64,000 bases of DNA from Saprospiraceae bacterium (GTDB taxonomy: Bacteria > Bacteroidota > Bacteroidia > Chitinophagales > Saprospiraceae), in NCBI GenBank assembly GCA_022844565.1, contig JALHLK010000005.1, positions 114,875 to 178,874 of the forward strand, in the 5' to 3' direction. A program made the translations under genes and the position numbers. Shown piece after piece: positions 1 to 64,000 of the stretch (positions are counted from its first letter, which is position 1; each line of letters begins with the position of its first letter). The notes under the pieces are model-generated. The model made no database searches and had not been told where the DNA came from. It saw only the letters and a program-made list of their open reading frames with translations.

Positions 1-318
1 TATTCATCCCACTTTGAAAAGTACAAAAATGCTTGGCAAAATTGGTTTCAGGATTATGGTGTTGCGATGGATAATAATTTTGATGCAGATCGAAAAAAGA
101 AAATGAACAACGTGAATCCAAAGTTTGTGCTAAGAAATTATATAGCTCAAATGGCGATAGATAAAGCATATCAGGGCGATTATTCACTTGTCGAAGAACT
201 TAATGTTGCACTTACCGCCCCCTATGAAGACAATGAAATTAATGAAAAATGGTTTTGCAAACGCCCAGATTGGGCTAAAACAAAAGTAGGTTGTTCAATG
301 TTATCATGCAGTTCTTAA
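1..318 (+). CDS. selO: SelO (YdiU) protein adenylyltransferase, C-terminal part only
   Basis: The reading frame is open from the first base of the window, so the track's ATG at 67 is internal and the gene starts before the window. About 105 residues are visible. They match the end of the SelO/YdiU pseudokinase family: a 'NPKFVLRNYIAQ' segment, then 'AIDKAYQGDYS', and the terminal Cys-x2-x-Cys-Ser-Ser type tail ('CSMLSCSS'). Family members transfer AMP to protein hydroxyl side chains and are linked to oxidative stress. The pterin dehydratase and the methionine sulfoxide reductase follow on the same strand, and the MsrAB neighbour fits a redox theme. The kinase-like core is not visible. Confidence 0.9.
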   Translation, partial: YSSHFEKYKNAWQNWFQDYGVAMDNNFDADRKKKMNNVNPKFVLRNYIAQMAIDKAYQGDYSLVEELNVALTAPYEDNEINEKWFCKRPDWAKTKVGCSMLSCSS

Positions 319-357
319 ATTGAAGTACCTTAGTTTTTTTTTTAAAATTGATACAAA

Positions 358-636
358 ATGGAAGTTTATAATGAAGCAGATTATTTAGATAAATTTGCAA
401 ATTCCCTTGACGGATGGACATTTGTGGCTGATGGTATAGAAAAAGTATACAAATTTAAAGATTTTGTAGAAGCTTTTGTGTTTATGACGCGAGTTGCATT
501 TTTGGCCGAAAAGCATGATCACCATCCTGAATGGTCAAATGTATATAACAAGGTAAATATAAGACTTAATACCCACAGTGCAGGTGGTTTAACGATAAAA
601 GACATTGATTTAGCAACAGCAATTGATGCTATATAA
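358..636 (+). CDS. phhB: 4a-hydroxytetrahydrobiopterin dehydratase (pterin carbinolamine dehydratase)
   Basis: A 92-residue protein, the usual full length for the PCD/DCoH family, which dehydrates 4a-hydroxytetrahydropterin to recycle the cofactor of aromatic amino acid hydroxylases. The family signature is clear at residues 52-59 ('KHDHHPEW'), containing the paired histidines of the active site, followed by '[21 protein letters not shown]', which is the typical C-terminal half. It is cytoplasmic, with no signal peptide. It lies 39 bases after selO and 25 bases before msrBA, so the three may be cotranscribed. No hydroxylase gene is next to it in the window. Confidence 0.93.
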
Positions 637-661
637 TAATAACTAAAAAATTGATTTTGAC

Positions 662-1633
662 ATGCTTAAATGGCTAGACGTTTTAAAATTAGCGAGAGAT
701 GGGAGTCCAACTCCACTAAATAAAGTTGTAAAATCTGAGGAGGAGTGGAAGGCTCAACTCACAGAGCAGCAGTATTATGTCACAAGGAAAAAAGGTACCG
801 AAAGGCCTTTTAGTTCAGAGATGTGTTCGTTGTTTGAGCCCGGTATTTATGCCTGTGTGTGTTGTGGCACAAAACTCTTCGATAGCTTCGAAAAGTTTGA
901 GAGTGGAACAGGATGGCCAAGTTTTACCCAACCATTAGAAGAAAATGCCATAGCTTACATCAAGGATAGTTCTTTTGGTATGACAAGGGTTGAGACTTTG
1001 TGCAATGTTTGTGATGCTCATTTAGGCCATGTATTTCAGGATGGACCTCCACCTTCTGGGTTAAGATATTGCATCAATGCTGAAGCGCTCACCAAAGTAA
1101 AAGCTACTGAGGAGAAAATTGTACTTGGTGGAGGGTGTTTTTGGTGCACAGAAGCGTTGTTTCAAGATATAAAAGGTGTAAAAAGCGTTACAAGTGGATA
1201 CAGTGGAGGACATATTGTCAACCCAACCTACAAAGAAGTATGTAGTGAATTGACTGGGCATGCTGAAGTGATAGAAATCACCTATGATCCTACAATTATC
1301 TCAATCAGAGATCTAATTTACCTGCATTTAATTACCCACGACCCTACCACGCTAAATCGTCAAGGTGCAGATAGAGGCACTCAATATCGCAGTGTAATTT
1401 TTTATAAATCTGATGCAGAAAAAGAAATAGCCGAAAGCGTAATTGCCGAAGCACAAGAGTTATATCCAGAAAAAATTGTAACGGAAGTTGTACCTTTTAG
1501 TGTGTATTACAAGGCAGAAGCTTATCATCAAAATTACTTTAATTCGAATCCTGATGCTGGATACTGCTCAATGGTTATTGCTCCAAAGGTCAATAAATTT
1601 AGATCAAAATTTTTGGCAATTTTAAAAGAATAA
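662..1633 (+). CDS. msrBA: Fused methionine sulfoxide reductase MsrB-MsrA
   Basis: Two repair enzymes are fused in one 323-residue chain. Residues about 20-145 are MsrB (reduces Met-R-sulfoxide), with two zinc CxxC pairs ('CVCC' and 'CNVC') and the catalytic Cys137 in 'RYCIN'. Residues about 150-320 are MsrA (Met-S-sulfoxide) with the 'GCFWC' active site (catalytic Cys159) and downstream 'GYSGG' and 'YHQNYF'. The order is B then A, the reverse of the better known PilB-type A-B fusion. I see no signal peptide, so the protein is probably cytoplasmic. It reduces oxidised methionines using thioredoxin. Confidence 0.95.
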   Translation: MLKWLDVLKLARDGSPTPLNKVVKSEEEWKAQLTEQQYYVTRKKGTERPFSSEMCSLFEPGIYACVCCGTKLFDSFEKFESGTGWPSFTQPLEENAIAYIKDSSFGMTRVETLCNVCDAHLGHVFQDGPPPSGLRYCINAEALTKVKATEEKIVLGGGCFWCTEALFQDIKGVKSVTSGYSGGHIVNPTYKEVCSELTGHAEVIEITYDPTIISIRDLIYLHLITHDPTTLNRQGADRGTQYRSVIFYKSDAEKEIAESVIAEAQELYPEKIVTEVVPFSVYYKAEAYHQNYFNSNPDAGYCSMVIAPKVNKFRSKFLAILKE

Positions 1634-1701
1634 TACTACTGTAAAGCTTTATTTTTCAAGACTCACTTTCTTCATATTTTTCAACTTCCTAATTTGGAAA
1701 A

Positions 1702-2427
1702 CTACAACTTTTTAATATTAATCAAATCCAACAATTCATCTCTATAGTTTTTACCAATTGGAATCGATTTTACTTGGCCCTTCTCCATTAATTCAAGAGA
1801 ATTTCCATCAATTGCCTGTATTTTTTCTAAGTTAACAATAAAAGATCGGTGTACTCTTCTGAAATTAAGCGCTTGTAATTTGTCCTCTAGAGACTTCATC
1901 GTTTGGAGTGCTATAATCCTGTTATTCTCCATACGAATGATTACATAATCTTTTAATCCTTCAATATATAGGATATCATTGAAATTTACTTTTATCAATT
2001 TTTTATCAGATTTCACAAAGAAGTAATCTTCTCCGATTTCTTCGATGGTACTATTGCTCTGTTTTTTAATTTGTATTCGCTCGGCTGCTTTATTTACAGC
2101 TTTCATAAATCGATCTAGAGAAATTGGCTTTAAAAGATAATCTACTGCATCAAGCTCAAATCCTTCTAGCGCATATTCAGGATAAGCAGTTGTAAATATC
2201 ACCATTGGAGGATTTCTTAGCGATTTTAAGAACTCAATACCTGTGATTTGAGGCATTTGAATATCCAAAAAGATAAGATCAACTTCTTTATTTTGTAATA
2301 CTTCCATGGCAGAAATAGCATTGTCACATCTTTCTACCAATTCTAGATTAGGCATCTTAGCAACAAATGATTCCATGATATCTAATGCTAGTGGTTCGTC
2401 ATCAACGATAATTGTTTTTATAGTCAT
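1702..2427 (-). CDS. LytTR-family response regulator
   Basis: A 241-residue two-component regulator. Residues 1-120 form a receiver domain with the acidic pocket 'VDDEP', the phospho-acceptor Asp55 in 'FLDIQMP', the Thr/Ala switch region 'VIFTTAYPEYALEGFE' and the Lys in 'YLLKP'. Residues about 140-240 are a LytTR DNA-binding domain ('FRRVHRSFIVNLEKI'). It lies 18 bases downstream of its sensor kinase on the same strand, so the two form a LytS/LytT (AgrA-like) pair. The target genes are not indicated; family members often control cell-wall or surface functions. No terminator is obvious between it and msrBA, which runs toward it. Confidence 0.93.
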   Translation of the reverse strand: MTIKTIIVDDEPLALDIMESFVAKMPNLELVERCDNAISAMEVLQNKEVDLIFLDIQMPQITGIEFLKSLRNPPMVIFTTAYPEYALEGFELDAVDYLLKPISLDRFMKAVNKAAERIQIKKQSNSTIEEIGEDYFFVKSDKKLIKVNFNDILYIEGLKDYVIIRMENNRIIALQTMKSLEDKLQALNFRRVHRSFIVNLEKIQAIDGNSLELMEKGQVKSIPIGKNYRDELLDLINIKKL

Positions 2428-2445
2428 AATTATTTGTTTTGCTGA

Positions 2446-3522
2446 TTAAGTTAATAATAATTTTAATTTGATAATATAGCTATTGGGATAGTCCAAGACA
2501 TCTAATTCGTATTGTTTTGGGTAAAGTAACTCAAGTCTTCTTTTCACATTGACTAAGCCAATACCTCCAGATTTTTTTAAATTTGAACCAGGCATAGTTG
2601 GTGCTTTACTATTTTCAATAATGAGAGAAAGACTTTCGTTTTCGATTTTCATATTGATATTCACATAAGACTCTTTGGTGTGCTGACTAATACCGTGTTT
2701 AAATGAATTTTCTATAAATGGTATGAACATCAAAGGAGCTATCATTTTAGCCCTAGGTTCCCCCTCAATATTAAGTGTAACCTTCATTTTAGTGCCATGC
2801 CTTAACTTCTCTAATTCTAGATAATTCACAAGATAATTGACTTCCTTTTCCAATAAAACTTGCTTTTCATTACATTCGTAAAGCATATACCTCATCATCT
2901 CAGAAAGTCGGAGTACGATTTCAGGTGCTAAATCAGATTTTTTCAGCGTAAGCGCGTATAGACTATTTAAAGTATTAAAAAGGAAATGAGGGTTGATTTG
3001 AGATTTTAGATATTTTAATTCTGATTGTAAGGTTTCATTTTGTAATTCTTGCTTAACCTTTTGCGAACCTAACCAGTCAGAAACTACAAAATATATGGAT
3101 GAGCCAGCTCCAACTAAAAATGTTGAAGTCAAAATCATCAATTGATTACTATTGTGTGTGAAAAAAGCTTTTGAAAATTCATTTCCTGCTAAATGGTATA
3201 GACAAACGCCTTTAATTGGAGTAAGCAGAAAGGAAATACCTAGCAACATTAATAAATGACTAGAAAAGTTTTTCTTTTTAAGGTAATATGGGAAAATATA
3301 ATATTTATTTAGGTAAACGATCAATGCATAAAAGGAGACATTGATCAGCTCCATCCATAATTCTTGAAAAAAACTTAAATCACTTGGATTAATGATGGTG
3401 AAAATTATAGCCAAAGCTATCCAAAAAGTTACATTTTGAGTAGGCTTACTATTACGCAGTGAATCTATAAGATTTGTACCTCGTTGATTACTACCATCTA
3501 TATAAACGTCTTTGTTGATCAT
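2446..3522 (-). CDS. LytS/YehU-type sensor histidine kinase
   Basis: A 358-residue membrane sensor of the His_kinase (PF06580) class. The N-terminal ~150 residues hold about four hydrophobic segments. A short coiled linker follows, then the phospho-acceptor motif 'SQINPHFLFNTLN' (His179) and a C-terminal HATPase domain with 'FIPFIENSFKHGI' and 'GIGLVNVKRRLELLY'. There is no periplasmic sensor domain of note, so the signal may be membrane-derived. It is transcribed first in the operon with the LytTR regulator. A Bacteroidota-type -7 element (TACTTTTG on the minus strand) lies just upstream. Confidence 0.92.
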   Translation of the reverse strand: MINKDVYIDGSNQRGTNLIDSLRNSKPTQNVTFWIALAIIFTIINPSDLSFFQELWMELINVSFYALIVYLNKYYIFPYYLKKKNFSSHLLMLLGISFLLTPIKGVCLYHLAGNEFSKAFFTHNSNQLMILTSTFLVGAGSSIYFVVSDWLGSQKVKQELQNETLQSELKYLKSQINPHFLFNTLNSLYALTLKKSDLAPEIVLRLSEMMRYMLYECNEKQVLLEKEVNYLVNYLELEKLRHGTKMKVTLNIEGEPRAKMIAPLMFIPFIENSFKHGISQHTKESYVNINMKIENESLSLIIENSKAPTMPGSNLKKSGGIGLVNVKRRLELLYPKQYELDVLDYPNSYIIKLKLLLT

Positions 3523-3540
3523 TTTTTAATAATACAATTA

Positions 3541-3548
3541 CAAAAGTA
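3541..3548 (-). promoter_or_regulatory. Candidate -7 element for the sensor-regulator operon
   Basis: Read on the minus strand the bases are TACTTTTG, matching the Bacteroidota primary sigma -7 consensus TAnnTTTG, 19 bases upstream of the sensor kinase start. A TTG about 22 bases further upstream is the best available -33 match and is weak. Confidence 0.45.
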
Positions 3549-3639
3549 CATATACATCATCTATATAACACAATGATTCTAGATTAAAGCATTATAAAAT
3601 TCTACGAACAACCAAAAAAGATTTGAAATCTATAGGATC

Positions 3640-3737
3640 GATTGTTTATTGGAGAATTGCTGATTTGTTGATTTGGTCAATTACCGAATCGCTCAATTGC
3701 TGAATTGTAGATTTGCTGAATTACTGATTTGCCAAAG
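3640..3737. repeat. Degenerate 'attgctgaattg' repeat array
   Basis: The 310-base gap between the sensor kinase and der holds about eight imperfect copies of a 12-15 base unit close to 'aattgctgatttg' ('attgctgatttgttgatttgg', 'caattgctgaattg', 'agatttgctgaattactg'). It is non-coding as far as I can see and lies just upstream of the der promoter. Confidence 0.6.
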
Positions 3738-3797
3738 TACTATTACACTAAACCGCCAAAATGACCTAACCATTCAGTGTTTATCAATCTAAATCAC

Positions 3798-3805
3798 TAT
3801 CTTTG
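3798..3805 (+). promoter_or_regulatory. Candidate -7 element for der
   Basis: TATCTTTG matches the TAnnTTTG consensus, 27 bases before the der start codon. No good TTTG -33 element is seen at the expected distance. Confidence 0.5.
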
Positions 3806-3832
3806 CACTTTAAATAATAGAAAAGATATAAT

Positions 3833-5140
3833 ATGTCAAATGTTGTGGCCATAGTTGGAAGGCCAAATGTCGGAAAATCGACAATTTTTAATAGGTTAAT
3901 TGGTGAACGTAAATCAATAGTAGACAATGTTAGTGGAGTTACCCGTGACAGAATTTATGGGTTTTCTGAATGGAATGGCAAGACTTTTACCGTGATTGAT
4001 ACGGGTGGGTTTGTGCATGGTTCAGATGATGTATTTGAGGCTGCAATTAGGTCTCAAGTTAGAATAGCAATTGAGGAATCAAGAGTTATTTTATTTATGG
4101 TTGATGTTACGACGGGTATTACAGATTTAGATGATGAAATAGCTGATTTACTCCGAAGAGGAGACAAACCAGTAATCTGTGTGGTTAATAAAGTAGATAA
4201 TCCTCAAAGGGATCTTTTGGCCAATGAGTTTTGGGCTTTGGGGTTTGAAAATACGATTTTTCTCTCTTCGATGACAGGATCAGGAACAGGTGAGTTACTG
4301 GATATGGTTACGGAATTGTTGCCTGAGAACATTGAAGAAAATGAAATATCTGATCTGCCACGTATTGCAATAGTAGGTCAACCAAATGTGGGAAAATCAT
4401 CTTTGACCAATGCATTAATTGGTGAGGATAGAAATATTGTGACAGATATACCTGGTACAACAAGAGATGCAATTTATATCAAGTTTAATAAATTTGGACA
4501 CGAATTTTACATTATTGACACAGCGGGTATACGCAAGAAAGCCAAAGTTCACGAAGACTTAGAGTTTTATTCGGTCATCCGGGCTATTAAAGCAATGGAT
4601 GAGGCGGATGTCTGTGTATTAATGCTCGATGCGTCACTAGGGATAGAGAGTCAGGATATGACCATCATGTCTTTAATTATTAAAAAGAAAAAGGGTTTAG
4701 TTATATTAGTGAACAAATGGGATCTAGTGGAAAAGGAAACGAATACGGCTAGAGATTTCGAGAAAGAACTAAAAAGTAAAATTGCACCTTTTAATGATGT
4801 GCCAATCATATTTACCTCGGTGATAGAAAAGCAAAGAATACACAAAGCAATGGAGGCAGCTATGGCCGTCTATGCTAATCGCTCAAGAAAAATCAAAACT
4901 TCAGAGCTGAATGAATTTATGCAAGAAGCGATGGAACGAATACCACCTCCTGCTCATAGAGGTAAGTATATTAAAATCAAATATGTCACTCAATTACCTA
5001 CACCATTTCCCGCATTTGCCTTCTTCTGCAACCACCCTAAACATGTAAAAGAATCTTATAAAAACTATTTAGAGAATACCATAAGAGGTAAGTGGGAATT
5101 TAGTGGAACTCCAATTCAAATTTATTTTAGAGATAAATAG
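3833..5140 (+). CDS. der: Ribosome assembly GTPase Der (EngA)
   Basis: A 435-residue protein with the two tandem Era-like GTPase domains unique to Der. Domain 1 carries 'GRPNVGKST' (residues 9-17), 'DTGGF' and 'NKVD'; domain 2 carries 'GQPNVGKSS' (from residue 182), 'DTAGI' and 'NKWD'. The C-terminal KH-like domain follows ('PPPAHRGKYIKIKYVTQ'). Der acts in maturation of the 50S ribosomal subunit and is essential in most bacteria. The length is normal. rfbC starts 11 bases downstream on the same strand, so read-through is likely. Confidence 0.97.
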   Translation: MSNVVAIVGRPNVGKSTIFNRLIGERKSIVDNVSGVTRDRIYGFSEWNGKTFTVIDTGGFVHGSDDVFEAAIRSQVRIAIEESRVILFMVDVTTGITDLDDEIADLLRRGDKPVICVVNKVDNPQRDLLANEFWALGFENTIFLSSMTGSGTGELLDMVTELLPENIEENEISDLPRIAIVGQPNVGKSSLTNALIGEDRNIVTDIPGTTRDAIYIKFNKFGHEFYIIDTAGIRKKAKVHEDLEFYSVIRAIKAMDEADVCVLMLDASLGIESQDMTIMSLIIKKKKGLVILVNKWDLVEKETNTARDFEKELKSKIAPFNDVPIIFTSVIEKQRIHKAMEAAMAVYANRSRKIKTSELNEFMQEAMERIPPPAHRGKYIKIKYVTQLPTPFPAFAFFCNHPKHVKESYKNYLENTIRGKWEFSGTPIQIYFRDK

Positions 5141-5151
5141 TCGTAGATTTT

Positions 5152-5703
5152 ATGGGCTGGTTAAAAACAGATTTTGAAGGATTATGGGTTTTCGAACCGA
5201 GAATTTTTGGAGATAATAGAGGCTATTTTTTAGAAAGTTTTAATGAAAACACGCTAAAAGATACGGATATTTATGTAAGATTTGTACAGGATAATGAAGC
5301 AAAATCGACAAAAGGTGTGTTGCGAGGGCTCCACTATCAAGTTGGTAAAAATGCTCAATCAAAGTTGGTTAGAGTTGTAACAGGTGAAGTATTGGATGTT
5401 GTTGTAGATGTTAGACCTAGTTCAAAAACTTTTGGGCAGCATTTTTCAATCATACTTAATGATATAAACAAAAACCAACTATTTGTACCTAAAGGATTTG
5501 CCCACGGCTATGTCGTACTTTCTGAAGAAGCCATTTTTGTCTACAAATGTGATGCATTTTATGATAAAGATGCGGAGGCAGGTATAAAATTTGATGATCC
5601 AAAGTTAAATATTGATTGGATATTAACTTTAGAAAATTTAAAATTAAGCGACAAAGATTTGGTTCAGCCTTTATTTGAGAATCATAAAGCATTTTATTTA
5701 TGA
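5152..5703 (+). CDS. rfbC: dTDP-4-dehydrorhamnose 3,5-epimerase
   Basis: A 183-residue RmlC-type cupin that epimerises C3 and C5 of dTDP-4-keto-6-deoxyglucose in dTDP-L-rhamnose synthesis. Visible signature: 'FVQDNEAKSTKGVLRGLHYQ' with the catalytic base His61, then 'DVRPSSKTFG' and 'FVPKGFAHGYVVLSEEA'. The length is typical. Its stop codon overlaps the start of rfbD (ATGA-type), which shows tight coupling. The first two pathway genes, rfbA and rfbB, are not in the window, so they are encoded elsewhere. Confidence 0.96.
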   Translation: MGWLKTDFEGLWVFEPRIFGDNRGYFLESFNENTLKDTDIYVRFVQDNEAKSTKGVLRGLHYQVGKNAQSKLVRVVTGEVLDVVVDVRPSSKTFGQHFSIILNDINKNQLFVPKGFAHGYVVLSEEAIFVYKCDAFYDKDAEAGIKFDDPKLNIDWILTLENLKLSDKDLVQPLFENHKAFYL

Positions 5704-6611
5704 TGCATGAAAACGCCAAAGTTCTAGTACTTGGAGCAAATGGGCAATTGGGAACGGAAATTAAAAAATTGAGCCTTCAGTATACTGACTTTATCTTCGT
5801 CTTTGCAGATAGATCAATGATTGATATTACAGAACCAAAATCTGTAGAGCAAATCATCTATCACAATCCCGACTTTATCATCAATTGTGCAGCATATACA
5901 GCAGTTGATAAAGCTGAAAATAATGCAGAGCAAGCGGATCTTATAAATCATAAAGCTTGCCAATACATTGTAGAAGGCGCTATGAAAACTGATGCCATTG
6001 TCATTCATATATCTACCGATTATGTTTATCACAATGATTCGTGTGCCCCCTTGTTAGAGACTGATGAATGTCGTCCTCAAGGCATTTACGCTATATCTAA
6101 ATACTATGGAGAAAACATCATAAAACAATACCCAAAACACGTCATACTTCGTACATCTTGGGTATATGGTAATGAAGGAATAAACTTTTTCAAAACTATG
6201 GTAAACTTATCTCATAAGGATGAATTAAGCATAGTTGCAGATCAATATGGTGCACCAACTTATGCCGTTGATTTAGCCGCAACATGCCTTGCAATTGTAA
6301 AACATTTTGATTCTGTAGATAAGGATGTAAATAGTTTTGGAACGTACAATTTTAGCAACGAAGGGTGTATTACCTGGTTTGACTTTGCTAGTGCAATTTT
6401 TGAGAAAAGAGAAGTTCCCATCAAGCTAAATAAAACTACTACAGAAGCTTATAATGCTCCCGCTCCCCGCCCGTATTGGAGTGTACTTTCAAAGCAGAAA
6501 ATAAAGAGAACTTTTGGTATTCAAACGGATCATTGGTTAGAAGCGCTACAAAGGTGTATGAATGAAGCGGATTTTCCGAGTAAAAATTCGAATATAAATT
6601 TCACTAACTAG
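5700..6611 (+). CDS. rfbD: dTDP-4-dehydrorhamnose reductase
   Basis: A 303-residue short-chain dehydrogenase (RmlD) that reduces dTDP-4-keto-L-rhamnose to dTDP-L-rhamnose, the last step of the pathway. It has the nucleotide-binding 'GANGQLG' (residues 12-18), 'NCAAYTAVDKAE', the 'STDYVY' strand and the catalytic 'YAISKY' (Tyr-x3-Lys). Two ATG codons in a row (5700 and 5703) are possible starts; both overlap or abut the rfbC stop. The product would feed surface polysaccharide or glycoprotein rhamnosylation. Confidence 0.96.
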   Translation: MMHENAKVLVLGANGQLGTEIKKLSLQYTDFIFVFADRSMIDITEPKSVEQIIYHNPDFIINCAAYTAVDKAENNAEQADLINHKACQYIVEGAMKTDAIVIHISTDYVYHNDSCAPLLETDECRPQGIYAISKYYGENIIKQYPKHVILRTSWVYGNEGINFFKTMVNLSHKDELSIVADQYGAPTYAVDLAATCLAIVKHFDSVDKDVNSFGTYNFSNEGCITWFDFASAIFEKREVPIKLNKTTTEAYNAPAPRPYWSVLSKQKIKRTFGIQTDHWLEALQRCMNEADFPSKNSNINFTN

Positions 6612-6662
6612 AATTTTTTACAAAATTTTGACTTTAAAAGCTAAAATATAGTCTTATTTAAG

Positions 6663-6827
6663 CTAGTGCTCCGTCTAAATAATTTTTTAAATTAAGTTGT
6701 GAGCTATTTTTGGATAGATCAAGGCAAAAAATGTAGCTGAACTGGGTAGTTCAGCGAGGCTTTTTAACGAAGAGATATCCAAAAAGAGCCACAAATTATT
6801 TAATTTTTTAATTAGACGGAGCACTAG
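6663..6827. repeat. ~165-bp imperfect palindromic element (MITE- or REP-like)
   Basis: The gap between convergent rfbD and the MFS gene is nearly all one inverted repeat. It begins CTAGTGCTCCGTCTAA and ends with the exact reverse complement TTAGACGGAGCACTAG. Inner arms also pair imperfectly (ataattttttaaatt / aattatttaatttttt; gctatttttggat / atccaaaaagagc). At the centre GCTGAACT-GGGT-AGTTCAGC (6736-6755) makes a perfect 8-bp stem with a 4-base loop. There is no coding sequence in it. It resembles a non-autonomous mobile or palindromic repeat unit; no second copy was noticed in this window. Confidence 0.7.
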
Positions 6828-6841
6828 ATTGATCTATGTAA

Positions 6842-8056
6842 TTAATTCCCCTTTGCCACCTTCAATTTCCTTAATAGAAAATAGCTCCCAACACATAATC
6901 CTAAAGACAATATCCCAAGTATAGGATAATTCTCATATTTACCTTGACTATTCATTACCACGATCAATCCGCTTATTAAGCCAGTGAAGGATATAGCTAA
7001 TTGTTGAAAAGAAGAGTTTAGAGACATAAAGCTGCCACGTGTACTAATTGGTGCAGATGCTGAGATAAGGGCATTAGCGGCAATCATACGTCCACTTGCA
7101 AATATATAGAACAAGGTTGTGAATATATATGCATACCAAAGTGGCACGATATTTAAGGTAGTGATGACCATCGTGGGAATAAAACTAACAATCATCGTTA
7201 TGACAAATACTTTAATCGTACCAAACTTATCAACCAATTTCCCTATCAAGGGTGCTGAAAACAATGTAGCTGCACCTCCTAAAAAAAACTGTAAAGAGAT
7301 ATTTTCTTGTGTAAATCCTACATTAGCCATCATATAAGGAGAAATAAAAGGGATAATCATAAAGTGTCCCATAATTAAAGTAAAACCCGTCATCAGACCG
7401 TTGACTTGATTTTGATCACCAAAAACATCCTTTCTCAAAGATGAAAATGAAATCTTCATCGGCACTTCGCTCAAATGTTTGTCTAACTTCGGAAAAGTAA
7501 AGTATATAAAAATATTGATTACAATTCCTAACAGCCCTAAAATTAAAAACGGTAATTGCCATCCAGATTTTGCAGCTAAATATATACCAAAAGGAACCCC
7601 AAAAGCTGTAGCAGCCGAGAAAGCAGCAAACAATCTACCCATTGCTCTCCCCCGTTCTGAAAATGCATAAATATCACTTACTATTGACAAAACTATCGCT
7701 CCTATAAAACCTCCAAAAAAACCAGTAAACAATCGCATGGTCAATAAGGTGTAGTAGTCTGTAGCTAGACAGCATAGTAGTGTTCCCACAGAAAAACCCA
7801 CATTCACAAACAATAATAAAGCTTTACGATCAAACTTGTCAAGATAAAAAATGCCTACAAAACTAGAGAATGCAGCAGCAATAGAGTATGAAGATACCAG
7901 TAAAGCATACTGATAGGCTTCCAACTCAAAAACCTTGATGAACATATCACCCAAAGGCATAATTATCATTGAGTCAACAATATGAGTAAAATTTATTGCG
8001 GCTAATGTGAATAAAATTGCAGTTTTCTTAAGATTAGCGGATTTGTATAAAGACAT
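6842..8056 (-). CDS. MFS transporter, drug/arabinose-efflux-like
   Basis: A 404-residue major facilitator with about 12 hydrophobic segments and the usual length for the family. The first half contains 'YLDKFDRKALLLF' and 'GFFGGFIGAIVLSIVSDIYAFSERGRAMG', the cytoplasmic loop 2-3 type motif and the loop after it; the second half contains 'GKLVDKFGTIKVF'. It most resembles the AraJ/YdhP-type efflux proteins, but the substrate cannot be read from sequence. Its start codon abuts the stop of the small upstream ORF (TAAATG), so it is the last gene of a three-gene minus-strand operon with that ORF and a lipoprotein. Confidence 0.85.
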   Translation of the reverse strand: MSLYKSANLKKTAILFTLAAINFTHIVDSMIIMPLGDMFIKVFELEAYQYALLVSSYSIAAAFSSFVGIFYLDKFDRKALLLFVNVGFSVGTLLCCLATDYYTLLTMRLFTGFFGGFIGAIVLSIVSDIYAFSERGRAMGRLFAAFSAATAFGVPFGIYLAAKSGWQLPFLILGLLGIVINIFIYFTFPKLDKHLSEVPMKISFSSLRKDVFGDQNQVNGLMTGFTLIMGHFMIIPFISPYMMANVGFTQENISLQFFLGGAATLFSAPLIGKLVDKFGTIKVFVITMIVSFIPTMVITTLNIVPLWYAYIFTTLFYIFASGRMIAANALISASAPISTRGSFMSLNSSFQQLAISFTGLISGLIVVMNSQGKYENYPILGILSLGLCVGSYFLLRKLKVAKGN

Positions 8057-8353
8057 TTAATTTAAGGAATAGGTGGAAAAAACACTATAGACTTCAATCG
8101 TCTTTAATCTTTCATAATCGTAAGTCGTAAATGGGGTAATAGGAAGCTTTTCAATATGATATAATAACTCACTTTCACTCCCTACTTTAAAAACTATAAA
8201 GATCTTAGATTTAAAGAGTGTAATGCTATGAGAAATTATGATTCCTTGTGAAACCATTGAAGATATGACCTTTTCGTAGTAGGGCAATACCCCACTCACG
8301 TCTAAATCATCTTCAAAAACAAAACAAACTTGATATAATTTTACCCTTTCCAA
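8057..8353 (-). CDS. Small hypothetical protein (98 aa), TTG start
   Basis: I do not recognise this protein. It is 98 residues, soluble, alternating beta and alpha by eye ('VKLYQVCFVFEDD', 'KIFIVFKVGSESELLYHIEKLP'), which could be a ferredoxin-like or dimeric alpha-beta barrel fold; that is a guess. The frame has no ATG upstream of the conserved-looking start: an in-frame stop lies 15 bases or so upstream, so TTG at 8353 is the best start. It sits 13 bases after a lipoprotein gene and directly abuts the MFS transporter, so translational coupling is likely. Confidence 0.6.
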   Translation of the reverse strand: MERVKLYQVCFVFEDDLDVSGVLPYYEKVISSMVSQGIIISHSITLFKSKIFIVFKVGSESELLYHIEKLPITPFTTYDYERLKTIEVYSVFSTYSLN

Positions 8354-8366
8354 ATTTGAAATCTTA

Positions 8367-8903
8367 TCATTTTAAAACAGCCAAATAACTAAAATCAAAT
8401 TGTAAAGGTAATGAAGCTGGCACAAATCCCCTAATTTGCATCCTAATTTCTATATCAAAAGCTCCTAATTCCATAATGGGTTTTAACTCACTAACAGAAG
8501 ATAAAAGCTGAAGTTCTGACCTTCCATTTAATGCAATTTCATCAAGATAAAACATTTCAGACCGAGTATTATTGCCATCTTTGGATAATGCCCGAATACT
8601 AATATTTGAGAATAAAGATAAGTTAGCTCCTCCAAAACGTCCATAAATCCTACATCTATGAGCCAAAACTTTGGAGATATCGTCTGTTTTCAACCCTCGA
8701 GTAGTAAGGGTTTCATTATATAAAGATTTCACATTACGTATATAGACATAATGTGTTTCAATAGGATTTAAGTTTGCTGGTAGATCGAAAACAGCTGTCA
8801 ATTTAGCCTCAACAAATTCTTCATTATTTTTTAAACAACTATTAAATGTTATCACAATAACAAAAAATAATAAAAACCTAAACAACGTTCTCGAAACTTC
8901 CAA
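8367..8903 (-). CDS. Putative lipoprotein, function unknown (178 aa)
   Basis: The first 23 residues are a lipoprotein signal: a hydrophobic stretch ('FLLFFVIVITF') followed by a lipobox ending 'NSC' at Cys23. The rest has no motif I recognise; it looks beta-rich, with a possible immunoglobulin- or jelly-roll-like fold ('AFDIEIRMQIRGFVPASLPLQFDFSYLAV'). It would be anchored in the outer or inner membrane. It is the first gene of the operon with the 98-aa ORF and the MFS transporter, and its start is divergent from rpsP with 130 bases between. Confidence 0.65.
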   Translation of the reverse strand: MEVSRTLFRFLLFFVIVITFNSCLKNNEEFVEAKLTAVFDLPANLNPIETHYVYIRNVKSLYNETLTTRGLKTDDISKVLAHRCRIYGRFGGANLSLFSNISIRALSKDGNNTRSEMFYLDEIALNGRSELQLLSSVSELKPIMELGAFDIEIRMQIRGFVPASLPLQFDFSYLAVLK

Positions 8904-8947
8904 TTAAAATATTTTTACATTTATAAACGCAAATATAAATAAAATGT

Positions 8948-8955
8948 TATCTTTG
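8948..8955 (+). promoter_or_regulatory. Candidate -7 element for rpsP
   Basis: TATCTTTG matches the TAnnTTTG consensus and is followed by GCAG, a common context at Bacteroidota starts. It leaves a 5' leader of about 75 bases before the rpsP ATG, long enough for autoregulation by S16, though I see no specific structure. Confidence 0.5.
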
Positions 8956-9033
8956 CAGCCGTTTTACAAAAACCAAGGAAGTAATTCAATATTAGTAGCT
9001 TGGTTTGATTATATCAAATTTAAATTTTAAAAA

Positions 9034-9735
9034 ATGGCAGTTAAATTAAGACTAACCAGACAAGGAAGGAAAAAGGCTCCTTTTTATTACATTGTTGCTG
9101 CAGACAGCAGATCTCCTAGAGATGGTAAATTTATCGAAAAATTAGGATCTTACAATCCACTAACCGTACCTGCAACTATCGAACTTGATGTTGAAAGATC
9201 ATACGATTGGTTGATGAAAGGAGCACAACCTACTGACACCGTAAGTGCAATCCTAAGATTCAAGGGCGTGATGTACAAAAAACACCTTGAAATTGGTGTT
9301 AAAAAAGGCAAATTATCTCAAGAAGAAGCGGACACTAAGTTAAATGCACTTATAGATATCAAAAATGCTAAAGTAGCAGCTAGAAAAAGTAAAATATCTG
9401 CTGAAAAATCTGAATTTTTGAAAAAAGTATCTGGAGAGGCAAAAGCACCAAAAGTAATAGCAGCTGCTGATGAAGATAGAGCTGCATTCCAAGTAGAAGA
9501 AGAAGTTAGTGTTGTTGCAGAAGCACCAATTGTTGAAGAAGTTGTAGCTGTAGAAACAACTCCAGAGGCGGTAGTTGAAGAAGCACCAGCAGTTGAGGAA
9601 GTTGCTGTTGTAGAAGAAGCACCAGTTGTAGAAGCAGTAGCTGCTGTTGAAGAAGCTCCAGCTGTTGAAGAAGCACCAGCTGTTGAAGAAGTAGCAGCAT
9701 CAGAAGCAACAGAAGGAGATTCTGAAACTGTATAA
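9034..9735 (+). CDS. rpsP: 30S ribosomal protein S16 with long acidic repeat tail
   Basis: The first ~85 residues are canonical S16 ('[21 protein letters not shown]', '[15 protein letters not shown]'), which binds 16S rRNA and stabilises the small subunit. A Lys/Ala-rich extension common in Bacteroidota follows, then from about residue 160 a low-complexity tail of repeated 'EEAPAVEE' and 'VVEEA' units rich in Ala, Val and Glu, making 233 residues in total. S16 of most bacteria is 80-90 residues. The usual neighbours rimM and trmD are absent. A strong terminator follows, so it is probably monocistronic. Confidence 0.96.
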
Positions 9736-9803
9736 TGAAATGTTTTAAAAACTTGGATTTTTATCCATTTTTTTAACTTAATAAAGTATATATTTGTGAT
9801 TTT

Positions 9804-9846
9804 AGACCTGATAAAGGATTTGTTCTTTATCAGGTCTACTTTTATA
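9804..9846 (+). terminator. Rho-independent terminator after rpsP
   Basis: A perfect 13-bp stem, AGACCTGATAAAG / CTTTATCAGGTCT, with an 8-base loop, followed by ACTTTTAT. It ends the rpsP transcript. Confidence 0.85.
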
Positions 9847-9897
9847 AGCCCGAAAATCTTTTGTAGAAATTTATTTTTAATTATAGAAATTTAAATT

Positions 9898-11283
9898 ATG
9901 GTAGCAGTTGAAAAAAAATATGAGGATATCCTAGATCAAATCAAAAATGGTATCCAATCTTCTGAAATCTTAGCTCAATATCTTGAGGATGAAGATGAGG
10001 AAATATATAAAACTTTACAAGATACCTTCGAACCATCCATTGAAGAATTGTATAATTCAGTAGCAGATCATCACCCTCTACAACTCGAAAGCTTAGAAAA
10101 AGCTTTACTAGATGATTCTTTTGAAGGGTTGTTTCTTCCAAGAATTCTTGGATATTCTGTGTTAAGAGGAGAGATAGATGAAAATTTTAAATTCAGAAAA
10201 CCACAACAACACTTTAGAGATATTCTTTTAACTATCTGTAATTCAGCAAACTTTGAAAACTTAAAAAAGAGAATTGGACAAACCATCCAAGTTGGCTTTG
10301 CTCTAAGTAGTGATATTTGGATTACCAATTTACAAAGTAGTATTGAAAATAAAAAAGTTATCCAATTCTTAGCATCCTTTAGAAATGATAAGTATAGAGA
10401 CTTAAAAGCGAGAAAGGCGCTCTATGAAAATTATTCAATGCAATTAAATAAGTCAAACTTTAAATCTGTTGAGTTTCCTAATACGATTGCAGAATTAAAA
10501 AGCTCGTTTTATGCTTTAAGAACTTTTATAGTACACAGAGCATCAAGGTCTTTAGACAATAGTAGCTTAATGGATCATTTAACCAGATTTATCAGTAATG
10601 AACAACTTTACCCTTCTAATCAATATTTAGAGCTTTTGACTATCATAGGCCTAAAATATAACTTAGACGATAAAACGGCTAAAACATTTACAAAAGCAAT
10701 TAATAAAATTGCGACCGAAAGAACAGATTTTAAAAATGAATTTTTCCAAATTTATGATAGTCTTCACACAACAAAAGAGTTAAGTATTGAACCTGAGGAT
10801 GAACATAATCTAGGTAAATTATTAGTTGAAGTTAAAGATAAGCAAATTATACGATTCTTTGACACAACCAATGAGTTGCACTCAAAAGGTTTTGTTCATA
10901 TAGATGCTATCGAGAAAGTAAGAGAATACTATGAGCATCACCCAGGGATGTCAATAGAAAATGAAGTATTAAGATCGTCAGTTCTAATATATATCAATAA
11001 GTTTTTGAAAAATATTGAACCTGATAATTATGCTGACTATTTTGAAATTAACAAAGTTATCATAGCTTATTTAAGTATTTTCAATAACGAAAGATTCAAG
11101 CAAGAGGTAAAAAATACCAGTATGATTTTTATCACAAAGTGTATGAATGACTTTAAAGATAAGAGAGCTAGAGATTATCAAGATGTTAGAAAATATGTTT
11201 CTTCGACGTTCAAAGAATTAGGATTTTTGACTGAAAAAGAAATTGTTGAGCTTTTCAAAACAAGAAGAAAAAAGGTGGATTAA
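9898..11283 (+). CDS. Unrecognised alpha-helical protein (461 aa)
   Basis: I cannot assign a family. The protein is 461 residues, highly charged (Lys/Glu/Asp-rich), with no signal peptide and no membrane segment, so it should be cytoplasmic. It looks almost entirely alpha-helical and may be a helical-repeat (HEAT/TPR-like) scaffold: stretches such as 'TIAELKSSFYALRTFIVHRA' and 'NEVLRSSVLIYINKFLKNIE' recur with similar spacing. No catalytic motif is visible. It is flanked by terminators on both sides, so it is transcribed alone. A basic end 'FKTRRKKVD' could contact nucleic acid, which is speculation. Confidence 0.7.
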   Translation: MVAVEKKYEDILDQIKNGIQSSEILAQYLEDEDEEIYKTLQDTFEPSIEELYNSVADHHPLQLESLEKALLDDSFEGLFLPRILGYSVLRGEIDENFKFRKPQQHFRDILLTICNSANFENLKKRIGQTIQVGFALSSDIWITNLQSSIENKKVIQFLASFRNDKYRDLKARKALYENYSMQLNKSNFKSVEFPNTIAELKSSFYALRTFIVHRASRSLDNSSLMDHLTRFISNEQLYPSNQYLELLTIIGLKYNLDDKTAKTFTKAINKIATERTDFKNEFFQIYDSLHTTKELSIEPEDEHNLGKLLVEVKDKQIIRFFDTTNELHSKGFVHIDAIEKVREYYEHHPGMSIENEVLRSSVLIYINKFLKNIEPDNYADYFEINKVIIAYLSIFNNERFKQEVKNTSMIFITKCMNDFKDKRARDYQDVRKYVSSTFKELGFLTEKEIVELFKTRRKKVD

Positions 11284-11310
11284 GTAAATTCACGTTTGTA
11301 ATATCTCGTT

Positions 11311-11352
11311 AAAAAAAAAAAAGAACTGGTGTAAATCAGTTCTTTTTTTTTT
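11311..11352. terminator. Bidirectional terminator
   Basis: AAAAGAACTG / CAGTTCTTTT stem with 8-base loop, flanked by an A-run on the left and a T-run on the right. Since it lies between two convergent genes (the 461-aa protein and the FMN reductase), it can serve both. Confidence 0.85.
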
Positions 11353-11379
11353 CGAATCATTCTTTTAGACTTAATTTAG

Positions 11380-11940
11380 TTAGATAGCCAGTTCAATCAC
11401 TTTTGTCCATTGTAAGAATGTGTTTAAATACGTATTTATCGTTTTTTGTGCTTCAGCTTTAAGTTCGCCATCCTCAATGCTCATGCCTATATTTGAGATT
11501 GGTAATTTGTCAAAAAAGATGGTAAATTTAAGGTAATTTAAAAAGGCAGTTAAATGGTCCATTCCTCGTATATTGCCAGCTCTTCCATCTGATACGCCAA
11601 TCAAGGCAGCTTTTTTATAGCCAAAAGTTTGTTTGTACTTTCTAACTGAAACCGCATCAATAAACGTCTTAAATATACCTGGGAAACTTCCATTATACTC
11701 AGGTGTTATGATTACCCAACTTGTAGAAGGTACCAACAATTCATCTTGAATATCTTTCAATTCTTCAGGCATTGTCTCACCATTATAAAAGTCCTTTCTG
11801 AACATACTCATAGGTAAATCTTGTAGGTCAAAATACCTAACCTCTTCATCTGTATTGTTTTTTATATAACTGTAGACATGGTCAGCTACTATCTTAGTTT
11901 TACTCCCTTTACGGTCTGTACCGCTTATGACTAATATCAT
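11380..11940 (-). CDS. NAD(P)H-dependent FMN reductase (flavodoxin-like)
   Basis: A 186-residue flavodoxin-fold reductase of the FMN_red (PF03358) family. The phosphate-binding loop is 'SGTDRKGSKT' (residues 6-15) and the flavin-binding 'TPEYNGSFPGIFKTFID' is diagnostic of the ArsH/ChrR/azoreductase group. It uses NAD(P)H to reduce FMN, quinones or other acceptors in the cytoplasm. It is monocistronic by position: convergent with the gene on its left, and with a 421-base gap on its right. Confidence 0.88.
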   Translation of the reverse strand: MILVISGTDRKGSKTKIVADHVYSYIKNNTDEEVRYFDLQDLPMSMFRKDFYNGETMPEELKDIQDELLVPSTSWVIITPEYNGSFPGIFKTFIDAVSVRKYKQTFGYKKAALIGVSDGRAGNIRGMDHLTAFLNYLKFTIFFDKLPISNIGMSIEDGELKAEAQKTINTYLNTFLQWTKVIELAI

Positions 11941-12361
11941 CCTTATTTCTTTTTATTGCCATATAAACCAAATAAATGATAACTTAGTTCAATTAAATTT
12001 AGTATTTGAAGAATTATTATAGGTTTTCAACCTAAATTCTTTGCAAAAAGAATATAATTAGATCGTATATCCTACCCCACTGTGCAATCTTTGCTATTCA
12101 CCCTAACCCTCTATGCAATCTATACCTCTTTGCAATTTATGCCCCTATGCCGCATCAATCCAATCCATGCCACCTATGCCTACAAGTCGCTTCTATACAA
12201 TCTTTGCTACTATATTCATCAACCCTACAATTTGAGGTTCTAATTAGCAGTTAACCCATAAATTTAAAATTGATAATAGTCCCATTATCGCTTAAATTAT
12301 ATACCTTTGTGCCTCCGAAATTAAAAATTATAGGAAGTTAAAAAATATTAAAAGCGGTACA
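11941..12361. other. 421-base non-coding gap with a degenerate pyrimidine-rich array
   Basis: From about 12081 to 12232 there are imperfect copies of 'tgcaatctatgcc' ('tgcaatctttgctatt', 'tgcaatctatacctct', 'tgcaatttatgcccct', 'tacaatctttgctact'). It is not a CRISPR: unit length and sequence drift and there are no spacers of constant size. A TAnnTTTG element (TACCTTTG, 12302-12309) near the end is a candidate -7 for the MBL-fold gene. Confidence 0.55.
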
Positions 12362-13042
12362 ATGGAGATAAAATATTTGGGGCAATCTTGTTTTTACATC
12401 ACGACAATGGGTAAAACAATATTGGTTGACCCGATGATAAGCCCTAATCCTTTAGCTTCAGCAATAAATGTTTCTGCTCTAAAAGCTGATGTTATCCTAC
12501 TGACTCATGGGCACTATGATCATGTCGCTGATGCCTTAGAAATTGCTAAAAACAGTAATTCCACCTTGATTGCAATCTATGAAGTTGCAACATGGTACGA
12601 AAATAATGGTATTACTGTCCATTCAATGAATATTGGAGGTAAGTTTTCGTTTGATTTTGGAACTTTAAAAATGGTGAGTGCCATACACTCTGGAACAATG
12701 CCTGACGGGACAGGAGTTGGTGCCGCAGCAGGATTTGTACTCTGGAATGATGAAGCTTGTATTTACATTGCTGGAGATACAGCTCTGACCTTGGATATGC
12801 AACTCATTCCTATCACTTGTCCTAAACTTGACATGGCTATTTTGCCAATCGGAGATAATTATACAATGGGGTTTGAAGACGCAAGTCTTGCATCTGATTT
12901 TATAAAATGTGATACAATAATAGGTTGTCATTTTGACACATTTCCATGGATTAAAATAGACCACCAAAAAGCAATAGATCATTTTAAGCAAAAAAACAAA
13001 ACACTCATTTTACCAAAAATTGGTGAGTCAATAAAATTATAA
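12362..13042 (+). CDS. UlaG-like metallo-beta-lactamase-fold hydrolase (UPF0173)
   Basis: A 226-residue metal-dependent hydrolase with the metal-binding 'HGHYDH' at residues 49-54 and further ligand candidates in 'AIHSGT', 'YIAGDTAL' and 'IIGCHFDTFP'. Length and motifs fit the UPF0173/YtkL family, related to L-ascorbate-6-phosphate lactonase UlaG. The substrate is not known for this subgroup. It lies 8 bases before parA, so it may be the first gene of the par operon, as an accidental or conserved neighbour. Confidence 0.88.
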   Translation: MEIKYLGQSCFYITTMGKTILVDPMISPNPLASAINVSALKADVILLTHGHYDHVADALEIAKNSNSTLIAIYEVATWYENNGITVHSMNIGGKFSFDFGTLKMVSAIHSGTMPDGTGVGAAAGFVLWNDEACIYIAGDTALTLDMQLIPITCPKLDMAILPIGDNYTMGFEDASLASDFIKCDTIIGCHFDTFPWIKIDHQKAIDHFKQKNKTLILPKIGESIKL

Positions 13043-13050
13043 CATTATCA

Positions 13051-13863
13051 ATGGGAAAAGTAATTGCAATTGCTAATCAAAAAGGTGGCGTTGGTAAAAC
13101 AACAATTGCCATTAACCTAGCAGCTTGTTTAGGTGTTTTAGACAAAAATGTTTTAATCATAGATAGTGATCCTCAAGCTAATGCGACTTCAGGATTAGGC
13201 GTATACAGTGATAGAATTGTAGGTAGTTTATACGATTGTCTTGTTGAAGAAGTTGACCCTAACACCATTATTTTAGCCACAAATTCTCCAAATTTAGATA
13301 TTTTACCTTCTTCTATTGATCTTGTTGGTGCAGAAGTAGAATTGGTGGATATTGAGGAGCGAGAATTTAGGATGAAAAAATTAATCAATAAAATAAATAA
13401 AAAATATGATTTTATTATTATTGATTGTTTACCATCCTTAGGACTTATTACCATCAATGCATTGACGGCAGCAGACTCGGTCTTAGTACCCGTACAATGT
13501 GAGTTCTTCTCATTGGAAGGCTATGGTAAATTGAAAAATACGGTCAATTTGGTACAGTCTTCTCTTAATCCAAATTTGACAATTGAAGGTATTGTTATGT
13601 CAATGTACGACAAAAGATTGAGAATGGCCAATATGGTTATTGAGGAAATCAAAGACATCGTTTCAGATAAAATATTTGATACCATTATCCATAGAAATAG
13701 TAAAATAGGAGAAGCACCAAGTTTAGGCCAACCCATGATTATCTATGATGCTGCTAATAAGGGTTCAGCTAATTTTCTTAATCTTGCAATGGAGGTTCTT
13801 AAACAAAACAGTGATGAAAACGCAGCTACATACACACCTCAAACTAATTTAAATGATGAATAA
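13051..13863 (+). CDS. parA: Chromosome partition ATPase ParA (Soj)
   Basis: A 270-residue MinD/ParA-family ATPase. The deviant Walker A 'KGGVGKTT' is at residues 11-18, followed by the Walker A' 'DSDPQANAT' and 'IIDCLPSLGLITINAL'. It binds non-specific DNA in the ATP form and, with ParB, segregates chromosome origins. The small size without an N-terminal HTH is the chromosomal (Soj) type. Its last codons overlap the start of parB by 11 bases. Confidence 0.95.
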   Translation: MGKVIAIANQKGGVGKTTIAINLAACLGVLDKNVLIIDSDPQANATSGLGVYSDRIVGSLYDCLVEEVDPNTIILATNSPNLDILPSSIDLVGAEVELVDIEEREFRMKKLINKINKKYDFIIIDCLPSLGLITINALTAADSVLVPVQCEFFSLEGYGKLKNTVNLVQSSLNPNLTIEGIVMSMYDKRLRMANMVIEEIKDIVSDKIFDTIIHRNSKIGEAPSLGQPMIIYDAANKGSANFLNLAMEVLKQNSDENAATYTPQTNLNDE

Positions 13864-14764
13864 AAAAAAGGAACTTGGGAAAGGATTAAGGGCACTTCTA
13901 ACCAATATCGAAAATACCAAAAGCCCAGAAGTTAAAAAAGAAATCGTAAAAGAGCTCAATACCAATGTAGCTATGATAGCTTTAGAAGACATTGAGGTCA
14001 ATCCTTTTCAACCACGCACAGAATTTGATGCAGAAGAACTAATGGAGTTAGCTCGAAGTATTAAAATACATGGTTTAATTCAACCAGTGACCCTTAGATC
14101 ATTAGATGGAACAAAGTACCAGCTCATCAGTGGTGAACGAAGGTTTAGAGCTAGCAAGATGTCTGGATTAAGAGAGATCCCTTCGTACATCCGTACTGCC
14201 AACGATCAAGAAATGCTTGAAATGGCATTGATTGAAAATATACAACGATCTGACCTTAATGCTATAGAAATTGCCATCTCTTACCAAAGATTGATAGACG
14301 AATGTACTTTGACACATGAAACATTATCAGAAAGAGTTGGTAAAAATCGATCTACTGTAACCAATTACATTAGACTTCTAAAATTACCTCCTGAGATACA
14401 AAACTCCATCAAGAGCAATACTATTTCTATGGGTCATGCCCGTGCATTAGCAGGAGTAGATGATTTATTAAAACAAATTCAGGCTTACAAAAAAACAATA
14501 TCCGAAAGCCTAAGTGTAAGACAACTTGAAGCTTATCTTAAAGAAAATAAACCGGAAGGTTCATCGATAGAAAGTGACATTATAAAAGAAAAAAGTATTC
14601 CTGTAAATGCAGAAATCAACAGAATATCTCATGAACTTTCTGATTTATTTGGTGTGAAGATTCAAATTCAACGCAATCCGCAAGGTAAGGGGGCTATCAA
14701 TATTCCTTTTAAATCTGATGAAGAGTTCAATAAGATATATGAGTTGTTCAAAGAGATTGAATAA
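13853..14764 (+). CDS. parB: Chromosome partition protein ParB (Spo0J), CTP-dependent clamp
   Basis: A 303-residue ParB. Motifs: 'VNPFQPR' (residues 49-55), the CTP-binding 'GERRFRAS' (94-101) and 'ENIQRSDLNAIE' (128-139), then the helix-turn-helix ('LSERVGKNRSTVTNYIRLLKLP') that binds parS, and a C-terminal dimerisation region. Two start codons (13853 and 13856) are adjacent. No perfect parS-like palindrome was noticed nearby, so the site must be elsewhere or is degenerate. ParAB usually lies close to the replication origin. Confidence 0.95.
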   Translation: MMNKKKELGKGLRALLTNIENTKSPEVKKEIVKELNTNVAMIALEDIEVNPFQPRTEFDAEELMELARSIKIHGLIQPVTLRSLDGTKYQLISGERRFRASKMSGLREIPSYIRTANDQEMLEMALIENIQRSDLNAIEIAISYQRLIDECTLTHETLSERVGKNRSTVTNYIRLLKLPPEIQNSIKSNTISMGHARALAGVDDLLKQIQAYKKTISESLSVRQLEAYLKENKPEGSSIESDIIKEKSIPVNAEINRISHELSDLFGVKIQIQRNPQGKGAINIPFKSDEEFNKIYELFKEIE

Positions 14765-14812
14765 CATCACGAGCATCGTAATCGTTATTCAAGCGAAGAA
14801 TTAATTTGTTCT

Positions 14813-15388
14813 ATGAATGTTAGACTAATCTTTTTATTGCTTTTTTCATTTACAAGCTTTCATCTATTTTGTCAAAATGATCAAGAAAATGTATTCATAG
14901 AAAGTGATACTTCTAAAGTAGGTAAAACAAAGGAAAATAAACGGAATACATTTCTGACAATTTTTGAAGGTAATCCAGGTCGTGCTGCATTGTACTCTTT
15001 AGTCATTCCAGGAGCAGGGCAAGCATACAATAAGAAATGGTTTAAAATACCTTTGGCTTTAACTATTGACGGTGCTGCTGGTTATTGGGTATACTATACA
15101 AGAAAGGAATATAACGAAATTGACGAAATCTATCGTAATTTATTAGCTGGAAAACCTAATCCTATTTACAGTTCCGCAAATGATGCTCAAAAAGTTAGGA
15201 GCTTTTGGCTACAAAAAAAGGAATATGCATGGGTTTACATGAGTATCGCTCATTTGGTGACGGTGTTAGATGCCTATGTGGATCGACATCTGATCGAATT
15301 TGACATCAGTGAAGACCTAACGCATCATAACTATCAACAGTCAGGAGCTTATCCCATTATTGGAATTACAATACCGATTGGGCAATAG
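14813..15388 (+). CDS. DUF5683 membrane protein
   Basis: A 191-residue protein with an N-terminal signal peptide ('LIFLLLFSFTSFHLFCQ'), then the DUF5683 hallmark 'SLVIPGAGQAYNKKWFKIP' and two further hydrophobic segments. The gene typically follows parA-parB in Bacteroidota, often ahead of dapB and lepB, which are absent here. The function is not established; a role in envelope biology is assumed from location. It starts 48 bases after parB and is probably in the same transcript. Confidence 0.85.
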   Translation: MNVRLIFLLLFSFTSFHLFCQNDQENVFIESDTSKVGKTKENKRNTFLTIFEGNPGRAALYSLVIPGAGQAYNKKWFKIPLALTIDGAAGYWVYYTRKEYNEIDEIYRNLLAGKPNPIYSSANDAQKVRSFWLQKKEYAWVYMSIAHLVTVLDAYVDRHLIEFDISEDLTHHNYQQSGAYPIIGITIPIGQ

Positions 15389-15692
15389 GGTATGTTTATT
15401 TATGCTAAACCTATTTCATAATTATCGACTTTAAACTAAATTTTTAGTCAAAAATTAATTCTACTTTGTTAAATTCAATAACTTTTTAGTTACCGCGACC
15501 TTCAGGTCGTGGAAAACAAAAAAACCACAATTCTTTTGGCGACATCTTTGCGTCAAAAATGGTGACAAAAACTAATAATGACATTGCCATTTTTAACTTT
15601 AATTGAATTTATGAGCATTCTGACCTCTATTTTACATATTTTTGGTATTACAAATGTATTTTTAAAACAAAAAAAAAGATTATTTAGATATC
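15389..15692. other. 304-base gap with a small GC-rich hairpin
   Basis: The only clear structure is CCGCGACC-TTCA-GGTCGTGG (15493-15512), an 8-bp stem with a TTCA loop and one G-T pair. No T-run follows on either strand, so it is not a typical terminator; it may be a dispersed palindromic unit. The remainder is AT-rich with no open frame I would support. Confidence 0.5.
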
Positions 15693-16151
15693 ATGAAAAA
15701 ACTACAATTCAAAGTAAGCATCAACGCACCTTCGGAAAAGGTTTATGACCTAATGCTTGGCATAAATAGTAAATCAACATATGAACATTGGACTGCTGAA
15801 TTTAACCCTACTTCCACTTACGAAGGAAATTGGGAGAAAGGAAATAAAGTTTTATTTATTGGAGTTGATGAACATGGAGAAAAAGGCGGTATGGTTTCTA
15901 AAATAGCAGAAATTATTCCTAATCAATTTGTTTCTATTCAACATTATGGTCTTCTTACAAGTGGTAAGGAAATTACAGAGGGTCCTGATGTGGAAAAATG
16001 GGCGAATGGATTTGAAAACTATACTTTCGATGAACATAATGGTAGTACCATGGTAATTGTTGACTTAGACACTACGGAAGAATTTACAGATTATATGAAT
16101 GAACATTACCCAAGAGCGCTCGATAAGTTGAAGGAACTTTGTGAAAGTTAA
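15693..16151 (+). CDS. START-like (SRPBCC/AHSA1) domain protein
   Basis: A 152-residue single-domain protein of the Bet v1-like SRPBCC fold: 'FKVSINAPSEKVYDLML' at the start, 'YEGNWEKGNKVLFIG' and the long C-terminal helix 'HYPRALDKLKELCES'. Such proteins bind hydrophobic ligands or act as Hsp90 co-factors (AHSA1 type). There is no signal peptide. It is alone, with 200 bases before topA. The ligand is unknown. Confidence 0.8.
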   Translation: MKKLQFKVSINAPSEKVYDLMLGINSKSTYEHWTAEFNPTSTYEGNWEKGNKVLFIGVDEHGEKGGMVSKIAEIIPNQFVSIQHYGLLTSGKEITEGPDVEKWANGFENYTFDEHNGSTMVIVDLDTTEEFTDYMNEHYPRALDKLKELCES

Positions 16152-16291
16152 CAAATTATGGATGTAGGGCCTGTGAATATAAAAACCATTTGAATACTTA
16201 TTAATGAATGATTTCTGATTCACATATTTAACGTTATCAAATATCCGATTTGATTCAAAATCTAATTAAATTTATTAAGTACAAGTTTAAA

Positions 16292-16322
16292 TTTGGTTTT
16301 TCATAAATTGATTTTAGCTTTG
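16292..16322 (+). promoter_or_regulatory. Bacteroidota-type promoter for topA
   Basis: TTTG (16292-16295), a 19-base spacer and TAGCTTTG (16315-16322): both halves match the -33 TTTG / -7 TAnnTTTG consensus with ideal spacing, 29 bases before the topA start. The best promoter match in the window. Confidence 0.7.
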
Positions 16323-16351
16323 CAGAATTTTATAAACAATAATTTTTCTGG

Positions 16352-18883
16352 ATGAGTAAAAAACTTCTCATTGTAGAGTCCCCTGCAAAAGCAAAAACAA
16401 TTCAAAAATATTTGGGAAATGACTTCGAAGTAAAATCGAGTTATGGACATATTAGAGACCTCGATAAAGGAAATAAGGCTGTAGATATTGAAAATGGATT
16501 TGAACCCAAATATATTGTTCCTATCGAAAAGCGAAAACTGGTTAAAGAACTTAAGGATGCCTCACTCAAAGCTTCGGAAGTTTGGCTAGCAACGGATGAA
16601 GATAGAGAAGGAGAAGCGATTTCTTGGCATTTATGCGAAGTTTTGGATATATCGCCTATCTTAACTAAAAGAATAACCTTTAGTGAAATCACAAAACCTG
16701 CAATCCAAAAAGCAGTACAAAATCCAAGAACGCTCGACATTGATTTAGTCAATGCACAGCAGGCAAGAAGGATATTGGACAGATTGGTCGGATTTGAACT
16801 TTCGGAAGTACTTTGGAGAAAGGTAAAAGGAAAGTTGTCTGCTGGAAGAGTGCAGTCTGTAGCGGTAAAACTAATCGTAGAAAGAGAAAGAGAGATCAAT
16901 GAATTTACTACCGAAGCTTACTTTAAGGTTTCGGCAATATTCAATGTAAAGAATGACAAAGGTGACGCTGTATTACTCAAGTCAGAACTTAAAAACAGAA
17001 TAGATACGATCCAAGATGCCAAAACATTCGTGGAAAAAGCGAATGGTGCTACTTTCAAAATTGAAAAAATTGAAAAAAAGCCTTTAACCCGTAAACCGGC
17101 TGCACCTTTTACTACCTCTACTCTTCAACAAGAGGCCAGTAGAAAATTGTATTTCGGTGTAAATAGGACAATGTCTACTGCTCAACGACTTTACGAAGCT
17201 GGACATATTACGTATATGAGAACGGACTCAACAAATATAAGTGAGACAGCATTAGCAGGTATTGCAGATCAAATAAATGCCGAATTTGGAGAAAAATACC
17301 TCAAAATAAGGAAATATAAGAACAAGGTAAGCAATGCTCAAGAAGCGCACGAAGCGATCAGACCTACCTATATTGAAAATAAAACAATAGAAGGTGGTAG
17401 TGACGAACAAAAGCTTTATGATCTCATCAGAAAGAGGACTATTGCTTCTCAAATGGAAGATGCACTTTTGGAAAAAACCAATGTCGACATTTCAATTAGT
17501 ACTATAAGAGAAGCGATCTTATTAGCTGAAGGAGAGGTTCTTAAATTTGATGGTTTTCTTGCTGTGTACATGGAAAGTACTGACGAAGATGAGGAAGGAG
17601 AAGGAAAAGGAATTTTGCCACCGCTTTCTATCGGTCAAATTTTAGATCTTAATAATTTATCAGCAACAGAAAGGTATACAAGGCCACCTTCGAGATATAC
17701 AGAGGCAAGTCTAGTCCAGAAATTGGAAGAATTAGGGATCGGTAGACCATCGACTTATGCCCCTACCATCAGTAAAATCATGGAGGAAGAACGTGGGTAT
17801 GTCACCAAAGAAAGTCGCGAAGGAGAAGAAAGAAAATTCCAAAAAATAGAGCTTAAAAAAGGTGTCATAACCGAAAAAACAGAAACAGAAATAACAGGTA
17901 GTACATCCAATAGACTTTATGCTTCTGATATCGGTATGATCGTTACAGATTTTCTAGATCAGAATTTTAATGAAGTAATGAATTATTCTTTTACTGCTGA
18001 GGTAGAAGATAAATTAGATCAAATCTCCAATGGAAATTTTGAATGGAAGACGATGCTTAAAGACTTCTATTCACCTTTTCACGCACTTGTAGAAGACACA
18101 AAAGAGAATGCAGAAAGGGCAAAAGGTAAGCGTGTATTAGGTAAAGACCCCGTCTCGGGTCATTCGGTTTTGGTACAAATAACTAGATACGGACCTGTCG
18201 TCCAGATTGGTGATCAAGAAGAATTGAAAGAAGGAGAAAAGCCAAGATTTGCAAACCTAAAAAAAGAGCAATCTATGGAATCTATCACTTTTGCTGAGGC
18301 CATGGATTTATTTCAATTGCCAAAATCTTTTGGTGTGTATAAAGGTGAAGAACTCATCATAAGCAACGGTAGATTTGGCCCTTATATTAAGTTGGGGGAT
18401 GTTTATGCCAATTTAGGCAGAGGGACCGATCCTCTATCCGTTAGTAAGGATCAAGCGATAGAAATCATCGATGTAAAACTTAAAGAAAGTGAACCCGTAG
18501 CACGGTACAAAGGTGTACCAATCACAAAGGGTAAGGGTAGATTTGGTCCATTTGTTAAATGGGGAGACCTTTATGTTAATATACCTAAAAAGTACGACAT
18601 AGATAAACTATCTGAGAAAGATGCCATCGATCTTGTAGAAGAAAAAATCAATAAAGAAGCCAATAGGTATATCCAACACTGGCCCGAAGAACAAATATCT
18701 ATTGAAAATGGAAGATGGGGGCCATACGTAAAATACAAGAAAAGTAATGTGAAGATACCTAAGAGTGACGATGGTAAATTGACAGCAGACAATCTTAAAA
18801 TAGTAACGCTTGAAACAGTAAAATCTTGGATTGAAAATGAGTTACCTGGGACATTCACAAGTAAAAAACCTACAAAAAAGTAA
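16352..18883 (+). CDS. topA: DNA topoisomerase I
   Basis: An 843-residue type IA topoisomerase that relaxes negative supercoils. The Toprim domain is at the N-terminus ('LLIVESPAKAKTIQKYLG', 'DEDREGEAISWHL'), and the catalytic Tyr288 is in 'HITYMRTDSTN'. The C-terminus lacks the Cys4 zinc fingers of enterobacterial TopA and instead has about four Toprim-C repeats with the pattern 'GRFGPYIKLGD', 'GRFGPFVKWGD' and 'GRWGPYVKY', as usual in Bacteroidota. The length is normal. Confidence 0.97.
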   Translation: MSKKLLIVESPAKAKTIQKYLGNDFEVKSSYGHIRDLDKGNKAVDIENGFEPKYIVPIEKRKLVKELKDASLKASEVWLATDEDREGEAISWHLCEVLDISPILTKRITFSEITKPAIQKAVQNPRTLDIDLVNAQQARRILDRLVGFELSEVLWRKVKGKLSAGRVQSVAVKLIVEREREINEFTTEAYFKVSAIFNVKNDKGDAVLLKSELKNRIDTIQDAKTFVEKANGATFKIEKIEKKPLTRKPAAPFTTSTLQQEASRKLYFGVNRTMSTAQRLYEAGHITYMRTDSTNISETALAGIADQINAEFGEKYLKIRKYKNKVSNAQEAHEAIRPTYIENKTIEGGSDEQKLYDLIRKRTIASQMEDALLEKTNVDISISTIREAILLAEGEVLKFDGFLAVYMESTDEDEEGEGKGILPPLSIGQILDLNNLSATERYTRPPSRYTEASLVQKLEELGIGRPSTYAPTISKIMEEERGYVTKESREGEERKFQKIELKKGVITEKTETEITGSTSNRLYASDIGMIVTDFLDQNFNEVMNYSFTAEVEDKLDQISNGNFEWKTMLKDFYSPFHALVEDTKENAERAKGKRVLGKDPVSGHSVLVQITRYGPVVQIGDQEELKEGEKPRFANLKKEQSMESITFAEAMDLFQLPKSFGVYKGEELIISNGRFGPYIKLGDVYANLGRGTDPLSVSKDQAIEIIDVKLKESEPVARYKGVPITKGKGRFGPFVKWGDLYVNIPKKYDIDKLSEKDAIDLVEEKINKEANRYIQHWPEEQISIENGRWGPYVKYKKSNVKIPKSDDGKLTADNLKIVTLETVKSWIENELPGTFTSKKPTKK

Positions 18884-18916
18884 CATCGACACACATCGGC
18901 TCGTTAGTTTTTTGAC

Positions 18917-21049
18917 ATGAAGTATAATTTCTGCAAGTATTTAGTTTTTTTAATCCTTACTGTGTACAGTTCTGTAAATCTTTTTTCCCAAGAGAAGGAG
19001 CAAATATATATACGTAATGCAGATTTAGCTAAAGCAGAAACCAAGACTACCCCACCCCAAACCAGTTATATTGGCAATGTGCAAGCTTATCACAAAGGTG
19101 CTTTTATTTTTTGCGACAATGCAATCATGAAAGAAAACGTACTTTATGCTAATGGCAAAGTATCTATCTTACAAAATGACACCATCCAAACATATGCAGA
19201 TACGTTAATTTATGATGGAGATCAAAATCTTGCTTATTTAATTGGTAATGTGATTTTGATTAATGGAAAAGACACACTCTACACCACAGAATTGGAATAC
19301 AACACAGAGACAAAAATAGCTCGATACACCAAGAAAGCTTTGATGAAGACCGAACAAACCACCCTGAAAAGTCAAATTGGAGTTTACGATACGAAGATCA
19401 AAGAAGCCTGGTTTTACGAAAAAGTGAGTATCGAATCTGACAGCCTTTATATTACGACCGATAGTCTGAGATATTTAACAGATCAGGACGAATCATCATG
19501 GGCGAGTCCAGGAATCGTCAAAACAAACAATGCTACCCTTTACAGCGAAAATGGCAACTTTAATAACAAAACCAAAATCGGCAAATTCTATGACAATGCC
19601 CAATATAAAGAGGATACCATTACAGCCTCTGCTGATACCATTTTTGTAGATAGAACCAATGATATTTTCAGTTTAACGGGCAATAGCATTTATTATACTC
19701 CCTCAGATAGCGCAACCGCCGGACGCATCTTTTATAATAAAAAATTAGACAGTTTAGCACTAGAAACAAACGCTGTTTACATTGGCAAATCAAATAGAAC
19801 CACTGGAGATAGCATCACTTACAACAAAAAAACCGAAGCCATCACCATCAAAGGTGAAAGTAAGATCGTAGATGGCAGTACTACACTAAGTGGCAAATAT
19901 GTGAAGTATGACAAGAAATCAAAAGCTGGTTATGCGACTGGCAATGTAATCTACGCTGATACCACCGAAAATATCCAACTTTGGGCTGACACTTTAGATT
20001 TTAACGGAGATACAAAGTATGTAAAGGCTACTGCTGTTGAGGGTAAAAAACCAGTCTATGCTTCAAATCAAGATGGAGATTCTATCTATATTTCTGGTAA
20101 AACACTGTTAAGTTATAGAACAATCATAGATAGAAGGGAAATAAAAGTTTTAGACTCATTGTCAAGTATAAGTAAGAAGTCGGTAGTTTATTTTCATATG
20201 AATTTAGATAGTTTAGATGTTCATAAATTGGATAAAAAGACCTTTAAATCATACATTTTAAGTAAATATTACCAGCAAGAGCTCATCAATTACGATACCA
20301 TTGAGATGACCGTTGTGGATAGTTTGTTAGCCTTAGACTTATTTAATTTTGAGAAAGACACAAAAAAGCAAAAAGAGATCGATACCATACAATATTTAGT
20401 GGTCAATAAAGAAGTCGTTGTATACAAAAAGGATATGCAAATGTTGTCCGATTCTTTGTTTTTTAATGGTACAGATTCGATTTTTACACTTTTCTATGAT
20501 CCAATCATCTGGACAGATTCTACTCAAATGACTGCTGATACCATTTCCATACAGTTGCAAAACAAAAAAGTGTCTGGATTAAAACTTCAAAAAAATGCCT
20601 TTATCATCTCGACGGAAGATTTTAAATTCTATAATCAAATAAAGGGTCGAAATACATTTGGAAATTTTAAAGATGGAGAACTCGAAAAAATAAAGGTTGA
20701 GGGGAATGCACAATTGTTGTATTACCTAAAAGACGATAAAGATAAGTCTTACATCGGAGCCAATACCACAGAAGCCAGTAATTTCCTATTCCTCTTTGAA
20801 AGTGGGAAAATCAATGAGATAAGGCATTTTGGCAACCCACAATCAAAGATTTTACCCATGAAAGGCACTGATCACACAGGTTTAAGATTAGAAGGCTTTA
20901 AACTTGAATTTGACAATAGGCCAATAGGCATCCAAGAAGTATTTTTTCCCAGAAAAAGAGTTGCTGCCATCCCCCAAATTAAAGAAAACCAAAGTGAAAA
21001 ATCTTTTGAAGTTGACAATGACAATGTCAAATTTATTAAGAAAAATTAA
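18917..21049 (+). CDS. OstA/LptA-family protein, large Bacteroidota form
   Basis: A 710-residue secreted protein with an N-terminal signal peptide ('YLVFLILTVYSSVNLFS'). The body is made of many short beta-jellyroll units of the OstA/LptA type: 'YADTLIYDGDQNLAYLIGNVILINGKDTLYT' and repeated 'gdsi-tyn-k--A' patterns. The family carries lipopolysaccharide across the periplasm or is part of its export bridge. It is far longer than enterobacterial LptA (about 180 residues), which is common for this group. It lies 33 bases after topA and could be cotranscribed. Confidence 0.82.
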   Translation: MKYNFCKYLVFLILTVYSSVNLFSQEKEQIYIRNADLAKAETKTTPPQTSYIGNVQAYHKGAFIFCDNAIMKENVLYANGKVSILQNDTIQTYADTLIYDGDQNLAYLIGNVILINGKDTLYTTELEYNTETKIARYTKKALMKTEQTTLKSQIGVYDTKIKEAWFYEKVSIESDSLYITTDSLRYLTDQDESSWASPGIVKTNNATLYSENGNFNNKTKIGKFYDNAQYKEDTITASADTIFVDRTNDIFSLTGNSIYYTPSDSATAGRIFYNKKLDSLALETNAVYIGKSNRTTGDSITYNKKTEAITIKGESKIVDGSTTLSGKYVKYDKKSKAGYATGNVIYADTTENIQLWADTLDFNGDTKYVKATAVEGKKPVYASNQDGDSIYISGKTLLSYRTIIDRREIKVLDSLSSISKKSVVYFHMNLDSLDVHKLDKKTFKSYILSKYYQQELINYDTIEMTVVDSLLALDLFNFEKDTKKQKEIDTIQYLVVNKEVVVYKKDMQMLSDSLFFNGTDSIFTLFYDPIIWTDSTQMTADTISIQLQNKKVSGLKLQKNAFIISTEDFKFYNQIKGRNTFGNFKDGELEKIKVEGNAQLLYYLKDDKDKSYIGANTTEASNFLFLFESGKINEIRHFGNPQSKILPMKGTDHTGLRLEGFKLEFDNRPIGIQEVFFPRKRVAAIPQIKENQSEKSFEVDNDNVKFIKKN

Positions 21050-21374
21050 TCTGTAATTTATTGCCAAACAACTAATTATATCCAACTATTTACCTGCTTT
21101 TAGTTAAATATCCTTTAATATCAAAAAAATAACATACTTATTGGAACGATTATGTATTAAAAAGATTTTAATATGAATGTTGAGATTCCAAGATTAATTA
21201 GTAGTGAGTTTTGGAAGGTTTGATGTTTATTAGGTAGAGGTATTTATGGGTATCTCTACCTTTTTTTTTAGTTAAAATTTGCTTTTAAACATTAGAGCTT
21301 TAAAATTGAACAATCCAACAAAGCAACTCATCTAAAATTGTTTATCTATGCATGAATTTAAATGCACATAATTT
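21050..21374. other. 325-base gap: possible small transcript ahead of the PUL
   Basis: An ATG at 21173 opens a 16-codon frame (MNVEIPRLISSEFWKV, stop at 21221-21223) and is followed ten bases later by a strong terminator. No database support; it may be a small RNA, a leader or chance. The rest of the gap, 21270-21374, is AT-rich leader of the first PUL gene. Confidence 0.4.
21233..21269 (+). terminator. Rho-independent terminator before the PUL
   Basis: Stem GGTAGAGGTA / TATCTCTACC (10 bp, one G-T pair) with an 8-base loop and a run of nine T. It lies 183 bases after the OstA-like gene and separates housekeeping genes from the PUL. Confidence 0.85.
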
Positions 21375-23246
21375 ATGATAAAAACTATATTTAAATTTTT
21401 CTTTTTATCATCAACAATTTTGATAATACACCAGCCACATTTGGATGCTCAAAACATCCAAGGAGAATTGAAAAAATGGCATAAAGTAACCATAGATTTC
21501 GAGGGGCCAATGACGGATGAAAAGGCGATGCCAAATCCATTTACTTATTACCGACTAGACGTTTTGTTTACTCACGAATCGGGAAGTCCGGTTTTACTTG
21601 TTCCTGGTTTTTATGCTGCGGATGGCAATTCACAAAATACTTCTGCAATTTACGGAAATAAGTGGAGAGTGCATCTTAGCCCACCAAAAATAGGCAAATG
21701 GCAATATGAAGCTAGATTTAAAGCTGGAGAAGATGCTGCAGTTGTAGGTAGCACGATATCGGCAGGATATTTTGATGGGCAGAAGGGAGAATTAGTCATT
21801 AAAGAAAATGATAAAAACTTACCCGACAACAGAGCCAATGGAAGATTGGAATATGTAGGCAAACGGTATTTAAAATATGCGGAGACAGGTGAATATATGG
21901 TCAAAGCAGGAGCAGATTCACCTGAAAACATGCTGCATTTCCAAGACTTTGATGGCACATTGGATGGGTATGGCAAACTGGGTAAGGACTACCTAAAATT
22001 ATTAAAAACATGGGTTCCTCATGCTCAAGATTATGAAGAAAGTGCTTCCCAATATACTTGGAAAGATGGAAAGGGTAAGAATATCTTAGGAGCCATAAAC
22101 TATCTGCATAAGATGGGAATGAACGCTTTTTCCTTTCTTACTTTTTCGGTAGATGGTGATGATGGATGTGTTTATCCACATTTGGTGAAAGAGGATTCGT
22201 TGTTTATAAGAGCATCTCAGGAGTCTAAAGCCTGGGAAAAAGCATTGATTCAAGATCGGTTTGATGTATCGAAACTGGCACAATGGGAACAAGTTTTTGA
22301 CTATGCAGAAACTAAAGGTATGTTTCTTCATTTCAAAACTTTTGAAAATGAAGCGGTCTCAAAAATGGGCAAATCTGTGTTGAGTAGAGAAAGAAAATTA
22401 TACTACAGAGAATTGATTGCTAGATTCAGCCATCACCTTGCCCTCAATTGGAATCTAAGTGAAGAAACCAATGTGGATGTGGATTTAGTCAAACAGACTG
22501 CATCTTATATCCGACATTTGGACCCATATAAAAACCATGTAGTGCAACATACTTTTCCTTTTGACCACAAAAAGGACAATGCGGAACGCCCTAATTTTAG
22601 ATACTATTATGATAATTTGGTAGGGTTTCAAAGTGAACTGACGGGTGCTTCGCTTCAATTGCACAAAGAAGATATCCACGAACAAGTAAAACATTGGGTA
22701 AAAGCTTCAGAATTAACAGGAAAGCCTTGGGTGATTTGTAATGATGAGCAAGGAAAGGCATCAGATGGAGTTACTGTCGATTTTGATCATCCAAGTTATA
22801 TCGGTAAGTTAAAAGATAACACTGATGAAATAAGAGGAGTTGCACTTTGGGCTACCCTGCTGGCTGGCGGTATGGGCGTAGAATATTACTACGGATATCA
22901 GTGTGAAAGTAATGACTTAAATAATGAAGATCATAGATCGAGAGCTAGAAAATACGAGCAAGCAAAATATGCACTCGATTTTTTTAGAAAGTATTTACCT
23001 TACAACGAGATGTTAAGTATGGATGAATTGACCCAAAATCCAAAGGACTATGTGTTTGCCAAAAAAGATGAAATCTACTGCATTTACATACCAGCTAATG
23101 AACAATCTACTCTAAGTTTAAAAGGTAAATACGATGTACAATGGTATGACCCAAGATCTGGGAAAATGGGATCAAAATCCAGTTTTAAAAATCTAAACAA
23201 ACCTGACCAAAAAGATTGGGTTGCATTAATTACCATAAAGAAATAA
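21375..23246 (+). CDS. DUF5060-type putative glycoside hydrolase
   Basis: A 623-residue secreted protein. After a signal peptide comes a DUF5060 beta-sandwich ('ELKKWHKVTIDFEGP', residues about 30-130), then a TIM-barrel-like central domain ('NYLHKMGMNAFSFLTFSVDGDDG', 'HHLALNWNLSEETNVD') in which 'NLSEE' is a candidate acid/base region, and a C-terminal putative collagen-binding-type beta domain ('YDVQWYDPRSGKMG'). Proteins of this architecture are common in marine PULs, but biochemical activity is poorly established. It is the first gene of the left arm, 4 bases before a sulfatase, so the two are cotranscribed. Confidence 0.8.
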   Translation: MIKTIFKFFFLSSTILIIHQPHLDAQNIQGELKKWHKVTIDFEGPMTDEKAMPNPFTYYRLDVLFTHESGSPVLLVPGFYAADGNSQNTSAIYGNKWRVHLSPPKIGKWQYEARFKAGEDAAVVGSTISAGYFDGQKGELVIKENDKNLPDNRANGRLEYVGKRYLKYAETGEYMVKAGADSPENMLHFQDFDGTLDGYGKLGKDYLKLLKTWVPHAQDYEESASQYTWKDGKGKNILGAINYLHKMGMNAFSFLTFSVDGDDGCVYPHLVKEDSLFIRASQESKAWEKALIQDRFDVSKLAQWEQVFDYAETKGMFLHFKTFENEAVSKMGKSVLSRERKLYYRELIARFSHHLALNWNLSEETNVDVDLVKQTASYIRHLDPYKNHVVQHTFPFDHKKDNAERPNFRYYYDNLVGFQSELTGASLQLHKEDIHEQVKHWVKASELTGKPWVICNDEQGKASDGVTVDFDHPSYIGKLKDNTDEIRGVALWATLLAGGMGVEYYYGYQCESNDLNNEDHRSRARKYEQAKYALDFFRKYLPYNEMLSMDELTQNPKDYVFAKKDEIYCIYIPANEQSTLSLKGKYDVQWYDPRSGKMGSKSSFKNLNKPDQKDWVALITIKK

Positions 23247-23250
23247 AACA

Positions 23251-24642
23251 ATGAATAGATACATTCAAATTGCCTTTATTATGCTCGCCTTTTTAGGTTG
23301 TATTTCTCAAAAGGACATAGCACCTAAAAGTCAAAAAATGAATGTTTTATTCATTCCAGTTGACGATTTAAATCACTGGATAACTTATTTTGGAAGAAAT
23401 AATCAATGTAAAACGCCAAATTTGGATCGATTATCAGCCATGGGAGTCAGTTTTACCAATGCGCATTGTGCTGCACCAGCGTGTTGCCCATCGAGAGCTG
23501 CTTTGATGAGTGGTATCAGACCTTCCAGCAGTGGTGTGTATGACAATTCAGATGATTGGCGAAAAGGTATACCCGTAGACAAAACGATGTTTACCCATTT
23601 TAAAAATAATGGCTATAAAATATTAGGTGGTGGGAAAATTTACCACGGAGGCTTTGATCGCATGGAAGAATTCGATTATTTTTTTGATGGTGGTGTAAAT
23701 CAAGCCAACAGAAATGTAGTAAAAAAAGGTGAATTTGGCGGTATTAAATGGGCTGAATTGGATGCGGATGATGATGTGTTGATGGATTATCACGTGGCCA
23801 ATTGGGCAGCGGAGGAACTTGGCAAAAAACATGAAAAACCATTTTTCCTAGCCTCGGGGATTTTTAGACCACACATGCCGTGGAATGTTCCAAAAAAATA
23901 CTTTGACATGTTCCCTATTGAGTCTATTAACTTACCTCCATTTAATCCTAATGACCTTGATGATTTACCAGCAGAAGGAGTCACTATGGCCAACCCTAAT
24001 CAGGACCACAATAAATTAAGCGGTGAAGAGCAATGGAAAGAAGCAATTAGGGCTTATTTAGCTTGTATAGCTTATGCCGATGTTCAAATAGGGCGGATAT
24101 TAGATGCTTATGAAAAATCTCCTGAGAGAGAAAATACGATGATCGTTCTTTGGGGTGACCATGGGTGGCATTTAGGAGAAAAACATCATTGGCGTAAGTT
24201 TTCGCTATGGGAAGAAGCTACACGTTCTCCTTTGATTTGGGTCGTACCAGGAGTGACACCAAAAGGATCTTTATGCAATAGGTCAGTTGATTTTCTTAGT
24301 ATCTTCCCTACCCTATCTGAACTCAATGGACTGGACATACCTGCCCATAATGAAGGTGTAAGTGTGGCAAAATTGCTTAAAAATCCAAAAGCAGCATGGG
24401 ACACTCCAGCGCTTATTACTTTTAAAGAGGGTAATCATGCGGTAAAAACCGAAAAGTACAGATATATTATGTATGCAAAAGGTGGTGAGGAATTGTATGA
24501 TGTGGTCAATGATCCTTATGAATGGAAGAATATTGTTTCTGAAAAAGAACACCAAATGGTTGTCAATGAATTAAAGCAATATCTTCCGAAAAAAGAAAAA
24601 CCCGCGGTGGGTAAGGATATTGGAGCTGCTGCTAAAGATTAG
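23251..24642 (+). CDS. S1-family sulfatase, iduronate-2-sulfatase-like lipoprotein
   Basis: A 463-residue sulfatase. The lipobox 'FLGC' puts the lipid on Cys17, so it is membrane-anchored. The first metal site is 'PVDDLNHW' (residues 36-43) and the formylglycine motif C-x-P-S-R is 'CCPSR' with the modified Cys78. 'WGDHGWHLGEKHHWRK' completes the metal and sulfate site. The 'DDLNxW' and 'GEKxxWRK' patterns resemble iduronate-2-sulfatase-like enzymes (SulfAtlas S1_7 type; subfamily inferred). Activity requires a maturase, which is not in the window. It would remove a sulfate ester from the PUL substrate. Confidence 0.92.
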   Translation: MNRYIQIAFIMLAFLGCISQKDIAPKSQKMNVLFIPVDDLNHWITYFGRNNQCKTPNLDRLSAMGVSFTNAHCAAPACCPSRAALMSGIRPSSSGVYDNSDDWRKGIPVDKTMFTHFKNNGYKILGGGKIYHGGFDRMEEFDYFFDGGVNQANRNVVKKGEFGGIKWAELDADDDVLMDYHVANWAAEELGKKHEKPFFLASGIFRPHMPWNVPKKYFDMFPIESINLPPFNPNDLDDLPAEGVTMANPNQDHNKLSGEEQWKEAIRAYLACIAYADVQIGRILDAYEKSPERENTMIVLWGDHGWHLGEKHHWRKFSLWEEATRSPLIWVVPGVTPKGSLCNRSVDFLSIFPTLSELNGLDIPAHNEGVSVAKLLKNPKAAWDTPALITFKEGNHAVKTEKYRYIMYAKGGEELYDVVNDPYEWKNIVSEKEHQMVVNELKQYLPKKEKPAVGKDIGAAAKD

Positions 24643-24697
24643 GATTGGGTTTTCATGGCAAAGTTGGTTTTGATGCGTTAGTAAAATAAAGTTTTAT

Positions 24698-25666
24698 ATG
24701 AAAAGAATAATTCCACTTTTCTCTTTTATTGTATTGCTAAGTTACCACACCTTTGCTCAAACTTGGACAACATTAATAACTGAGAATGAATGTACTCATC
24801 GCCACGAAAACTCATTAGCTGCCGTTAAGGATCATATCTACCTTTTAGGTGGGAGAAGGGTAAAGCCTGTGGAAGAGTATAATACAAAAACTAAATCTTG
24901 GACTAAAAAAGTGGTAACGCCCATTGAAATGCATCACTTTCAATCCATCACTTATAAAAACGAAATATGGGTTTTAGGTGCTTTTACTGGCCCATATCCC
25001 CACGAAAAACCAATCGATCAGATTTGGATATACAGTCCGAAAAAGGATGAGTGGCGAAAAGGTCCTGACATTCCAAATGATAGACTAAGGGGCTCGGCAG
25101 GTGCTTTTGTGCACAACAATAAGATCTATCTGATATGTGGTATTCAAGACGGGCATTGGGATGGCCATGTAGCGTGGTTTGACGTATACGATCCCAAAAC
25201 CAATGTTTGGCAACAATTGCCAGATGCACCGCGACCAAGAGATCATGCCCAAGCTGTAGTGATAGACAATACTTTATACCTTGCTGGAGGAAGAATGTCA
25301 AGCGGCATCATCAAAAAGGTTTTTGAACTTACTGTCAATGAAGTAGACATGTACGACTTTAAGCTCAATCAATGGACTACACTCCCTACACATCTTAACA
25401 TTCCTACGCCTAGAGCAGGAACCGCTGCGGTAGAATACAATAAAAAATTGTTAATCATCGGTGGTGAAAGTATTAGTCAAGGAACAGCTCATAATGAAGT
25501 AGAAGCTTTGGATGTAAAAAAGTTTAGTTGGCAAAAAATGGCTCCACTCAATACGGGTAGACACGGCACCTCTGCTGTCAAGATCAAAAATAAAGTTTAT
25601 ATCATTGGTGGATCGGGTAACAGAGGAGGATCTCCAGAACTTAATTCAATAGAGGTACTCGAATGA
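24698..25666 (+). CDS. Secreted Kelch-repeat beta-propeller protein
   Basis: A 322-residue protein with a signal peptide ('LFSFIVLLSYHTFA') followed by about six Kelch repeats, seen as recurring 'hiYLLGGR', 'kIYLICGI', 'TLYLAGGR', 'KLLIIGGES' and 'KVYIIGGSGN' strands with the intervening 'W' and 'P'. The whole protein is one propeller. Related proteins act as galactose-oxidase-like or N-acetylneuraminate mutarotases (NanM) or as binding proteins; no catalytic residues can be assigned. It overlaps the next gene by 4 bases, so it is coupled to the acid-sugar kinase. Confidence 0.83.
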   Translation: MKRIIPLFSFIVLLSYHTFAQTWTTLITENECTHRHENSLAAVKDHIYLLGGRRVKPVEEYNTKTKSWTKKVVTPIEMHHFQSITYKNEIWVLGAFTGPYPHEKPIDQIWIYSPKKDEWRKGPDIPNDRLRGSAGAFVHNNKIYLICGIQDGHWDGHVAWFDVYDPKTNVWQQLPDAPRPRDHAQAVVIDNTLYLAGGRMSSGIIKKVFELTVNEVDMYDFKLNQWTTLPTHLNIPTPRAGTAAVEYNKKLLIIGGESISQGTAHNEVEALDVKKFSWQKMAPLNTGRHGTSAVKIKNKVYIIGGSGNRGGSPELNSIEVLE

Positions 25667-26973
25667 CAATGAAAGCCAATTATAAGCCCATTATCATATT
25701 GGATGACGACCCGACTGGGTCACAATCTGTGAGCCAAGTGCCTGTGCTTAATGATTGGTCTAAAGCGTCTATCCAGGCAGAATTGGAGAAAGAGACATCC
25801 GTTTTTTTCATCATTACCAATTCTAGAGCATTATCCCAAATAGAAGCACAACAATTGAATGAGGAAATCGGACAAACTATAAGATCTTTAATCAAAGATT
25901 TTTATATCATCAGTCGTGGGGATTCTACACTTCGAGGGCACTTTTTTTATGAAGTAGCATCATTGGCCAAGGGGTTGCAATGGGATCAAGAAGACTATTT
26001 GACCATATTCATACCCGCTTTTATTGAGGGGAATAGATTGACTAAAGATGATACCCATTATCTAGTAGATCAAGAAAAATGGATACCTATTGCTCAGACG
26101 CCTTATGCCCAAGACAAGACCTTTGGATACCAACACAGCAATTTAGTTGAATTTATCATCGAAAAAACCAATAACCAAATAAAAAAAGTCGAAATTCAAT
26201 CTATTTCCATTGCCAATCTTGAAAAATCTGACACCCTTTTTTTATTGGAAAAAATCCAAAATGCTAAAAAATTCTTAATTGTCAACGCACTCACCTATGA
26301 GCATATTGATCGATTTGCTTCGGTAATCAAAAATAGTGGACGTAAAATCATATTTAGGACATCTGCATCCTTTGCAGCTAGTTTTGGAGGAGTAAAATCT
26401 AGCAAATTACTGTCAAAAGATGAAATTTATCAAAATAGTCCGATTGAAAATGGAGGACTAATAGTAGTAGGTTCGCATGTTCCAAATACTACTGCTCAAC
26501 TCAATCAACTTATACAAAGTGGCATAAAAACCATAGAATTGGAAGTTGAAAGGATATTACATAATCAGAGCCATGTTGAAGATTATTTAAAAAGTCTTGC
26601 TCAGCAAATTGATGACCATTTAGCGGATAAAAACGATGTAGTTTTGTATACTTCTAGAAAACTGGTCACCGGGCATGATGAAACGGAGAGCCTCAAATTG
26701 AGCGTGAATGTTTCAACGAATTTGGTATTTATCATCAAAAACCTAAGCATCCAACCCAAGTTTTTCATTTCTAAAGGAGGGATTACCTCATCGGATATAG
26801 CCACATTTGGATTAAATATAAAAAGAGCTATCGTGCTAGGTCAAGTAGAAAAAGGAATATCAGTATGGCAAACAGATGAATCCTCCAAATTTCCATTAAT
26901 GCCTTACATTGTATTTCCAGGTAATGTTGGTACTCCTGACACTTTAAAACATGTGTATGATAAAATCAGATAA
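25663..26973 (+). CDS. Four-carbon acid sugar kinase family protein (DUF1537)
   Basis: A 436-residue cytoplasmic kinase. N-terminal acid-sugar-binding domain: 'IILDDDPTGSQSV' and 'ISRGDSTLRGHFFYE'. C-terminal nucleotide-binding domain: 'KGGITSSDIA', 'VLGQVEKGISVW' and 'PYIVFPGNVG'. All are hallmarks of the DtnK/OtnK/DenK family, which phosphorylates D-threonate, D-erythronate, L-threonate or related acids. These kinases usually pair with a PdxA2-type dehydrogenase, absent in this window. The downstream Gfo/Idh gene overlaps it by 23 bases. It suggests that an acid sugar is a product of the PUL. Confidence 0.88.
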   Translation: MTMKANYKPIIILDDDPTGSQSVSQVPVLNDWSKASIQAELEKETSVFFIITNSRALSQIEAQQLNEEIGQTIRSLIKDFYIISRGDSTLRGHFFYEVASLAKGLQWDQEDYLTIFIPAFIEGNRLTKDDTHYLVDQEKWIPIAQTPYAQDKTFGYQHSNLVEFIIEKTNNQIKKVEIQSISIANLEKSDTLFLLEKIQNAKKFLIVNALTYEHIDRFASVIKNSGRKIIFRTSASFAASFGGVKSSKLLSKDEIYQNSPIENGGLIVVGSHVPNTTAQLNQLIQSGIKTIELEVERILHNQSHVEDYLKSLAQQIDDHLADKNDVVLYTSRKLVTGHDETESLKLSVNVSTNLVFIIKNLSIQPKFFISKGGITSSDIATFGLNIKRAIVLGQVEKGISVWQTDESSKFPLMPYIVFPGNVGTPDTLKHVYDKIR

Positions 26974-27973
26974 AAAGCTAAAAGGCATAGTGGTTGGCTG
27001 TGGTTACTTTGCCCAATTTCATATCGAGGCATGGAGTCGTATGCCAGAAGTAGAGATTTTAGCTATTTGCGATCACGATATTCAGAAAGCGCAATCTACG
27101 GGAGAAAAATATGGAATTTTTGGAGCTCATTGCACCCTCGAAGAAGCTTTAGACCGATACCAGCCTGATTTTGTAGATATTGCCACTCCCCCTTCTACCC
27201 ATCTAGAATTATGTACCCTAGCTGCCAAAAACAAATGCAATATCATCGTACAAAAACCCCTTGCCCCTAGCTATAAAGATGCTTTAAAAATACAAAATCT
27301 AGCGGTAGCATACGGCGTCAGAATCATGGTGCACGAAAATTTTAGATTCCAACCATGGCATCGAGCCATCAAAGCCTTACTTACAAATAATACCATCGGA
27401 AAACCGCTCAACACCCTTTGGAGAATGCGTATGGGTGACGGATGGCAATCCAACGCCTACCTCGACAGACAACCCTACTTCAGAGAAATGCCTCGGCTAT
27501 TGATCTTTGAGACAGGCATTCATATGATCGACACGTTAAGATATTATTTTGGTGAGCCTCTCACGGTATATGCAAAATTAAAAAAACTCAATCCAGCTAT
27601 AAAAGGAGAAGACACCGGTATGGTTTTTCTAGAATTTGAAGGAGGCAATGATGCCATCTTAGATATGAGCCGATACCACGAAAGTGATGCCGAAAACCCA
27701 AGATTGACCTTCGGAGAAATCACCATCGAAGGTCAACTAGGCAAAATTAATTTACACCCAGATGGTACCATAATGATCAAAAAACATGGAGAACCTGCCT
27801 ATCAACACCAATATCATTTTGAGCCTATCAACTTTGCAGGTGATTGTGTATTTGCTACGCAAAAGCATTTTGTGGAGTGTTTGCTATATAATGGTGAATT
27901 TGAAACTTCGGTGGGGGGGTATTTGAGGAATATTAGGGTACAGGAGGGGATTTATGGGAATAAAGAGGCATGA
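26951..27973 (+). CDS. Gfo/Idh/MocA-family oxidoreductase
   Basis: A 340-residue NAD(P)-dependent sugar dehydrogenase. The Rossmann motif is 'VVGCGYFAQFH' (residues about 14-24), with the family's 'VQKPLAPSY' (the EKP-type lysine region) and the C-terminal dimer sheet ('FEGGNDAILDMSRYHE'). No signal peptide, so it acts in the cytoplasm on a monosaccharide or its acid. The track start MCM overlaps the kinase by 23 bases; the second methionine (26957) is equally likely. It is the last gene of the left-arm operon that begins with the DUF5060 enzyme. Confidence 0.9.
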   Translation: MCMIKSDKKLKGIVVGCGYFAQFHIEAWSRMPEVEILAICDHDIQKAQSTGEKYGIFGAHCTLEEALDRYQPDFVDIATPPSTHLELCTLAAKNKCNIIVQKPLAPSYKDALKIQNLAVAYGVRIMVHENFRFQPWHRAIKALLTNNTIGKPLNTLWRMRMGDGWQSNAYLDRQPYFREMPRLLIFETGIHMIDTLRYYFGEPLTVYAKLKKLNPAIKGEDTGMVFLEFEGGNDAILDMSRYHESDAENPRLTFGEITIEGQLGKINLHPDGTIMIKKHGEPAYQHQYHFEPINFAGDCVFATQKHFVECLLYNGEFETSVGGYLRNIRVQEGIYGNKEA

Positions 27974-28278
27974 GTTGAAGAATTGTCTGAAGATTTTGAT
28001 ATATTTGGGAAACTCAATAACCAAGTCTTTCGCTTTAAAAAAGGTATCAATTATGATGCGTTCTTAATTCAATTAAAAAAAGAATCATGAGATTAGAAGA
28101 ATTATCAAAAAGAAATTTAAGAAAGAATCCGTTAATGGTTGTTGATAAGACTCTTGATAGATTTAAAAATGTACAAATTCCAATTTACAAAATTGACTCA
28201 GCAAATTCAGTATCTGAAGCTTCTAACTTTTATGAGGTGTTTCCACATCTTAAAAAAGAAGAAATCACGAAGCCATAA
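27974..28278 (+). pseudogene. Remnant of one or two small genes, function unknown
   Basis: Right after the Gfo/Idh stop the same frame is open for 38 codons with a protein-like composition ('FGKLNNQVFRFKKGINYDAF') and then ends in an ATGA overlap with a 63-residue ORF (28087-28278, 'MRLEELSKRNLRKNPLMVV'). The first piece has no start codon and looks like the C-terminus of a truncated gene; the second piece starts properly. The layout is like a small operon (toxin-antitoxin style) whose 5' part was lost when the PUL was assembled. I recognise neither product. The 28279-28398 stretch holds nothing further. Confidence 0.45.
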
Positions 28279-28398
28279 TCGAGTAGCGTGAGGCAACCAA
28301 AGAGACACCTGAGCCATTTCACATTTATATTGTAATGTAATAAGCAGTTCACCTCCGTAAGTATGGACCTTCCCGATTCATCGCAAAAAATAAAAGCC

Positions 28399-30408
28399 TT
28401 ATCTATTTCTAGGGTTATCAATTACTGGAAACTGTGCAATTCGAAGTGTGGTGCATCCATAAGGTATTAATTCTAACTCTTCAACAGGTGTGTATAGTTC
28501 AATATAAGGATGCGATTGTATTGGGATTTTGCCTGTAGAATTCATTGATTTTTCCCAAAATGGAATCTGTCTTCCTTTTATTTTGATTGAAATTGGAGCA
28601 TTTGGAAGATTCCATGGATAATCGGAATAAGAAGCGGAAATATCAACTTTTAAAGAATCTGCATTAATTTGGTTTTCGATGATGCCATAATTCCATTTTG
28701 AAGGAGTAGTTACTTCAAAAAAAGTATCATCAAATTCTTCGGTCTTGACTTCTCTCCAATCTTCTTCTAATTTTAAAGCATAGACTAAAGGCCCTCTTTC
28801 GATTCCTAAGGAATTTTCGTACCACCTTGAAAATGCAATATTCATTGGCAATTGAAGCTCTACTACATCGTTTTCAGACCACTTACGATTCAAAATAAAA
28901 ATCTTTTCCTTATTGTACTTTTGAATTTGTCCGTTTACTTTTATTACAGGATTATTGCACCACTCAGGAATACGAAGGTGAAATGGAAAAGTATTATCAT
29001 TTTTAGTATTGTAAGTAAATTTTATTAAATCCGAAAAAGGGTAATTGGTTTCTTCCGTAAAACTTACCTCTTGCCCATTTGCGACCTTAGCATTTACTTT
29101 AGATGCACCATAAACTAAAGCAGCTAAGCCATTATCGGCTGTTGCGTACCAAAGGTTTTGTACAAACTTTGGAAAACCTTGGTGCATATTGGTCACACAA
29201 CAAGGGTATCCTGTCGTAGTACCAAATACGATCCTCCCTACCCTGTCATTGAAAAAATTTCGGCTTTTATCTGTTATCTCGATTTGATTCACTTGTTGGA
29301 AATATTGCTTTGTTTTATAGTTGTCATCAACTTGGGTTGGCAAGACATTAAATGCTATTTTTTCTAAGTAATCAGCAAAAAAAACATCTCCTGTAATTGG
29401 CAAAATACTTTCAAAAGAATACATAAACTCAACTGCTGAACACAATTCAGAACCTTGTGTTGGGTCATTGCCATGGAGATTTTCGTCGCCACCATACATT
29501 CCATTTACATATCCATGGACATCCTTCAAAGCCATAAGTCCTTCTTTTACAGCATCCATATATTTCGATTCAGGATGTTGTTGGTAATAAATCAAAGGCT
29601 CTTTAATTCCTTGTGCTACATTCACACAGTGAAGTATAGGGAGTGGATTGAGCTTTCTGATGGTGTTATTTGATAGTTTGGTAGTCTAGTCGAAGGTTTG
29701 TTTATGAATGATCTCAGCTAAATCAAGTAGATATTTATCTTTGCAAATGTTGTAATACCAATATACAATCTGAAGGTTATCTCCTCCCCTCTGTTCTGCC
29801 CAATAAGTCCATTTTCCAAGTGGTTTGGTAGGAAGTGTGGCCAATTGATATCTAAAATATTTATCAAAAAAAGAAAGAACCCTTTTATCATTTGTAGCTG
29901 TATAATATTGCTGCATGACTTTAAGCATAACCATTTTTGGCCACCAATCTTCACTCATCGTTTGTTGAGTTCCTTTAATTTTTTTCATTGTTTTTTCATC
30001 AAAAGGAATCGGGCCAAAATAACCATCAGGCCTTTGTTTTGTTAAGCTCCATTCCACCCATTCTTTGGCTTTTGCTATGAGCTTTGGATCATCGAGTATA
30101 TATGCTAAAGGCAACAATCCGTCTATCCAATAAGGACCTCGCTCCCAGCTATCACCTGAGCCCCCAAGCCAACCATTGTTTGGGCCACATACTACAGAAT
30201 ACACACTGTCTAAATGTCCTGTAAGCCCTTCTTTTTGGGTTAAAAGCATTTTTTTTAACCAGCCTTCGGGTTTAATTGAGCCCAAAGGTAGTGGAGTATA
30301 TGGTTGTGCAATTAAAGGCGCTTGATTGGTAATATAATGTTGGTTTCTACTTTGTCCTTGTACCAACAAAGTTGTAATAACCATCAAAAACACATACAAA
30401 TATTTCAT
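28399..30408 (-). pseudogene. GH127-type (DUF1680) glycosidase interrupted by one in-frame stop
   Basis: The track shows two ORFs (30408-29686 and 29625-28399), but both are in the same frame (start-to-start distance 783 bases) and together form one ~670-codon GH127-family gene. A single TAG (29686-29688) interrupts it in 'KQTFD*TTKL'; TGG (Trp) is a likely ancestor. The N-part has a signal peptide and 'GGSGDSWERGPYWIDGLLPL'. The C-part has the catalytic zinc site: Glu-x-Cys in 'GSELC' and the Cys pair in 'YPCCVTN', where the nucleophile is expected. The family removes beta-L-arabinofuranose; some marine members act on 3,6-anhydro-D-galactose. No frameshift is needed, so it may be a recent mutation, a sequence error or a readthrough. 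Confidence 0.85.
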
Positions 30409-30657
30409 TGAATAAAAATTAAAAATTATAACTATAAGTTTATTCTATAATTAAGAATATTCTTTTTAACAATACAATAATAAGTAAAATTTACGTTGAA
30501 AATTAAAAAATGCCCCCTAAGTTTTTATCACTACACCTAACGTACTTTTTAACATACACCTTGTCCTTTCCTTTTTCGTATTCTTTTGACTTTGAAAATG
30601 AGTATTTACACTGTTGATATTTATTTTAACAATAATCGCTTGGCCATCCCCTAGTAG

Positions 30658-32121
30658 TTAATTGCTTTTACCTTTTGGAGCCCCTGCTATTAAATCAAGT
30701 TGATTAAATGTCGCAAAAGCATTTGAATTGTTATTTTTGAGCATGACGTAAATATCGTTTAAGCCATTGGCTCCTCTTATTGCTTGAATGAAATGTCCTT
30801 TTTTAACATTTTTATACGTACCTATTAATTTGCCAGTAGGTGAATTTAGTCTAAATTCTAAATCGCCTACTCCATTTATATTAGATATATTAAACTCTAA
30901 AAAGTAGTAACCAGTGCCTAAATTAATATTTTTGAAAACTAAAGGCTTTCCTGCTTCAATATTTAATGGCGATTCTTTTTTTAGGGAAACGGCATAAGGT
31001 TGATTTATTTTAACACTAGGCACACCTTCTAATGTTTGATTCACAGGAATGATACTTCCATCTTTCGTGTAATCTAACTTGTCAATACATACCGATCTTT
31101 GAGTCCATGTACCCATATTTTTAAACTCATCCTGCCTCCATGATGATAAGGCGGATGTATGGTAAAATAAATAATCTTGACCATGGTATTCTGCAATGCC
31201 TACATGGTTGGATTGCGTAAGACGCCAAGGCACATAACTTTTACCAGGTAGTGCAGGGCCATTGTTGACATTTACACCCAATTCATAATTTACGACACCT
31301 CCGTATGTATAAGGCCCAAGGATGTTGTCAGCATAGGAGTAAGCTATTTCTGATTTGTCTCTATTTGGATCATCGGGATTATCTTTATCAATTTTATTTC
31401 CATATTTCGTATGATAGGATATATAGTACTTGTCATTTTTTTTATGGAGCCAAATTGCCTCCATAAATCGGTCTGTGCCTAGATCTAACTCCTTAGCTTT
31501 AGTCTCCAACTCCATCATATTATCTTTCAATTTTGCTATTTTCTCGTGCCCCCATAGTAGATAAAATGTTCCATCATTGTCTTCAAAAACAGCTGGGTCG
31601 ATGCCTGAAGTTCCTTCTATTTTAGGATTTAGAACTTTAAAGTGTTTATCTGGAGCGTCACTGACCGCTACTCCGATAAAAGAAGTAACAACCCTACCTG
31701 GAGCTCCATTTGTTCTTACCGAATCTGTGTGGTGAATCCAAACAGGATAGTACAAGTAATATTTACCGTCGCGATAAATCATATCCGGTGCCCAAAGTGC
31801 CCAGTCTTGTTTTTGTACAGTACTTGGCATGATGTCATCAATGTTAAAAATTGGCCCGTGATCAACCCAAGTTTTCATATCTGCTGTAGAAAAAGTATGA
31901 TATTTATGCATAGTAGGATAACCGCCCCCTTCATCACTGTCTACCGAAGTGACCATCCACATTCTACCGTCAGGCAATACTCTTGGAGATGCATCTGCGG
32001 TATACATATGGGTTATTACAGGATTGCCATAAGGGTAAGGTTTTACATTTTTATTTGGCTTTTGTGCAATTATTAGTGTTTGAAAGAATAATCCAATAAG
32101 GATGATTTTTAATATTTTCAT
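30658..32121 (-). CDS. GH43-family glycosidase with CBM6-like C-terminus
   Basis: A 487-residue secreted enzyme (signal peptide 'ILIGLFFQTLIIA'). A five-bladed propeller typical of GH43 spans residues about 30-360: candidate base Asp in 'TADASPRV', the pKa-modulating Asp in 'GIDPAVFEDNDGTFYLLWG', and acid Glu in 'FMEAIWL'. The last ~120 residues form a beta-sandwich ('LNIEAGKPLVFKNINLGTGYYFLEF') like CBM6. GH43 enzymes act mostly on alpha-L-arabinofuranosides, beta-xylosides or beta-galactosides; which one cannot be decided. It is divergent from the beta-helix gene, with a 187-base control region between. Confidence 0.88.
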   Translation of the reverse strand: MKILKIILIGLFFQTLIIAQKPNKNVKPYPYGNPVITHMYTADASPRVLPDGRMWMVTSVDSDEGGGYPTMHKYHTFSTADMKTWVDHGPIFNIDDIMPSTVQKQDWALWAPDMIYRDGKYYLYYPVWIHHTDSVRTNGAPGRVVTSFIGVAVSDAPDKHFKVLNPKIEGTSGIDPAVFEDNDGTFYLLWGHEKIAKLKDNMMELETKAKELDLGTDRFMEAIWLHKKNDKYYISYHTKYGNKIDKDNPDDPNRDKSEIAYSYADNILGPYTYGGVVNYELGVNVNNGPALPGKSYVPWRLTQSNHVGIAEYHGQDYLFYHTSALSSWRQDEFKNMGTWTQRSVCIDKLDYTKDGSIIPVNQTLEGVPSVKINQPYAVSLKKESPLNIEAGKPLVFKNINLGTGYYFLEFNISNINGVGDLEFRLNSPTGKLIGTYKNVKKGHFIQAIRGANGLNDIYVMLKNNNSNAFATFNQLDLIAGAPKGKSN

Positions 32122-32146
32122 ACTTTAATTTTATTTTATCTAAGAC

Positions 32147-32162
32147 ATTACTTGCAAGTAAT
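32147..32162. promoter_or_regulatory. 16-bp perfect palindrome, candidate operator
   Basis: ATTACTTGCAAGTAAT is a perfect 16-bp palindrome lying 26 bases upstream of the GH43 start in the divergent control region. Such symmetry is typical of dimeric repressors (LacI, GntR or similar). No such regulator is in the window. Confidence 0.5.
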
Positions 32163-32204
32163 ATATAATACCACAAATGAAATGAAAATTAAGGTAGCAA
32201 AACA

Positions 32205-32236
32205 GCTCTCTTGTACCGATGTTTTGCTCTTAAATT
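32205..32236. promoter_or_regulatory. Direct repeat shared with the susC upstream region
   Basis: GCTCTCTTGT (32205-32214) and TGCTCTTAAAT (32225-32235) are spaced 21 bp start to start. The same two-part motif with the same spacing occurs at 53086-53117 upstream of susC. Candidate site for the AraC-type domain of the hybrid regulator. Confidence 0.5.
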
Positions 32237-32308
32237 TAAAAAATATGACTGACTTGAAAATGCTTTGATCAATGTGTAGTTTTGTAATAAATATTTATAT
32301 TTTTACTT

Positions 32309-34183
32309 ATGAAGAAAAATATTGCCTTGTTAGTTGCTGTATTTATATTTATATCGAAAAATCATGCGCAAAAGATTGATACTTACGAATGGCCTATTGC
32401 TGAAAATGAAGCTATTCTATCTGACAAATACAAAGTATCTATTATTGAAGGTAATGACACGTTAAATTCTATGGTCATCCAATCAAAGTCTAAGGACTTG
32501 GAGATACCTGACTTTGCCAGAGAAATGCGTGGCGGTAGAACTTTTAATTGGACTATGTTTTCTTCAGATTTTAGCAAACCTCTTAAGATTATCGTTGAAA
32601 AAATATTTGGCACTCCCACCAATGATATAGAAATTGTGCCATCCCCATTCAAGATTAATAAAAAAATCCTGAACAATGGTCAAAAAGTTGAAATCATACT
32701 TAATGAACCAAAATATGTATGTATAAACTTTAAATCACAGGACAATATTCATACGAGTGATGGTGTAGTAAAACACATGTTAATGATTTTTGGAGATCCC
32801 TTAGAAACGGATGTACCTGTAAAAAATGATCCAAAAGTTCATGTCTATTCTAAAATATCTACTGTAAAACAAATGGATGATGCAGATATCATATATTTCC
32901 CTAAGGGATACCATGATTTAAAAGTACAATATGACGATGTTAGTAATATGGCAAAGTCTATTAATAAAAGAGGAAAAAAGGTTTACTTTGAAGGTGGAGC
33001 TTATGTACATGGAAGAATTTATAATGCGACGAACGGTAACGTAAAAATATATGGAAGGGGTGTATTATCTGGTAGAGATTTCAAATGGAGTGAGCGATTA
33101 GCACAAAATGGTGGTAAGCCTGGAGTAGATTCATACACAGCGAATAATGCTCATATTGGATTTAGTTCACCTGCTGGATCTAATACAATTGAAGGCATTG
33201 TGGTATGTGATGGTGCTGGTCATGGAGTCAATCTAGGTATTAGTAATAATGTATACCGCAATTTTAAAACTTGGGCATGGCATCCTAACAATGACGGCAT
33301 GCGACCTTGGGGTGTCAATAATACTATCGCAAATTGTTTCGTTCGTGCATGTGATGATGCTATGTACAACAAAGGGCTGACTGTTACAAATACTATCTTT
33401 TGGCAAGGTTTTAATGGATCTATCATTACGACAGGATGGGATGGAGCGTATAATACTGAAAATTCCCTACTTAAGGACAACTACATCATCTATCCCGAAT
33501 GGAGAGGGCTTGGGAATAACAATGGTATCGTCATGTCTCAACAAGATTTTGACATGTCAGGTACCAATGTCGTAATCGAAAATCTTACTGTTGATGGTAA
33601 TGTACCAGCTTTGGTTAATCTTAAAACAAATTCTGGTAAAACTGACTTTGTATTACCAACAGACTTTGGTGGTAAGATTGGAAAAATAGATAATATTCAC
33701 CTTAAAAATGTAGTAGTTACCGGAAATCAAGCAACCTTCAATGGTGATGCTTTTCAACAAACGCCTATACCATCTAAAAATGTGATCAAAGGTGCTATTA
33801 TGAAAAGTGGTGAAATCTTTTTTACGTCCAATGTTAGCTTTACCAATGTTACGATAAATGGAAAATGTATAAGCGATCTTCCTATAAATGATTATTTTAC
33901 GATTGACCCAATGACTACGAAAAATATACAGATAAACAGTTGTGATGTGGTAAGTACTAGCATAAACGAATCAATTGAAGACCAATACACTGTTTTCCCA
34001 AACCCTTCATCGTCAATTTTAAACCTAACAAAACATGCTAAATTATTAGAAATTTTTAATTCAAATGGTCAAAAAGTCATTTCAATAAAGGAGGCAAGTA
34101 GTGTAGATATTTCTGGTTTGAAAAGTGGGTTATATTTTATGATAATTGAAAACTCAAAATCTCTAAGATTTTTAAAATATTGA
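32309..34183 (+). CDS. Secreted right-handed beta-helix glycosidase with T9SS sorting tail
   Basis: A 624-residue enzyme. Signal peptide, then an N-terminal beta domain (residues about 20-190), then a right-handed parallel beta-helix with 'GGAYVHGRIYNATNGNVKIYGRGVLSGRDF'. The candidate catalytic region 'HPNNDGMRPWGVNNT...RACDDAMY' resembles the NTDG and DD aspartates of GH28, but the sequence as a whole is closer to dextranase-like (GH49) helices; the family is not settled. The last ~75 residues ('FPNPSSSILNL...GLYFMIIENSKSLRFLKY') are a type IX secretion C-terminal domain, so it is exported to the cell surface. The only gene in the PUL with this tail that I see. Confidence 0.85.
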   Translation: MKKNIALLVAVFIFISKNHAQKIDTYEWPIAENEAILSDKYKVSIIEGNDTLNSMVIQSKSKDLEIPDFAREMRGGRTFNWTMFSSDFSKPLKIIVEKIFGTPTNDIEIVPSPFKINKKILNNGQKVEIILNEPKYVCINFKSQDNIHTSDGVVKHMLMIFGDPLETDVPVKNDPKVHVYSKISTVKQMDDADIIYFPKGYHDLKVQYDDVSNMAKSINKRGKKVYFEGGAYVHGRIYNATNGNVKIYGRGVLSGRDFKWSERLAQNGGKPGVDSYTANNAHIGFSSPAGSNTIEGIVVCDGAGHGVNLGISNNVYRNFKTWAWHPNNDGMRPWGVNNTIANCFVRACDDAMYNKGLTVTNTIFWQGFNGSIITTGWDGAYNTENSLLKDNYIIYPEWRGLGNNNGIVMSQQDFDMSGTNVVIENLTVDGNVPALVNLKTNSGKTDFVLPTDFGGKIGKIDNIHLKNVVVTGNQATFNGDAFQQTPIPSKNVIKGAIMKSGEIFFTSNVSFTNVTINGKCISDLPINDYFTIDPMTTKNIQINSCDVVSTSINESIEDQYTVFPNPSSSILNLTKHAKLLEIFNSNGQKVISIKEASSVDISGLKSGLYFMIIENSKSLRFLKY

Positions 34184-34243
34184 GTATTTACAATAAATTA
34201 GGCCTGTTGAATAATGAAATATCAAATCTGAAGATATTAATCA

Positions 34244-36262
34244 TTACTTCTCCAAATCCATCAACAAAATCCCATACCCAATCCCCGTCACATCATCAAT
34301 TTTAGCATACTGAAATGCTATACGTTTGCCATCCGGACTCACTACAGGATTACTTGCTTTATAATTTTCATTGTCATTAAAATAAGTGAGTCGTTCCATT
34401 TTTCCAGAACCATCAAGTTGAAGACGGTATAAATCGATCAAATTCCAGCTTTTGTAATCTTTGTAAAATGGTCTATGTCTGTTACTTTCTACCAAAGTTG
34501 ATTTACCATCTGGAAAAATGGTTTCGGGTTCATCGTATCGCTCATGGTTTTTGGAATAGCTTACTATTTCACCGCTATTCATATCAAAACCCATCGTCTC
34601 TGACTCGTGCACTATCCTTGGAAAATGGGCATTAAAAATGAGTTCATTGTCATGGGGTGGTCTAAAATCTTGGGGCTCTAGCCTCCAGTTATTAACGGGT
34701 GCGGGCAAATCCTTTTCTGAAAACAGTAATTTTTTGTTTAGCAATTTAGGTATACCATTTTCATAGACAATCTCAGCATAAAACATATTAGGATCCATGA
34801 CCCAAGCTATTTTAAGTGCATGTCTAGATACAGCTATGCCTTCTTTTAGTGTTATGCCAAGTGGTGTTGGCGGAGACTTAAGATCTTTTTTCATTATCCA
34901 AACCTGACAATTTTCTGGTTTACGCGCTTCCCAAGGGTTTTCTTTTTTAAAGAAGTCTGCACCAGTCAGCAAATAATCTCCATTGGACAAATAATGTACC
35001 CTTTGAAAGCCGTAATGGTAAAAATGTTGAGTCAACGGCTTTATCTGTTTTGTTTGTAAATCGATCTCGTAGGCATCGCCAAAAGTTTTGTTCATAAATG
35101 CTACTTTTTTGCCATCAGAAGAGAATGCTGCCCTTTCACCAAAATCTGTAAGTCTAGTAATATTTGCAGGGAGAAAATCAGGGTGATGTAATATCCCTAC
35201 CTGCTCTGTATACCCATCTGGTTTATCATTATACCCAGCAATTTTTGATCGTCTCAGAACCTCATTATGAATCCTGTGTGACCAAGCTACAAATTTTTCT
35301 TCATTAGCTTGCTCTATTTCTGGTGTACTTGTACTATTGCTTGGAATATCATTTAGAGATACCCCCCACTTCCCAAGTAAAACCCAATAGGTGGCTGCAT
35401 CGGAATGATCCACGCTATTTTGTACATATTTGCCGTCTATAAATAACTTGCCTAGCTCGCTAGTTTTAAATTGGTTGTAATAAGCTTCTCCTTTTTGACT
35501 ACCACTCACAATTCCGTGTTGCCCTATGGCACCACATTCAAAATATTGAATTTTTCCTGACTTAGCCATCTCTTTCATGTAAGCACATGCTGAGGCATCC
35601 TCTCTGCAGTTAGCAACATTTTGAGGTGCTTCCATCGTTCCTTGGTGCCAGAAAGAGTTGGTCCAATGAGCGATAAATCTAAGCTTTTTTAGGACTTTAG
35701 TATTTTTAGTGGAAATACAGTGCTTTACTAAGATGGCTGGTTCTGTAGTAGACCCCCAAATAAGCACATTGATAACATCTTTTTCATTCTTAGTTAGGTC
35801 AATTAAATTTTTTACAGTCGTATAATTACTTAAATCTTTGTAATCTTTACCAACATCAAACTTTTCCGAGCTCTCTTTAATACTCGATTGCTGAAAATTA
35901 ATTCCTGATGGGTATCCACCTAAATATTTATTTAAGTTAGCAATATCTTTTTCATATGCTTTTGTAAAATATGATGTAGCCCATTTACCCTGGTCTACAC
36001 TTTCTTTATGTTCTTTTCTATGTGTGCTGGCGACGACGATACCTTTCGTTTCAAATTCATTGCTCATCAATAAATAGCCCGCCATAGCTGAAATATCATC
36101 AGGATCATTGACTGTACCCATATGGTTTTTACCGGGGATACTTTTATCGCTCATGTCGGTATAAATCCATACTTTGGGCTTGGATTGTGCTTGAGAGTAT
36201 TGAGAAGTGAAAAAGAAGAATACTAGAAACGGTAAGAAGATGATGTAATCTGGTTTTTTCAT
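34244..36262 (-). CDS. Nucleoside-hydrolase-like domain fused to a PD40 beta-propeller
   Basis: A 672-residue secreted protein (signal peptide 'IIFLPFLVFFFFTSQYSQA'). Residues about 27-343 form a DUF1593/nucleoside-hydrolase-like domain with the Asp cluster 'NDPDDISAMAGYLLMSNEF' and 'HWTNSFWHQG'. Residues about 360-670 form a TolB/WD40-like propeller ('DFGERAAFSSDGKKVAFMNK', 'NPVVSPDGKRIAFQYAKID'). The N-domain is about 70% identical, by eye, to that of the next gene, while the C-domains are unrelated. It is last in the operon. I know no characterised protein with this architecture. The activity of the N-domain is not established; N-glycosidic or furanosidic hydrolysis is an inference from fold. 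Confidence 0.8.
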   Translation of the reverse strand: MKKPDYIIFLPFLVFFFFTSQYSQAQSKPKVWIYTDMSDKSIPGKNHMGTVNDPDDISAMAGYLLMSNEFETKGIVVASTHRKEHKESVDQGKWATSYFTKAYEKDIANLNKYLGGYPSGINFQQSSIKESSEKFDVGKDYKDLSNYTTVKNLIDLTKNEKDVINVLIWGSTTEPAILVKHCISTKNTKVLKKLRFIAHWTNSFWHQGTMEAPQNVANCREDASACAYMKEMAKSGKIQYFECGAIGQHGIVSGSQKGEAYYNQFKTSELGKLFIDGKYVQNSVDHSDAATYWVLLGKWGVSLNDIPSNSTSTPEIEQANEEKFVAWSHRIHNEVLRRSKIAGYNDKPDGYTEQVGILHHPDFLPANITRLTDFGERAAFSSDGKKVAFMNKTFGDAYEIDLQTKQIKPLTQHFYHYGFQRVHYLSNGDYLLTGADFFKKENPWEARKPENCQVWIMKKDLKSPPTPLGITLKEGIAVSRHALKIAWVMDPNMFYAEIVYENGIPKLLNKKLLFSEKDLPAPVNNWRLEPQDFRPPHDNELIFNAHFPRIVHESETMGFDMNSGEIVSYSKNHERYDEPETIFPDGKSTLVESNRHRPFYKDYKSWNLIDLYRLQLDGSGKMERLTYFNDNENYKASNPVVSPDGKRIAFQYAKIDDVTGIGYGILLMDLEK

Positions 36263-36347
36263 TTTTTTTATTTTAGATAAAATGACTTACAGGGAGCAAA
36301 ATTAATATCATAAACTTTTTTCGAATTTTCCCTTTAGTATCATAATT

Positions 36348-38921
36348 TTATTTCTTTAAATCTTCATAATCAAACCAATCATAGACTGCTTCATTTTGTG
36401 AAGACGTGCCATTGCTGCTTGCATACATACCAATAAAAGGACCTGTAAAACCAAGTGTTTTTTCATCTGAGATTGCTTCCAAAGAAATACCCTCGGCCAA
36501 TGATTCCTTAGACCATTCTTTATCTCCAAACATAAAATTCATCTTACCATCCGCTGCTTTAATAGAAAAGATTACATCACTTTTAGTGTAAGGCTTTTCA
36601 GCAATGACTTCTATGTTTTTGCCTTGTCTTCTGATCAATTTAATGGTGTTTTGCGTTTTTACCATTTGATAGTAGTTGGTGCTTGCTCTGTAAATGGCTA
36701 CGCCTGCCACTTCATTTTGTGATTTTGCATTAAATTCCATTTTTGCTTGCATGAAAAAATCGTGATGGGTAATCCTTCTTATGATCATCGAAGGACTAAC
36801 CAAGCTATCCATGGTTTCTGGCAAAAGTTTCATCTTTAGTTTTCCATCTGCCAAGCTATAGAAGTTATCTTGGGGTGTCCGAGCAAAGTTCCACTGAAGG
36901 CCTAATTTATCTCCTTTAAATTGATCTTTGATATCTGCTAAAGGAACTGGACTCCAAGGTAAGTTAGGCCTTTTTCCATTATTTTCTAACTTGCCTATTC
37001 CCGGATTATAAACAGGTGTTTGCCCTTCAAACGTAACAGGTGTCAAGAAACTTTCTCTACCAAGCAAGGTTTTACCATCATTCTTTCTTTTACCAAGTGC
37101 TACACCCCACCAATCTCCATTTTGTAATTGCACTAAGTCTGAATGCCCTACCGAATGAATAGGATAATCTTGACCAAGGTTGCGATGTGTTAATACAGGA
37201 TTGGAATGATCTGGAATATATGGTCCGAAAATACTATCACTATGAAAGACTGTCACAGCATGATGATATCCTGTGCCTCCTTCAGCTACCAACAACATAT
37301 ATTTGCCATTGATCTTATAAAGATGAGGCCCTTCTGTCCATCTTGCATTTGTAGCATGACCGTGGGTCAACTGTTTTCTAGGTCCAACTAGTTTTTTTGT
37401 ATTTAAGTCCAATTCTTGTATCCATACCCCATTTTTATCAGGCCAATCAGTGATTCTACTGATATTGGCATGTCCTGTATAATAACACTTCCCATCATCA
37501 TCAAAAAACAAAGATGGGTCAATACCTGGAGAATCAAGCCATATAGGATCACTCCAAGGTCCTGCAGGGTTGGTAGCTGTGACATAAAAATTCCCTCCAC
37601 ATGTGACACAAGTGGTAATCAGATAAAAGGTATCCTTATGATGTCTTATAGTTACCGCATAAATCCCTCTTGAATCCTTTAGGCCTTTTGGTATTTTGAC
37701 CTGATCAGGTCTATGTAGTCCGTACCCTATCAAATTCCAATTGACCAAGTCACGACTCTTGTAGACAGGCATACCAGGATAAAATTCAAAACTCGATGTG
37801 ACTAAATAAAAATCATCACCTACCCTACAAATGGATGGATCTGGGTTAAAACCTGATATGATCGGATTTTCAAAATGGTCAGGAGGATAATTTATGGTAA
37901 TATCGCCACCCGCTATTTTTGCTCTTCTAACCAGTTCGTCATGTATTCTATGTGACCAATTGACAAATTTTTCTTCATTCGCTTTCTCTATTTCTGGAGT
38001 ACTTGTACCATTACTTGGTATATCATTTAACGAGACACCCCATTTGCCCATCAAAGCCCAATAAGTGGCTGCATCAGAATGGTCCACACTGTGGTTTACA
38101 AATTTACCATCGACAAAAATTGTTCCTAAAGCGCTAGTCCTAAATTGATTAAAATATGGTTTTCCTTTTTGAGAACCGCTTACAATACCGTGTTGACCGA
38201 TGGCAGCGCATTCATAGTACTGAATGACTCCAGATTTTGCCACCTCTTTCATGTAGGCACAAGCTTTCGCGTCTTCCCTACAATTGGCCACATCATATGG
38301 CTTATCCATACTTCCTTGATGCCAATAGGAATTTGTCCAATGCGCGATAAACTTGAGTTTTTTGAGTGGTTGAGTATTTTTATTACTAATGCAATGTTTG
38401 ACCAAAATAGCTGCCTCAGTCACAGAGCCCCATAATAATACATTTATCACATCTTTTTCTTTCGACGCTAAATCATACAATGCTTTTATGCTAGCGTGGT
38501 TAGCCAAAGACTTGTAATCTTTTGTAGGGTTAAAAGACTCACTTGTACTTTTGATGGATGATTCTATGAAATTCATTTCAGGTTGATATCCACCAATTTT
38601 TTTATTCAAGTTGATGATGTCTTGTTTGTAAGCTGACCCAAAATAAGATGCTGTCCATTGCGCTTGATTAGGACTCGTTTTATGAACATTTCTATGCGTT
38701 GAACTTACCACTATCCCTTTCGTATCAAATTCATTGGCCATCAACAGGTAGCCTGCCATTGCCGAAATATCATCAGGGTCATTGGCTGATCCTTCCTTTT
38801 CGATACCTCGGATATTTTTATCACTCATGTCGGTATATATCCATACTTTAGGTTTGGATTGAGCAAGTGCAAAACTTCCAAAACATAGCAATAAGGTTAT
38901 AGAAAAAATATATTTCATCAT
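36348..38921 (-). CDS. Nucleoside-hydrolase-like domain fused to a GH43 glycosidase
   Basis: An 857-residue secreted protein. Residues 1-20 are a signal peptide; 21-340 a nucleoside-hydrolase-like (DUF1593) domain with 'DPDD' at 48-51; from about 350 a complete GH43 unit: base Asp361 in 'GFNPDPSI', 'GIDPSLFFDDDGKCYY' and the acid Glu in 'TEGPHLYK'. The last ~200 residues are the GH43 beta-sandwich (GH43_C2: 'IIRRITHHDFFMQAKMEF'), as in beta-xylosidase/arabinofuranosidase subfamilies. So the GH43 is full-length and the extra domain is added in front. It overlaps the upstream sulfatase by 4 bases, and its partner fusion lies 85 bases downstream. Confidence 0.88.
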   Translation of the reverse strand: MMKYIFSITLLLCFGSFALAQSKPKVWIYTDMSDKNIRGIEKEGSANDPDDISAMAGYLLMANEFDTKGIVVSSTHRNVHKTSPNQAQWTASYFGSAYKQDIINLNKKIGGYQPEMNFIESSIKSTSESFNPTKDYKSLANHASIKALYDLASKEKDVINVLLWGSVTEAAILVKHCISNKNTQPLKKLKFIAHWTNSYWHQGSMDKPYDVANCREDAKACAYMKEVAKSGVIQYYECAAIGQHGIVSGSQKGKPYFNQFRTSALGTIFVDGKFVNHSVDHSDAATYWALMGKWGVSLNDIPSNGTSTPEIEKANEEKFVNWSHRIHDELVRRAKIAGGDITINYPPDHFENPIISGFNPDPSICRVGDDFYLVTSSFEFYPGMPVYKSRDLVNWNLIGYGLHRPDQVKIPKGLKDSRGIYAVTIRHHKDTFYLITTCVTCGGNFYVTATNPAGPWSDPIWLDSPGIDPSLFFDDDGKCYYTGHANISRITDWPDKNGVWIQELDLNTKKLVGPRKQLTHGHATNARWTEGPHLYKINGKYMLLVAEGGTGYHHAVTVFHSDSIFGPYIPDHSNPVLTHRNLGQDYPIHSVGHSDLVQLQNGDWWGVALGKRKNDGKTLLGRESFLTPVTFEGQTPVYNPGIGKLENNGKRPNLPWSPVPLADIKDQFKGDKLGLQWNFARTPQDNFYSLADGKLKMKLLPETMDSLVSPSMIIRRITHHDFFMQAKMEFNAKSQNEVAGVAIYRASTNYYQMVKTQNTIKLIRRQGKNIEVIAEKPYTKSDVIFSIKAADGKMNFMFGDKEWSKESLAEGISLEAISDEKTLGFTGPFIGMYASSNGTSSQNEAVYDWFDYEDLKK

Positions 38922-40348
38922 TTTTGATTTTTATTTAAATTCGACATTATTGATTTCAACTCTAATTCTAACTTTTGCACCAAATCAGGTCTTGATTTAT
39001 TCATATTAGTTTTTTCTGAGACATCTTCTTTTAAATTGTATAATTCTGGAGTTGGCTTAGTTGTATCAACATTTCTAGCACCCCCATACGGAAGGTATTT
39101 CCAATCTCCTTTTCTTATTCCATGTACTTCTGTGCCTTTTGTATACAATACATAGTCTCTAGGAAGCTTATTTTTACTATTTTCTAAATGAGCAGAAATA
39201 TCAATACCATGAACGTTATTATATTTAGCTCCCGCATAGTTTGCTATGGTAGGGAAGAAATCTACGGAAGATACAATTTCATCACTTACCTTACCGTGAT
39301 CCCATCGCCCAGGCCAACTCATTATACATGGCACTCGTACTCCTCCTTCGTAGTTGGTAAATTTTCCATCGCGCAATGGATCTGCACTTCCAGAATCAGC
39401 CTTATAACCAAGCCATGGACCATTGTCAGAAGTAAAAATGATGATCGTGTTTTTATCTATCTTTTTGTCTTTCAATGCTTGAATTAACGCCCCAGTATAC
39501 CAATCAATCTCCTCAATCACATCACCATATAAACCTCGCTCGCTCTTGTTTTTAAATTTTTCAGAAACAAAAAGTGGAACGTGAGGCATAGCAGGTGTTA
39601 AATAGATGAGGAAAGGCTTATTACTATTTTTTTCAATAAAATTTATTGCCCGATCAAACAATCTTGGGGTTAAAGTGGCCTGATTGCAAGGATATTCGAC
39701 TATCTTATTACCTTCAAATAAAGGCACTAACTCCTTGATGCCGTGATCTACTATTTTTTTTCGTTCATTGTAGTTTTCTTTAATAAATTGTTGGTCTTCT
39801 TTTGCTCGTTCTAGCGTATAACCATTTAAAAAGCGAACCGTATCAGCAAATTTATGCGTAGACCCAATAAACATATCGTTGCTATACGGGATACCAAAAT
39901 TCTCATCAAATCCTTGGTTTTGCGGAAGATAATAATCCAAATCACCTAAGTGCCATTTACCAAAACAAGCTGTCTTATATCCTTCTGTTTTTAATACTTC
40001 TGCGATTGTAATTTGTTCAGGCTCTAATGCTTTTCTATCAGGGAAGATTACATTTCCTACACCATTGCCAAAAGAATATTTACCCGTGAGTAGCGATGCT
40101 CTAGAAGGTGTACAAACCGAGGCACTCACGTAAAAGTTTGTAAACCTAATTCCTTCGGCAGCCAGTTTGTCGATATTAGGAGTCTTTATTTTGGGCGAAC
40201 CATAACATCCTAAATCCTGATATCCTTGATCGTCAGTAAAAATTATGATGACATTTGGTTTGGAAAATGTAGATTTATTTTGGCCTGTTACATTTTGAAA
40301 TGAACAAGAGGACAATACAACCAATAATAAAATTAAAACCTTTTCCAT
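38918..40348 (-). CDS. S1-family sulfatase (arylsulfatase A-like)
   Basis: A 476-residue sulfatase with a signal peptide that may be a lipoprotein signal ('LVVLSSC', Cys15). 'FTDDQGYQDLGCYG' (residues 37-50) supplies the first metal ligands; the formylglycine motif is 'CTPSR' with Cys79; 'GKWHLGD' and 'FTSDNGPWLGYKADSG' are typical later motifs. It resembles the common arylsulfatase A-like group of PULs. It lies in the middle of the minus-strand operon, one base after another sulfatase, and overlaps the downstream fusion protein. Confidence 0.93.
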   Translation of the reverse strand: MEKVLILLLVVLSSCSFQNVTGQNKSTFSKPNVIIIFTDDQGYQDLGCYGSPKIKTPNIDKLAAEGIRFTNFYVSASVCTPSRASLLTGKYSFGNGVGNVIFPDRKALEPEQITIAEVLKTEGYKTACFGKWHLGDLDYYLPQNQGFDENFGIPYSNDMFIGSTHKFADTVRFLNGYTLERAKEDQQFIKENYNERKKIVDHGIKELVPLFEGNKIVEYPCNQATLTPRLFDRAINFIEKNSNKPFLIYLTPAMPHVPLFVSEKFKNKSERGLYGDVIEEIDWYTGALIQALKDKKIDKNTIIIFTSDNGPWLGYKADSGSADPLRDGKFTNYEGGVRVPCIMSWPGRWDHGKVSDEIVSSVDFFPTIANYAGAKYNNVHGIDISAHLENSKNKLPRDYVLYTKGTEVHGIRKGDWKYLPYGGARNVDTTKPTPELYNLKEDVSEKTNMNKSRPDLVQKLELELKSIMSNLNKNQK

Positions 40349-40349
40349 T

Positions 40350-41942
40350 TTATTTACTTTTTTCCCACGGCATCAATTGCATATGATTGGGCCTGAGTGC
40401 TTTTATTTTTTGATTGGTTTCCACAGCCAGTTTTTGTTTTTTCTGAAAATCAGCTTGGCTTTCTCCGGGATTCCAATACCAAGGATGTGGTACGTGAACC
40501 GTTTTAAAATACAATTCAATTTTTTTAACTATCTCAGGGTAAAATGCACTTAGATCTTTGGAGCAGTTCTGATCCTCATCAATCAGAAACAGCTCTAATT
40601 GGTTATTTGGGTGTTCTCGATGAGCAAACCAAGGGCCCATCCTCACAGATTGCTCATTGTTTTTATAGAAGTAAAATGGTCTATCAAATGGAATGTTTGA
40701 TGCCTTGCCTTGGAGGATTGGTAATAGAGAATACCCATCTAAGTTTTTGGGTATTCTTTTGTTAATCATTTGTGCGAATGTCGGAAACAAATCTAAAAGC
40801 CAGACTGGCTGCGTGATGATTTGGGATTGTTTTTGATTGGGCAATTTAATGAAAAAAGGAATGCGCATGCCTGCCTCTCTGACTGAAAATTTACCACCAT
40901 GAAAAGGGCCTTTATTTTCTAACCACTGATCATCCTTCCATACTTGTTGATCATCTTTGGTTCTTATTGGGTTGTGCATAGCATATCCATTATCCGAAGC
41001 AAAAATGATCATCGTGTTGTCATAAATACCTGCACTTTTCAACTCTTGAATAATTTTACCAACCGAGATATCCAATCTTTTGACCATAGCACCCCATTCT
41101 CTTGATCTTAACTCCATATCTTTCCTATCTGTCAAGTCACGTAAATCATCTACGATTTGTGGACCATGTGGTAAATTAGTGGTGTAATACAAGAAAAATG
41201 GTTTGCTTTTATTAGCTTTTATAAAGTCTAGGGCCTCTCTATCAAACTCATCGACTGCATAAACACCATTGTTTTCTGACATGTATTTTAGTTTTCCATT
41301 GCCATCATACATGCTTTCAAAATCAAAGCTTTTAGGATCTCTTTCTTTATCGTACAATACTTCCAGATTGAAAGCACTATTCGAGGGATAATCGACAATT
41401 GCCCCATTTCTGTACAAGTTTAAAGGAAAAAATGAATGGGCTTCATAGTGATCATAATATCCAAAATGATAATCAAATCCTTGCTTTCGTGGATCTCCTA
41501 TGCTGTTGGGGTATCCAAGACCCCATTTTCCTATCACTGCTGTTTTATAGCCGCTTTGTTGCAGCATTTTGGGGAAAGTCACGCTGTTTTCAGGTAATTC
41601 CTCAAAACCTCTTGCGCTTGAATTGATACGTATCGGACTTTTGCCTACATGCAAGCCTGTGAGCATACAACCGCGTGAGGGAGCACACTCAGGTGCGGGT
41701 GCATATGCTTGAGTAAACCGTGTGGATTGACTTGCTATTGCATCTAAATTTGGAGTAGCAAAATTAGTCTGTCCGTAACAACTTAAATCTCGAAAACTGA
41801 GATCATCGGAAAAAATATAGACAATGTTTGGCTTTTGAGCATAAGTCAATTCTGACATTCCAATCCAAGAAATATACGTAAAGAATAACTTGATGAAAGA
41901 TTGTCTTAAATTAACAGATATTTTTTGAGTATTCTTTTCCAT
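40350..41942 (-). CDS. S1-family sulfatase
   Basis: A 530-residue sulfatase with a hydrophobic N-terminal signal ('FIKLFFTYISWIGMSELTYA', cleavage near residue 36). 'FSDDLSFRDLSCYG' gives the first metal ligands, the formylglycine motif is 'CAPSR' (Cys86), and 'GKWGLGYPNS', 'YYTTNLPHGP' and 'FASDNGYAMHN' complete the site. The 'GKWGLG' and 'HGPQ' patterns are shared with the sulfatase at 56472, so the two are probably related in subfamily. It is 36 bases downstream of the GH2 gene. The sulfate position attacked is unknown. Confidence 0.93.
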   Translation of the reverse strand: MEKNTQKISVNLRQSFIKLFFTYISWIGMSELTYAQKPNIVYIFSDDLSFRDLSCYGQTNFATPNLDAIASQSTRFTQAYAPAPECAPSRGCMLTGLHVGKSPIRINSSARGFEELPENSVTFPKMLQQSGYKTAVIGKWGLGYPNSIGDPRKQGFDYHFGYYDHYEAHSFFPLNLYRNGAIVDYPSNSAFNLEVLYDKERDPKSFDFESMYDGNGKLKYMSENNGVYAVDEFDREALDFIKANKSKPFFLYYTTNLPHGPQIVDDLRDLTDRKDMELRSREWGAMVKRLDISVGKIIQELKSAGIYDNTMIIFASDNGYAMHNPIRTKDDQQVWKDDQWLENKGPFHGGKFSVREAGMRIPFFIKLPNQKQSQIITQPVWLLDLFPTFAQMINKRIPKNLDGYSLLPILQGKASNIPFDRPFYFYKNNEQSVRMGPWFAHREHPNNQLELFLIDEDQNCSKDLSAFYPEIVKKIELYFKTVHVPHPWYWNPGESQADFQKKQKLAVETNQKIKALRPNHMQLMPWEKSK

Positions 41943-41978
41943 ATTAAATTTTCATCTTAAATCGCTTGAAATTTCAAA

Positions 41979-43838
41979 TTATTCATTTACTCCCATTACA
42001 GGCTTACCCGTCAACTTGTCTTTTGCCCAAGTTGATTTGTTTGCTTTTGTAACACGTTCTTTATCCAACTTAATCACTTTTCTATCGTAAGTATAAAAAC
42101 CATTCATTTCATTTTCGACATCGGTCCATTGAGTATAAACAGCTCCTGAAAGACCACCCGCTAAAAACTTATCGGTAATCATGCCAATAAACTTTTCATA
42201 TTCTGCCGTAGCGTCATCCTTTCCTTTATAATTGTAATGAACCCAAGGCCCATCATCATCCCAAATATGACCAGGTACCAAATAACCGATAGCTCCGTAT
42301 TCACCATTGACGGTGGCTCTCCGATCACTGACTAAAGGTAAAGACGGTGGTCTATAACTATGATTGTCCTTGATATGCCCCACTTCATAATCGATATTTG
42401 GTCTACCAGCATCGATGCCGCTATTTCCTGTGACCAACCGATGGGGATCCAATTTCATGACATGATTGGTCAGTCGATCCACGTCGTAGATCCCCCAATG
42501 TTCATTAAAAACTATCCAATTGACAATGCTTGGGTGATTCCAGTTTTGGGTGATCATGTGATGCAATTCAGCTTCAAATTGGATTTTTTCTTCTTCATTT
42601 CGTTTTTTAAAGGTATTGGGCATATCTTGCCATACTAAGATTCCCAATTTATCGCACCAATAGTACCACCTTTGCGGCTCTACTTTGATATGTTTGCGAA
42701 TCATGTTAAATCCCCATTCTTTGGTCATTTCTATGTCCCACTTGAGTGCTTCATCAGTTGGGGCAGTATAAATACCATCGGGCCAAAAACCCTGATCCAG
42801 CGGTCCAAATTGAAATAAGAAATGATTATTCAATGCTAAACGTTGTGTTCCTTTTTCATTTTTTAAGGAAATTTTTCGCAGTGCGGCATAGCTCTTCACT
42901 TTATCAAGTTCTTTACCTAAGCTATCCATCAAAATGATCTCCAAATCGTACAAATGTGGATTAGAAGGCGACCAAAGTATAGGATTTGTTATCTTCGTAG
43001 TTACAATATTTTGCGCTAGATCTTCGCTAGATTCGATAGTACCAATTGCGGTTTTTAAATTGACTTTTATTTGAGATTTATTGGGAGCGTTGCCCAAAAA
43101 GGTAGTCTTGACGCTAATACTAGGGTTGTCAATATCAGTCGTGATGTGTAAATCTTTAATAGAAACCTTTGGTACGGGTTCTAACCAAACCGTCTGCCAA
43201 ATGCCTGATGCTGGTGCATAAGCATATCTTTGCGGATCATCAAAGCGAGATCTGTTCTGTTTTCCTACTGCTATCGCTTCTGTATCGGTAGGGTCATAAA
43301 CTTCTACGATGATTTCATTGGTTTTATCAGTTAACAAGTAGTTGGTGACATCAAATGAAAAGCGATCATACCCTCCTTTGTGCTCACCAATACTCCTACC
43401 GTTGATATAAACTATCGCCTTCCAATCTACAGCACCAAAATGCAGAAGGACCTTTTGATTAACCCATGATTTTGGGATGTTAAATGTACGACGATACCAA
43501 GCGGTGTTGGATGCTAATTGGCGATTGATACCTGAAAGTTGTGACTCCCATGGAAAAGGAACCAAGATTTTTTCCTTAAGTTTTCGATTTGTCGGCACTT
43601 TATCACCTACTTTTGCCTCTTCAAATTGCCAATAGCCATTCAGATTCATCCATTGGTCGCGATGCATAATGGGTCTAGGGTATTCTCCGAGTACATTGTT
43701 GGTATCTACCTTGTCAAACCACTGTGTTTTTAAATTCTTTTGTGCACCCAAACTAAGGTTAGTAAGAATAAATACGATCAAGCCAATAAAACTTTTATTT
43801 ACCACCCACATCCTGTTATTTTTTTTGTTTTGCCACAT
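41979..43838 (-). CDS. GH2-family glycosidase
   Basis: A secreted GH2 enzyme of the short (~600-residue) glucuronidase/galactosidase type: an N-terminal sugar-binding sandwich ('PRPIMHRDQWMNLNGYWQFEEA'), an immunoglobulin-like middle and a TIM barrel. The acid/base Glu446 is in 'FNEHWG' and the nucleophile Glu513 in 'NGEYG' (numbered from the track start). The track start overlaps the upstream gene by 40 bases; the internal Met (43811, 'MWVVNKSF') directly before the signal peptide is a better start. Substrate is probably a beta-galactoside or beta-glucuronide; the C-terminal domains of larger beta-galactosidases are absent. Confidence 0.9.
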   Translation of the reverse strand: MWQNKKNNRMWVVNKSFIGLIVFILTNLSLGAQKNLKTQWFDKVDTNNVLGEYPRPIMHRDQWMNLNGYWQFEEAKVGDKVPTNRKLKEKILVPFPWESQLSGINRQLASNTAWYRRTFNIPKSWVNQKVLLHFGAVDWKAIVYINGRSIGEHKGGYDRFSFDVTNYLLTDKTNEIIVEVYDPTDTEAIAVGKQNRSRFDDPQRYAYAPASGIWQTVWLEPVPKVSIKDLHITTDIDNPSISVKTTFLGNAPNKSQIKVNLKTAIGTIESSEDLAQNIVTTKITNPILWSPSNPHLYDLEIILMDSLGKELDKVKSYAALRKISLKNEKGTQRLALNNHFLFQFGPLDQGFWPDGIYTAPTDEALKWDIEMTKEWGFNMIRKHIKVEPQRWYYWCDKLGILVWQDMPNTFKKRNEEEKIQFEAELHHMITQNWNHPSIVNWIVFNEHWGIYDVDRLTNHVMKLDPHRLVTGNSGIDAGRPNIDYEVGHIKDNHSYRPPSLPLVSDRRATVNGEYGAIGYLVPGHIWDDDGPWVHYNYKGKDDATAEYEKFIGMITDKFLAGGLSGAVYTQWTDVENEMNGFYTYDRKVIKLDKERVTKANKSTWAKDKLTGKPVMGVNE

Positions 43839-44929
43839 TGATAAGTGTTGATAATTGCTGAATTATTACAAATAGATAAGTTTAATTTTCCAGGTCCACT
43901 ATGACCTATTGGAGCGGTCATGTGTATATTTTTTGCTTTTACGGATAAAAGTACATCGGGAGATTTAAGTAAGAACAAAGGAAGACTACTATCAGATTTG
44001 AGCAGTAAACTATCAGGATAATTTGCCATTAAACCATCAATCTCAACATTTGTATTCAGACTTCCATTCTTAGTTGAAGCACTAAATAATGCCAAATGTC
44101 TTTTTTTTTCAGGACTAGATATGACTAAGATATTTTTTAGTTTATGATACGATTTATTTGGTTTACTGCCCCAGCCTAACTGAAAAGGTGCACCATTCCC
44201 ATTGTGTATAATGGTTACATTTTCTACAGTGATGTCACGATACAATTTTATAGCATCATCCCAACATTCGAATTTTGAATTTTTGATAATCGAACCTTTC
44301 CCCGCACTTACTCCGTCAGAATTACTTTGAAAATCAGGATATGGCCTATCAAACTTGATGTGTACATTGTTTATATCTACTTTTGCAGAAAATGTTGTAA
44401 TAGCATAAGTACGAGCATTATGTATGGTTAAATTGTTGACTGTTATGACAGCATTAGTGTCTTTTCCCAAATAACTTACCGCTCCATATTGCCACTTATG
44501 ACAGTCATCGACCCTGTCATCACCTTTAGGTCCATCGTTACAAGAACTTTCTGGATGCGCTTTTCCGTCTGGTCCTAAAGCCCAATTTTTGGTAATGGTG
44601 CCATATATGATGGATGTCTGTCGGTTTTTTCCTGAAATGGTTATTGATTTTGAAGCTCTAAAACCACCTTTGATGGTGACATTTGGATTTATAATGATTT
44701 TATCAACTACATTGGGTACTTCCCAATAAAACCCCTCTAAATCATAGTCTTCTTCAGCAGCTACACTAAAGTTTACAGACTTTGAGAAAGTGATGGTTTT
44801 AGACTTTTTATTCCAAGTAATGTGTTCAGCATTTACACCTTTTGGTAATAATAAAGTGTTGAGATCATCAGGACTATTCAATCCAATCAGCAAGCAAAAG
44901 AAAATACCAAAACTCAAAACTATATTCAT
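43799..44929 (-). CDS. Secreted right-handed beta-helix enzyme, GH28-like
   Basis: A 376-residue protein with a signal peptide ('VLSFGIFFCLLIGLNS') and a right-handed parallel beta-helix: 'VTIKGGFRASKSITISGKNRQTSIIYGTI', 'NAVITVNNLTIHNARTYAITTFSAKVDINNVHI'. Candidate catalytic aspartates lie in 'NSDGVSAGKG' and 'CWDDAIKLY', arranged as in GH28 and other beta-helix glycosidases. It could be a polygalacturonase, a carrageenase-type enzyme or a related hydrolase; sequence alone does not decide. It starts one base after the upstream sulfatase ends and overlaps the GH2 gene, so it is translationally coupled to both. Confidence 0.75.
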   Translation of the reverse strand: MNIVLSFGIFFCLLIGLNSPDDLNTLLLPKGVNAEHITWNKKSKTITFSKSVNFSVAAEEDYDLEGFYWEVPNVVDKIIINPNVTIKGGFRASKSITISGKNRQTSIIYGTITKNWALGPDGKAHPESSCNDGPKGDDRVDDCHKWQYGAVSYLGKDTNAVITVNNLTIHNARTYAITTFSAKVDINNVHIKFDRPYPDFQSNSDGVSAGKGSIIKNSKFECWDDAIKLYRDITVENVTIIHNGNGAPFQLGWGSKPNKSYHKLKNILVISSPEKKRHLALFSASTKNGSLNTNVEIDGLMANYPDSLLLKSDSSLPLFLLKSPDVLLSVKAKNIHMTAPIGHSGPGKLNLSICNNSAIINTYQCGKTKKITGCGW

Positions 44930-46363
44930 TTATTTAGGTATGTGTTTTGAAAGATCGTTCATCAAAGTTATATATTTAGAGTCAGATGCCAAATTAGTAA
45001 ATTGGTGTGGATCTTTGTCATTATCATACAATTCTTTACTTCCGTCCATATATTGGATATAATGCCAATTGTCCATAATCACAGCGTGACTACCTTTGGG
45101 ATATGTCACCACTGCGGGAGTTGTCCTTTTTGCTTTTGGGTTTTTTAATACATCGACAAATGATTTACCTTCTAAGTGTGCTGGAATTTTTTCACCTAAT
45201 AACTCGAGGATTGTTGGATATAAATCTAGATAAGAAACCTGAGTCTTCGTAATAGCAGGTTTTTGATTAGGTACAAAAACCATAAAAGGTGCACTTGTAG
45301 CAAGACTCCAAAGGGAGTACTTTTCCCATCTTCGTTTCTCTCCCAACTGAAAACCATGGTCAGACCACAAAACAACGATGGTGTTGTGTTTATATTTACT
45401 ATTTTCAAGACCTTTTAATACTTCACCTACACAAGCATCTGCAAATGACATACTTGCTAAATAGCCTTGTACTGCTGGTAATAACTGTTTCTTTTCTTCC
45501 ACAAAACTTACAAATTTGCTTGCAAAGTTTGTTTGACCAAATTCAGGAATATCTTTCATATCATCAGCTTTCCTTACAGGAGTCTTTAGCTTATCCAAAG
45601 GATAAAGATCAAAATATTCTTTAGGAGCTATAAAAGGTGCATGTGGCCTACTGATCCCGCAAGCCGCAAAAAATGGTTTATCATGTTCTTGCTTTAAATA
45701 ATCCGCAATAAAACCTGCATTTTTCCAATCCCATGACTCCTCTTTCTTTTGATCAGCGTGACCCCATACTTGGGATTTAGTCAAATAGCTAGGACCTTCT
45801 TTCTCTGTGATTTCATCGCTCATAGCGCCTTCTAACCATGCTGCTTGACCGTTTTTATCTAGATACTTTCTATCACCAGTGATGCCTCCATTAGCTTTAT
45901 GCTGTTCATTCCAAGATATTGGGTCTGAAATTGGATTAGCTACAGCTTGCAAGCCTCTGCCAAAGTGAAATAATTTACCTGCACCAACGGTCTCATATCC
46001 CATCTTTTGAAGGTATTGGGGTAAAGTAACTCTTTGTAGCCCACCATCATTGAGTCTGAAATTTCCTTTATTTTCATACTGACCTGTGGTTTCAGGTCGT
46101 TGTCCTGTCCAAATCGCAGTACGAGATGGATTACAGGCAGGAAATACACAATGTGCGTTTGTAAAGTGTGTAGATTTTGAAGCTAGTTTATCAATATTTG
46201 GGGTAATGGCAGGTCCAGCATTATACCCAATCCAATTATTCATGTCATCAATGGCAATAAAAAGGATATTGTACTTTGTCTGTGAATATTCTTTAATATT
46301 TTTTTTCTGACATCCTAAAAGGGAAAAAAACAAAAGAAGGAAACATAAAATTTGCTTTGCCAA
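44930..46363 (-). CDS. S1-family sulfatase, iduronate-2-sulfatase-like lipoprotein
   Basis: A 477-residue sulfatase anchored by a lipobox ('SLLGC', Cys18). 'IAIDDMNNW' (metal site) and the formylglycine motif 'CNPSR' (Cys77) are clear, with 'WSDHGFQLGEKRRWEKYSLW' at the C-terminal side. The 'DDMNxW' and 'GEKxxWEK' patterns match the lipoprotein sulfatase at 23251, so these are a paralogous pair (S1_7-like, inferred). It is the first gene of a six-to-seven gene operon. The upstream 120 bases contain a palindromic TTTAAG-ag-CTTAAA and the terminator of the susCD operon. Confidence 0.93.
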   Translation of the reverse strand: MAKQILCFLLLFFSLLGCQKKNIKEYSQTKYNILFIAIDDMNNWIGYNAGPAITPNIDKLASKSTHFTNAHCVFPACNPSRTAIWTGQRPETTGQYENKGNFRLNDGGLQRVTLPQYLQKMGYETVGAGKLFHFGRGLQAVANPISDPISWNEQHKANGGITGDRKYLDKNGQAAWLEGAMSDEITEKEGPSYLTKSQVWGHADQKKEESWDWKNAGFIADYLKQEHDKPFFAACGISRPHAPFIAPKEYFDLYPLDKLKTPVRKADDMKDIPEFGQTNFASKFVSFVEEKKQLLPAVQGYLASMSFADACVGEVLKGLENSKYKHNTIVVLWSDHGFQLGEKRRWEKYSLWSLATSAPFMVFVPNQKPAITKTQVSYLDLYPTILELLGEKIPAHLEGKSFVDVLKNPKAKRTTPAVVTYPKGSHAVIMDNWHYIQYMDGSKELYDNDKDPHQFTNLASDSKYITLMNDLSKHIPK

Positions 46364-46473
46364 TTATTATTTGATTTATATGTGAATAAAATTTTTACTG
46401 ATACTACTTAGAAATAATTAATTCAAAAAAACTATAAGAATTTGGAGTGCTATATTTAAGAGCTTAAATATAT

Positions 46474-46512
46474 TAAAAAAGAAAAGGGTGATTATTAAAT
46501 TAAGCACCCTTT
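46474..46512 (-). terminator. Terminator of the susCD operon
   Basis: On the minus strand: AAAGGGTG, a 14-base loop, CACCCTTT, then TCTTTTTTAA. It ends the transport operon just after the lipoprotein gene and isolates it from the sulfatase operon. Confidence 0.85.
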
Positions 46513-46550
46513 CTATCATTATTAATAAAGCCACATTTATTTTTAAAAAA

Positions 46551-47684
46551 TTACTGCACTGTAATTGTAATTTCTTTAACTTGTCTTTCAAATGGATATT
46601 CGCTAGATAAAATCTCATCAGCTCTTCCTGTTCGATAACCATCTCCGCTATATTGTTTTCTTCCTGTAAAGGTTGAAACTAAGGTAGCTTTATACACTCC
46701 TGGAGTAGTATACTTGTAAGCATATTTATGGGTCCTTCCTGCATTTACAAATGGTAAAGCTACACCGATATCAAAAGATTTTATGTTGTTTTGAATACTT
46801 CCTATTGCTACTTCTTGTATAAATACTCTGCCTTTATAAGCTAATAGATCACCATTATCATCAGTAACGGTTGGATCATCAGCATTGATAAAAAACCTTA
46901 ACTCATCTATACCTTTTTTTGGATTAAGTGTTGGATTAGCTGTTCGCCATGCAGTAAGTAATGTTGTCAAGTTAAAATTAATAGTAGTTAACAACTCCCT
47001 TACTGTGTTTATAGAATAAGAAATGGTTGTTTCTTTTCCGTCAATGACAGCTTGAACACCTAATTTAACAGCAATTCCTGTTTGGACATTAGGATCATGC
47101 CCGTCAGGGAAAGATAGAGAAAGACTCAAATTGTTATTAACAACAGTATTTACTGCACCTAGGGCAGCTAATTGAACATTAGTAAAATTTAGCAAACCTG
47201 GTAATACTGCATTATCTGGCTTGATTGTCAAACGGTGTGGTTCTGTGGTGTTTACATCCAGTTGTAAATAGGTAGATTGAGTACTATTTGCTACATCGAA
47301 AGAAACCAATTTTCCTTGATATAACTTGATAGGTCCTTTATCAAAACTATAACTTGCTGGAACCGTCGTAAAATTAGGTATGTAATTATAAAATTCCTTA
47401 AGATCAGGAAGCCTACTAGCAAATATTGTATTCTTCAACTCAGTATCGTTATACCCTTTTAATTCGACTAGTGCAATGCGACTTTTAGAAAAATCCTTAT
47501 TAATATCGCCAGTATATATTGACGATGCGTCAGCTCCAGAGCCAATAGAAAAAACTACACTTTCGCCTGCTTTGATAGTTTGTTTGTCTGCAGTGTAGGA
47601 GATATCTACTACTTCTAAATTGCCTTCTTTTTGGCAATTTGTCAGGGTAAAAGCAATTAAAGTAAATATAATTATTCTTTTCAT
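46551..47684 (-). CDS. SusE/F-position lipoprotein (DUF5017-like)
   Basis: A surface-lipoprotein candidate directly downstream of susD. The track start (47714) adds a charged leader; the internal ATG at 47684 begins 'MKRIIIFTLIAFTLTNC', a proper lipoprotein signal with Cys17, and is preferred. A PKD/Ig-like domain follows ('TADKQTIKAGESVVFSIGSGADASSIYTGD'), then a jelly-roll-like C-terminus. This resembles the DUF5017 group. In this position such proteins bind polysaccharide at the outer membrane and pass it to SusD/SusC. 377 residues. Confidence 0.75.
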   Translation of the reverse strand: MKRIIIFTLIAFTLTNCQKEGNLEVVDISYTADKQTIKAGESVVFSIGSGADASSIYTGDINKDFSKSRIALVELKGYNDTELKNTIFASRLPDLKEFYNYIPNFTTVPASYSFDKGPIKLYQGKLVSFDVANSTQSTYLQLDVNTTEPHRLTIKPDNAVLPGLLNFTNVQLAALGAVNTVVNNNLSLSLSFPDGHDPNVQTGIAVKLGVQAVIDGKETTISYSINTVRELLTTINFNLTTLLTAWRTANPTLNPKKGIDELRFFINADDPTVTDDNGDLLAYKGRVFIQEVAIGSIQNNIKSFDIGVALPFVNAGRTHKYAYKYTTPGVYKATLVSTFTGRKQYSGDGYRTGRADEILSSEYPFERQVKEITITVQ

Positions 47685-47703
47685 TTTTATTATCTGTTTA
47701 ATT

Positions 47704-49812
47704 TTAAAAACCAAGATTCTGATTTAATTTTGGATTTCTGGCAATCTCATTTGCAGGGATTGCAAAATATGAAAATTTTTCATCAGGCAGCGGAAGTATT
47801 TGTACACCAAATGGTGTCGATTGTAGAGAACGTTTTGTCAATGGATTTATTTTTGATTTTATAGAGCTGATATTACTTACAAGTCTACCATATCTAACTA
47901 AATCTAACCATCTACTATTTTGCTCTCCTGCTAATTCTCTCCACCTTTCATCCAAAAGGGCTTCTCTAAAATCATTTTGACTAAGTGAAGCAGCAAAATC
48001 AGGAACCCAATCTTTAGTTTCTGGAAAATCTTTAAAATTTCTAATAACAGGATTAGCAGGCACTTCTCTTATACCTCTAAAAGCGGAAATTTGAAAGTAA
48101 TATTTCTTCAATGTATCTGCTGCATTTTGATTTCTAGCAGGTGCCGGGGTTCTACCTACTTTTGCTTCTCTTTCAAATACTTGCTGGTATGTAGCTGTAT
48201 ATGGGCTATTTGGTAAAATCCTTGTTGCAGGAGTTAAAGCGTCATAATAAATAAAGTTTCTTGCTCTATTTCTTACGAGATTTACCGCTTCTCTAGCTGT
48301 AAATTTGCCGTCTGCAGGTTTTGTATTAGGTCCTGACAATTCATTTACTACTTCAGAATACATCAATAATACTTCTGAATATCTCATTATAGGAAAATCT
48401 GTGTCAAATGTAGCATCTGTATAGCCTGCCTGAGTTATTGGATTTCTTCTAAATTTTACTAGTTTTATATTAGGTACTGCAGTAGCTCCACCACCACCCC
48501 ATATAGTAGAAAAGCTTCTTACACCATTAGTTGTTACAATGTCAACAGCCCCTGGATTGTTCCTAAATGCATTATTGTCATTCACCAATTCAAACCAATA
48601 AGGTCTGCACCAAGGATACGGTTCAGAACTTCTCAAGAATATTTCACAATTTATTCCTTGTCCATTTGGACAATCGCCAGGGCCATTTTGAAATCCCGCA
48701 GTTGTATTTACGTTAAAAGATCTAAATTCTCCGTCTTCAAAACTCCAAAATCTTCTTACCCAATCACCAGGCGAATCAAGGTCAAATGCTGATAAACCCC
48801 AGTCATTTGGGAAAGATCCACCATTAGCATTAGCTAAAGAACCTAGGAATACTGTATTCGGAGCACTAGAGTTATTAAAAAATCCACTTTGTTGACCAAA
48901 AAGATTTGAGTTATTTTTATCATTTACATTAAACTCAATTGTAAAGACTAATTCGTTCTGTCCTGCATATTGCTTGTCTCCTATAAAGTTATCTGGGAAG
49001 TAGGGTTTTAAGTCATATTTATTGCTATTAATTACTGTGTTTAGAGCCGCTAATGACTTGGTATAGTTTTCTTGACCGTTTCCAGATTTATCTCGATGTT
49101 TTTCAATAGATGCCATCAAAAGGTGAGCTTTACCTAGAAATGCTGATGCAACAGTTTTATCAGCCCTACCTCTGACTGAATTTAATGGCAGCTGTTCTAT
49201 TGCTTTATTAAACTCATCTGTTACAAATTTGTAGACCAATATTTCCTGATCTCTCATTTTATCACCTGGACTATTGGTGACATCAAATATCTCATCAAAA
49301 TTTTTAAAAAATTGAGTGATAATAGGAACATTTCTAAATAGTGTAGCCAGTTGCATATATGCCAATGCTCTAATGAATCTAGCTTCTCCTTCCACTCGAT
49401 TCCATTGAGCTTTTTCAGTATCAGGAATATTTGTTGAAGAAAGTCCCTTTTGAGTTTTTTCGATTGTGATATTAGCTTTTGCAATAACATTAAAACACGC
49501 ATCCCAGATTCTTATAGATTCTCCATCAGTAGCGTCATGTTGCATTCTTCCAATTCCACTTCTCGCTAAAGTAGTACCAGGGTTACCAACAGAATAATCT
49601 GATGGAAACCAAGCCCAATAGACAGTACCCAAAAAATTATCATTTCGCATTTCTGAATAAGCTTGTGTCAATAGAAAATCTGCTTCCTGAGGAGTTTTGC
49701 CAAAATCATCGATAAGCACATTAGATTTGATCGAAGGCTCTAAAAAATCTTCACAACCAGAAAAAGTGATTAATAGTAAAAATAGAACTATTATATTATG
49801 TAATTTTTTCAT
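47704..49812 (-). CDS. susD: SusD/RagB-family glycan-binding lipoprotein
   Basis: A 702-residue outer-membrane lipoprotein that caps the SusC channel and binds the glycan. The start is set at 49812 ('MKKLHNIIVLFLLLITFSGC'), which begins a perfect lipoprotein signal; the track start is eight codons upstream. TPR-like helices are seen ('WNRVEGEARFIRALAYMQLATLFRNVPII', 'DEFNKAIEQLPL'), with the usual 'RWRELAGEQNSRWLDLVRYGRL' near the C-terminus. It is longer than the usual 500-600 residues, with extra loops between 270 and 470. It begins 29 bases after susC ends. Confidence 0.96.
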   Translation of the reverse strand: MKKLHNIIVLFLLLITFSGCEDFLEPSIKSNVLIDDFGKTPQEADFLLTQAYSEMRNDNFLGTVYWAWFPSDYSVGNPGTTLARSGIGRMQHDATDGESIRIWDACFNVIAKANITIEKTQKGLSSTNIPDTEKAQWNRVEGEARFIRALAYMQLATLFRNVPIITQFFKNFDEIFDVTNSPGDKMRDQEILVYKFVTDEFNKAIEQLPLNSVRGRADKTVASAFLGKAHLLMASIEKHRDKSGNGQENYTKSLAALNTVINSNKYDLKPYFPDNFIGDKQYAGQNELVFTIEFNVNDKNNSNLFGQQSGFFNNSSAPNTVFLGSLANANGGSFPNDWGLSAFDLDSPGDWVRRFWSFEDGEFRSFNVNTTAGFQNGPGDCPNGQGINCEIFLRSSEPYPWCRPYWFELVNDNNAFRNNPGAVDIVTTNGVRSFSTIWGGGGATAVPNIKLVKFRRNPITQAGYTDATFDTDFPIMRYSEVLLMYSEVVNELSGPNTKPADGKFTAREAVNLVRNRARNFIYYDALTPATRILPNSPYTATYQQVFEREAKVGRTPAPARNQNAADTLKKYYFQISAFRGIREVPANPVIRNFKDFPETKDWVPDFAASLSQNDFREALLDERWRELAGEQNSRWLDLVRYGRLVSNISSIKSKINPLTKRSLQSTPFGVQILPLPDEKFSYFAIPANEIARNPKLNQNLGF

Positions 49813-49841
49813 TTTATTAAAATTTTTATCTATCAAATTAA

Positions 49842-52800
49842 TTAAAAACCTAAGTCTACACCAAATAGGAAAAACCTAGATCTAGGATATGCACCTTGAT
49901 CTAATCCTGGGAAAAGACCTCTGTTTTGGCCCCTTGCTGCATTTACTTCTGGATCAAACCACGAGTATCGAGATAATAAAGCTAGATTTTGCCCCGTGAA
50001 TGTAATTTTGGCTGTCCTCAAATTTACTTTTTTCATAAATTTAGAAGGTAAAGTATATCCAACTCTTAAAGTTTCAAATCGAAGGAAAGATCCGTCTTCT
50101 ACCATCTCACTTCTTGAAAATGTAGATCCAGATCGTGTTGTGAAAATGGCAAAATATGACTGGTAGTTTCTATCTTGATCTTGTCGATTCCAAATATCAT
50201 TAGAAATGATAGTCTGTAAGTTATTATCTCCTCTTAGATAATGTGCTCTATTTAAATTATTATTTACTACATCATTGCCATATGACCATCTCATAAATGC
50301 ATAAAAATCAAAAGATTTGTATGTTAATGTATTGCCAATGCCACCTGTATGTAGGGGAAGTGCATAAGCCATAGGTACGTATTCAGTCCGATCTATCAAG
50401 CCATCACCATTTACGTCTAAAAATCCAAATTCTCCCACATTGTTGTCTGCTGTTTTTCTTGGAGAGTTCAACAATTCAGTTTCGTTGTTGATAAGACCAT
50501 CTTGGATAGTACCGTAATAAACGCCAATAGGTTGTCCTACTCTTAAAAGGACATCATTTGTATTAGGTCCTGTACCTATTACGGTAAAGGCTAAATCAGG
50601 CTGCCCACCTAAGTCGGTAATTTTATTTCTATTCCATGCGATATTGAAATTTGTATTCCATGAAAAATTCCTCTTATTGATGTTAAAAGAAGTTAATTCT
50701 AATTCGAGACCTCTGTTGGTTAATCCACCAACATTGCGAATTGTACTTGTAAATGAAGAATATGTTGGCAATTGGACATCTAAAAGTAGTCCACTCGTTC
50801 TATTGCTATATACATTTGTACTTAAAGTAAATCTATCTTTCAAAAACCCAAAGTCAATACCAAGATTGAGCCCAGTAGTTTGCTCCCATGTTACATCCGG
50901 ATTAGCAAACCGAGTTCCTACATTGACAGATGTAGATACACTATTGTTAAATGGATATCCGCCATTAGATAAGTTACCAAGTAAAAGTCCTGAGTTTATT
51001 GGTATTTGATTATTACCCGTTACCCCTACTCCACCTCTAATTTTTAGATTAGAAAGATATTTTTCTGAAAATTTCATAAATGGTTCATCTATAATATTCC
51101 AAGCAAATGATGCGGCAGGAAAAATACCTGTTTTATCGGTTATAAATCTAGAAGATTGGTCTACTCTTAATGAACTCGTAAAAACATATTTTCTTTTATA
51201 ATCATATTGTACCCTACCTATGAAAGACTGATCTCTGATATCAAAATACTGGGGAACAGAAAAAACAGATCCAGCAGCTTGTAAAGTATATTCCTTCAAA
51301 ACTTCTGTTGAAAACTGTTCATAAGTCGTTCTAAGCCTATCGTCAGCAGTTTTACGAGCTTCGTAAATAAGGTTAGCTGCAATCTTATGATTCTTATTAA
51401 ACTTGTGATTGATAGCAATTCTTGGGTTTATGGTCCATCTTATATCTTCTCCTCTTTCCAATATTGCTCTACCATTTGTGTTAGAAGCTTCTCTTAACAC
51501 CCTTGAAACAAAATAATTACTACTATTGAGGTCATTAGTCAATCCTGCATTCATTGCAAATTCTAGCCAAGATAGAGGCTTTATAGAGATATTTAAGTTG
51601 CCCGAAAACCAATTAGTCTGTCTATTAGAGATCGTTTCATTCAATCTAAATTCTGGACTTTCTGGGCCAGCTCCTTGACCACCATTATTGATTACTCCTT
51701 CAGTACCACCTGTTATATTATCTCTATTGATAAATGGATTCATAAAAGTGCTTTGACTTACCGCATTATCTACTCTCCAATCACCTATTAAACCTTCATA
51801 ATCAGTATTGGCATACTGCAACCTCATTCCCGCTGTTATAATCTTACCAATTTTTTGTTCTAAATTGAGTCTACCAGAAAGTCGACTAAATCCTGAATTA
51901 ATTAATAGTCCTTTCTCATTTAAATAACCTAATGACGCAAAATAAGAAGTTCCATTATTAGAAGACCCAGAAAAATCAAAATCATATTGTGCTCTTTGTG
52001 TATTTTGGGTTATCACATCAAGCCAATTTGTACCTTCATAGTTGGTCAAACCATATTGATTTTTGAGTACATCTCTATACTTGATGTCACCTCCTTCAGC
52101 CCCTTGATTTACGAAAGCTAACATTTCCCACACGCTAGGTGCTCCAGGATTTAAAATAGCACCTGCTTGACCACCATTGTTTCCACCAGAAGTTCTTGCT
52201 ATGGTAGCTCTATATAAAGCATATTCTTCAGATGAAAGTACCGGAAGTGTTCTAGCAAAAGTACCGAAGCCCCTCTTTACGTTCAAATTAATAATTGGTT
52301 TACCTTTCGCTCCATTTTTAGTAGTAATTACAATTACCCCATTTGTAGCACCTACCCCATACAAAGCAGTTGCCGATGCATCCTTCAATACGTCTATAGA
52401 TGCAATATCATTAGGATTTATAACTGATAATGGATTTACGGTACTATTTCCATCAGTTATATAAGGAATATTATCAATAACAATCAATGGGGAACTTCCG
52501 CCAGAAATAGAATTAGACCCTCTAATATTAATACTAAACCCCGCTCCAGGCGTTCCATCATTTGACACAATGTTTACACCCGCAGCTCGACCTTGCAGTA
52601 ATTCTGATACATTGACAGGTGCTGTATTCTTTAAAGTTGACTGATCAATTTTAGATACAGCTCCAGAGGTTTCTTTCTTAAAAGTCTCGATTCCATACCC
52701 TGAAATTACCACCTCTTCTAATAAATTAGTATCTTCTAAAAGGAGTATATCAATTTTTGATTCCTGTCCTACCACAATTTCTTGTGATTGAGATCCAACA

Positions 52801-53018
52801 AATGATATTATTAATTTTTCTCCTGGAGATGCTTGAATGGTATACTCTCCGTTTATATCTGTAATCGCACCTCGATTTGTGCCATTTACTGCGACTGTCG
52901 CACCGATGACAGCGTCACCATTTTTATCTTTTACTATCCCACTGATTGTCTTGCTTTGTGCGAACAATCCGACTTGTGCTGTAAAGAAGATAATTAACAA
53001 AAGTAATAGTTTCTTCAT
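49842..53018 (-). CDS. susC: SusC/RagA-family TonB-dependent transporter
   Basis: A 1058-residue outer-membrane transporter that imports oligosaccharides with energy from TonB. The start is set at 53018 ('MKKLLLLLIIFFTAQVGLFAQS'), beginning the signal peptide, rather than the track's 53057. Next come the carboxypeptidase-D-like domain ('ISGIVKDKNGDAVIGATVAVNG'), the plug ('LLQGRAAGVNIVSNDGTPG', 'VLKDASATALYGVGATNGVIVITTK') and a ~22-strand barrel ending in the aromatic 'FFLFGVDLGF'. There is no N-terminal anti-sigma interaction domain, so regulation is likely by the hybrid two-component system. A direct repeat lies 68-100 bases upstream. Confidence 0.97.
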   Translation of the reverse strand: MKKLLLLLIIFFTAQVGLFAQSKTISGIVKDKNGDAVIGATVAVNGTNRGAITDINGEYTIQASPGEKLIISFVGSQSQEIVVGQESKIDILLLEDTNLLEEVVISGYGIETFKKETSGAVSKIDQSTLKNTAPVNVSELLQGRAAGVNIVSNDGTPGAGFSINIRGSNSISGGSSPLIVIDNIPYITDGNSTVNPLSVINPNDIASIDVLKDASATALYGVGATNGVIVITTKNGAKGKPIINLNVKRGFGTFARTLPVLSSEEYALYRATIARTSGGNNGGQAGAILNPGAPSVWEMLAFVNQGAEGGDIKYRDVLKNQYGLTNYEGTNWLDVITQNTQRAQYDFDFSGSSNNGTSYFASLGYLNEKGLLINSGFSRLSGRLNLEQKIGKIITAGMRLQYANTDYEGLIGDWRVDNAVSQSTFMNPFINRDNITGGTEGVINNGGQGAGPESPEFRLNETISNRQTNWFSGNLNISIKPLSWLEFAMNAGLTNDLNSSNYFVSRVLREASNTNGRAILERGEDIRWTINPRIAINHKFNKNHKIAANLIYEARKTADDRLRTTYEQFSTEVLKEYTLQAAGSVFSVPQYFDIRDQSFIGRVQYDYKRKYVFTSSLRVDQSSRFITDKTGIFPAASFAWNIIDEPFMKFSEKYLSNLKIRGGVGVTGNNQIPINSGLLLGNLSNGGYPFNNSVSTSVNVGTRFANPDVTWEQTTGLNLGIDFGFLKDRFTLSTNVYSNRTSGLLLDVQLPTYSSFTSTIRNVGGLTNRGLELELTSFNINKRNFSWNTNFNIAWNRNKITDLGGQPDLAFTVIGTGPNTNDVLLRVGQPIGVYYGTIQDGLINNETELLNSPRKTADNNVGEFGFLDVNGDGLIDRTEYVPMAYALPLHTGGIGNTLTYKSFDFYAFMRWSYGNDVVNNNLNRAHYLRGDNNLQTIISNDIWNRQDQDRNYQSYFAIFTTRSGSTFSRSEMVEDGSFLRFETLRVGYTLPSKFMKKVNLRTAKITFTGQNLALLSRYSWFDPEVNAARGQNRGLFPGLDQGAYPRSRFFLFGVDLGF

Positions 53019-53085
53019 TTTAATTAACGATTTGATAATACAATAATAGTACTGCAAAACAAATACTTATTCCCTAAGGTAGGTT

Positions 53086-53117
53086 GCTCTTTTGTTCTCA
53101 TAAACTGCTCTTTTATG
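53086..53117. promoter_or_regulatory. 21-bp-spaced direct repeat upstream of susC
   Basis: GCTCTTTTGT (53086-53095) and TGCTCTTTTAT (53106-53116), one 9-base core (TGCTCTTTT) repeated with a 21-bp period, two helical turns. It lies 68-100 bases before the susC start. The same two-part motif recurs at 32205-32236. Candidate operator for the AraC-type output domain of the hybrid regulator. Confidence 0.55.
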
Positions 53118-53203
53118 CAAATGAACTTTTAAGCATTTTTTTTGAATGTTAATGGCAGATTTCATAAATAATTTTAATTGAATAAAATTTTTTTAATGGA
53201 AAT

Positions 53204-53833
53204 TTATACAATTACTCCCACCACCCTACAAGGACACCCATCCCCACCCCCAATCTTCAAAGGCAATGCCACCAATTCAATCATTTTAGATGTAATTCTT
53301 TCCGTATTGACCAATCCCTCAATAATGATGACCGAATTCAAAAGAATTTTATGAATTTCATCCACTTCCTTCAAATTATTTACATCTGCCACAGAAGGTG
53401 GCTCTACTGCCAAAATATTCACACCATTTGCCACCATCCATTGCGCTAATTCTTTACTTATTCGAGGTAAAGCATTTCGATAAGCATCAGTCCCGTGCTT
53501 TGCGCTCCAACCCGTTCTCAGTATGATGCTATCACCTGATCTGAATTCAGACAACTGACCCAAGACATTATCTAAACCAATTAATTGCGAATCTTCTTTG
53601 ATCTCTACATCAACCACCCAACACCTTTTAGCAAAAAATCGCTCGACTGGAAACTGGTCGATTGTAGCTTCACTCGCTTCAAAATGAACGGGAGCATCCA
53701 TGTGCGTGCCCGCATGAGAATAAAATGTGAGGGTACTAGCATTCCAACCATCGATCCCATAGTCCTTGGCTGCTGCCTTATTAAAGCCAGCAACCGTACT
53801 ATCAAATATTCGTGTCAGATCTATATATTTCAT
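53204..53833 (-). CDS. Cyclase-family (KynB-like) hydrolase
   Basis: A 209-residue protein of the metal-dependent Cyclase family (PF04199), which includes kynurenine formamidase. The hallmark 'HAGTHMDAPVHF' is at residues about 36-47. No signal peptide. In the family, members hydrolyse amides, lactones or isatins. Its position between an acid dehydrogenase and susC suggests a lactone or acid-sugar step rather than tryptophan breakdown, which is inference. It overlaps the upstream dehydrogenase by 4 bases and is 186 bases before susC. Confidence 0.85.
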   Translation of the reverse strand: MKYIDLTRIFDSTVAGFNKAAAKDYGIDGWNASTLTFYSHAGTHMDAPVHFEASEATIDQFPVERFFAKRCWVVDVEIKEDSQLIGLDNVLGQLSEFRSGDSIILRTGWSAKHGTDAYRNALPRISKELAQWMVANGVNILAVEPPSVADVNNLKEVDEIHKILLNSVIIIEGLVNTERITSKMIELVALPLKIGGGDGCPCRVVGVIV

Positions 53834-54882
53834 AGATGGTCGATCACCGCTTTGGCTACTTCTTGAGTAGTATATTTACCGCCCACATCAGGAGTTAGGA
53901 TGCCTTTAGTTGTTACTTGATTGATGGCTTTGAAAACGTCTTTTGAGGCTTCTGCTTCTCCTATATGGTCCAAAAGAATACTTACCGAATTGATCTGACC
54001 TATCGGATTGGCGATCCCTTTACCTGCTATATCAGGTGCAGATCCATGAATTGGTTCGAACATCGATGGATAATCTCCTTCTGGATTGATATTACCACTA
54101 CCGCCATAACCAAGGCTGCCCATGATAGCTCCACCTAAGTCAGAAAGGATATCTCCAAGCATATTGGTAGTCAAAACCACGTCAAATATTTCTGGTCTCA
54201 GTACAAAATTAGCTGATGCAGCATCGATGTACATTTTGCGATAATTTACATCAGGATATTGAAGCGAGACCTCGTCAATCACCTTATCCCAATACCCTAA
54301 GGTGTATATTAAGGTATTTGATTTTGTAACATTGATTAAATTCTTATTTCTCTTTTGAGCCAATTTAAATGAAAAATGAGCGATTCTCTCTATTCCTGCT
54401 CGTGTAAAAAGACTGGTATCCGTAGCAAAACCATAAGACTCTTCAGGATACATCCATCTACCATTTTGCACAAACTCACCTTCGTTATTTTCGCGGATGA
54501 TAACAAAATCTATATCCTTTTGGGACTTATTTCTTAATGGGCTGTCGATACCTTCCAAAAGTTTGACAGGTCGGTAATTGACATATTGATTAAAAGCAGT
54601 TCTAACTTTATTGGTAAACATTTTGAATGGTAATCTATCATCAACCGCAGGCAGTCCAACGGCCCCAAAAAGTATAGCATCAAATTTTTTGAGCTTATCT
54701 AATCCATCTGCTTCTACAAAGTCGCCATGCTCCAAATAGTACTTTGCACCATAATCGAAGCGCTCTGAGCTAACCGTAAAATTGTGTTTTTTAGCTACCT
54801 CTACCAATACATCAAATGCTACTGGTACGATTTCATTACCAATTCCATCACCGTTTACAACTGCTATTTTGTAATTTTTCAT
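53830..54882 (-). CDS. Tartrate/D-malate/isopropylmalate dehydrogenase-family enzyme
   Basis: A 350-residue beta-decarboxylating NAD-dependent dehydrogenase. N-terminal 'VVNGDGIGNEIVP', substrate-binding 'VIIRENNEGEFV' and the cofactor and metal region 'TTNMLGDILSDLGGAIMGSLG' and 'FEPIHGSAPDIAGKGIANP'. The 'RENNEGEF' variant and the acid-sugar neighbours favour the TtuC/DmlA (tartrate or D-malate) group over LeuB, and leuC/leuD are absent. It would oxidise a 2-hydroxy acid. It is transcribed with the MFS (7 bases upstream) and cyclase. Confidence 0.88.
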   Translation of the reverse strand: MKNYKIAVVNGDGIGNEIVPVAFDVLVEVAKKHNFTVSSERFDYGAKYYLEHGDFVEADGLDKLKKFDAILFGAVGLPAVDDRLPFKMFTNKVRTAFNQYVNYRPVKLLEGIDSPLRNKSQKDIDFVIIRENNEGEFVQNGRWMYPEESYGFATDTSLFTRAGIERIAHFSFKLAQKRNKNLINVTKSNTLIYTLGYWDKVIDEVSLQYPDVNYRKMYIDAASANFVLRPEIFDVVLTTNMLGDILSDLGGAIMGSLGYGGSGNINPEGDYPSMFEPIHGSAPDIAGKGIANPIGQINSVSILLDHIGEAEASKDVFKAINQVTTKGILTPDVGGKYTTQEVAKAVIDHL

Positions 54883-54889
54883 AATTAAT

Positions 54890-56176
54890 TTAGCTTAAAA
54901 TTTTATTTTGTTTTATAAATCCCAACATTAACCAAGCCACTATGGCTACTATATTTAAAAATGCACCTAAATAGAAAAAGGGTTCATAAGACCCTGTCCA
55001 ATCCAATAGATAAGGAAAGGCCAAAGAAGTCAAGAAAGCTCCTATATTACCAAACATATTCATCGTACTTGAGACAGTACCCGAAAACTTTCCACCGATA
55101 TCAGAGCAAGAAGCCCATGATGGACTCAAAGTCATATCAGCACCAAAGATAGACAGTGAAAGGAATATCGTAGCCTCAACAGGAGAATTAGCTTTCATGG
55201 AAAACAACAAACCTACAGCTGACAATACAAAGCCAATAACGGCTGTAATCGACCTCGACCTAAAATTGAAACCTTTTATATATAGCCTATCTACCAAAAA
55301 TCCTGCACAAAGATTGCCCACTGCTCCAAAAATCAATGGAATAGAAGCTAAAGTCGATGCAAAAACCAGGTCTAATTCATACTTAGTTTTCATATAAGGC
55401 AATAACCATGTGAGACAAAAGAAAAACGTAAAATTGCTCGAAAAATATTGAATCATCAAGAGCCAAACACTTCTTGATTTTAACAAGAAACTACCCACAG
55501 CCCCTTTTACCTCCGTATCATTTTCATTTTGTCTATTTGCGAGAATGTAATCCAATTCTTCTTGAGATATAGATTTGTACTCTGATGGTTGATTTCTAAA
55601 TAACACATACCAGAGAATTGCCCAGAAAAATCCAATAAAAGTTAATACTAAGAAACTATTTTGCCAACCTATAGACTTAATAAGAATGGCAATAAGAGGC
55701 AGTGCAAAAGCAGCACCTAATCGACCAGCGGAAAAATTTATACCATTGACTGTTCCTCTTTCTTTTACGGGAATCCAATGAAATACTATCTTATTGATAC
55801 CCGGATAAGCACCAGCTTCACCTGCTCCAAAGAGAAATCTAAAGATCATTAAGCTCGTAAAATTCCAAGCATAGGCTGTCAATCCAGTAAAAACAGACCA
55901 AAATGCTACAATACCTGCCAAAATCTTTCTAGCACCAAATTTATCTATTAAGTATCCCCCCGGTATCTGAAACAAAGCATACCCCAATGAAAATATTGAC
56001 ATAGCCCACCCAAATTGCTTGTCTGTCAGTAGTAAATCTTGGGTAATCCCCGGTTTTGCAACAGAGATTAAGATTCTATCGACATAAAGTAATAAAGCTA
56101 GCAAAAATGTTCCAAAAACTAGAATGTAGCGGTATGGAATGCTAATATATTTAGAAACTACTTTGTTTTTATTCAT
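54890..56176 (-). CDS. MFS transporter, anion:cation symporter (ACS) family
   Basis: A 428-residue, 12-segment transporter. The ACS family, which includes hexuronate, glucarate and galactonate permeases, is suggested by 'LLYVDRILISVAKPGITQDLLLTDKQFGWAMSIFSLGYALFQIPGG', 'FLFGAGEAGAYPGINKIVFHWIPVKERG' and 'PSWASCSDIGGKFSGTVSSTMNMFGNIG'. It would carry an acid sugar across the inner membrane and feed the dehydrogenase encoded next. It is the first gene of this minus-strand group. The 295 bases between it and the divergent sulfatase show no strong promoter match. Confidence 0.9.
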   Translation of the reverse strand: MNKNKVVSKYISIPYRYILVFGTFLLALLLYVDRILISVAKPGITQDLLLTDKQFGWAMSIFSLGYALFQIPGGYLIDKFGARKILAGIVAFWSVFTGLTAYAWNFTSLMIFRFLFGAGEAGAYPGINKIVFHWIPVKERGTVNGINFSAGRLGAAFALPLIAILIKSIGWQNSFLVLTFIGFFWAILWYVLFRNQPSEYKSISQEELDYILANRQNENDTEVKGAVGSFLLKSRSVWLLMIQYFSSNFTFFFCLTWLLPYMKTKYELDLVFASTLASIPLIFGAVGNLCAGFLVDRLYIKGFNFRSRSITAVIGFVLSAVGLLFSMKANSPVEATIFLSLSIFGADMTLSPSWASCSDIGGKFSGTVSSTMNMFGNIGAFLTSLAFPYLLDWTGSYEPFFYLGAFLNIVAIVAWLMLGFIKQNKILS

Positions 56177-56471
56177 ATTCTTTAATAATATCTTTTTACA
56201 TTTTCATCAATGATCCATGTAAATTTTATACCTGATCTCGGGATACTAAAAATGCAAAATATTAGGGCTATCTATGATTTTTACATCTTTTCAAAATTCC
56301 AATTTAAGATATTAGGATAAATTTAAGATGAAAAATAAATCTACGTAACTTGTTATCATATCTATGCCGTCAAATGTACATTAGAACAAGATAATTGATT
56401 GATACCACAAAATCATTAAGTTTGGCAGACCTATTTTTGCTCTATTAATTATCTAAATTCAAATATTCGTT

Positions 56472-57908
56472 ATGTTCATAAGAATACAGTCAATATGCAT
56501 ACTTCTCATGGTATGTTCTTTTGTACTTGCTCAAAATAAACCCAATGTCATTTTTATATTATCGGATGATTTAGGGTATAACGACCTCGGTTGTTATGGA
56601 CAGCAGATATTGAAGACACCTCATATTGACAAATTGGCTTCAGAAGGAATGAAGTTTAACAGGTTTTATTCAGGTGCTCCCGTGTGTGCTCCTGCAAGAA
56701 GTGTACTGATGACGTCAAAACACGTAGGACACGGTTCTGTAAGAGGAAATCAACCTAAAGGCCAATTATTAAAAGATAGCGAAGAAACCTTAGCAAAAAC
56801 TTTTAGAAACGCAGGCTATGCTACGGGTCTGATAGGTAAATGGGGCCTTGGAAATGCACCCGAACCTAGTGATCCAAAAAGAAATGGTTTTGATTATCAT
56901 TATGGGTTTGTAAATATGTGGCATGCACACAATTTTTTTCCAGAATTTTTGTACAAAAATGGTGAAAAAGTATTTCTAAATAATAAGACAGGATCTGTTC
57001 CTCCGGGCAATTACCCCGAAGGTGTGGGCTTGGCATCTGTAAGAAATGAATATGCACCTGATTTATTTGATGGAGAAGCCTTAAATTTTATTGAAAAAAA
57101 TAAGGCACAACCTTTTTTCCTTTTTTATGCGATGACTACTCCACATGGCAATAGTGAATACAAAGTAGATGGCAACGGTATGGAGGTTCCTGACACGAAG
57201 GCTTTCGATCATACCAACTGGCCAAATGCAGAGAAGGGATTTGCAGAGATGATGCGAAAATTGGATATCACTGTAGGGTTGATACAAGCAAAAATTAAAG
57301 AACTAGGTCTTGAAGATAATACAATTATCGTGTTCAGTTCAGATAATGGTCCGCACAGTGAATGCAATCACGACCCTAATTTTTTCAATAGTGCTGGAAT
57401 CTTAAGAGGTCAAAAAAGAGATCTTTATGAGGGCGGTGTGAGAGTACCGTTTATTATAAAATATAAGGATGTCATCCAATCAGGATTGGCTACTGACCAA
57501 ATCTATGGGTTTTGGGATGTGATGCCTACTTTTCGTGACATGCTTAATCTTAATAAGCTAACGGATGTGGATGGAAAATCATTTTGGCCTGTCATCAGCG
57601 GTAAAGGTAAAGCGAAACCCCACAAGTACTTGTATTGGGAATTTTACGAAGGCGATGGTAAACAAGGTGTACTCTTTCAAGAATGGAAAGGTATACGATT
57701 AAATACTAATAATCTACCCCAATCAAGATTTGAACTTTACAATTTAAAAGAAGACCCATCTGAAAAAAACAATCTTGCAACCGCTAACCCAAAAATGGTT
57801 ACCAAGATTTTAAAAATTATGGAAAAAGAACATCAACCTTTTCCACTCACCTCATTATTTAAAAGAGATGAATCTGCTCAAAGAGATATTCAAGCCGTCA
57901 AAAAATAA
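56472..57908 (+). CDS. S1-family sulfatase with CAPAR active-site variant
   Basis: A 478-residue secreted sulfatase (signal peptide to about residue 21). 'LSDDLGYNDLGCYG' gives metal ligands. The formylglycine motif reads 'CAPAR' (Cys72), with Ala in place of the usual Ser of C-x-P-S-R; variants with Ala are known in S1 enzymes and remain modifiable. 'GKWGLGNAPEP', 'YAMTTPHGN' and 'SSDNGPHSECNHDP' follow. The 'GKWGLG' block is shared with the sulfatase at 40350. It is 92 bases before the GH27 gene on the same strand. Confidence 0.93.
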   Translation: MFIRIQSICILLMVCSFVLAQNKPNVIFILSDDLGYNDLGCYGQQILKTPHIDKLASEGMKFNRFYSGAPVCAPARSVLMTSKHVGHGSVRGNQPKGQLLKDSEETLAKTFRNAGYATGLIGKWGLGNAPEPSDPKRNGFDYHYGFVNMWHAHNFFPEFLYKNGEKVFLNNKTGSVPPGNYPEGVGLASVRNEYAPDLFDGEALNFIEKNKAQPFFLFYAMTTPHGNSEYKVDGNGMEVPDTKAFDHTNWPNAEKGFAEMMRKLDITVGLIQAKIKELGLEDNTIIVFSSDNGPHSECNHDPNFFNSAGILRGQKRDLYEGGVRVPFIIKYKDVIQSGLATDQIYGFWDVMPTFRDMLNLNKLTDVDGKSFWPVISGKGKAKPHKYLYWEFYEGDGKQGVLFQEWKGIRLNTNNLPQSRFELYNLKEDPSEKNNLATANPKMVTKILKIMEKEHQPFPLTSLFKRDESAQRDIQAVKK

Positions 57909-57999
57909 CCAAATATTCAATATCGTACCTCTTAATATTAATGTAGATTACGATATAACATTTTAAATAAAATATCAAAAATTAAAATTTATAGTATTA

Positions 58000-59445
58000 A
58001 TGAATAGAAGAGAATTAATCAAATTGCTACCGGCAACTTTAGTATTTAATGAAATTATAAATACAGAAAATACTAACTATGAAAATATAAATCCAGAACT
58101 TGAGGATCAAGGTAAAAGTATCATAGTTGCTCCAAGACCTCCTTTGGGATGGAATAGTTTTGATGCTTATGATTGCAGAATAAATGAGCAAGAATTTAGA
58201 GCAGTCGTGGACTGGATGGCAGATAATCTAAAAGAAGTTGGTTTCGAATATGTCGTGATAGACTATATTTGGTTTAATGACAACCCTGGTAATTGGAAAA
58301 ATCCTAATCGTAGACACGGACATCCTGATTTACAACTCAATGAGGATGGATCACCAAAAGACAAACTGATCATGGACAAATTTGGTAGATTGTTGCCGTC
58401 AGAAAAGCGATTTCCATCAGCTGCCAATAATAAAGGTTTTAAGCCTTTAGCAGATTATGTGCATAGTAAAGGTCTTAAGTTTGGAATTCACATCATGAGG
58501 GGGATCCCAAGGCAAGCTTACTATGAAAACACAGCCGTGAAAGGTACAAAATATTTTGCAAAAGATATCGCAGAACCTTTTGACAACTGTAATTGGTGCA
58601 ACAATATGTTTGGTGTAGATGCGTCAAAGCCAGGAGCACAAGCCTATTATGACTCCCTTTTTGAATTATACGCAAAATGGGATGTTGACTTTATAAAAGC
58701 AGACGATACGATGTACCCACCCTATCACAAAGGCGAAATCGAAATACTCAACAAAGCTATTCAAAAATGTGGTAGACCGATGGTACTTTCTTTATCGTGT
58801 GGTGAAGCTCCTCTTGCCCAAGCCAATCACCTCAAACAAAATGCCAATATGTGGAGAGTTTCGGCTGATTTTTGGGATAAATGGCCAGCACTTTTGCACA
58901 GTTTCGACCTACTAAATTCTTGGTCTTCTCACACTCGTGCGAATAGATGGCCAGATGGTGATATGCTGCCTATAGGATATCTTTCTATGGATAATAGACC
59001 ACATGGACCGGAGAGAATGAGCCTATTTACAGTAGATGAACACTATACATTGATGACGCTTTTTTGTATAGCTAGATCACCGCTTATTTGGGGAGGTGAC
59101 CCTTTCAAAACTCCGAAAGAAATTGTAGATACGTTTTTGAAAAACAAAAATTTGATTTACGTCAATCAGTATTCTACGGATAACCGTCAAGTATTTCACG
59201 ATAAAAATAGCGTAGCATGGATTGCAAAAGACACTAAGTCTAATACTAGGTATCTAGCACTTTTCAATACTGGTGAAGAAAAAAAGAAAGTTACATTCAA
59301 TTTGGAATTGGAACATTTAAGAGGAGACTATAAAATTAAAGATCTTTGGACAAATGAAGAATTAGGCACTTTTAAAGGTACATTTGCTACTGAAATAAAT
59401 GCACATGGTGGTAAATTATATAGCTTAACCAAGTTTACAACTTAA
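58000..59445 (+). CDS. GH27-family alpha-galactosidase-like enzyme
   Basis: A 481-residue GH27 protein. The N-terminus 'MNRRELIKLLPATLVF' looks like a Tat-type or short secretory signal. The (beta/alpha)8 barrel begins 'PPLGWNSFDAYDC' and the candidate nucleophile Asp235 is in 'VDFIKADD', the acid/base Asp290 in 'RVSADFWD'. 'NMWRVSADFWDKW' and 'PLIWGGDP' are family patterns. GH27 enzymes remove alpha-D-galactose or, in some members, beta-L-arabinopyranose. Length is a little larger than typical bacterial members, with no C-terminal CBM. It follows a sulfatase, so it may act on a desulfated end. Confidence 0.9.
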   Translation: MNRRELIKLLPATLVFNEIINTENTNYENINPELEDQGKSIIVAPRPPLGWNSFDAYDCRINEQEFRAVVDWMADNLKEVGFEYVVIDYIWFNDNPGNWKNPNRRHGHPDLQLNEDGSPKDKLIMDKFGRLLPSEKRFPSAANNKGFKPLADYVHSKGLKFGIHIMRGIPRQAYYENTAVKGTKYFAKDIAEPFDNCNWCNNMFGVDASKPGAQAYYDSLFELYAKWDVDFIKADDTMYPPYHKGEIEILNKAIQKCGRPMVLSLSCGEAPLAQANHLKQNANMWRVSADFWDKWPALLHSFDLLNSWSSHTRANRWPDGDMLPIGYLSMDNRPHGPERMSLFTVDEHYTLMTLFCIARSPLIWGGDPFKTPKEIVDTFLKNKNLIYVNQYSTDNRQVFHDKNSVAWIAKDTKSNTRYLALFNTGEEKKKVTFNLELEHLRGDYKIKDLWTNEELGTFKGTFATEINAHGGKLYSLTKFTT

Positions 59446-59477
59446 AATTGATTTGAATGCTTTTTTTTGTTTTGGTT

Positions 59478-59671
59478 CTCCCTTCCAAGGGAGTTAGAGG
59501 GTAAGAAACAAAAAAATGTTTTACCCCGAACCCTGAAGGGAGTTATAGGCTAAATTTTAAGAAATAGATGTTTTTTTTTTGAAATTTTTTTGATTCAGTA
59601 CTACTACCCAACTGAAGTACTTTTCATTAATATATTTTTGTTCGGTCCTCCCTTTTAAGGGAGTTAGAGGG
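59478..59671. repeat. Three degenerate palindromic repeats
   Basis: The 293-base gap before the hybrid regulator holds CTCCCTTCCAAGGGAGTTAGAGGGT (from 59478), a degraded form 'CCCTGAAGGGAGTTATAGG' (59531-59549) and GGTCCTCCCTTTTAAGGGAGTTAGAGGG (59644-59671). Each has a CTCCCTT/AAGGGAG stem. Their role is unknown; they may be dispersed repeats or transcription-pausing hairpins. Confidence 0.6.
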
Positions 59672-59691
59672 CAAAAACAAAAATATTTTAA

Positions 59692-59699
59692 TAACTTTG
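59692..59699 (+). promoter_or_regulatory. Candidate -7 element for the hybrid regulator
   Basis: TAACTTTG matches TAnnTTTG, 39 bases before the start codon. No -33 TTTG at the expected distance. Confidence 0.45.
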
Positions 59700-59738
59700 A
59701 ACCTAAATGAATCATAACAATTTTCTTAAACCGACTAA

Positions 59739-62700
59739 ATGAGAGTTTTTTTATCCATTACTTTTCTTTTTTTATTGCTAACGTCGTTTTGCAATAGTTA
59801 TCTTTTAAATGATGATAAGTTAAATGCCTTCAGGACTTTGTCGGTAAATGAAGGCTTATCGCATACCGATGCCACAGGTATAATACAAGACAACAGTGGT
59901 TTTATATGGATATCTACACTTGCTGGTTTAGACCGATTTGATGGTTACGAAGTAAAGAATTATAAATTTAAAAATTTTGGCATCCAAAATGTCTACCTCA
60001 ATAGGATAAATGACATAGATTATAATAATCAAAAGATATGGATCGCAAGTCAAGAAGGTATCGGGTATTTTGATTGCCTAGAATATGATTTTCATGTGCC
60101 AAAATTTGATGTTGATGTCTCAAAAATGAGCTTTGGCCAAATCAAAAGTATAGACGAATCACGATTTGTAGCTATAAGCCGTGGTAAAATCTATTTTTTT
60201 AAAAAAGAATCCAATGTTTACAAGGTCGCTAAACTTGAAAATAATTTGCCATTTGTATCTTGTATAGATGTGATAGGGGGTAAAACAATTGTCATAGGCA
60301 CGGGCAGCGGTATGTATCAATTTGACCCAATGAAGGAAACTGTTACCAAAGTTGACAACTTACTTGGTACCACCAATATTTCTGCAATATCTGTTATAAA
60401 AAATGACGAAATTCTAGTAACTGACAATCAAACTTTGTATGTAACAAGTATCAATAAGGCATTCACCAATAATTGGCAAGTAATTCCGCTTTTTAAAGAC
60501 CTATTGAATAAAGGATTAGAAAGTGGACTTGAAATCACCCAACTTATGAAAGATGACCAAAAAAGAGTTTGGATTACAACTCCCAAAGGTCTTTATATCA
60601 TCAATGAAAACAACGTATTATCAAAAATAAACTCTGACAAATTAGTATCCGCTCATGTACATAAAATCTTTATTGACAAAAGTAGCACCATATGGATTTC
60701 ATCTTATGGCGAAGGGGTAAACTACCTACACTTATATCCCAAGTTGTTTAATACGATAAAACTAAAAAATAAAAACAGCAATTACATTAGAGCCATACTG
60801 TCAGAAGACAATGGCAAAGTGTGGTTAGGATCCAGAAGAAATGGATTGATAAATTACGACCAAAAGACATCTGAAGAATTTACTTTTTCTGTTTCTAACG
60901 GCCTTAACAGTAACTACATACGAGCGCTCTTAAAAGATGATAAAAATAGACTTTTGGTAGCGACGGAGAATGGTATCAATGTCATACAAAATAATAAAGT
61001 CATCCAATCAATGACCCAAAAGGAAGGTCTAACGAATAATGTGATTTATTGCCTAGCCAAAGATAACTTTAATCAGATTTGGGCAGGATCTTGGCAACAA
61101 GGGCTTAATATTTTAGTAGAAGAAAATGGTAAGTATGTAGTAAAACAAAAATTACTCAACACGGAGAAGGATATAAACTTAAAAATCACTAGTATTTATT
61201 CTGACCCTCAAAGATTAGAGATATTTGTTTCCACTACGAATGGATTGTATCATTATTTTCAAAATTCTGATGGAAGCTTTAAAAAAAATCACTTGTATCG
61301 GGGCGACAACTCGATGATAGACGGTATGAACTCCAATTTTGTATGGCCTGTCATCAGAGGAGATGCAAACACATTGTGGGTTGGAACCATCGGAGGAGGT
61401 GTGAATAAATTGACCTTAGATCTCAAGGGAGGATATAAGGCTCAATATATTACCACTGACGAAGGTCTCCCATCTAATGATGTCGAGAGTATGCTCATGG
61501 ATGACAATGGTAATTTATGGATAGGGGGAAAAGGACTTTCTCGAATTAATACGATCAACAATGAAATTACCAACTTTGATGCAAAAGATGGACTGCAAAG
61601 TAATATCTTTAAAATTGGTTCGTCACATAAGAATATTGACGGTACGTTATATTTTGGAGGCGTAGACGGGGTAAATTATTTTCAACCTGATCAAATAAAG
61701 GAAAGTAACATTAAATCAAAAGCAATAATCAGTGAAATTGCCTTTAATAATCACATCGTTGACCAAAATAGAATTAAATATTCGACAATTGATGACGCCT
61801 ATCATATCAACGTCAGCCATCTTGAAAACAACATATTAATCAAGTTTGCCTCAATAGACTATGCCAATAGTGATAAATCAAGTTTCAGATATAAACTATC
61901 AGGTGTACATGATAAATGGATAGAAGTTAATAGTAAAAACCGTTTTGCTGCCTTTTCAAATCTTCCCTATGGGAATTATAACTTTCAATTACAATGCACT
62001 AACCACGATGGAATTTGGCAAAACAATACGTCAACCCTAAATTTCAAAATCAATCCGCCTTTTTGGAAAACCATATGGGCAAAATTGTTCTATTTGGTAT
62101 TTACGCTCTTTTCAATATACATGCTTTACAAATATTACATTAAGTGGTCAAAACTCAATCAAAGCCTGAATATAAAAGAACTTGAAAAGAAAAATGAAGA
62201 AGAACTGCACCAACTGAGATTACAGTTTTTTACCAATATATCGCATGAATTGCGCACACCCCTAAGTCTGATTTTGAGTCCCGTAGAAAATTTGAAAACT
62301 CAACTCAAAGGCAATGAAGAACAATCCAATCTTTTAAACCTTGTACACAAAAATGCGGTAAAATTACTCAATCTAGTTAATGAGCTTTTAGACTTTAGAA
62401 AGGCTGAAGTAGGCATGATCAAATTACGAACCTATGAAAGAAATATTTCGGACTTTGTCTATCAAATCACCTCTGAATTTGAAGAATTTGCCGAAAAGAA
62501 AGGGGTTAAACTCGTCCAAAACATTGATTTTGATAAAAAACTTTGGATTGATCCTAAAATATTGACTAAAATTATCACCAATCTTCTGTCCAATGCTATC
62601 AAATACACCAATGCCGGTGGTATAGTAACCGTAGAAATTTCTGAAAGTAGCAATTTGCAGTATAACAAATTTGTTACACTTGGTATTAGAAATGCAGACC

Positions 62701-63836
62701 TCCAATATATTTGGATCAAGATTAAAGATACAGGTGTCGGATTTGATAACGACGCAATGGAACATCTTTTTGAAAGGTTTTACCAAAGTGACCGAGTTAC
62801 CAAAAATGAAGTACCTAGTTCAGGCATAGGATTGTCATTTGTCAAAAGTTTGGTATTAGCTCATAAGGGAATCATTAAGGTATCAAGCATCCAAAATGAA
62901 GGTTCAGAATTTTTGGTTGGACTGCCTCTAGGTAATACGCATTTGACAGCTGACGAAATTGTCTTGGTAGACAAAGAAATCAAGGAAAATCTTCAATCTT
63001 CGGAATTTGAAAAGGAAGAAGTATTTGAAAGCTATGAAGAACAAGTCACCATCACCAATGAAAATCTAAAACCGAAAATCCTAATCGCTGAAGACAATGA
63101 TGATTTAAGAACTTTTATTGTCAATAGTTTAAAAGAAGATTATCACCTATACACAGCCGAAAATGGATTAGAAGCGTACAATATTTCAAAAGAAAACTAT
63201 CCTGATGTCATCATAAGTGACGTTATGATGCCTGTGATGGATGGTTTCGAATTATGCGAAAAAGTAAAAAATGACATTGAAATTAGCCATATCCCTGTGA
63301 TTTTATTGACGGCAAAAAGTTCGGATGATAGTAAAATCATAGGTTCCGAAGCAGGAGCTGATATTTATATTACGAAACCTTTCTCTATCAAATTTTTAAG
63401 TCTATCAATACAAAACTTATTGAGCAGCAGACGAAAGATCAAAGAGATGTTTGCTAACGATGTACTTGTAGAAACAAGAGAACTTGCATCCAATAAAAAA
63501 GAACGAGAATTCTTGGATGAAATCGTCAAAATAATTGAAGAAAACTTAGATAACCCTAACCTTGACGTAGATATGTTGTGTCTAAGAATAGGCATAAGCA
63601 GAACTAAATTGTACACAAAAATACAAGCTGTCACAGGTTACCCAATAGGAGAATTTATCAGAAAAATCAGGTTAAAAAAAGCTGCTTATTTCTTAATGAC
63701 CGAAGATATTACCGTGCTAGAAGTAATGGATAGAGTCGGTATCCAATCACAATCATACTTTACTAAAGCCTTTAAAAAGGAGTTTGGGAAGACGCCGGCA
63801 AGGTATGTGCATGATCATGTGCATAGTGTGGGGTAA
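59739..63836 (+). CDS. Hybrid two-component system regulator (HTCS)
   Basis: A 1365-residue all-in-one sensor-regulator. In order: signal peptide, about 14 two-component propeller repeats ('IWISTLAGLDRFDGYEVKNYKF', 'LWIGGKGLSRINTINNEIT'), a Y_Y_Y domain (about 700-770), one membrane segment ('LFYLVFTLFSIYMLYKYYI'), histidine kinase (phospho-acceptor His836 in 'NISHELRTPLS'; 'GIGLSFVK'), receiver (Asp1161 in 'ISDVMMP') and an AraC helix-turn-helix at the end ('PAFFLM...GIQSQSYFTKAFKKEFGKTPARY'). Periplasmic propellers bind oligosaccharide and the AraC domain activates the PUL. No other regulator is in the locus. The whole domain set is intact. Confidence 0.97.
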   Translation: MRVFLSITFLFLLLTSFCNSYLLNDDKLNAFRTLSVNEGLSHTDATGIIQDNSGFIWISTLAGLDRFDGYEVKNYKFKNFGIQNVYLNRINDIDYNNQKIWIASQEGIGYFDCLEYDFHVPKFDVDVSKMSFGQIKSIDESRFVAISRGKIYFFKKESNVYKVAKLENNLPFVSCIDVIGGKTIVIGTGSGMYQFDPMKETVTKVDNLLGTTNISAISVIKNDEILVTDNQTLYVTSINKAFTNNWQVIPLFKDLLNKGLESGLEITQLMKDDQKRVWITTPKGLYIINENNVLSKINSDKLVSAHVHKIFIDKSSTIWISSYGEGVNYLHLYPKLFNTIKLKNKNSNYIRAILSEDNGKVWLGSRRNGLINYDQKTSEEFTFSVSNGLNSNYIRALLKDDKNRLLVATENGINVIQNNKVIQSMTQKEGLTNNVIYCLAKDNFNQIWAGSWQQGLNILVEENGKYVVKQKLLNTEKDINLKITSIYSDPQRLEIFVSTTNGLYHYFQNSDGSFKKNHLYRGDNSMIDGMNSNFVWPVIRGDANTLWVGTIGGGVNKLTLDLKGGYKAQYITTDEGLPSNDVESMLMDDNGNLWIGGKGLSRINTINNEITNFDAKDGLQSNIFKIGSSHKNIDGTLYFGGVDGVNYFQPDQIKESNIKSKAIISEIAFNNHIVDQNRIKYSTIDDAYHINVSHLENNILIKFASIDYANSDKSSFRYKLSGVHDKWIEVNSKNRFAAFSNLPYGNYNFQLQCTNHDGIWQNNTSTLNFKINPPFWKTIWAKLFYLVFTLFSIYMLYKYYIKWSKLNQSLNIKELEKKNEEELHQLRLQFFTNISHELRTPLSLILSPVENLKTQLKGNEEQSNLLNLVHKNAVKLLNLVNELLDFRKAEVGMIKLRTYERNISDFVYQITSEFEEFAEKKGVKLVQNIDFDKKLWIDPKILTKIITNLLSNAIKYTNAGGIVTVEISESSNLQYNKFVTLGIRNADLQYIWIKIKDTGVGFDNDAMEHLFERFYQSDRVTKNEVPSSGIGLSFVKSLVLAHKGIIKVSSIQNEGSEFLVGLPLGNTHLTADEIVLVDKEIKENLQSSEFEKEEVFESYEEQVTITNENLKPKILIAEDNDDLRTFIVNSLKEDYHLYTAENGLEAYNISKENYPDVIISDVMMPVMDGFELCEKVKNDIEISHIPVILLTAKSSDDSKIIGSEAGADIYITKPFSIKFLSLSIQNLLSSRRKIKEMFANDVLVETRELASNKKEREFLDEIVKIIEENLDNPNLDVDMLCLRIGISRTKLYTKIQAVTGYPIGEFIRKIRLKKAAYFLMTEDITVLEVMDRVGIQSQSYFTKAFKKEFGKTPARYVHDHVHSVG

Positions 63837-63884
63837 GATGAAGGAAAACAATTCTTTTTTTTGTTTAGGTGGCCTTAGGGGAAA

Positions 63885-64000
63885 GTCGAGTAGGCAAAGC
63901 CATTTCAGACTAAGCCTCTCACAGAACCGTGCTTGAAAGTCTCCCCTCACACGGCTCTTGACATACAAATCTCCTTAATGTTTTAGCACCCAATGGTAAA
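63885..64000 (-). mobile_element. 3' end of a group II intron (domains V and VI), truncated by the window edge
   Basis: On the minus strand the sequence reads domain V as the 34-nt hairpin GAGCCGTGTG...CACGGTTC (63924-63957), followed by domain VI: GAG-AGGC pairs with GCCT-A-CTC, leaving one bulged A (63891) seven bases from the terminal CGAC-3'. The 3' splice boundary is at 63885. The intron-encoded reverse transcriptase lies beyond the window; I could not identify its C-terminus in the last 40 bases. The 3' exon on the minus strand begins TTTCCCC. Confidence 0.88.

Follow-up and report, generated by a model that had tools for sequence, protein, structure and literature searches.

The window analysed here is a 64,000-base stretch of a Saprospiraceae genome (contig JALHLK010000005.1). 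It includes two adjacent minus-strand genes, separated by 85 bases, that encode proteins sharing an N-terminal domain (N-domain) but carrying different C-terminal parts. Protein 1 (672 aa, 34244..36262) consists of a signal peptide, an N-domain assigned to a subfamily of PF07632 and a PD40 propeller, and protein 2 (857 aa, 36348..38921) consists of a signal peptide, an N-domain, a GH43 domain and a GH43_C2 domain. Both open reading frames are intact. The locus in which they lie contains three sulfatases, a GH2, a GH43-CBM6, an interrupted GH127, SusC/D homologues and a hybrid regulator. A minus-strand run at 38918..46363 comprises two sulfatase genes, a GH2 gene, a gene whose product has no Pfam match and a third sulfatase gene; beyond it lie the SusD and SusC genes of this locus (47704..53057, minus strand). 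On the other side, 28399..34183 is occupied by the GH127 and GH43-CBM6 genes (both minus strand) and a plus-strand gene for a protein with a Por secretion tail.

Several features of this neighbourhood were recorded separately. One in-frame TAG, at 29686-29688, interrupts the GH127 gene (28399-30408, minus strand), which predicts a beta-L-arabinofuranosidase-type enzyme; the two halves are in the same frame and match consecutive parts of PF07944/PF20736. The products of 32309-34183 (plus strand, the Por secretion tail protein) and 43799-44929 (minus strand) have no catalytic Pfam match, and both recur in related loci, where they were grouped as clusters c2 and c16. A second gene set upstream (21375-27973, plus strand) encodes a DUF5060/Collagen_bind_2 protein, a sulfatase, a kelch protein, a sugar-kinase-like protein (SBD_N/NBD_C) and a GFO/IDH/MocA dehydrogenase, and possibly represents a downstream sugar pathway.

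The N-domains span residues 28-343 of protein 1 (35234..36181, minus strand) and residues 23-339 of protein 2 (37905..38855, minus strand). The first-pass annotation, made from the sequence without database searches, had estimated their identity at about 70%, and the mature domains were found to be 72% identical over about 316-318 residues. At the DNA level the identity is 71%, over 961 bases, and, with the signal peptides and linker included, the proteins are 65% identical over 372 residues (BLASTP, E 6e-170). The last motif common to the two is KIAG, which ends at 35234 and 37908, and the junctions had been placed correctly near 35233 and 37904. Beyond KIAG, similarity between the C-terminal parts is not above chance by BLASTP and the Pfam assignments differ, as had been proposed. 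Both proteins begin with an apparent Sec signal peptide that lacks a lipobox cysteine and, judging from this feature of the sequence, are probably exported.

A Pfam search of both proteins, which had been suggested at the outset, identified PF07632 (Sde182_NH-like) in each, PD40 in protein 1, and GH43 with GH43_C2 in protein 2. The PF07632 matches (E 1.7e-13 and 3.7e-12; 51.2 and 46.8 bits) exceed the curated cut-off of 26.8 bits, with the alignment covering only positions ~10-153 of the 268 in the profile. The N-domain is therefore not an unknown module but a subfamily of PF07632 (Sde182), a known Pfam family with a solved relative, 2yhg (Sde_0182 of Saccharophagus degradans). Profile comparison with canonical Sde182 proteins gave a probability of 97%. 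An AlphaFold2 model of the protein 2 N-domain, built from 20 natural relatives (pLDDT 84.6, pTM 0.88), has a nucleoside-hydrolase fold, although residues 223-229 and 252-256, near the presumed pocket, are below 50 pLDDT. Foldseek ranked 2yhg first (TM 0.64 by query length), followed by a long run of nucleoside hydrolases. The structure prediction, which had also been suggested, thus agrees with Pfam and with the conserved Asp cluster described below in supporting the original nucleoside-hydrolase-like reading.

However, the N-domain is only ~16% identical to 2yhg. Members of the subfamily carry an insert of ~13 residues between the first Asp and NDPDD relative to canonical Sde182 proteins, and they, proteins 1 and 2 included, lack Sde0182_C (PF21027), which is present in the canonical members at loci L103, L104 and L106. 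As Sde0182_C is typical of canonical members but lies outside the PF07632 model, its absence marks a subfamily and does not exclude membership of the family. Fusion to PD40 or GH43 further sets proteins 1 and 2 apart from Sde_0182. The predicted fold is shared with nucleoside hydrolases (PF01156; RihA/B/C and the trypanosomal IAG-NH), and the Asp cluster is putatively similar, but identities are 10-15%, there is no significant sequence or profile match and the context is not one of nucleotide salvage. Pfam profile searches found no PF01156 match in the N-domains or in the whole genome, and a direct profile link to Escherichia coli RihA/B/C was not significant (hhalign probability 2.6%), so that the tie to nucleoside hydrolases is made through the Sde182 bridge and the predicted fold only.

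Six residues, D9, D28, D29, W142, H222 and D261 in domain numbering, are invariant in an alignment of 20 of 20 subfamily members and 4 of 4 canonical Sde182 proteins, and within the N-domain this Asp/His/Trp set spans three phyla. In Sde182 their counterparts are the first Asp, both residues of the DD pair, the Trp, the histidine of GHG/QHG and the C-terminal Asp. Adding 22 gives the putative active-site residues of protein 2 (D31, D50, D51, W164, H244 and D283), and adding 27 those of protein 1 (D36, D55, D56, W169, H249 and D288). The Asp positions are presumably the counterparts of the cluster that binds Ca2+ in nucleoside hydrolases.

The C-terminal parts are as first described, a complete GH43 with its accessory sandwich in one protein and a PD40-type propeller in the other. 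In protein 2 (36351..37904, minus strand), the matches to GH43 (1.2e-81) and GH43_C2 (1e-42) are accompanied by an intact triad, D361, D468 and E530. The closest solved chain is 5joz, the alpha-L-arabinofuranosidase BoGH43B (E 8e-108), and beta-xylosidases are also near. This part resembles GH43-GH43_C2 enzymes such as BoGH43A/B and beta-xylosidases over its full length, but protein 2 differs from BoGH43A/B in having an additional PF07632 domain at the N-terminus. In protein 1 (residues 344-672; 34247..35233, minus strand), a PD40 repeat scores 26.2 bits against a cut-off of 20.9, and the AlphaFold2 model (pLDDT 87) is TolB-like. Although the repeat and predicted fold are those of PD40/TolB-type propellers, this domain forms a distinct subfamily linked to PF07632 genes, and structure comparison found no close solved relative.

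When 85,462 species genomes were scanned, at least 22 relatives of the N-domain were recovered, 55-76% identical to it and belonging to Bacteroidota, Verrucomicrobiota and one member of the Planctomycetota. More probably exist, because the search was based on two peptide patterns. The subfamily is rare, and among 298 Saprospiraceae genomes the only other strong match was in the genome of uncultured Lewinella locus L022. The N-domain might have proved to be a module that is always fused in this way, but it is mostly stand-alone, as a protein of 335-403 aa with a leader sequence in 14 genomes of the scan, with two such copies in Flavobacterium flevense. Each fusion was also found in an unrelated genome (L016, L017), and artefacts of assembly, a possibility raised by the first-pass annotation, are ruled out for this reason. 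The fusion to PD40 is present in Arundinibacter roseus, where the PD40 part is 81% identical, and the fusion to GH43-GH43_C2 in a Pseudarcicella metagenome-assembled genome (MAG), where the GH43 part is 80% identical.

Homologues of both partners are also encoded separately near the N-domain. Seven genomes (L018, L020, L025, L026, L029, L031 and L032) have, within the stand-alone N-domain locus or close to it, a stand-alone GH43 that is 59-62% identical to the fused one from end to end, and close stand-alone PD40 genes neighbour the N-domain gene in L019, L024 and L025. In F. flevense, the N-domain, PD40 and GH43 are three separate genes within 9 kb. A divergent N-domain gene in an Opitutaceae genome (L105) stops 71 bp before a PD40 gene, and one or two genes lie between a PD40 gene and a canonical Sde182 gene (PF07632 with Sde0182_C) at L103:5441-8823, L104:1173-7420 and L106:6199-11037. 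Since canonical Sde182 genes also lie near the same PD40 subfamily, the association between PF07632 and PD40 is wider than the subfamily in which the fusions occur. For all nine PD40 proteins at 459 bits or above, a PF07632 domain is either part of the same protein or encoded within ~4 kb, while five distant relatives (328 bits or less; L099-L102 and L107) have no PF07632 neighbour in the stretches read. Of 19 genomes with the N-domain, 7 have a PD40 of this kind, against 4 with a full-length match among 395 sampled Bacteroidota (Fisher p 4e-8), a comparison that is phylogenetically unbalanced and biased because genomes with the N-domain come from several phyla and are rich in utilization loci; the adjacency of the genes is independent of this figure.

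As the fusions recur and stand-alone PD40 and GH43 homologues are often encoded near the N-domain, the architecture is a Rosetta-stone fusion, in which components that cooperate in a sulfatase-rich utilization locus have been joined, rather than a random swap. The modular swap first proposed holds in that one module has been joined to two partners, but the joining is neither arbitrary nor unique, as the parts are as a rule encoded separately within a single locus and each fusion has a counterpart in another genome. The N-domain and its two fusion partners very probably cooperate, and probably on a single sulfated polysaccharide of plants or algae.

When the window is counted, 23 loci were compared, and sulfatase-cluster genes are present in 17 of them; some loci also contain alpha-galactosidase-type and 3-keto-disaccharide hydrolase genes. 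The gene content of the window and of related loci suggests that the substrate is a sulfated glycan containing arabinofuranose- and galactose-type residues. With its sulfatases and GH43/GH2-type enzymes, the window locus resembles PUL13 of Bacteroides plebeius, which acts on sulfated arabinogalactan (PMC8406133). The N-domain gene of Phocaeicola plebeius is ~40 kb from a Ser-76 sulfatase gene resembling BACPLE00986 (PMC8406133), a gap that suggests neighbourhood and not membership of PUL13. PF06439 (3-keto-disaccharide hydrolase) domains were seen near three loci (L016:13400-15331, L025:3105-4898 and L103:6978-7766), in one case joined to GH43 and in another to a kelch propeller, and a 3-keto cleavage route may work on the same glycan.

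PF07632 is present in many polysaccharide-degrading bacteria, but the family was not found to be named as PF07632/DUF1593, or given a glycan function, in the literature searched. To our knowledge, an activity has been established for none of its members, and we know of no test on O-glycosides. There is about an even chance that the N-domain is a metal-dependent hydrolase of the furanosidase type and a working part of the degradation of sulfated furanose-containing glycans. A hydrolase is favoured because most copies stand alone, as a module for targeting only would have no need to do, and because the residues resembling a pocket do not vary among three phyla. Offered more tentatively, and at somewhat short of even, is the fuller proposal that it represents an uncharacterised family of O-glycoside hydrolases with a nucleoside-hydrolase fold, a metal-dependent exo-furanosidase that regularly works alongside a specific GH43 and a possibly enzymatic PD40 propeller. 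The N-domain would normally be a separate periplasmic or extracellular protein encoded near the GH43 and PD40 propeller, and its fusion here, once to each, would keep consecutive steps on one oligosaccharide together. In protein 2, the Asp cluster formed by D31, D50, D51 and D283 could bind a divalent metal, which would grip a terminal furanose by its vicinal hydroxyls. With water activated by one Asp and H244 as the acid, the furanosidic bond would be split. The GH43 might then take off the following arabinofuranose- or xylose-type residue, while the propeller of protein 1 would bind, or itself act on, the same chain.

The same conserved metal site might instead serve to present the glycan to the GH43 or propeller, the N-domain being a non-catalytic, CBM-like furanose-binding module. 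This is a serious rival, though the less probable, because the review PMC8910321, citing Hehemann et al. 2011, reports that the NH domain of Sde_0182 is inactive on purine and pyrimidine nucleosides. The same review gives the hypothesis that this domain is a furanose-interacting module, and describes proteins with the nucleoside-hydrolase fold that hold a ligand at the equivalent site and have no nucleosidase activity. Attachment to a catalytic GH43 is typical of binding modules. However, most copies of the N-domain are separate proteins of ~340 aa with nothing to target, and the invariant Asp quartet, His and Trp exceed the needs of binding.

On another reading, the N-domain is a true N-ribohydrolase that salvages nucleosides or similar compounds, and its position in a utilization locus is incidental. 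This would suit the match of the modelled fold to nucleoside hydrolases and the failure to find another recognisable IU nucleoside hydrolase in the genome. It is nevertheless improbable, given the inactivity on nucleosides reported for the relative Sde_0182, the consistent position of N-domain genes among sulfatase, GH43, GH2 and SusC/D genes, and the glycan-degradation or propeller type of both fusion partners. Least probable of all is a recent local duplication followed by accidental, functionally meaningless joining to unrelated neighbours, since, although the paralogues are adjacent and the tree neither pairs N-domains by partner nor resolves their history, both architectures occur in other genera, the partners neighbour stand-alone N-domains in other genomes, and the four complete fused N-domains group in a single clade (100/98) from which stand-alone members are absent. 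The arrangement is a real and conserved modular one in a known but uncharacterised family.

The fusions and recurrent neighbours name working partners for PF07632, which narrows the assay and makes the function testable. The assay pointed to is one of the N-domain with its GH43 and PD40 on sulfated glycans bearing arabinofuranose or galactofuranose. Should the N-domain hydrolyse O-glycosides, glycan breakdown would have recruited a fold known for nucleoside salvage, and genome annotations that label the domain 'cellulose-binding' would need correction.

Within the fused clade, N-domains are not sorted by partner, but trees in which they are paired by partner were not rejected (p-AU 0.10 and 0.21). 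Because the fused N-domains form one clade unsorted by partner, the phylogeny indicates that one fused lineage has carried two partners, through either two fusions or an exchange of the C-terminal part.

Two other arrangements were seen among the relatives. A Planctomycetaceae protein (L023:2130-4403) has ~430 residues of another domain ahead of a C-terminal N-domain, a third architecture in which the order is reversed. In an Opitutaceae MAG (L035:957-2263), a frame-disrupted N-domain gene directly follows a canonical Sde182 gene.
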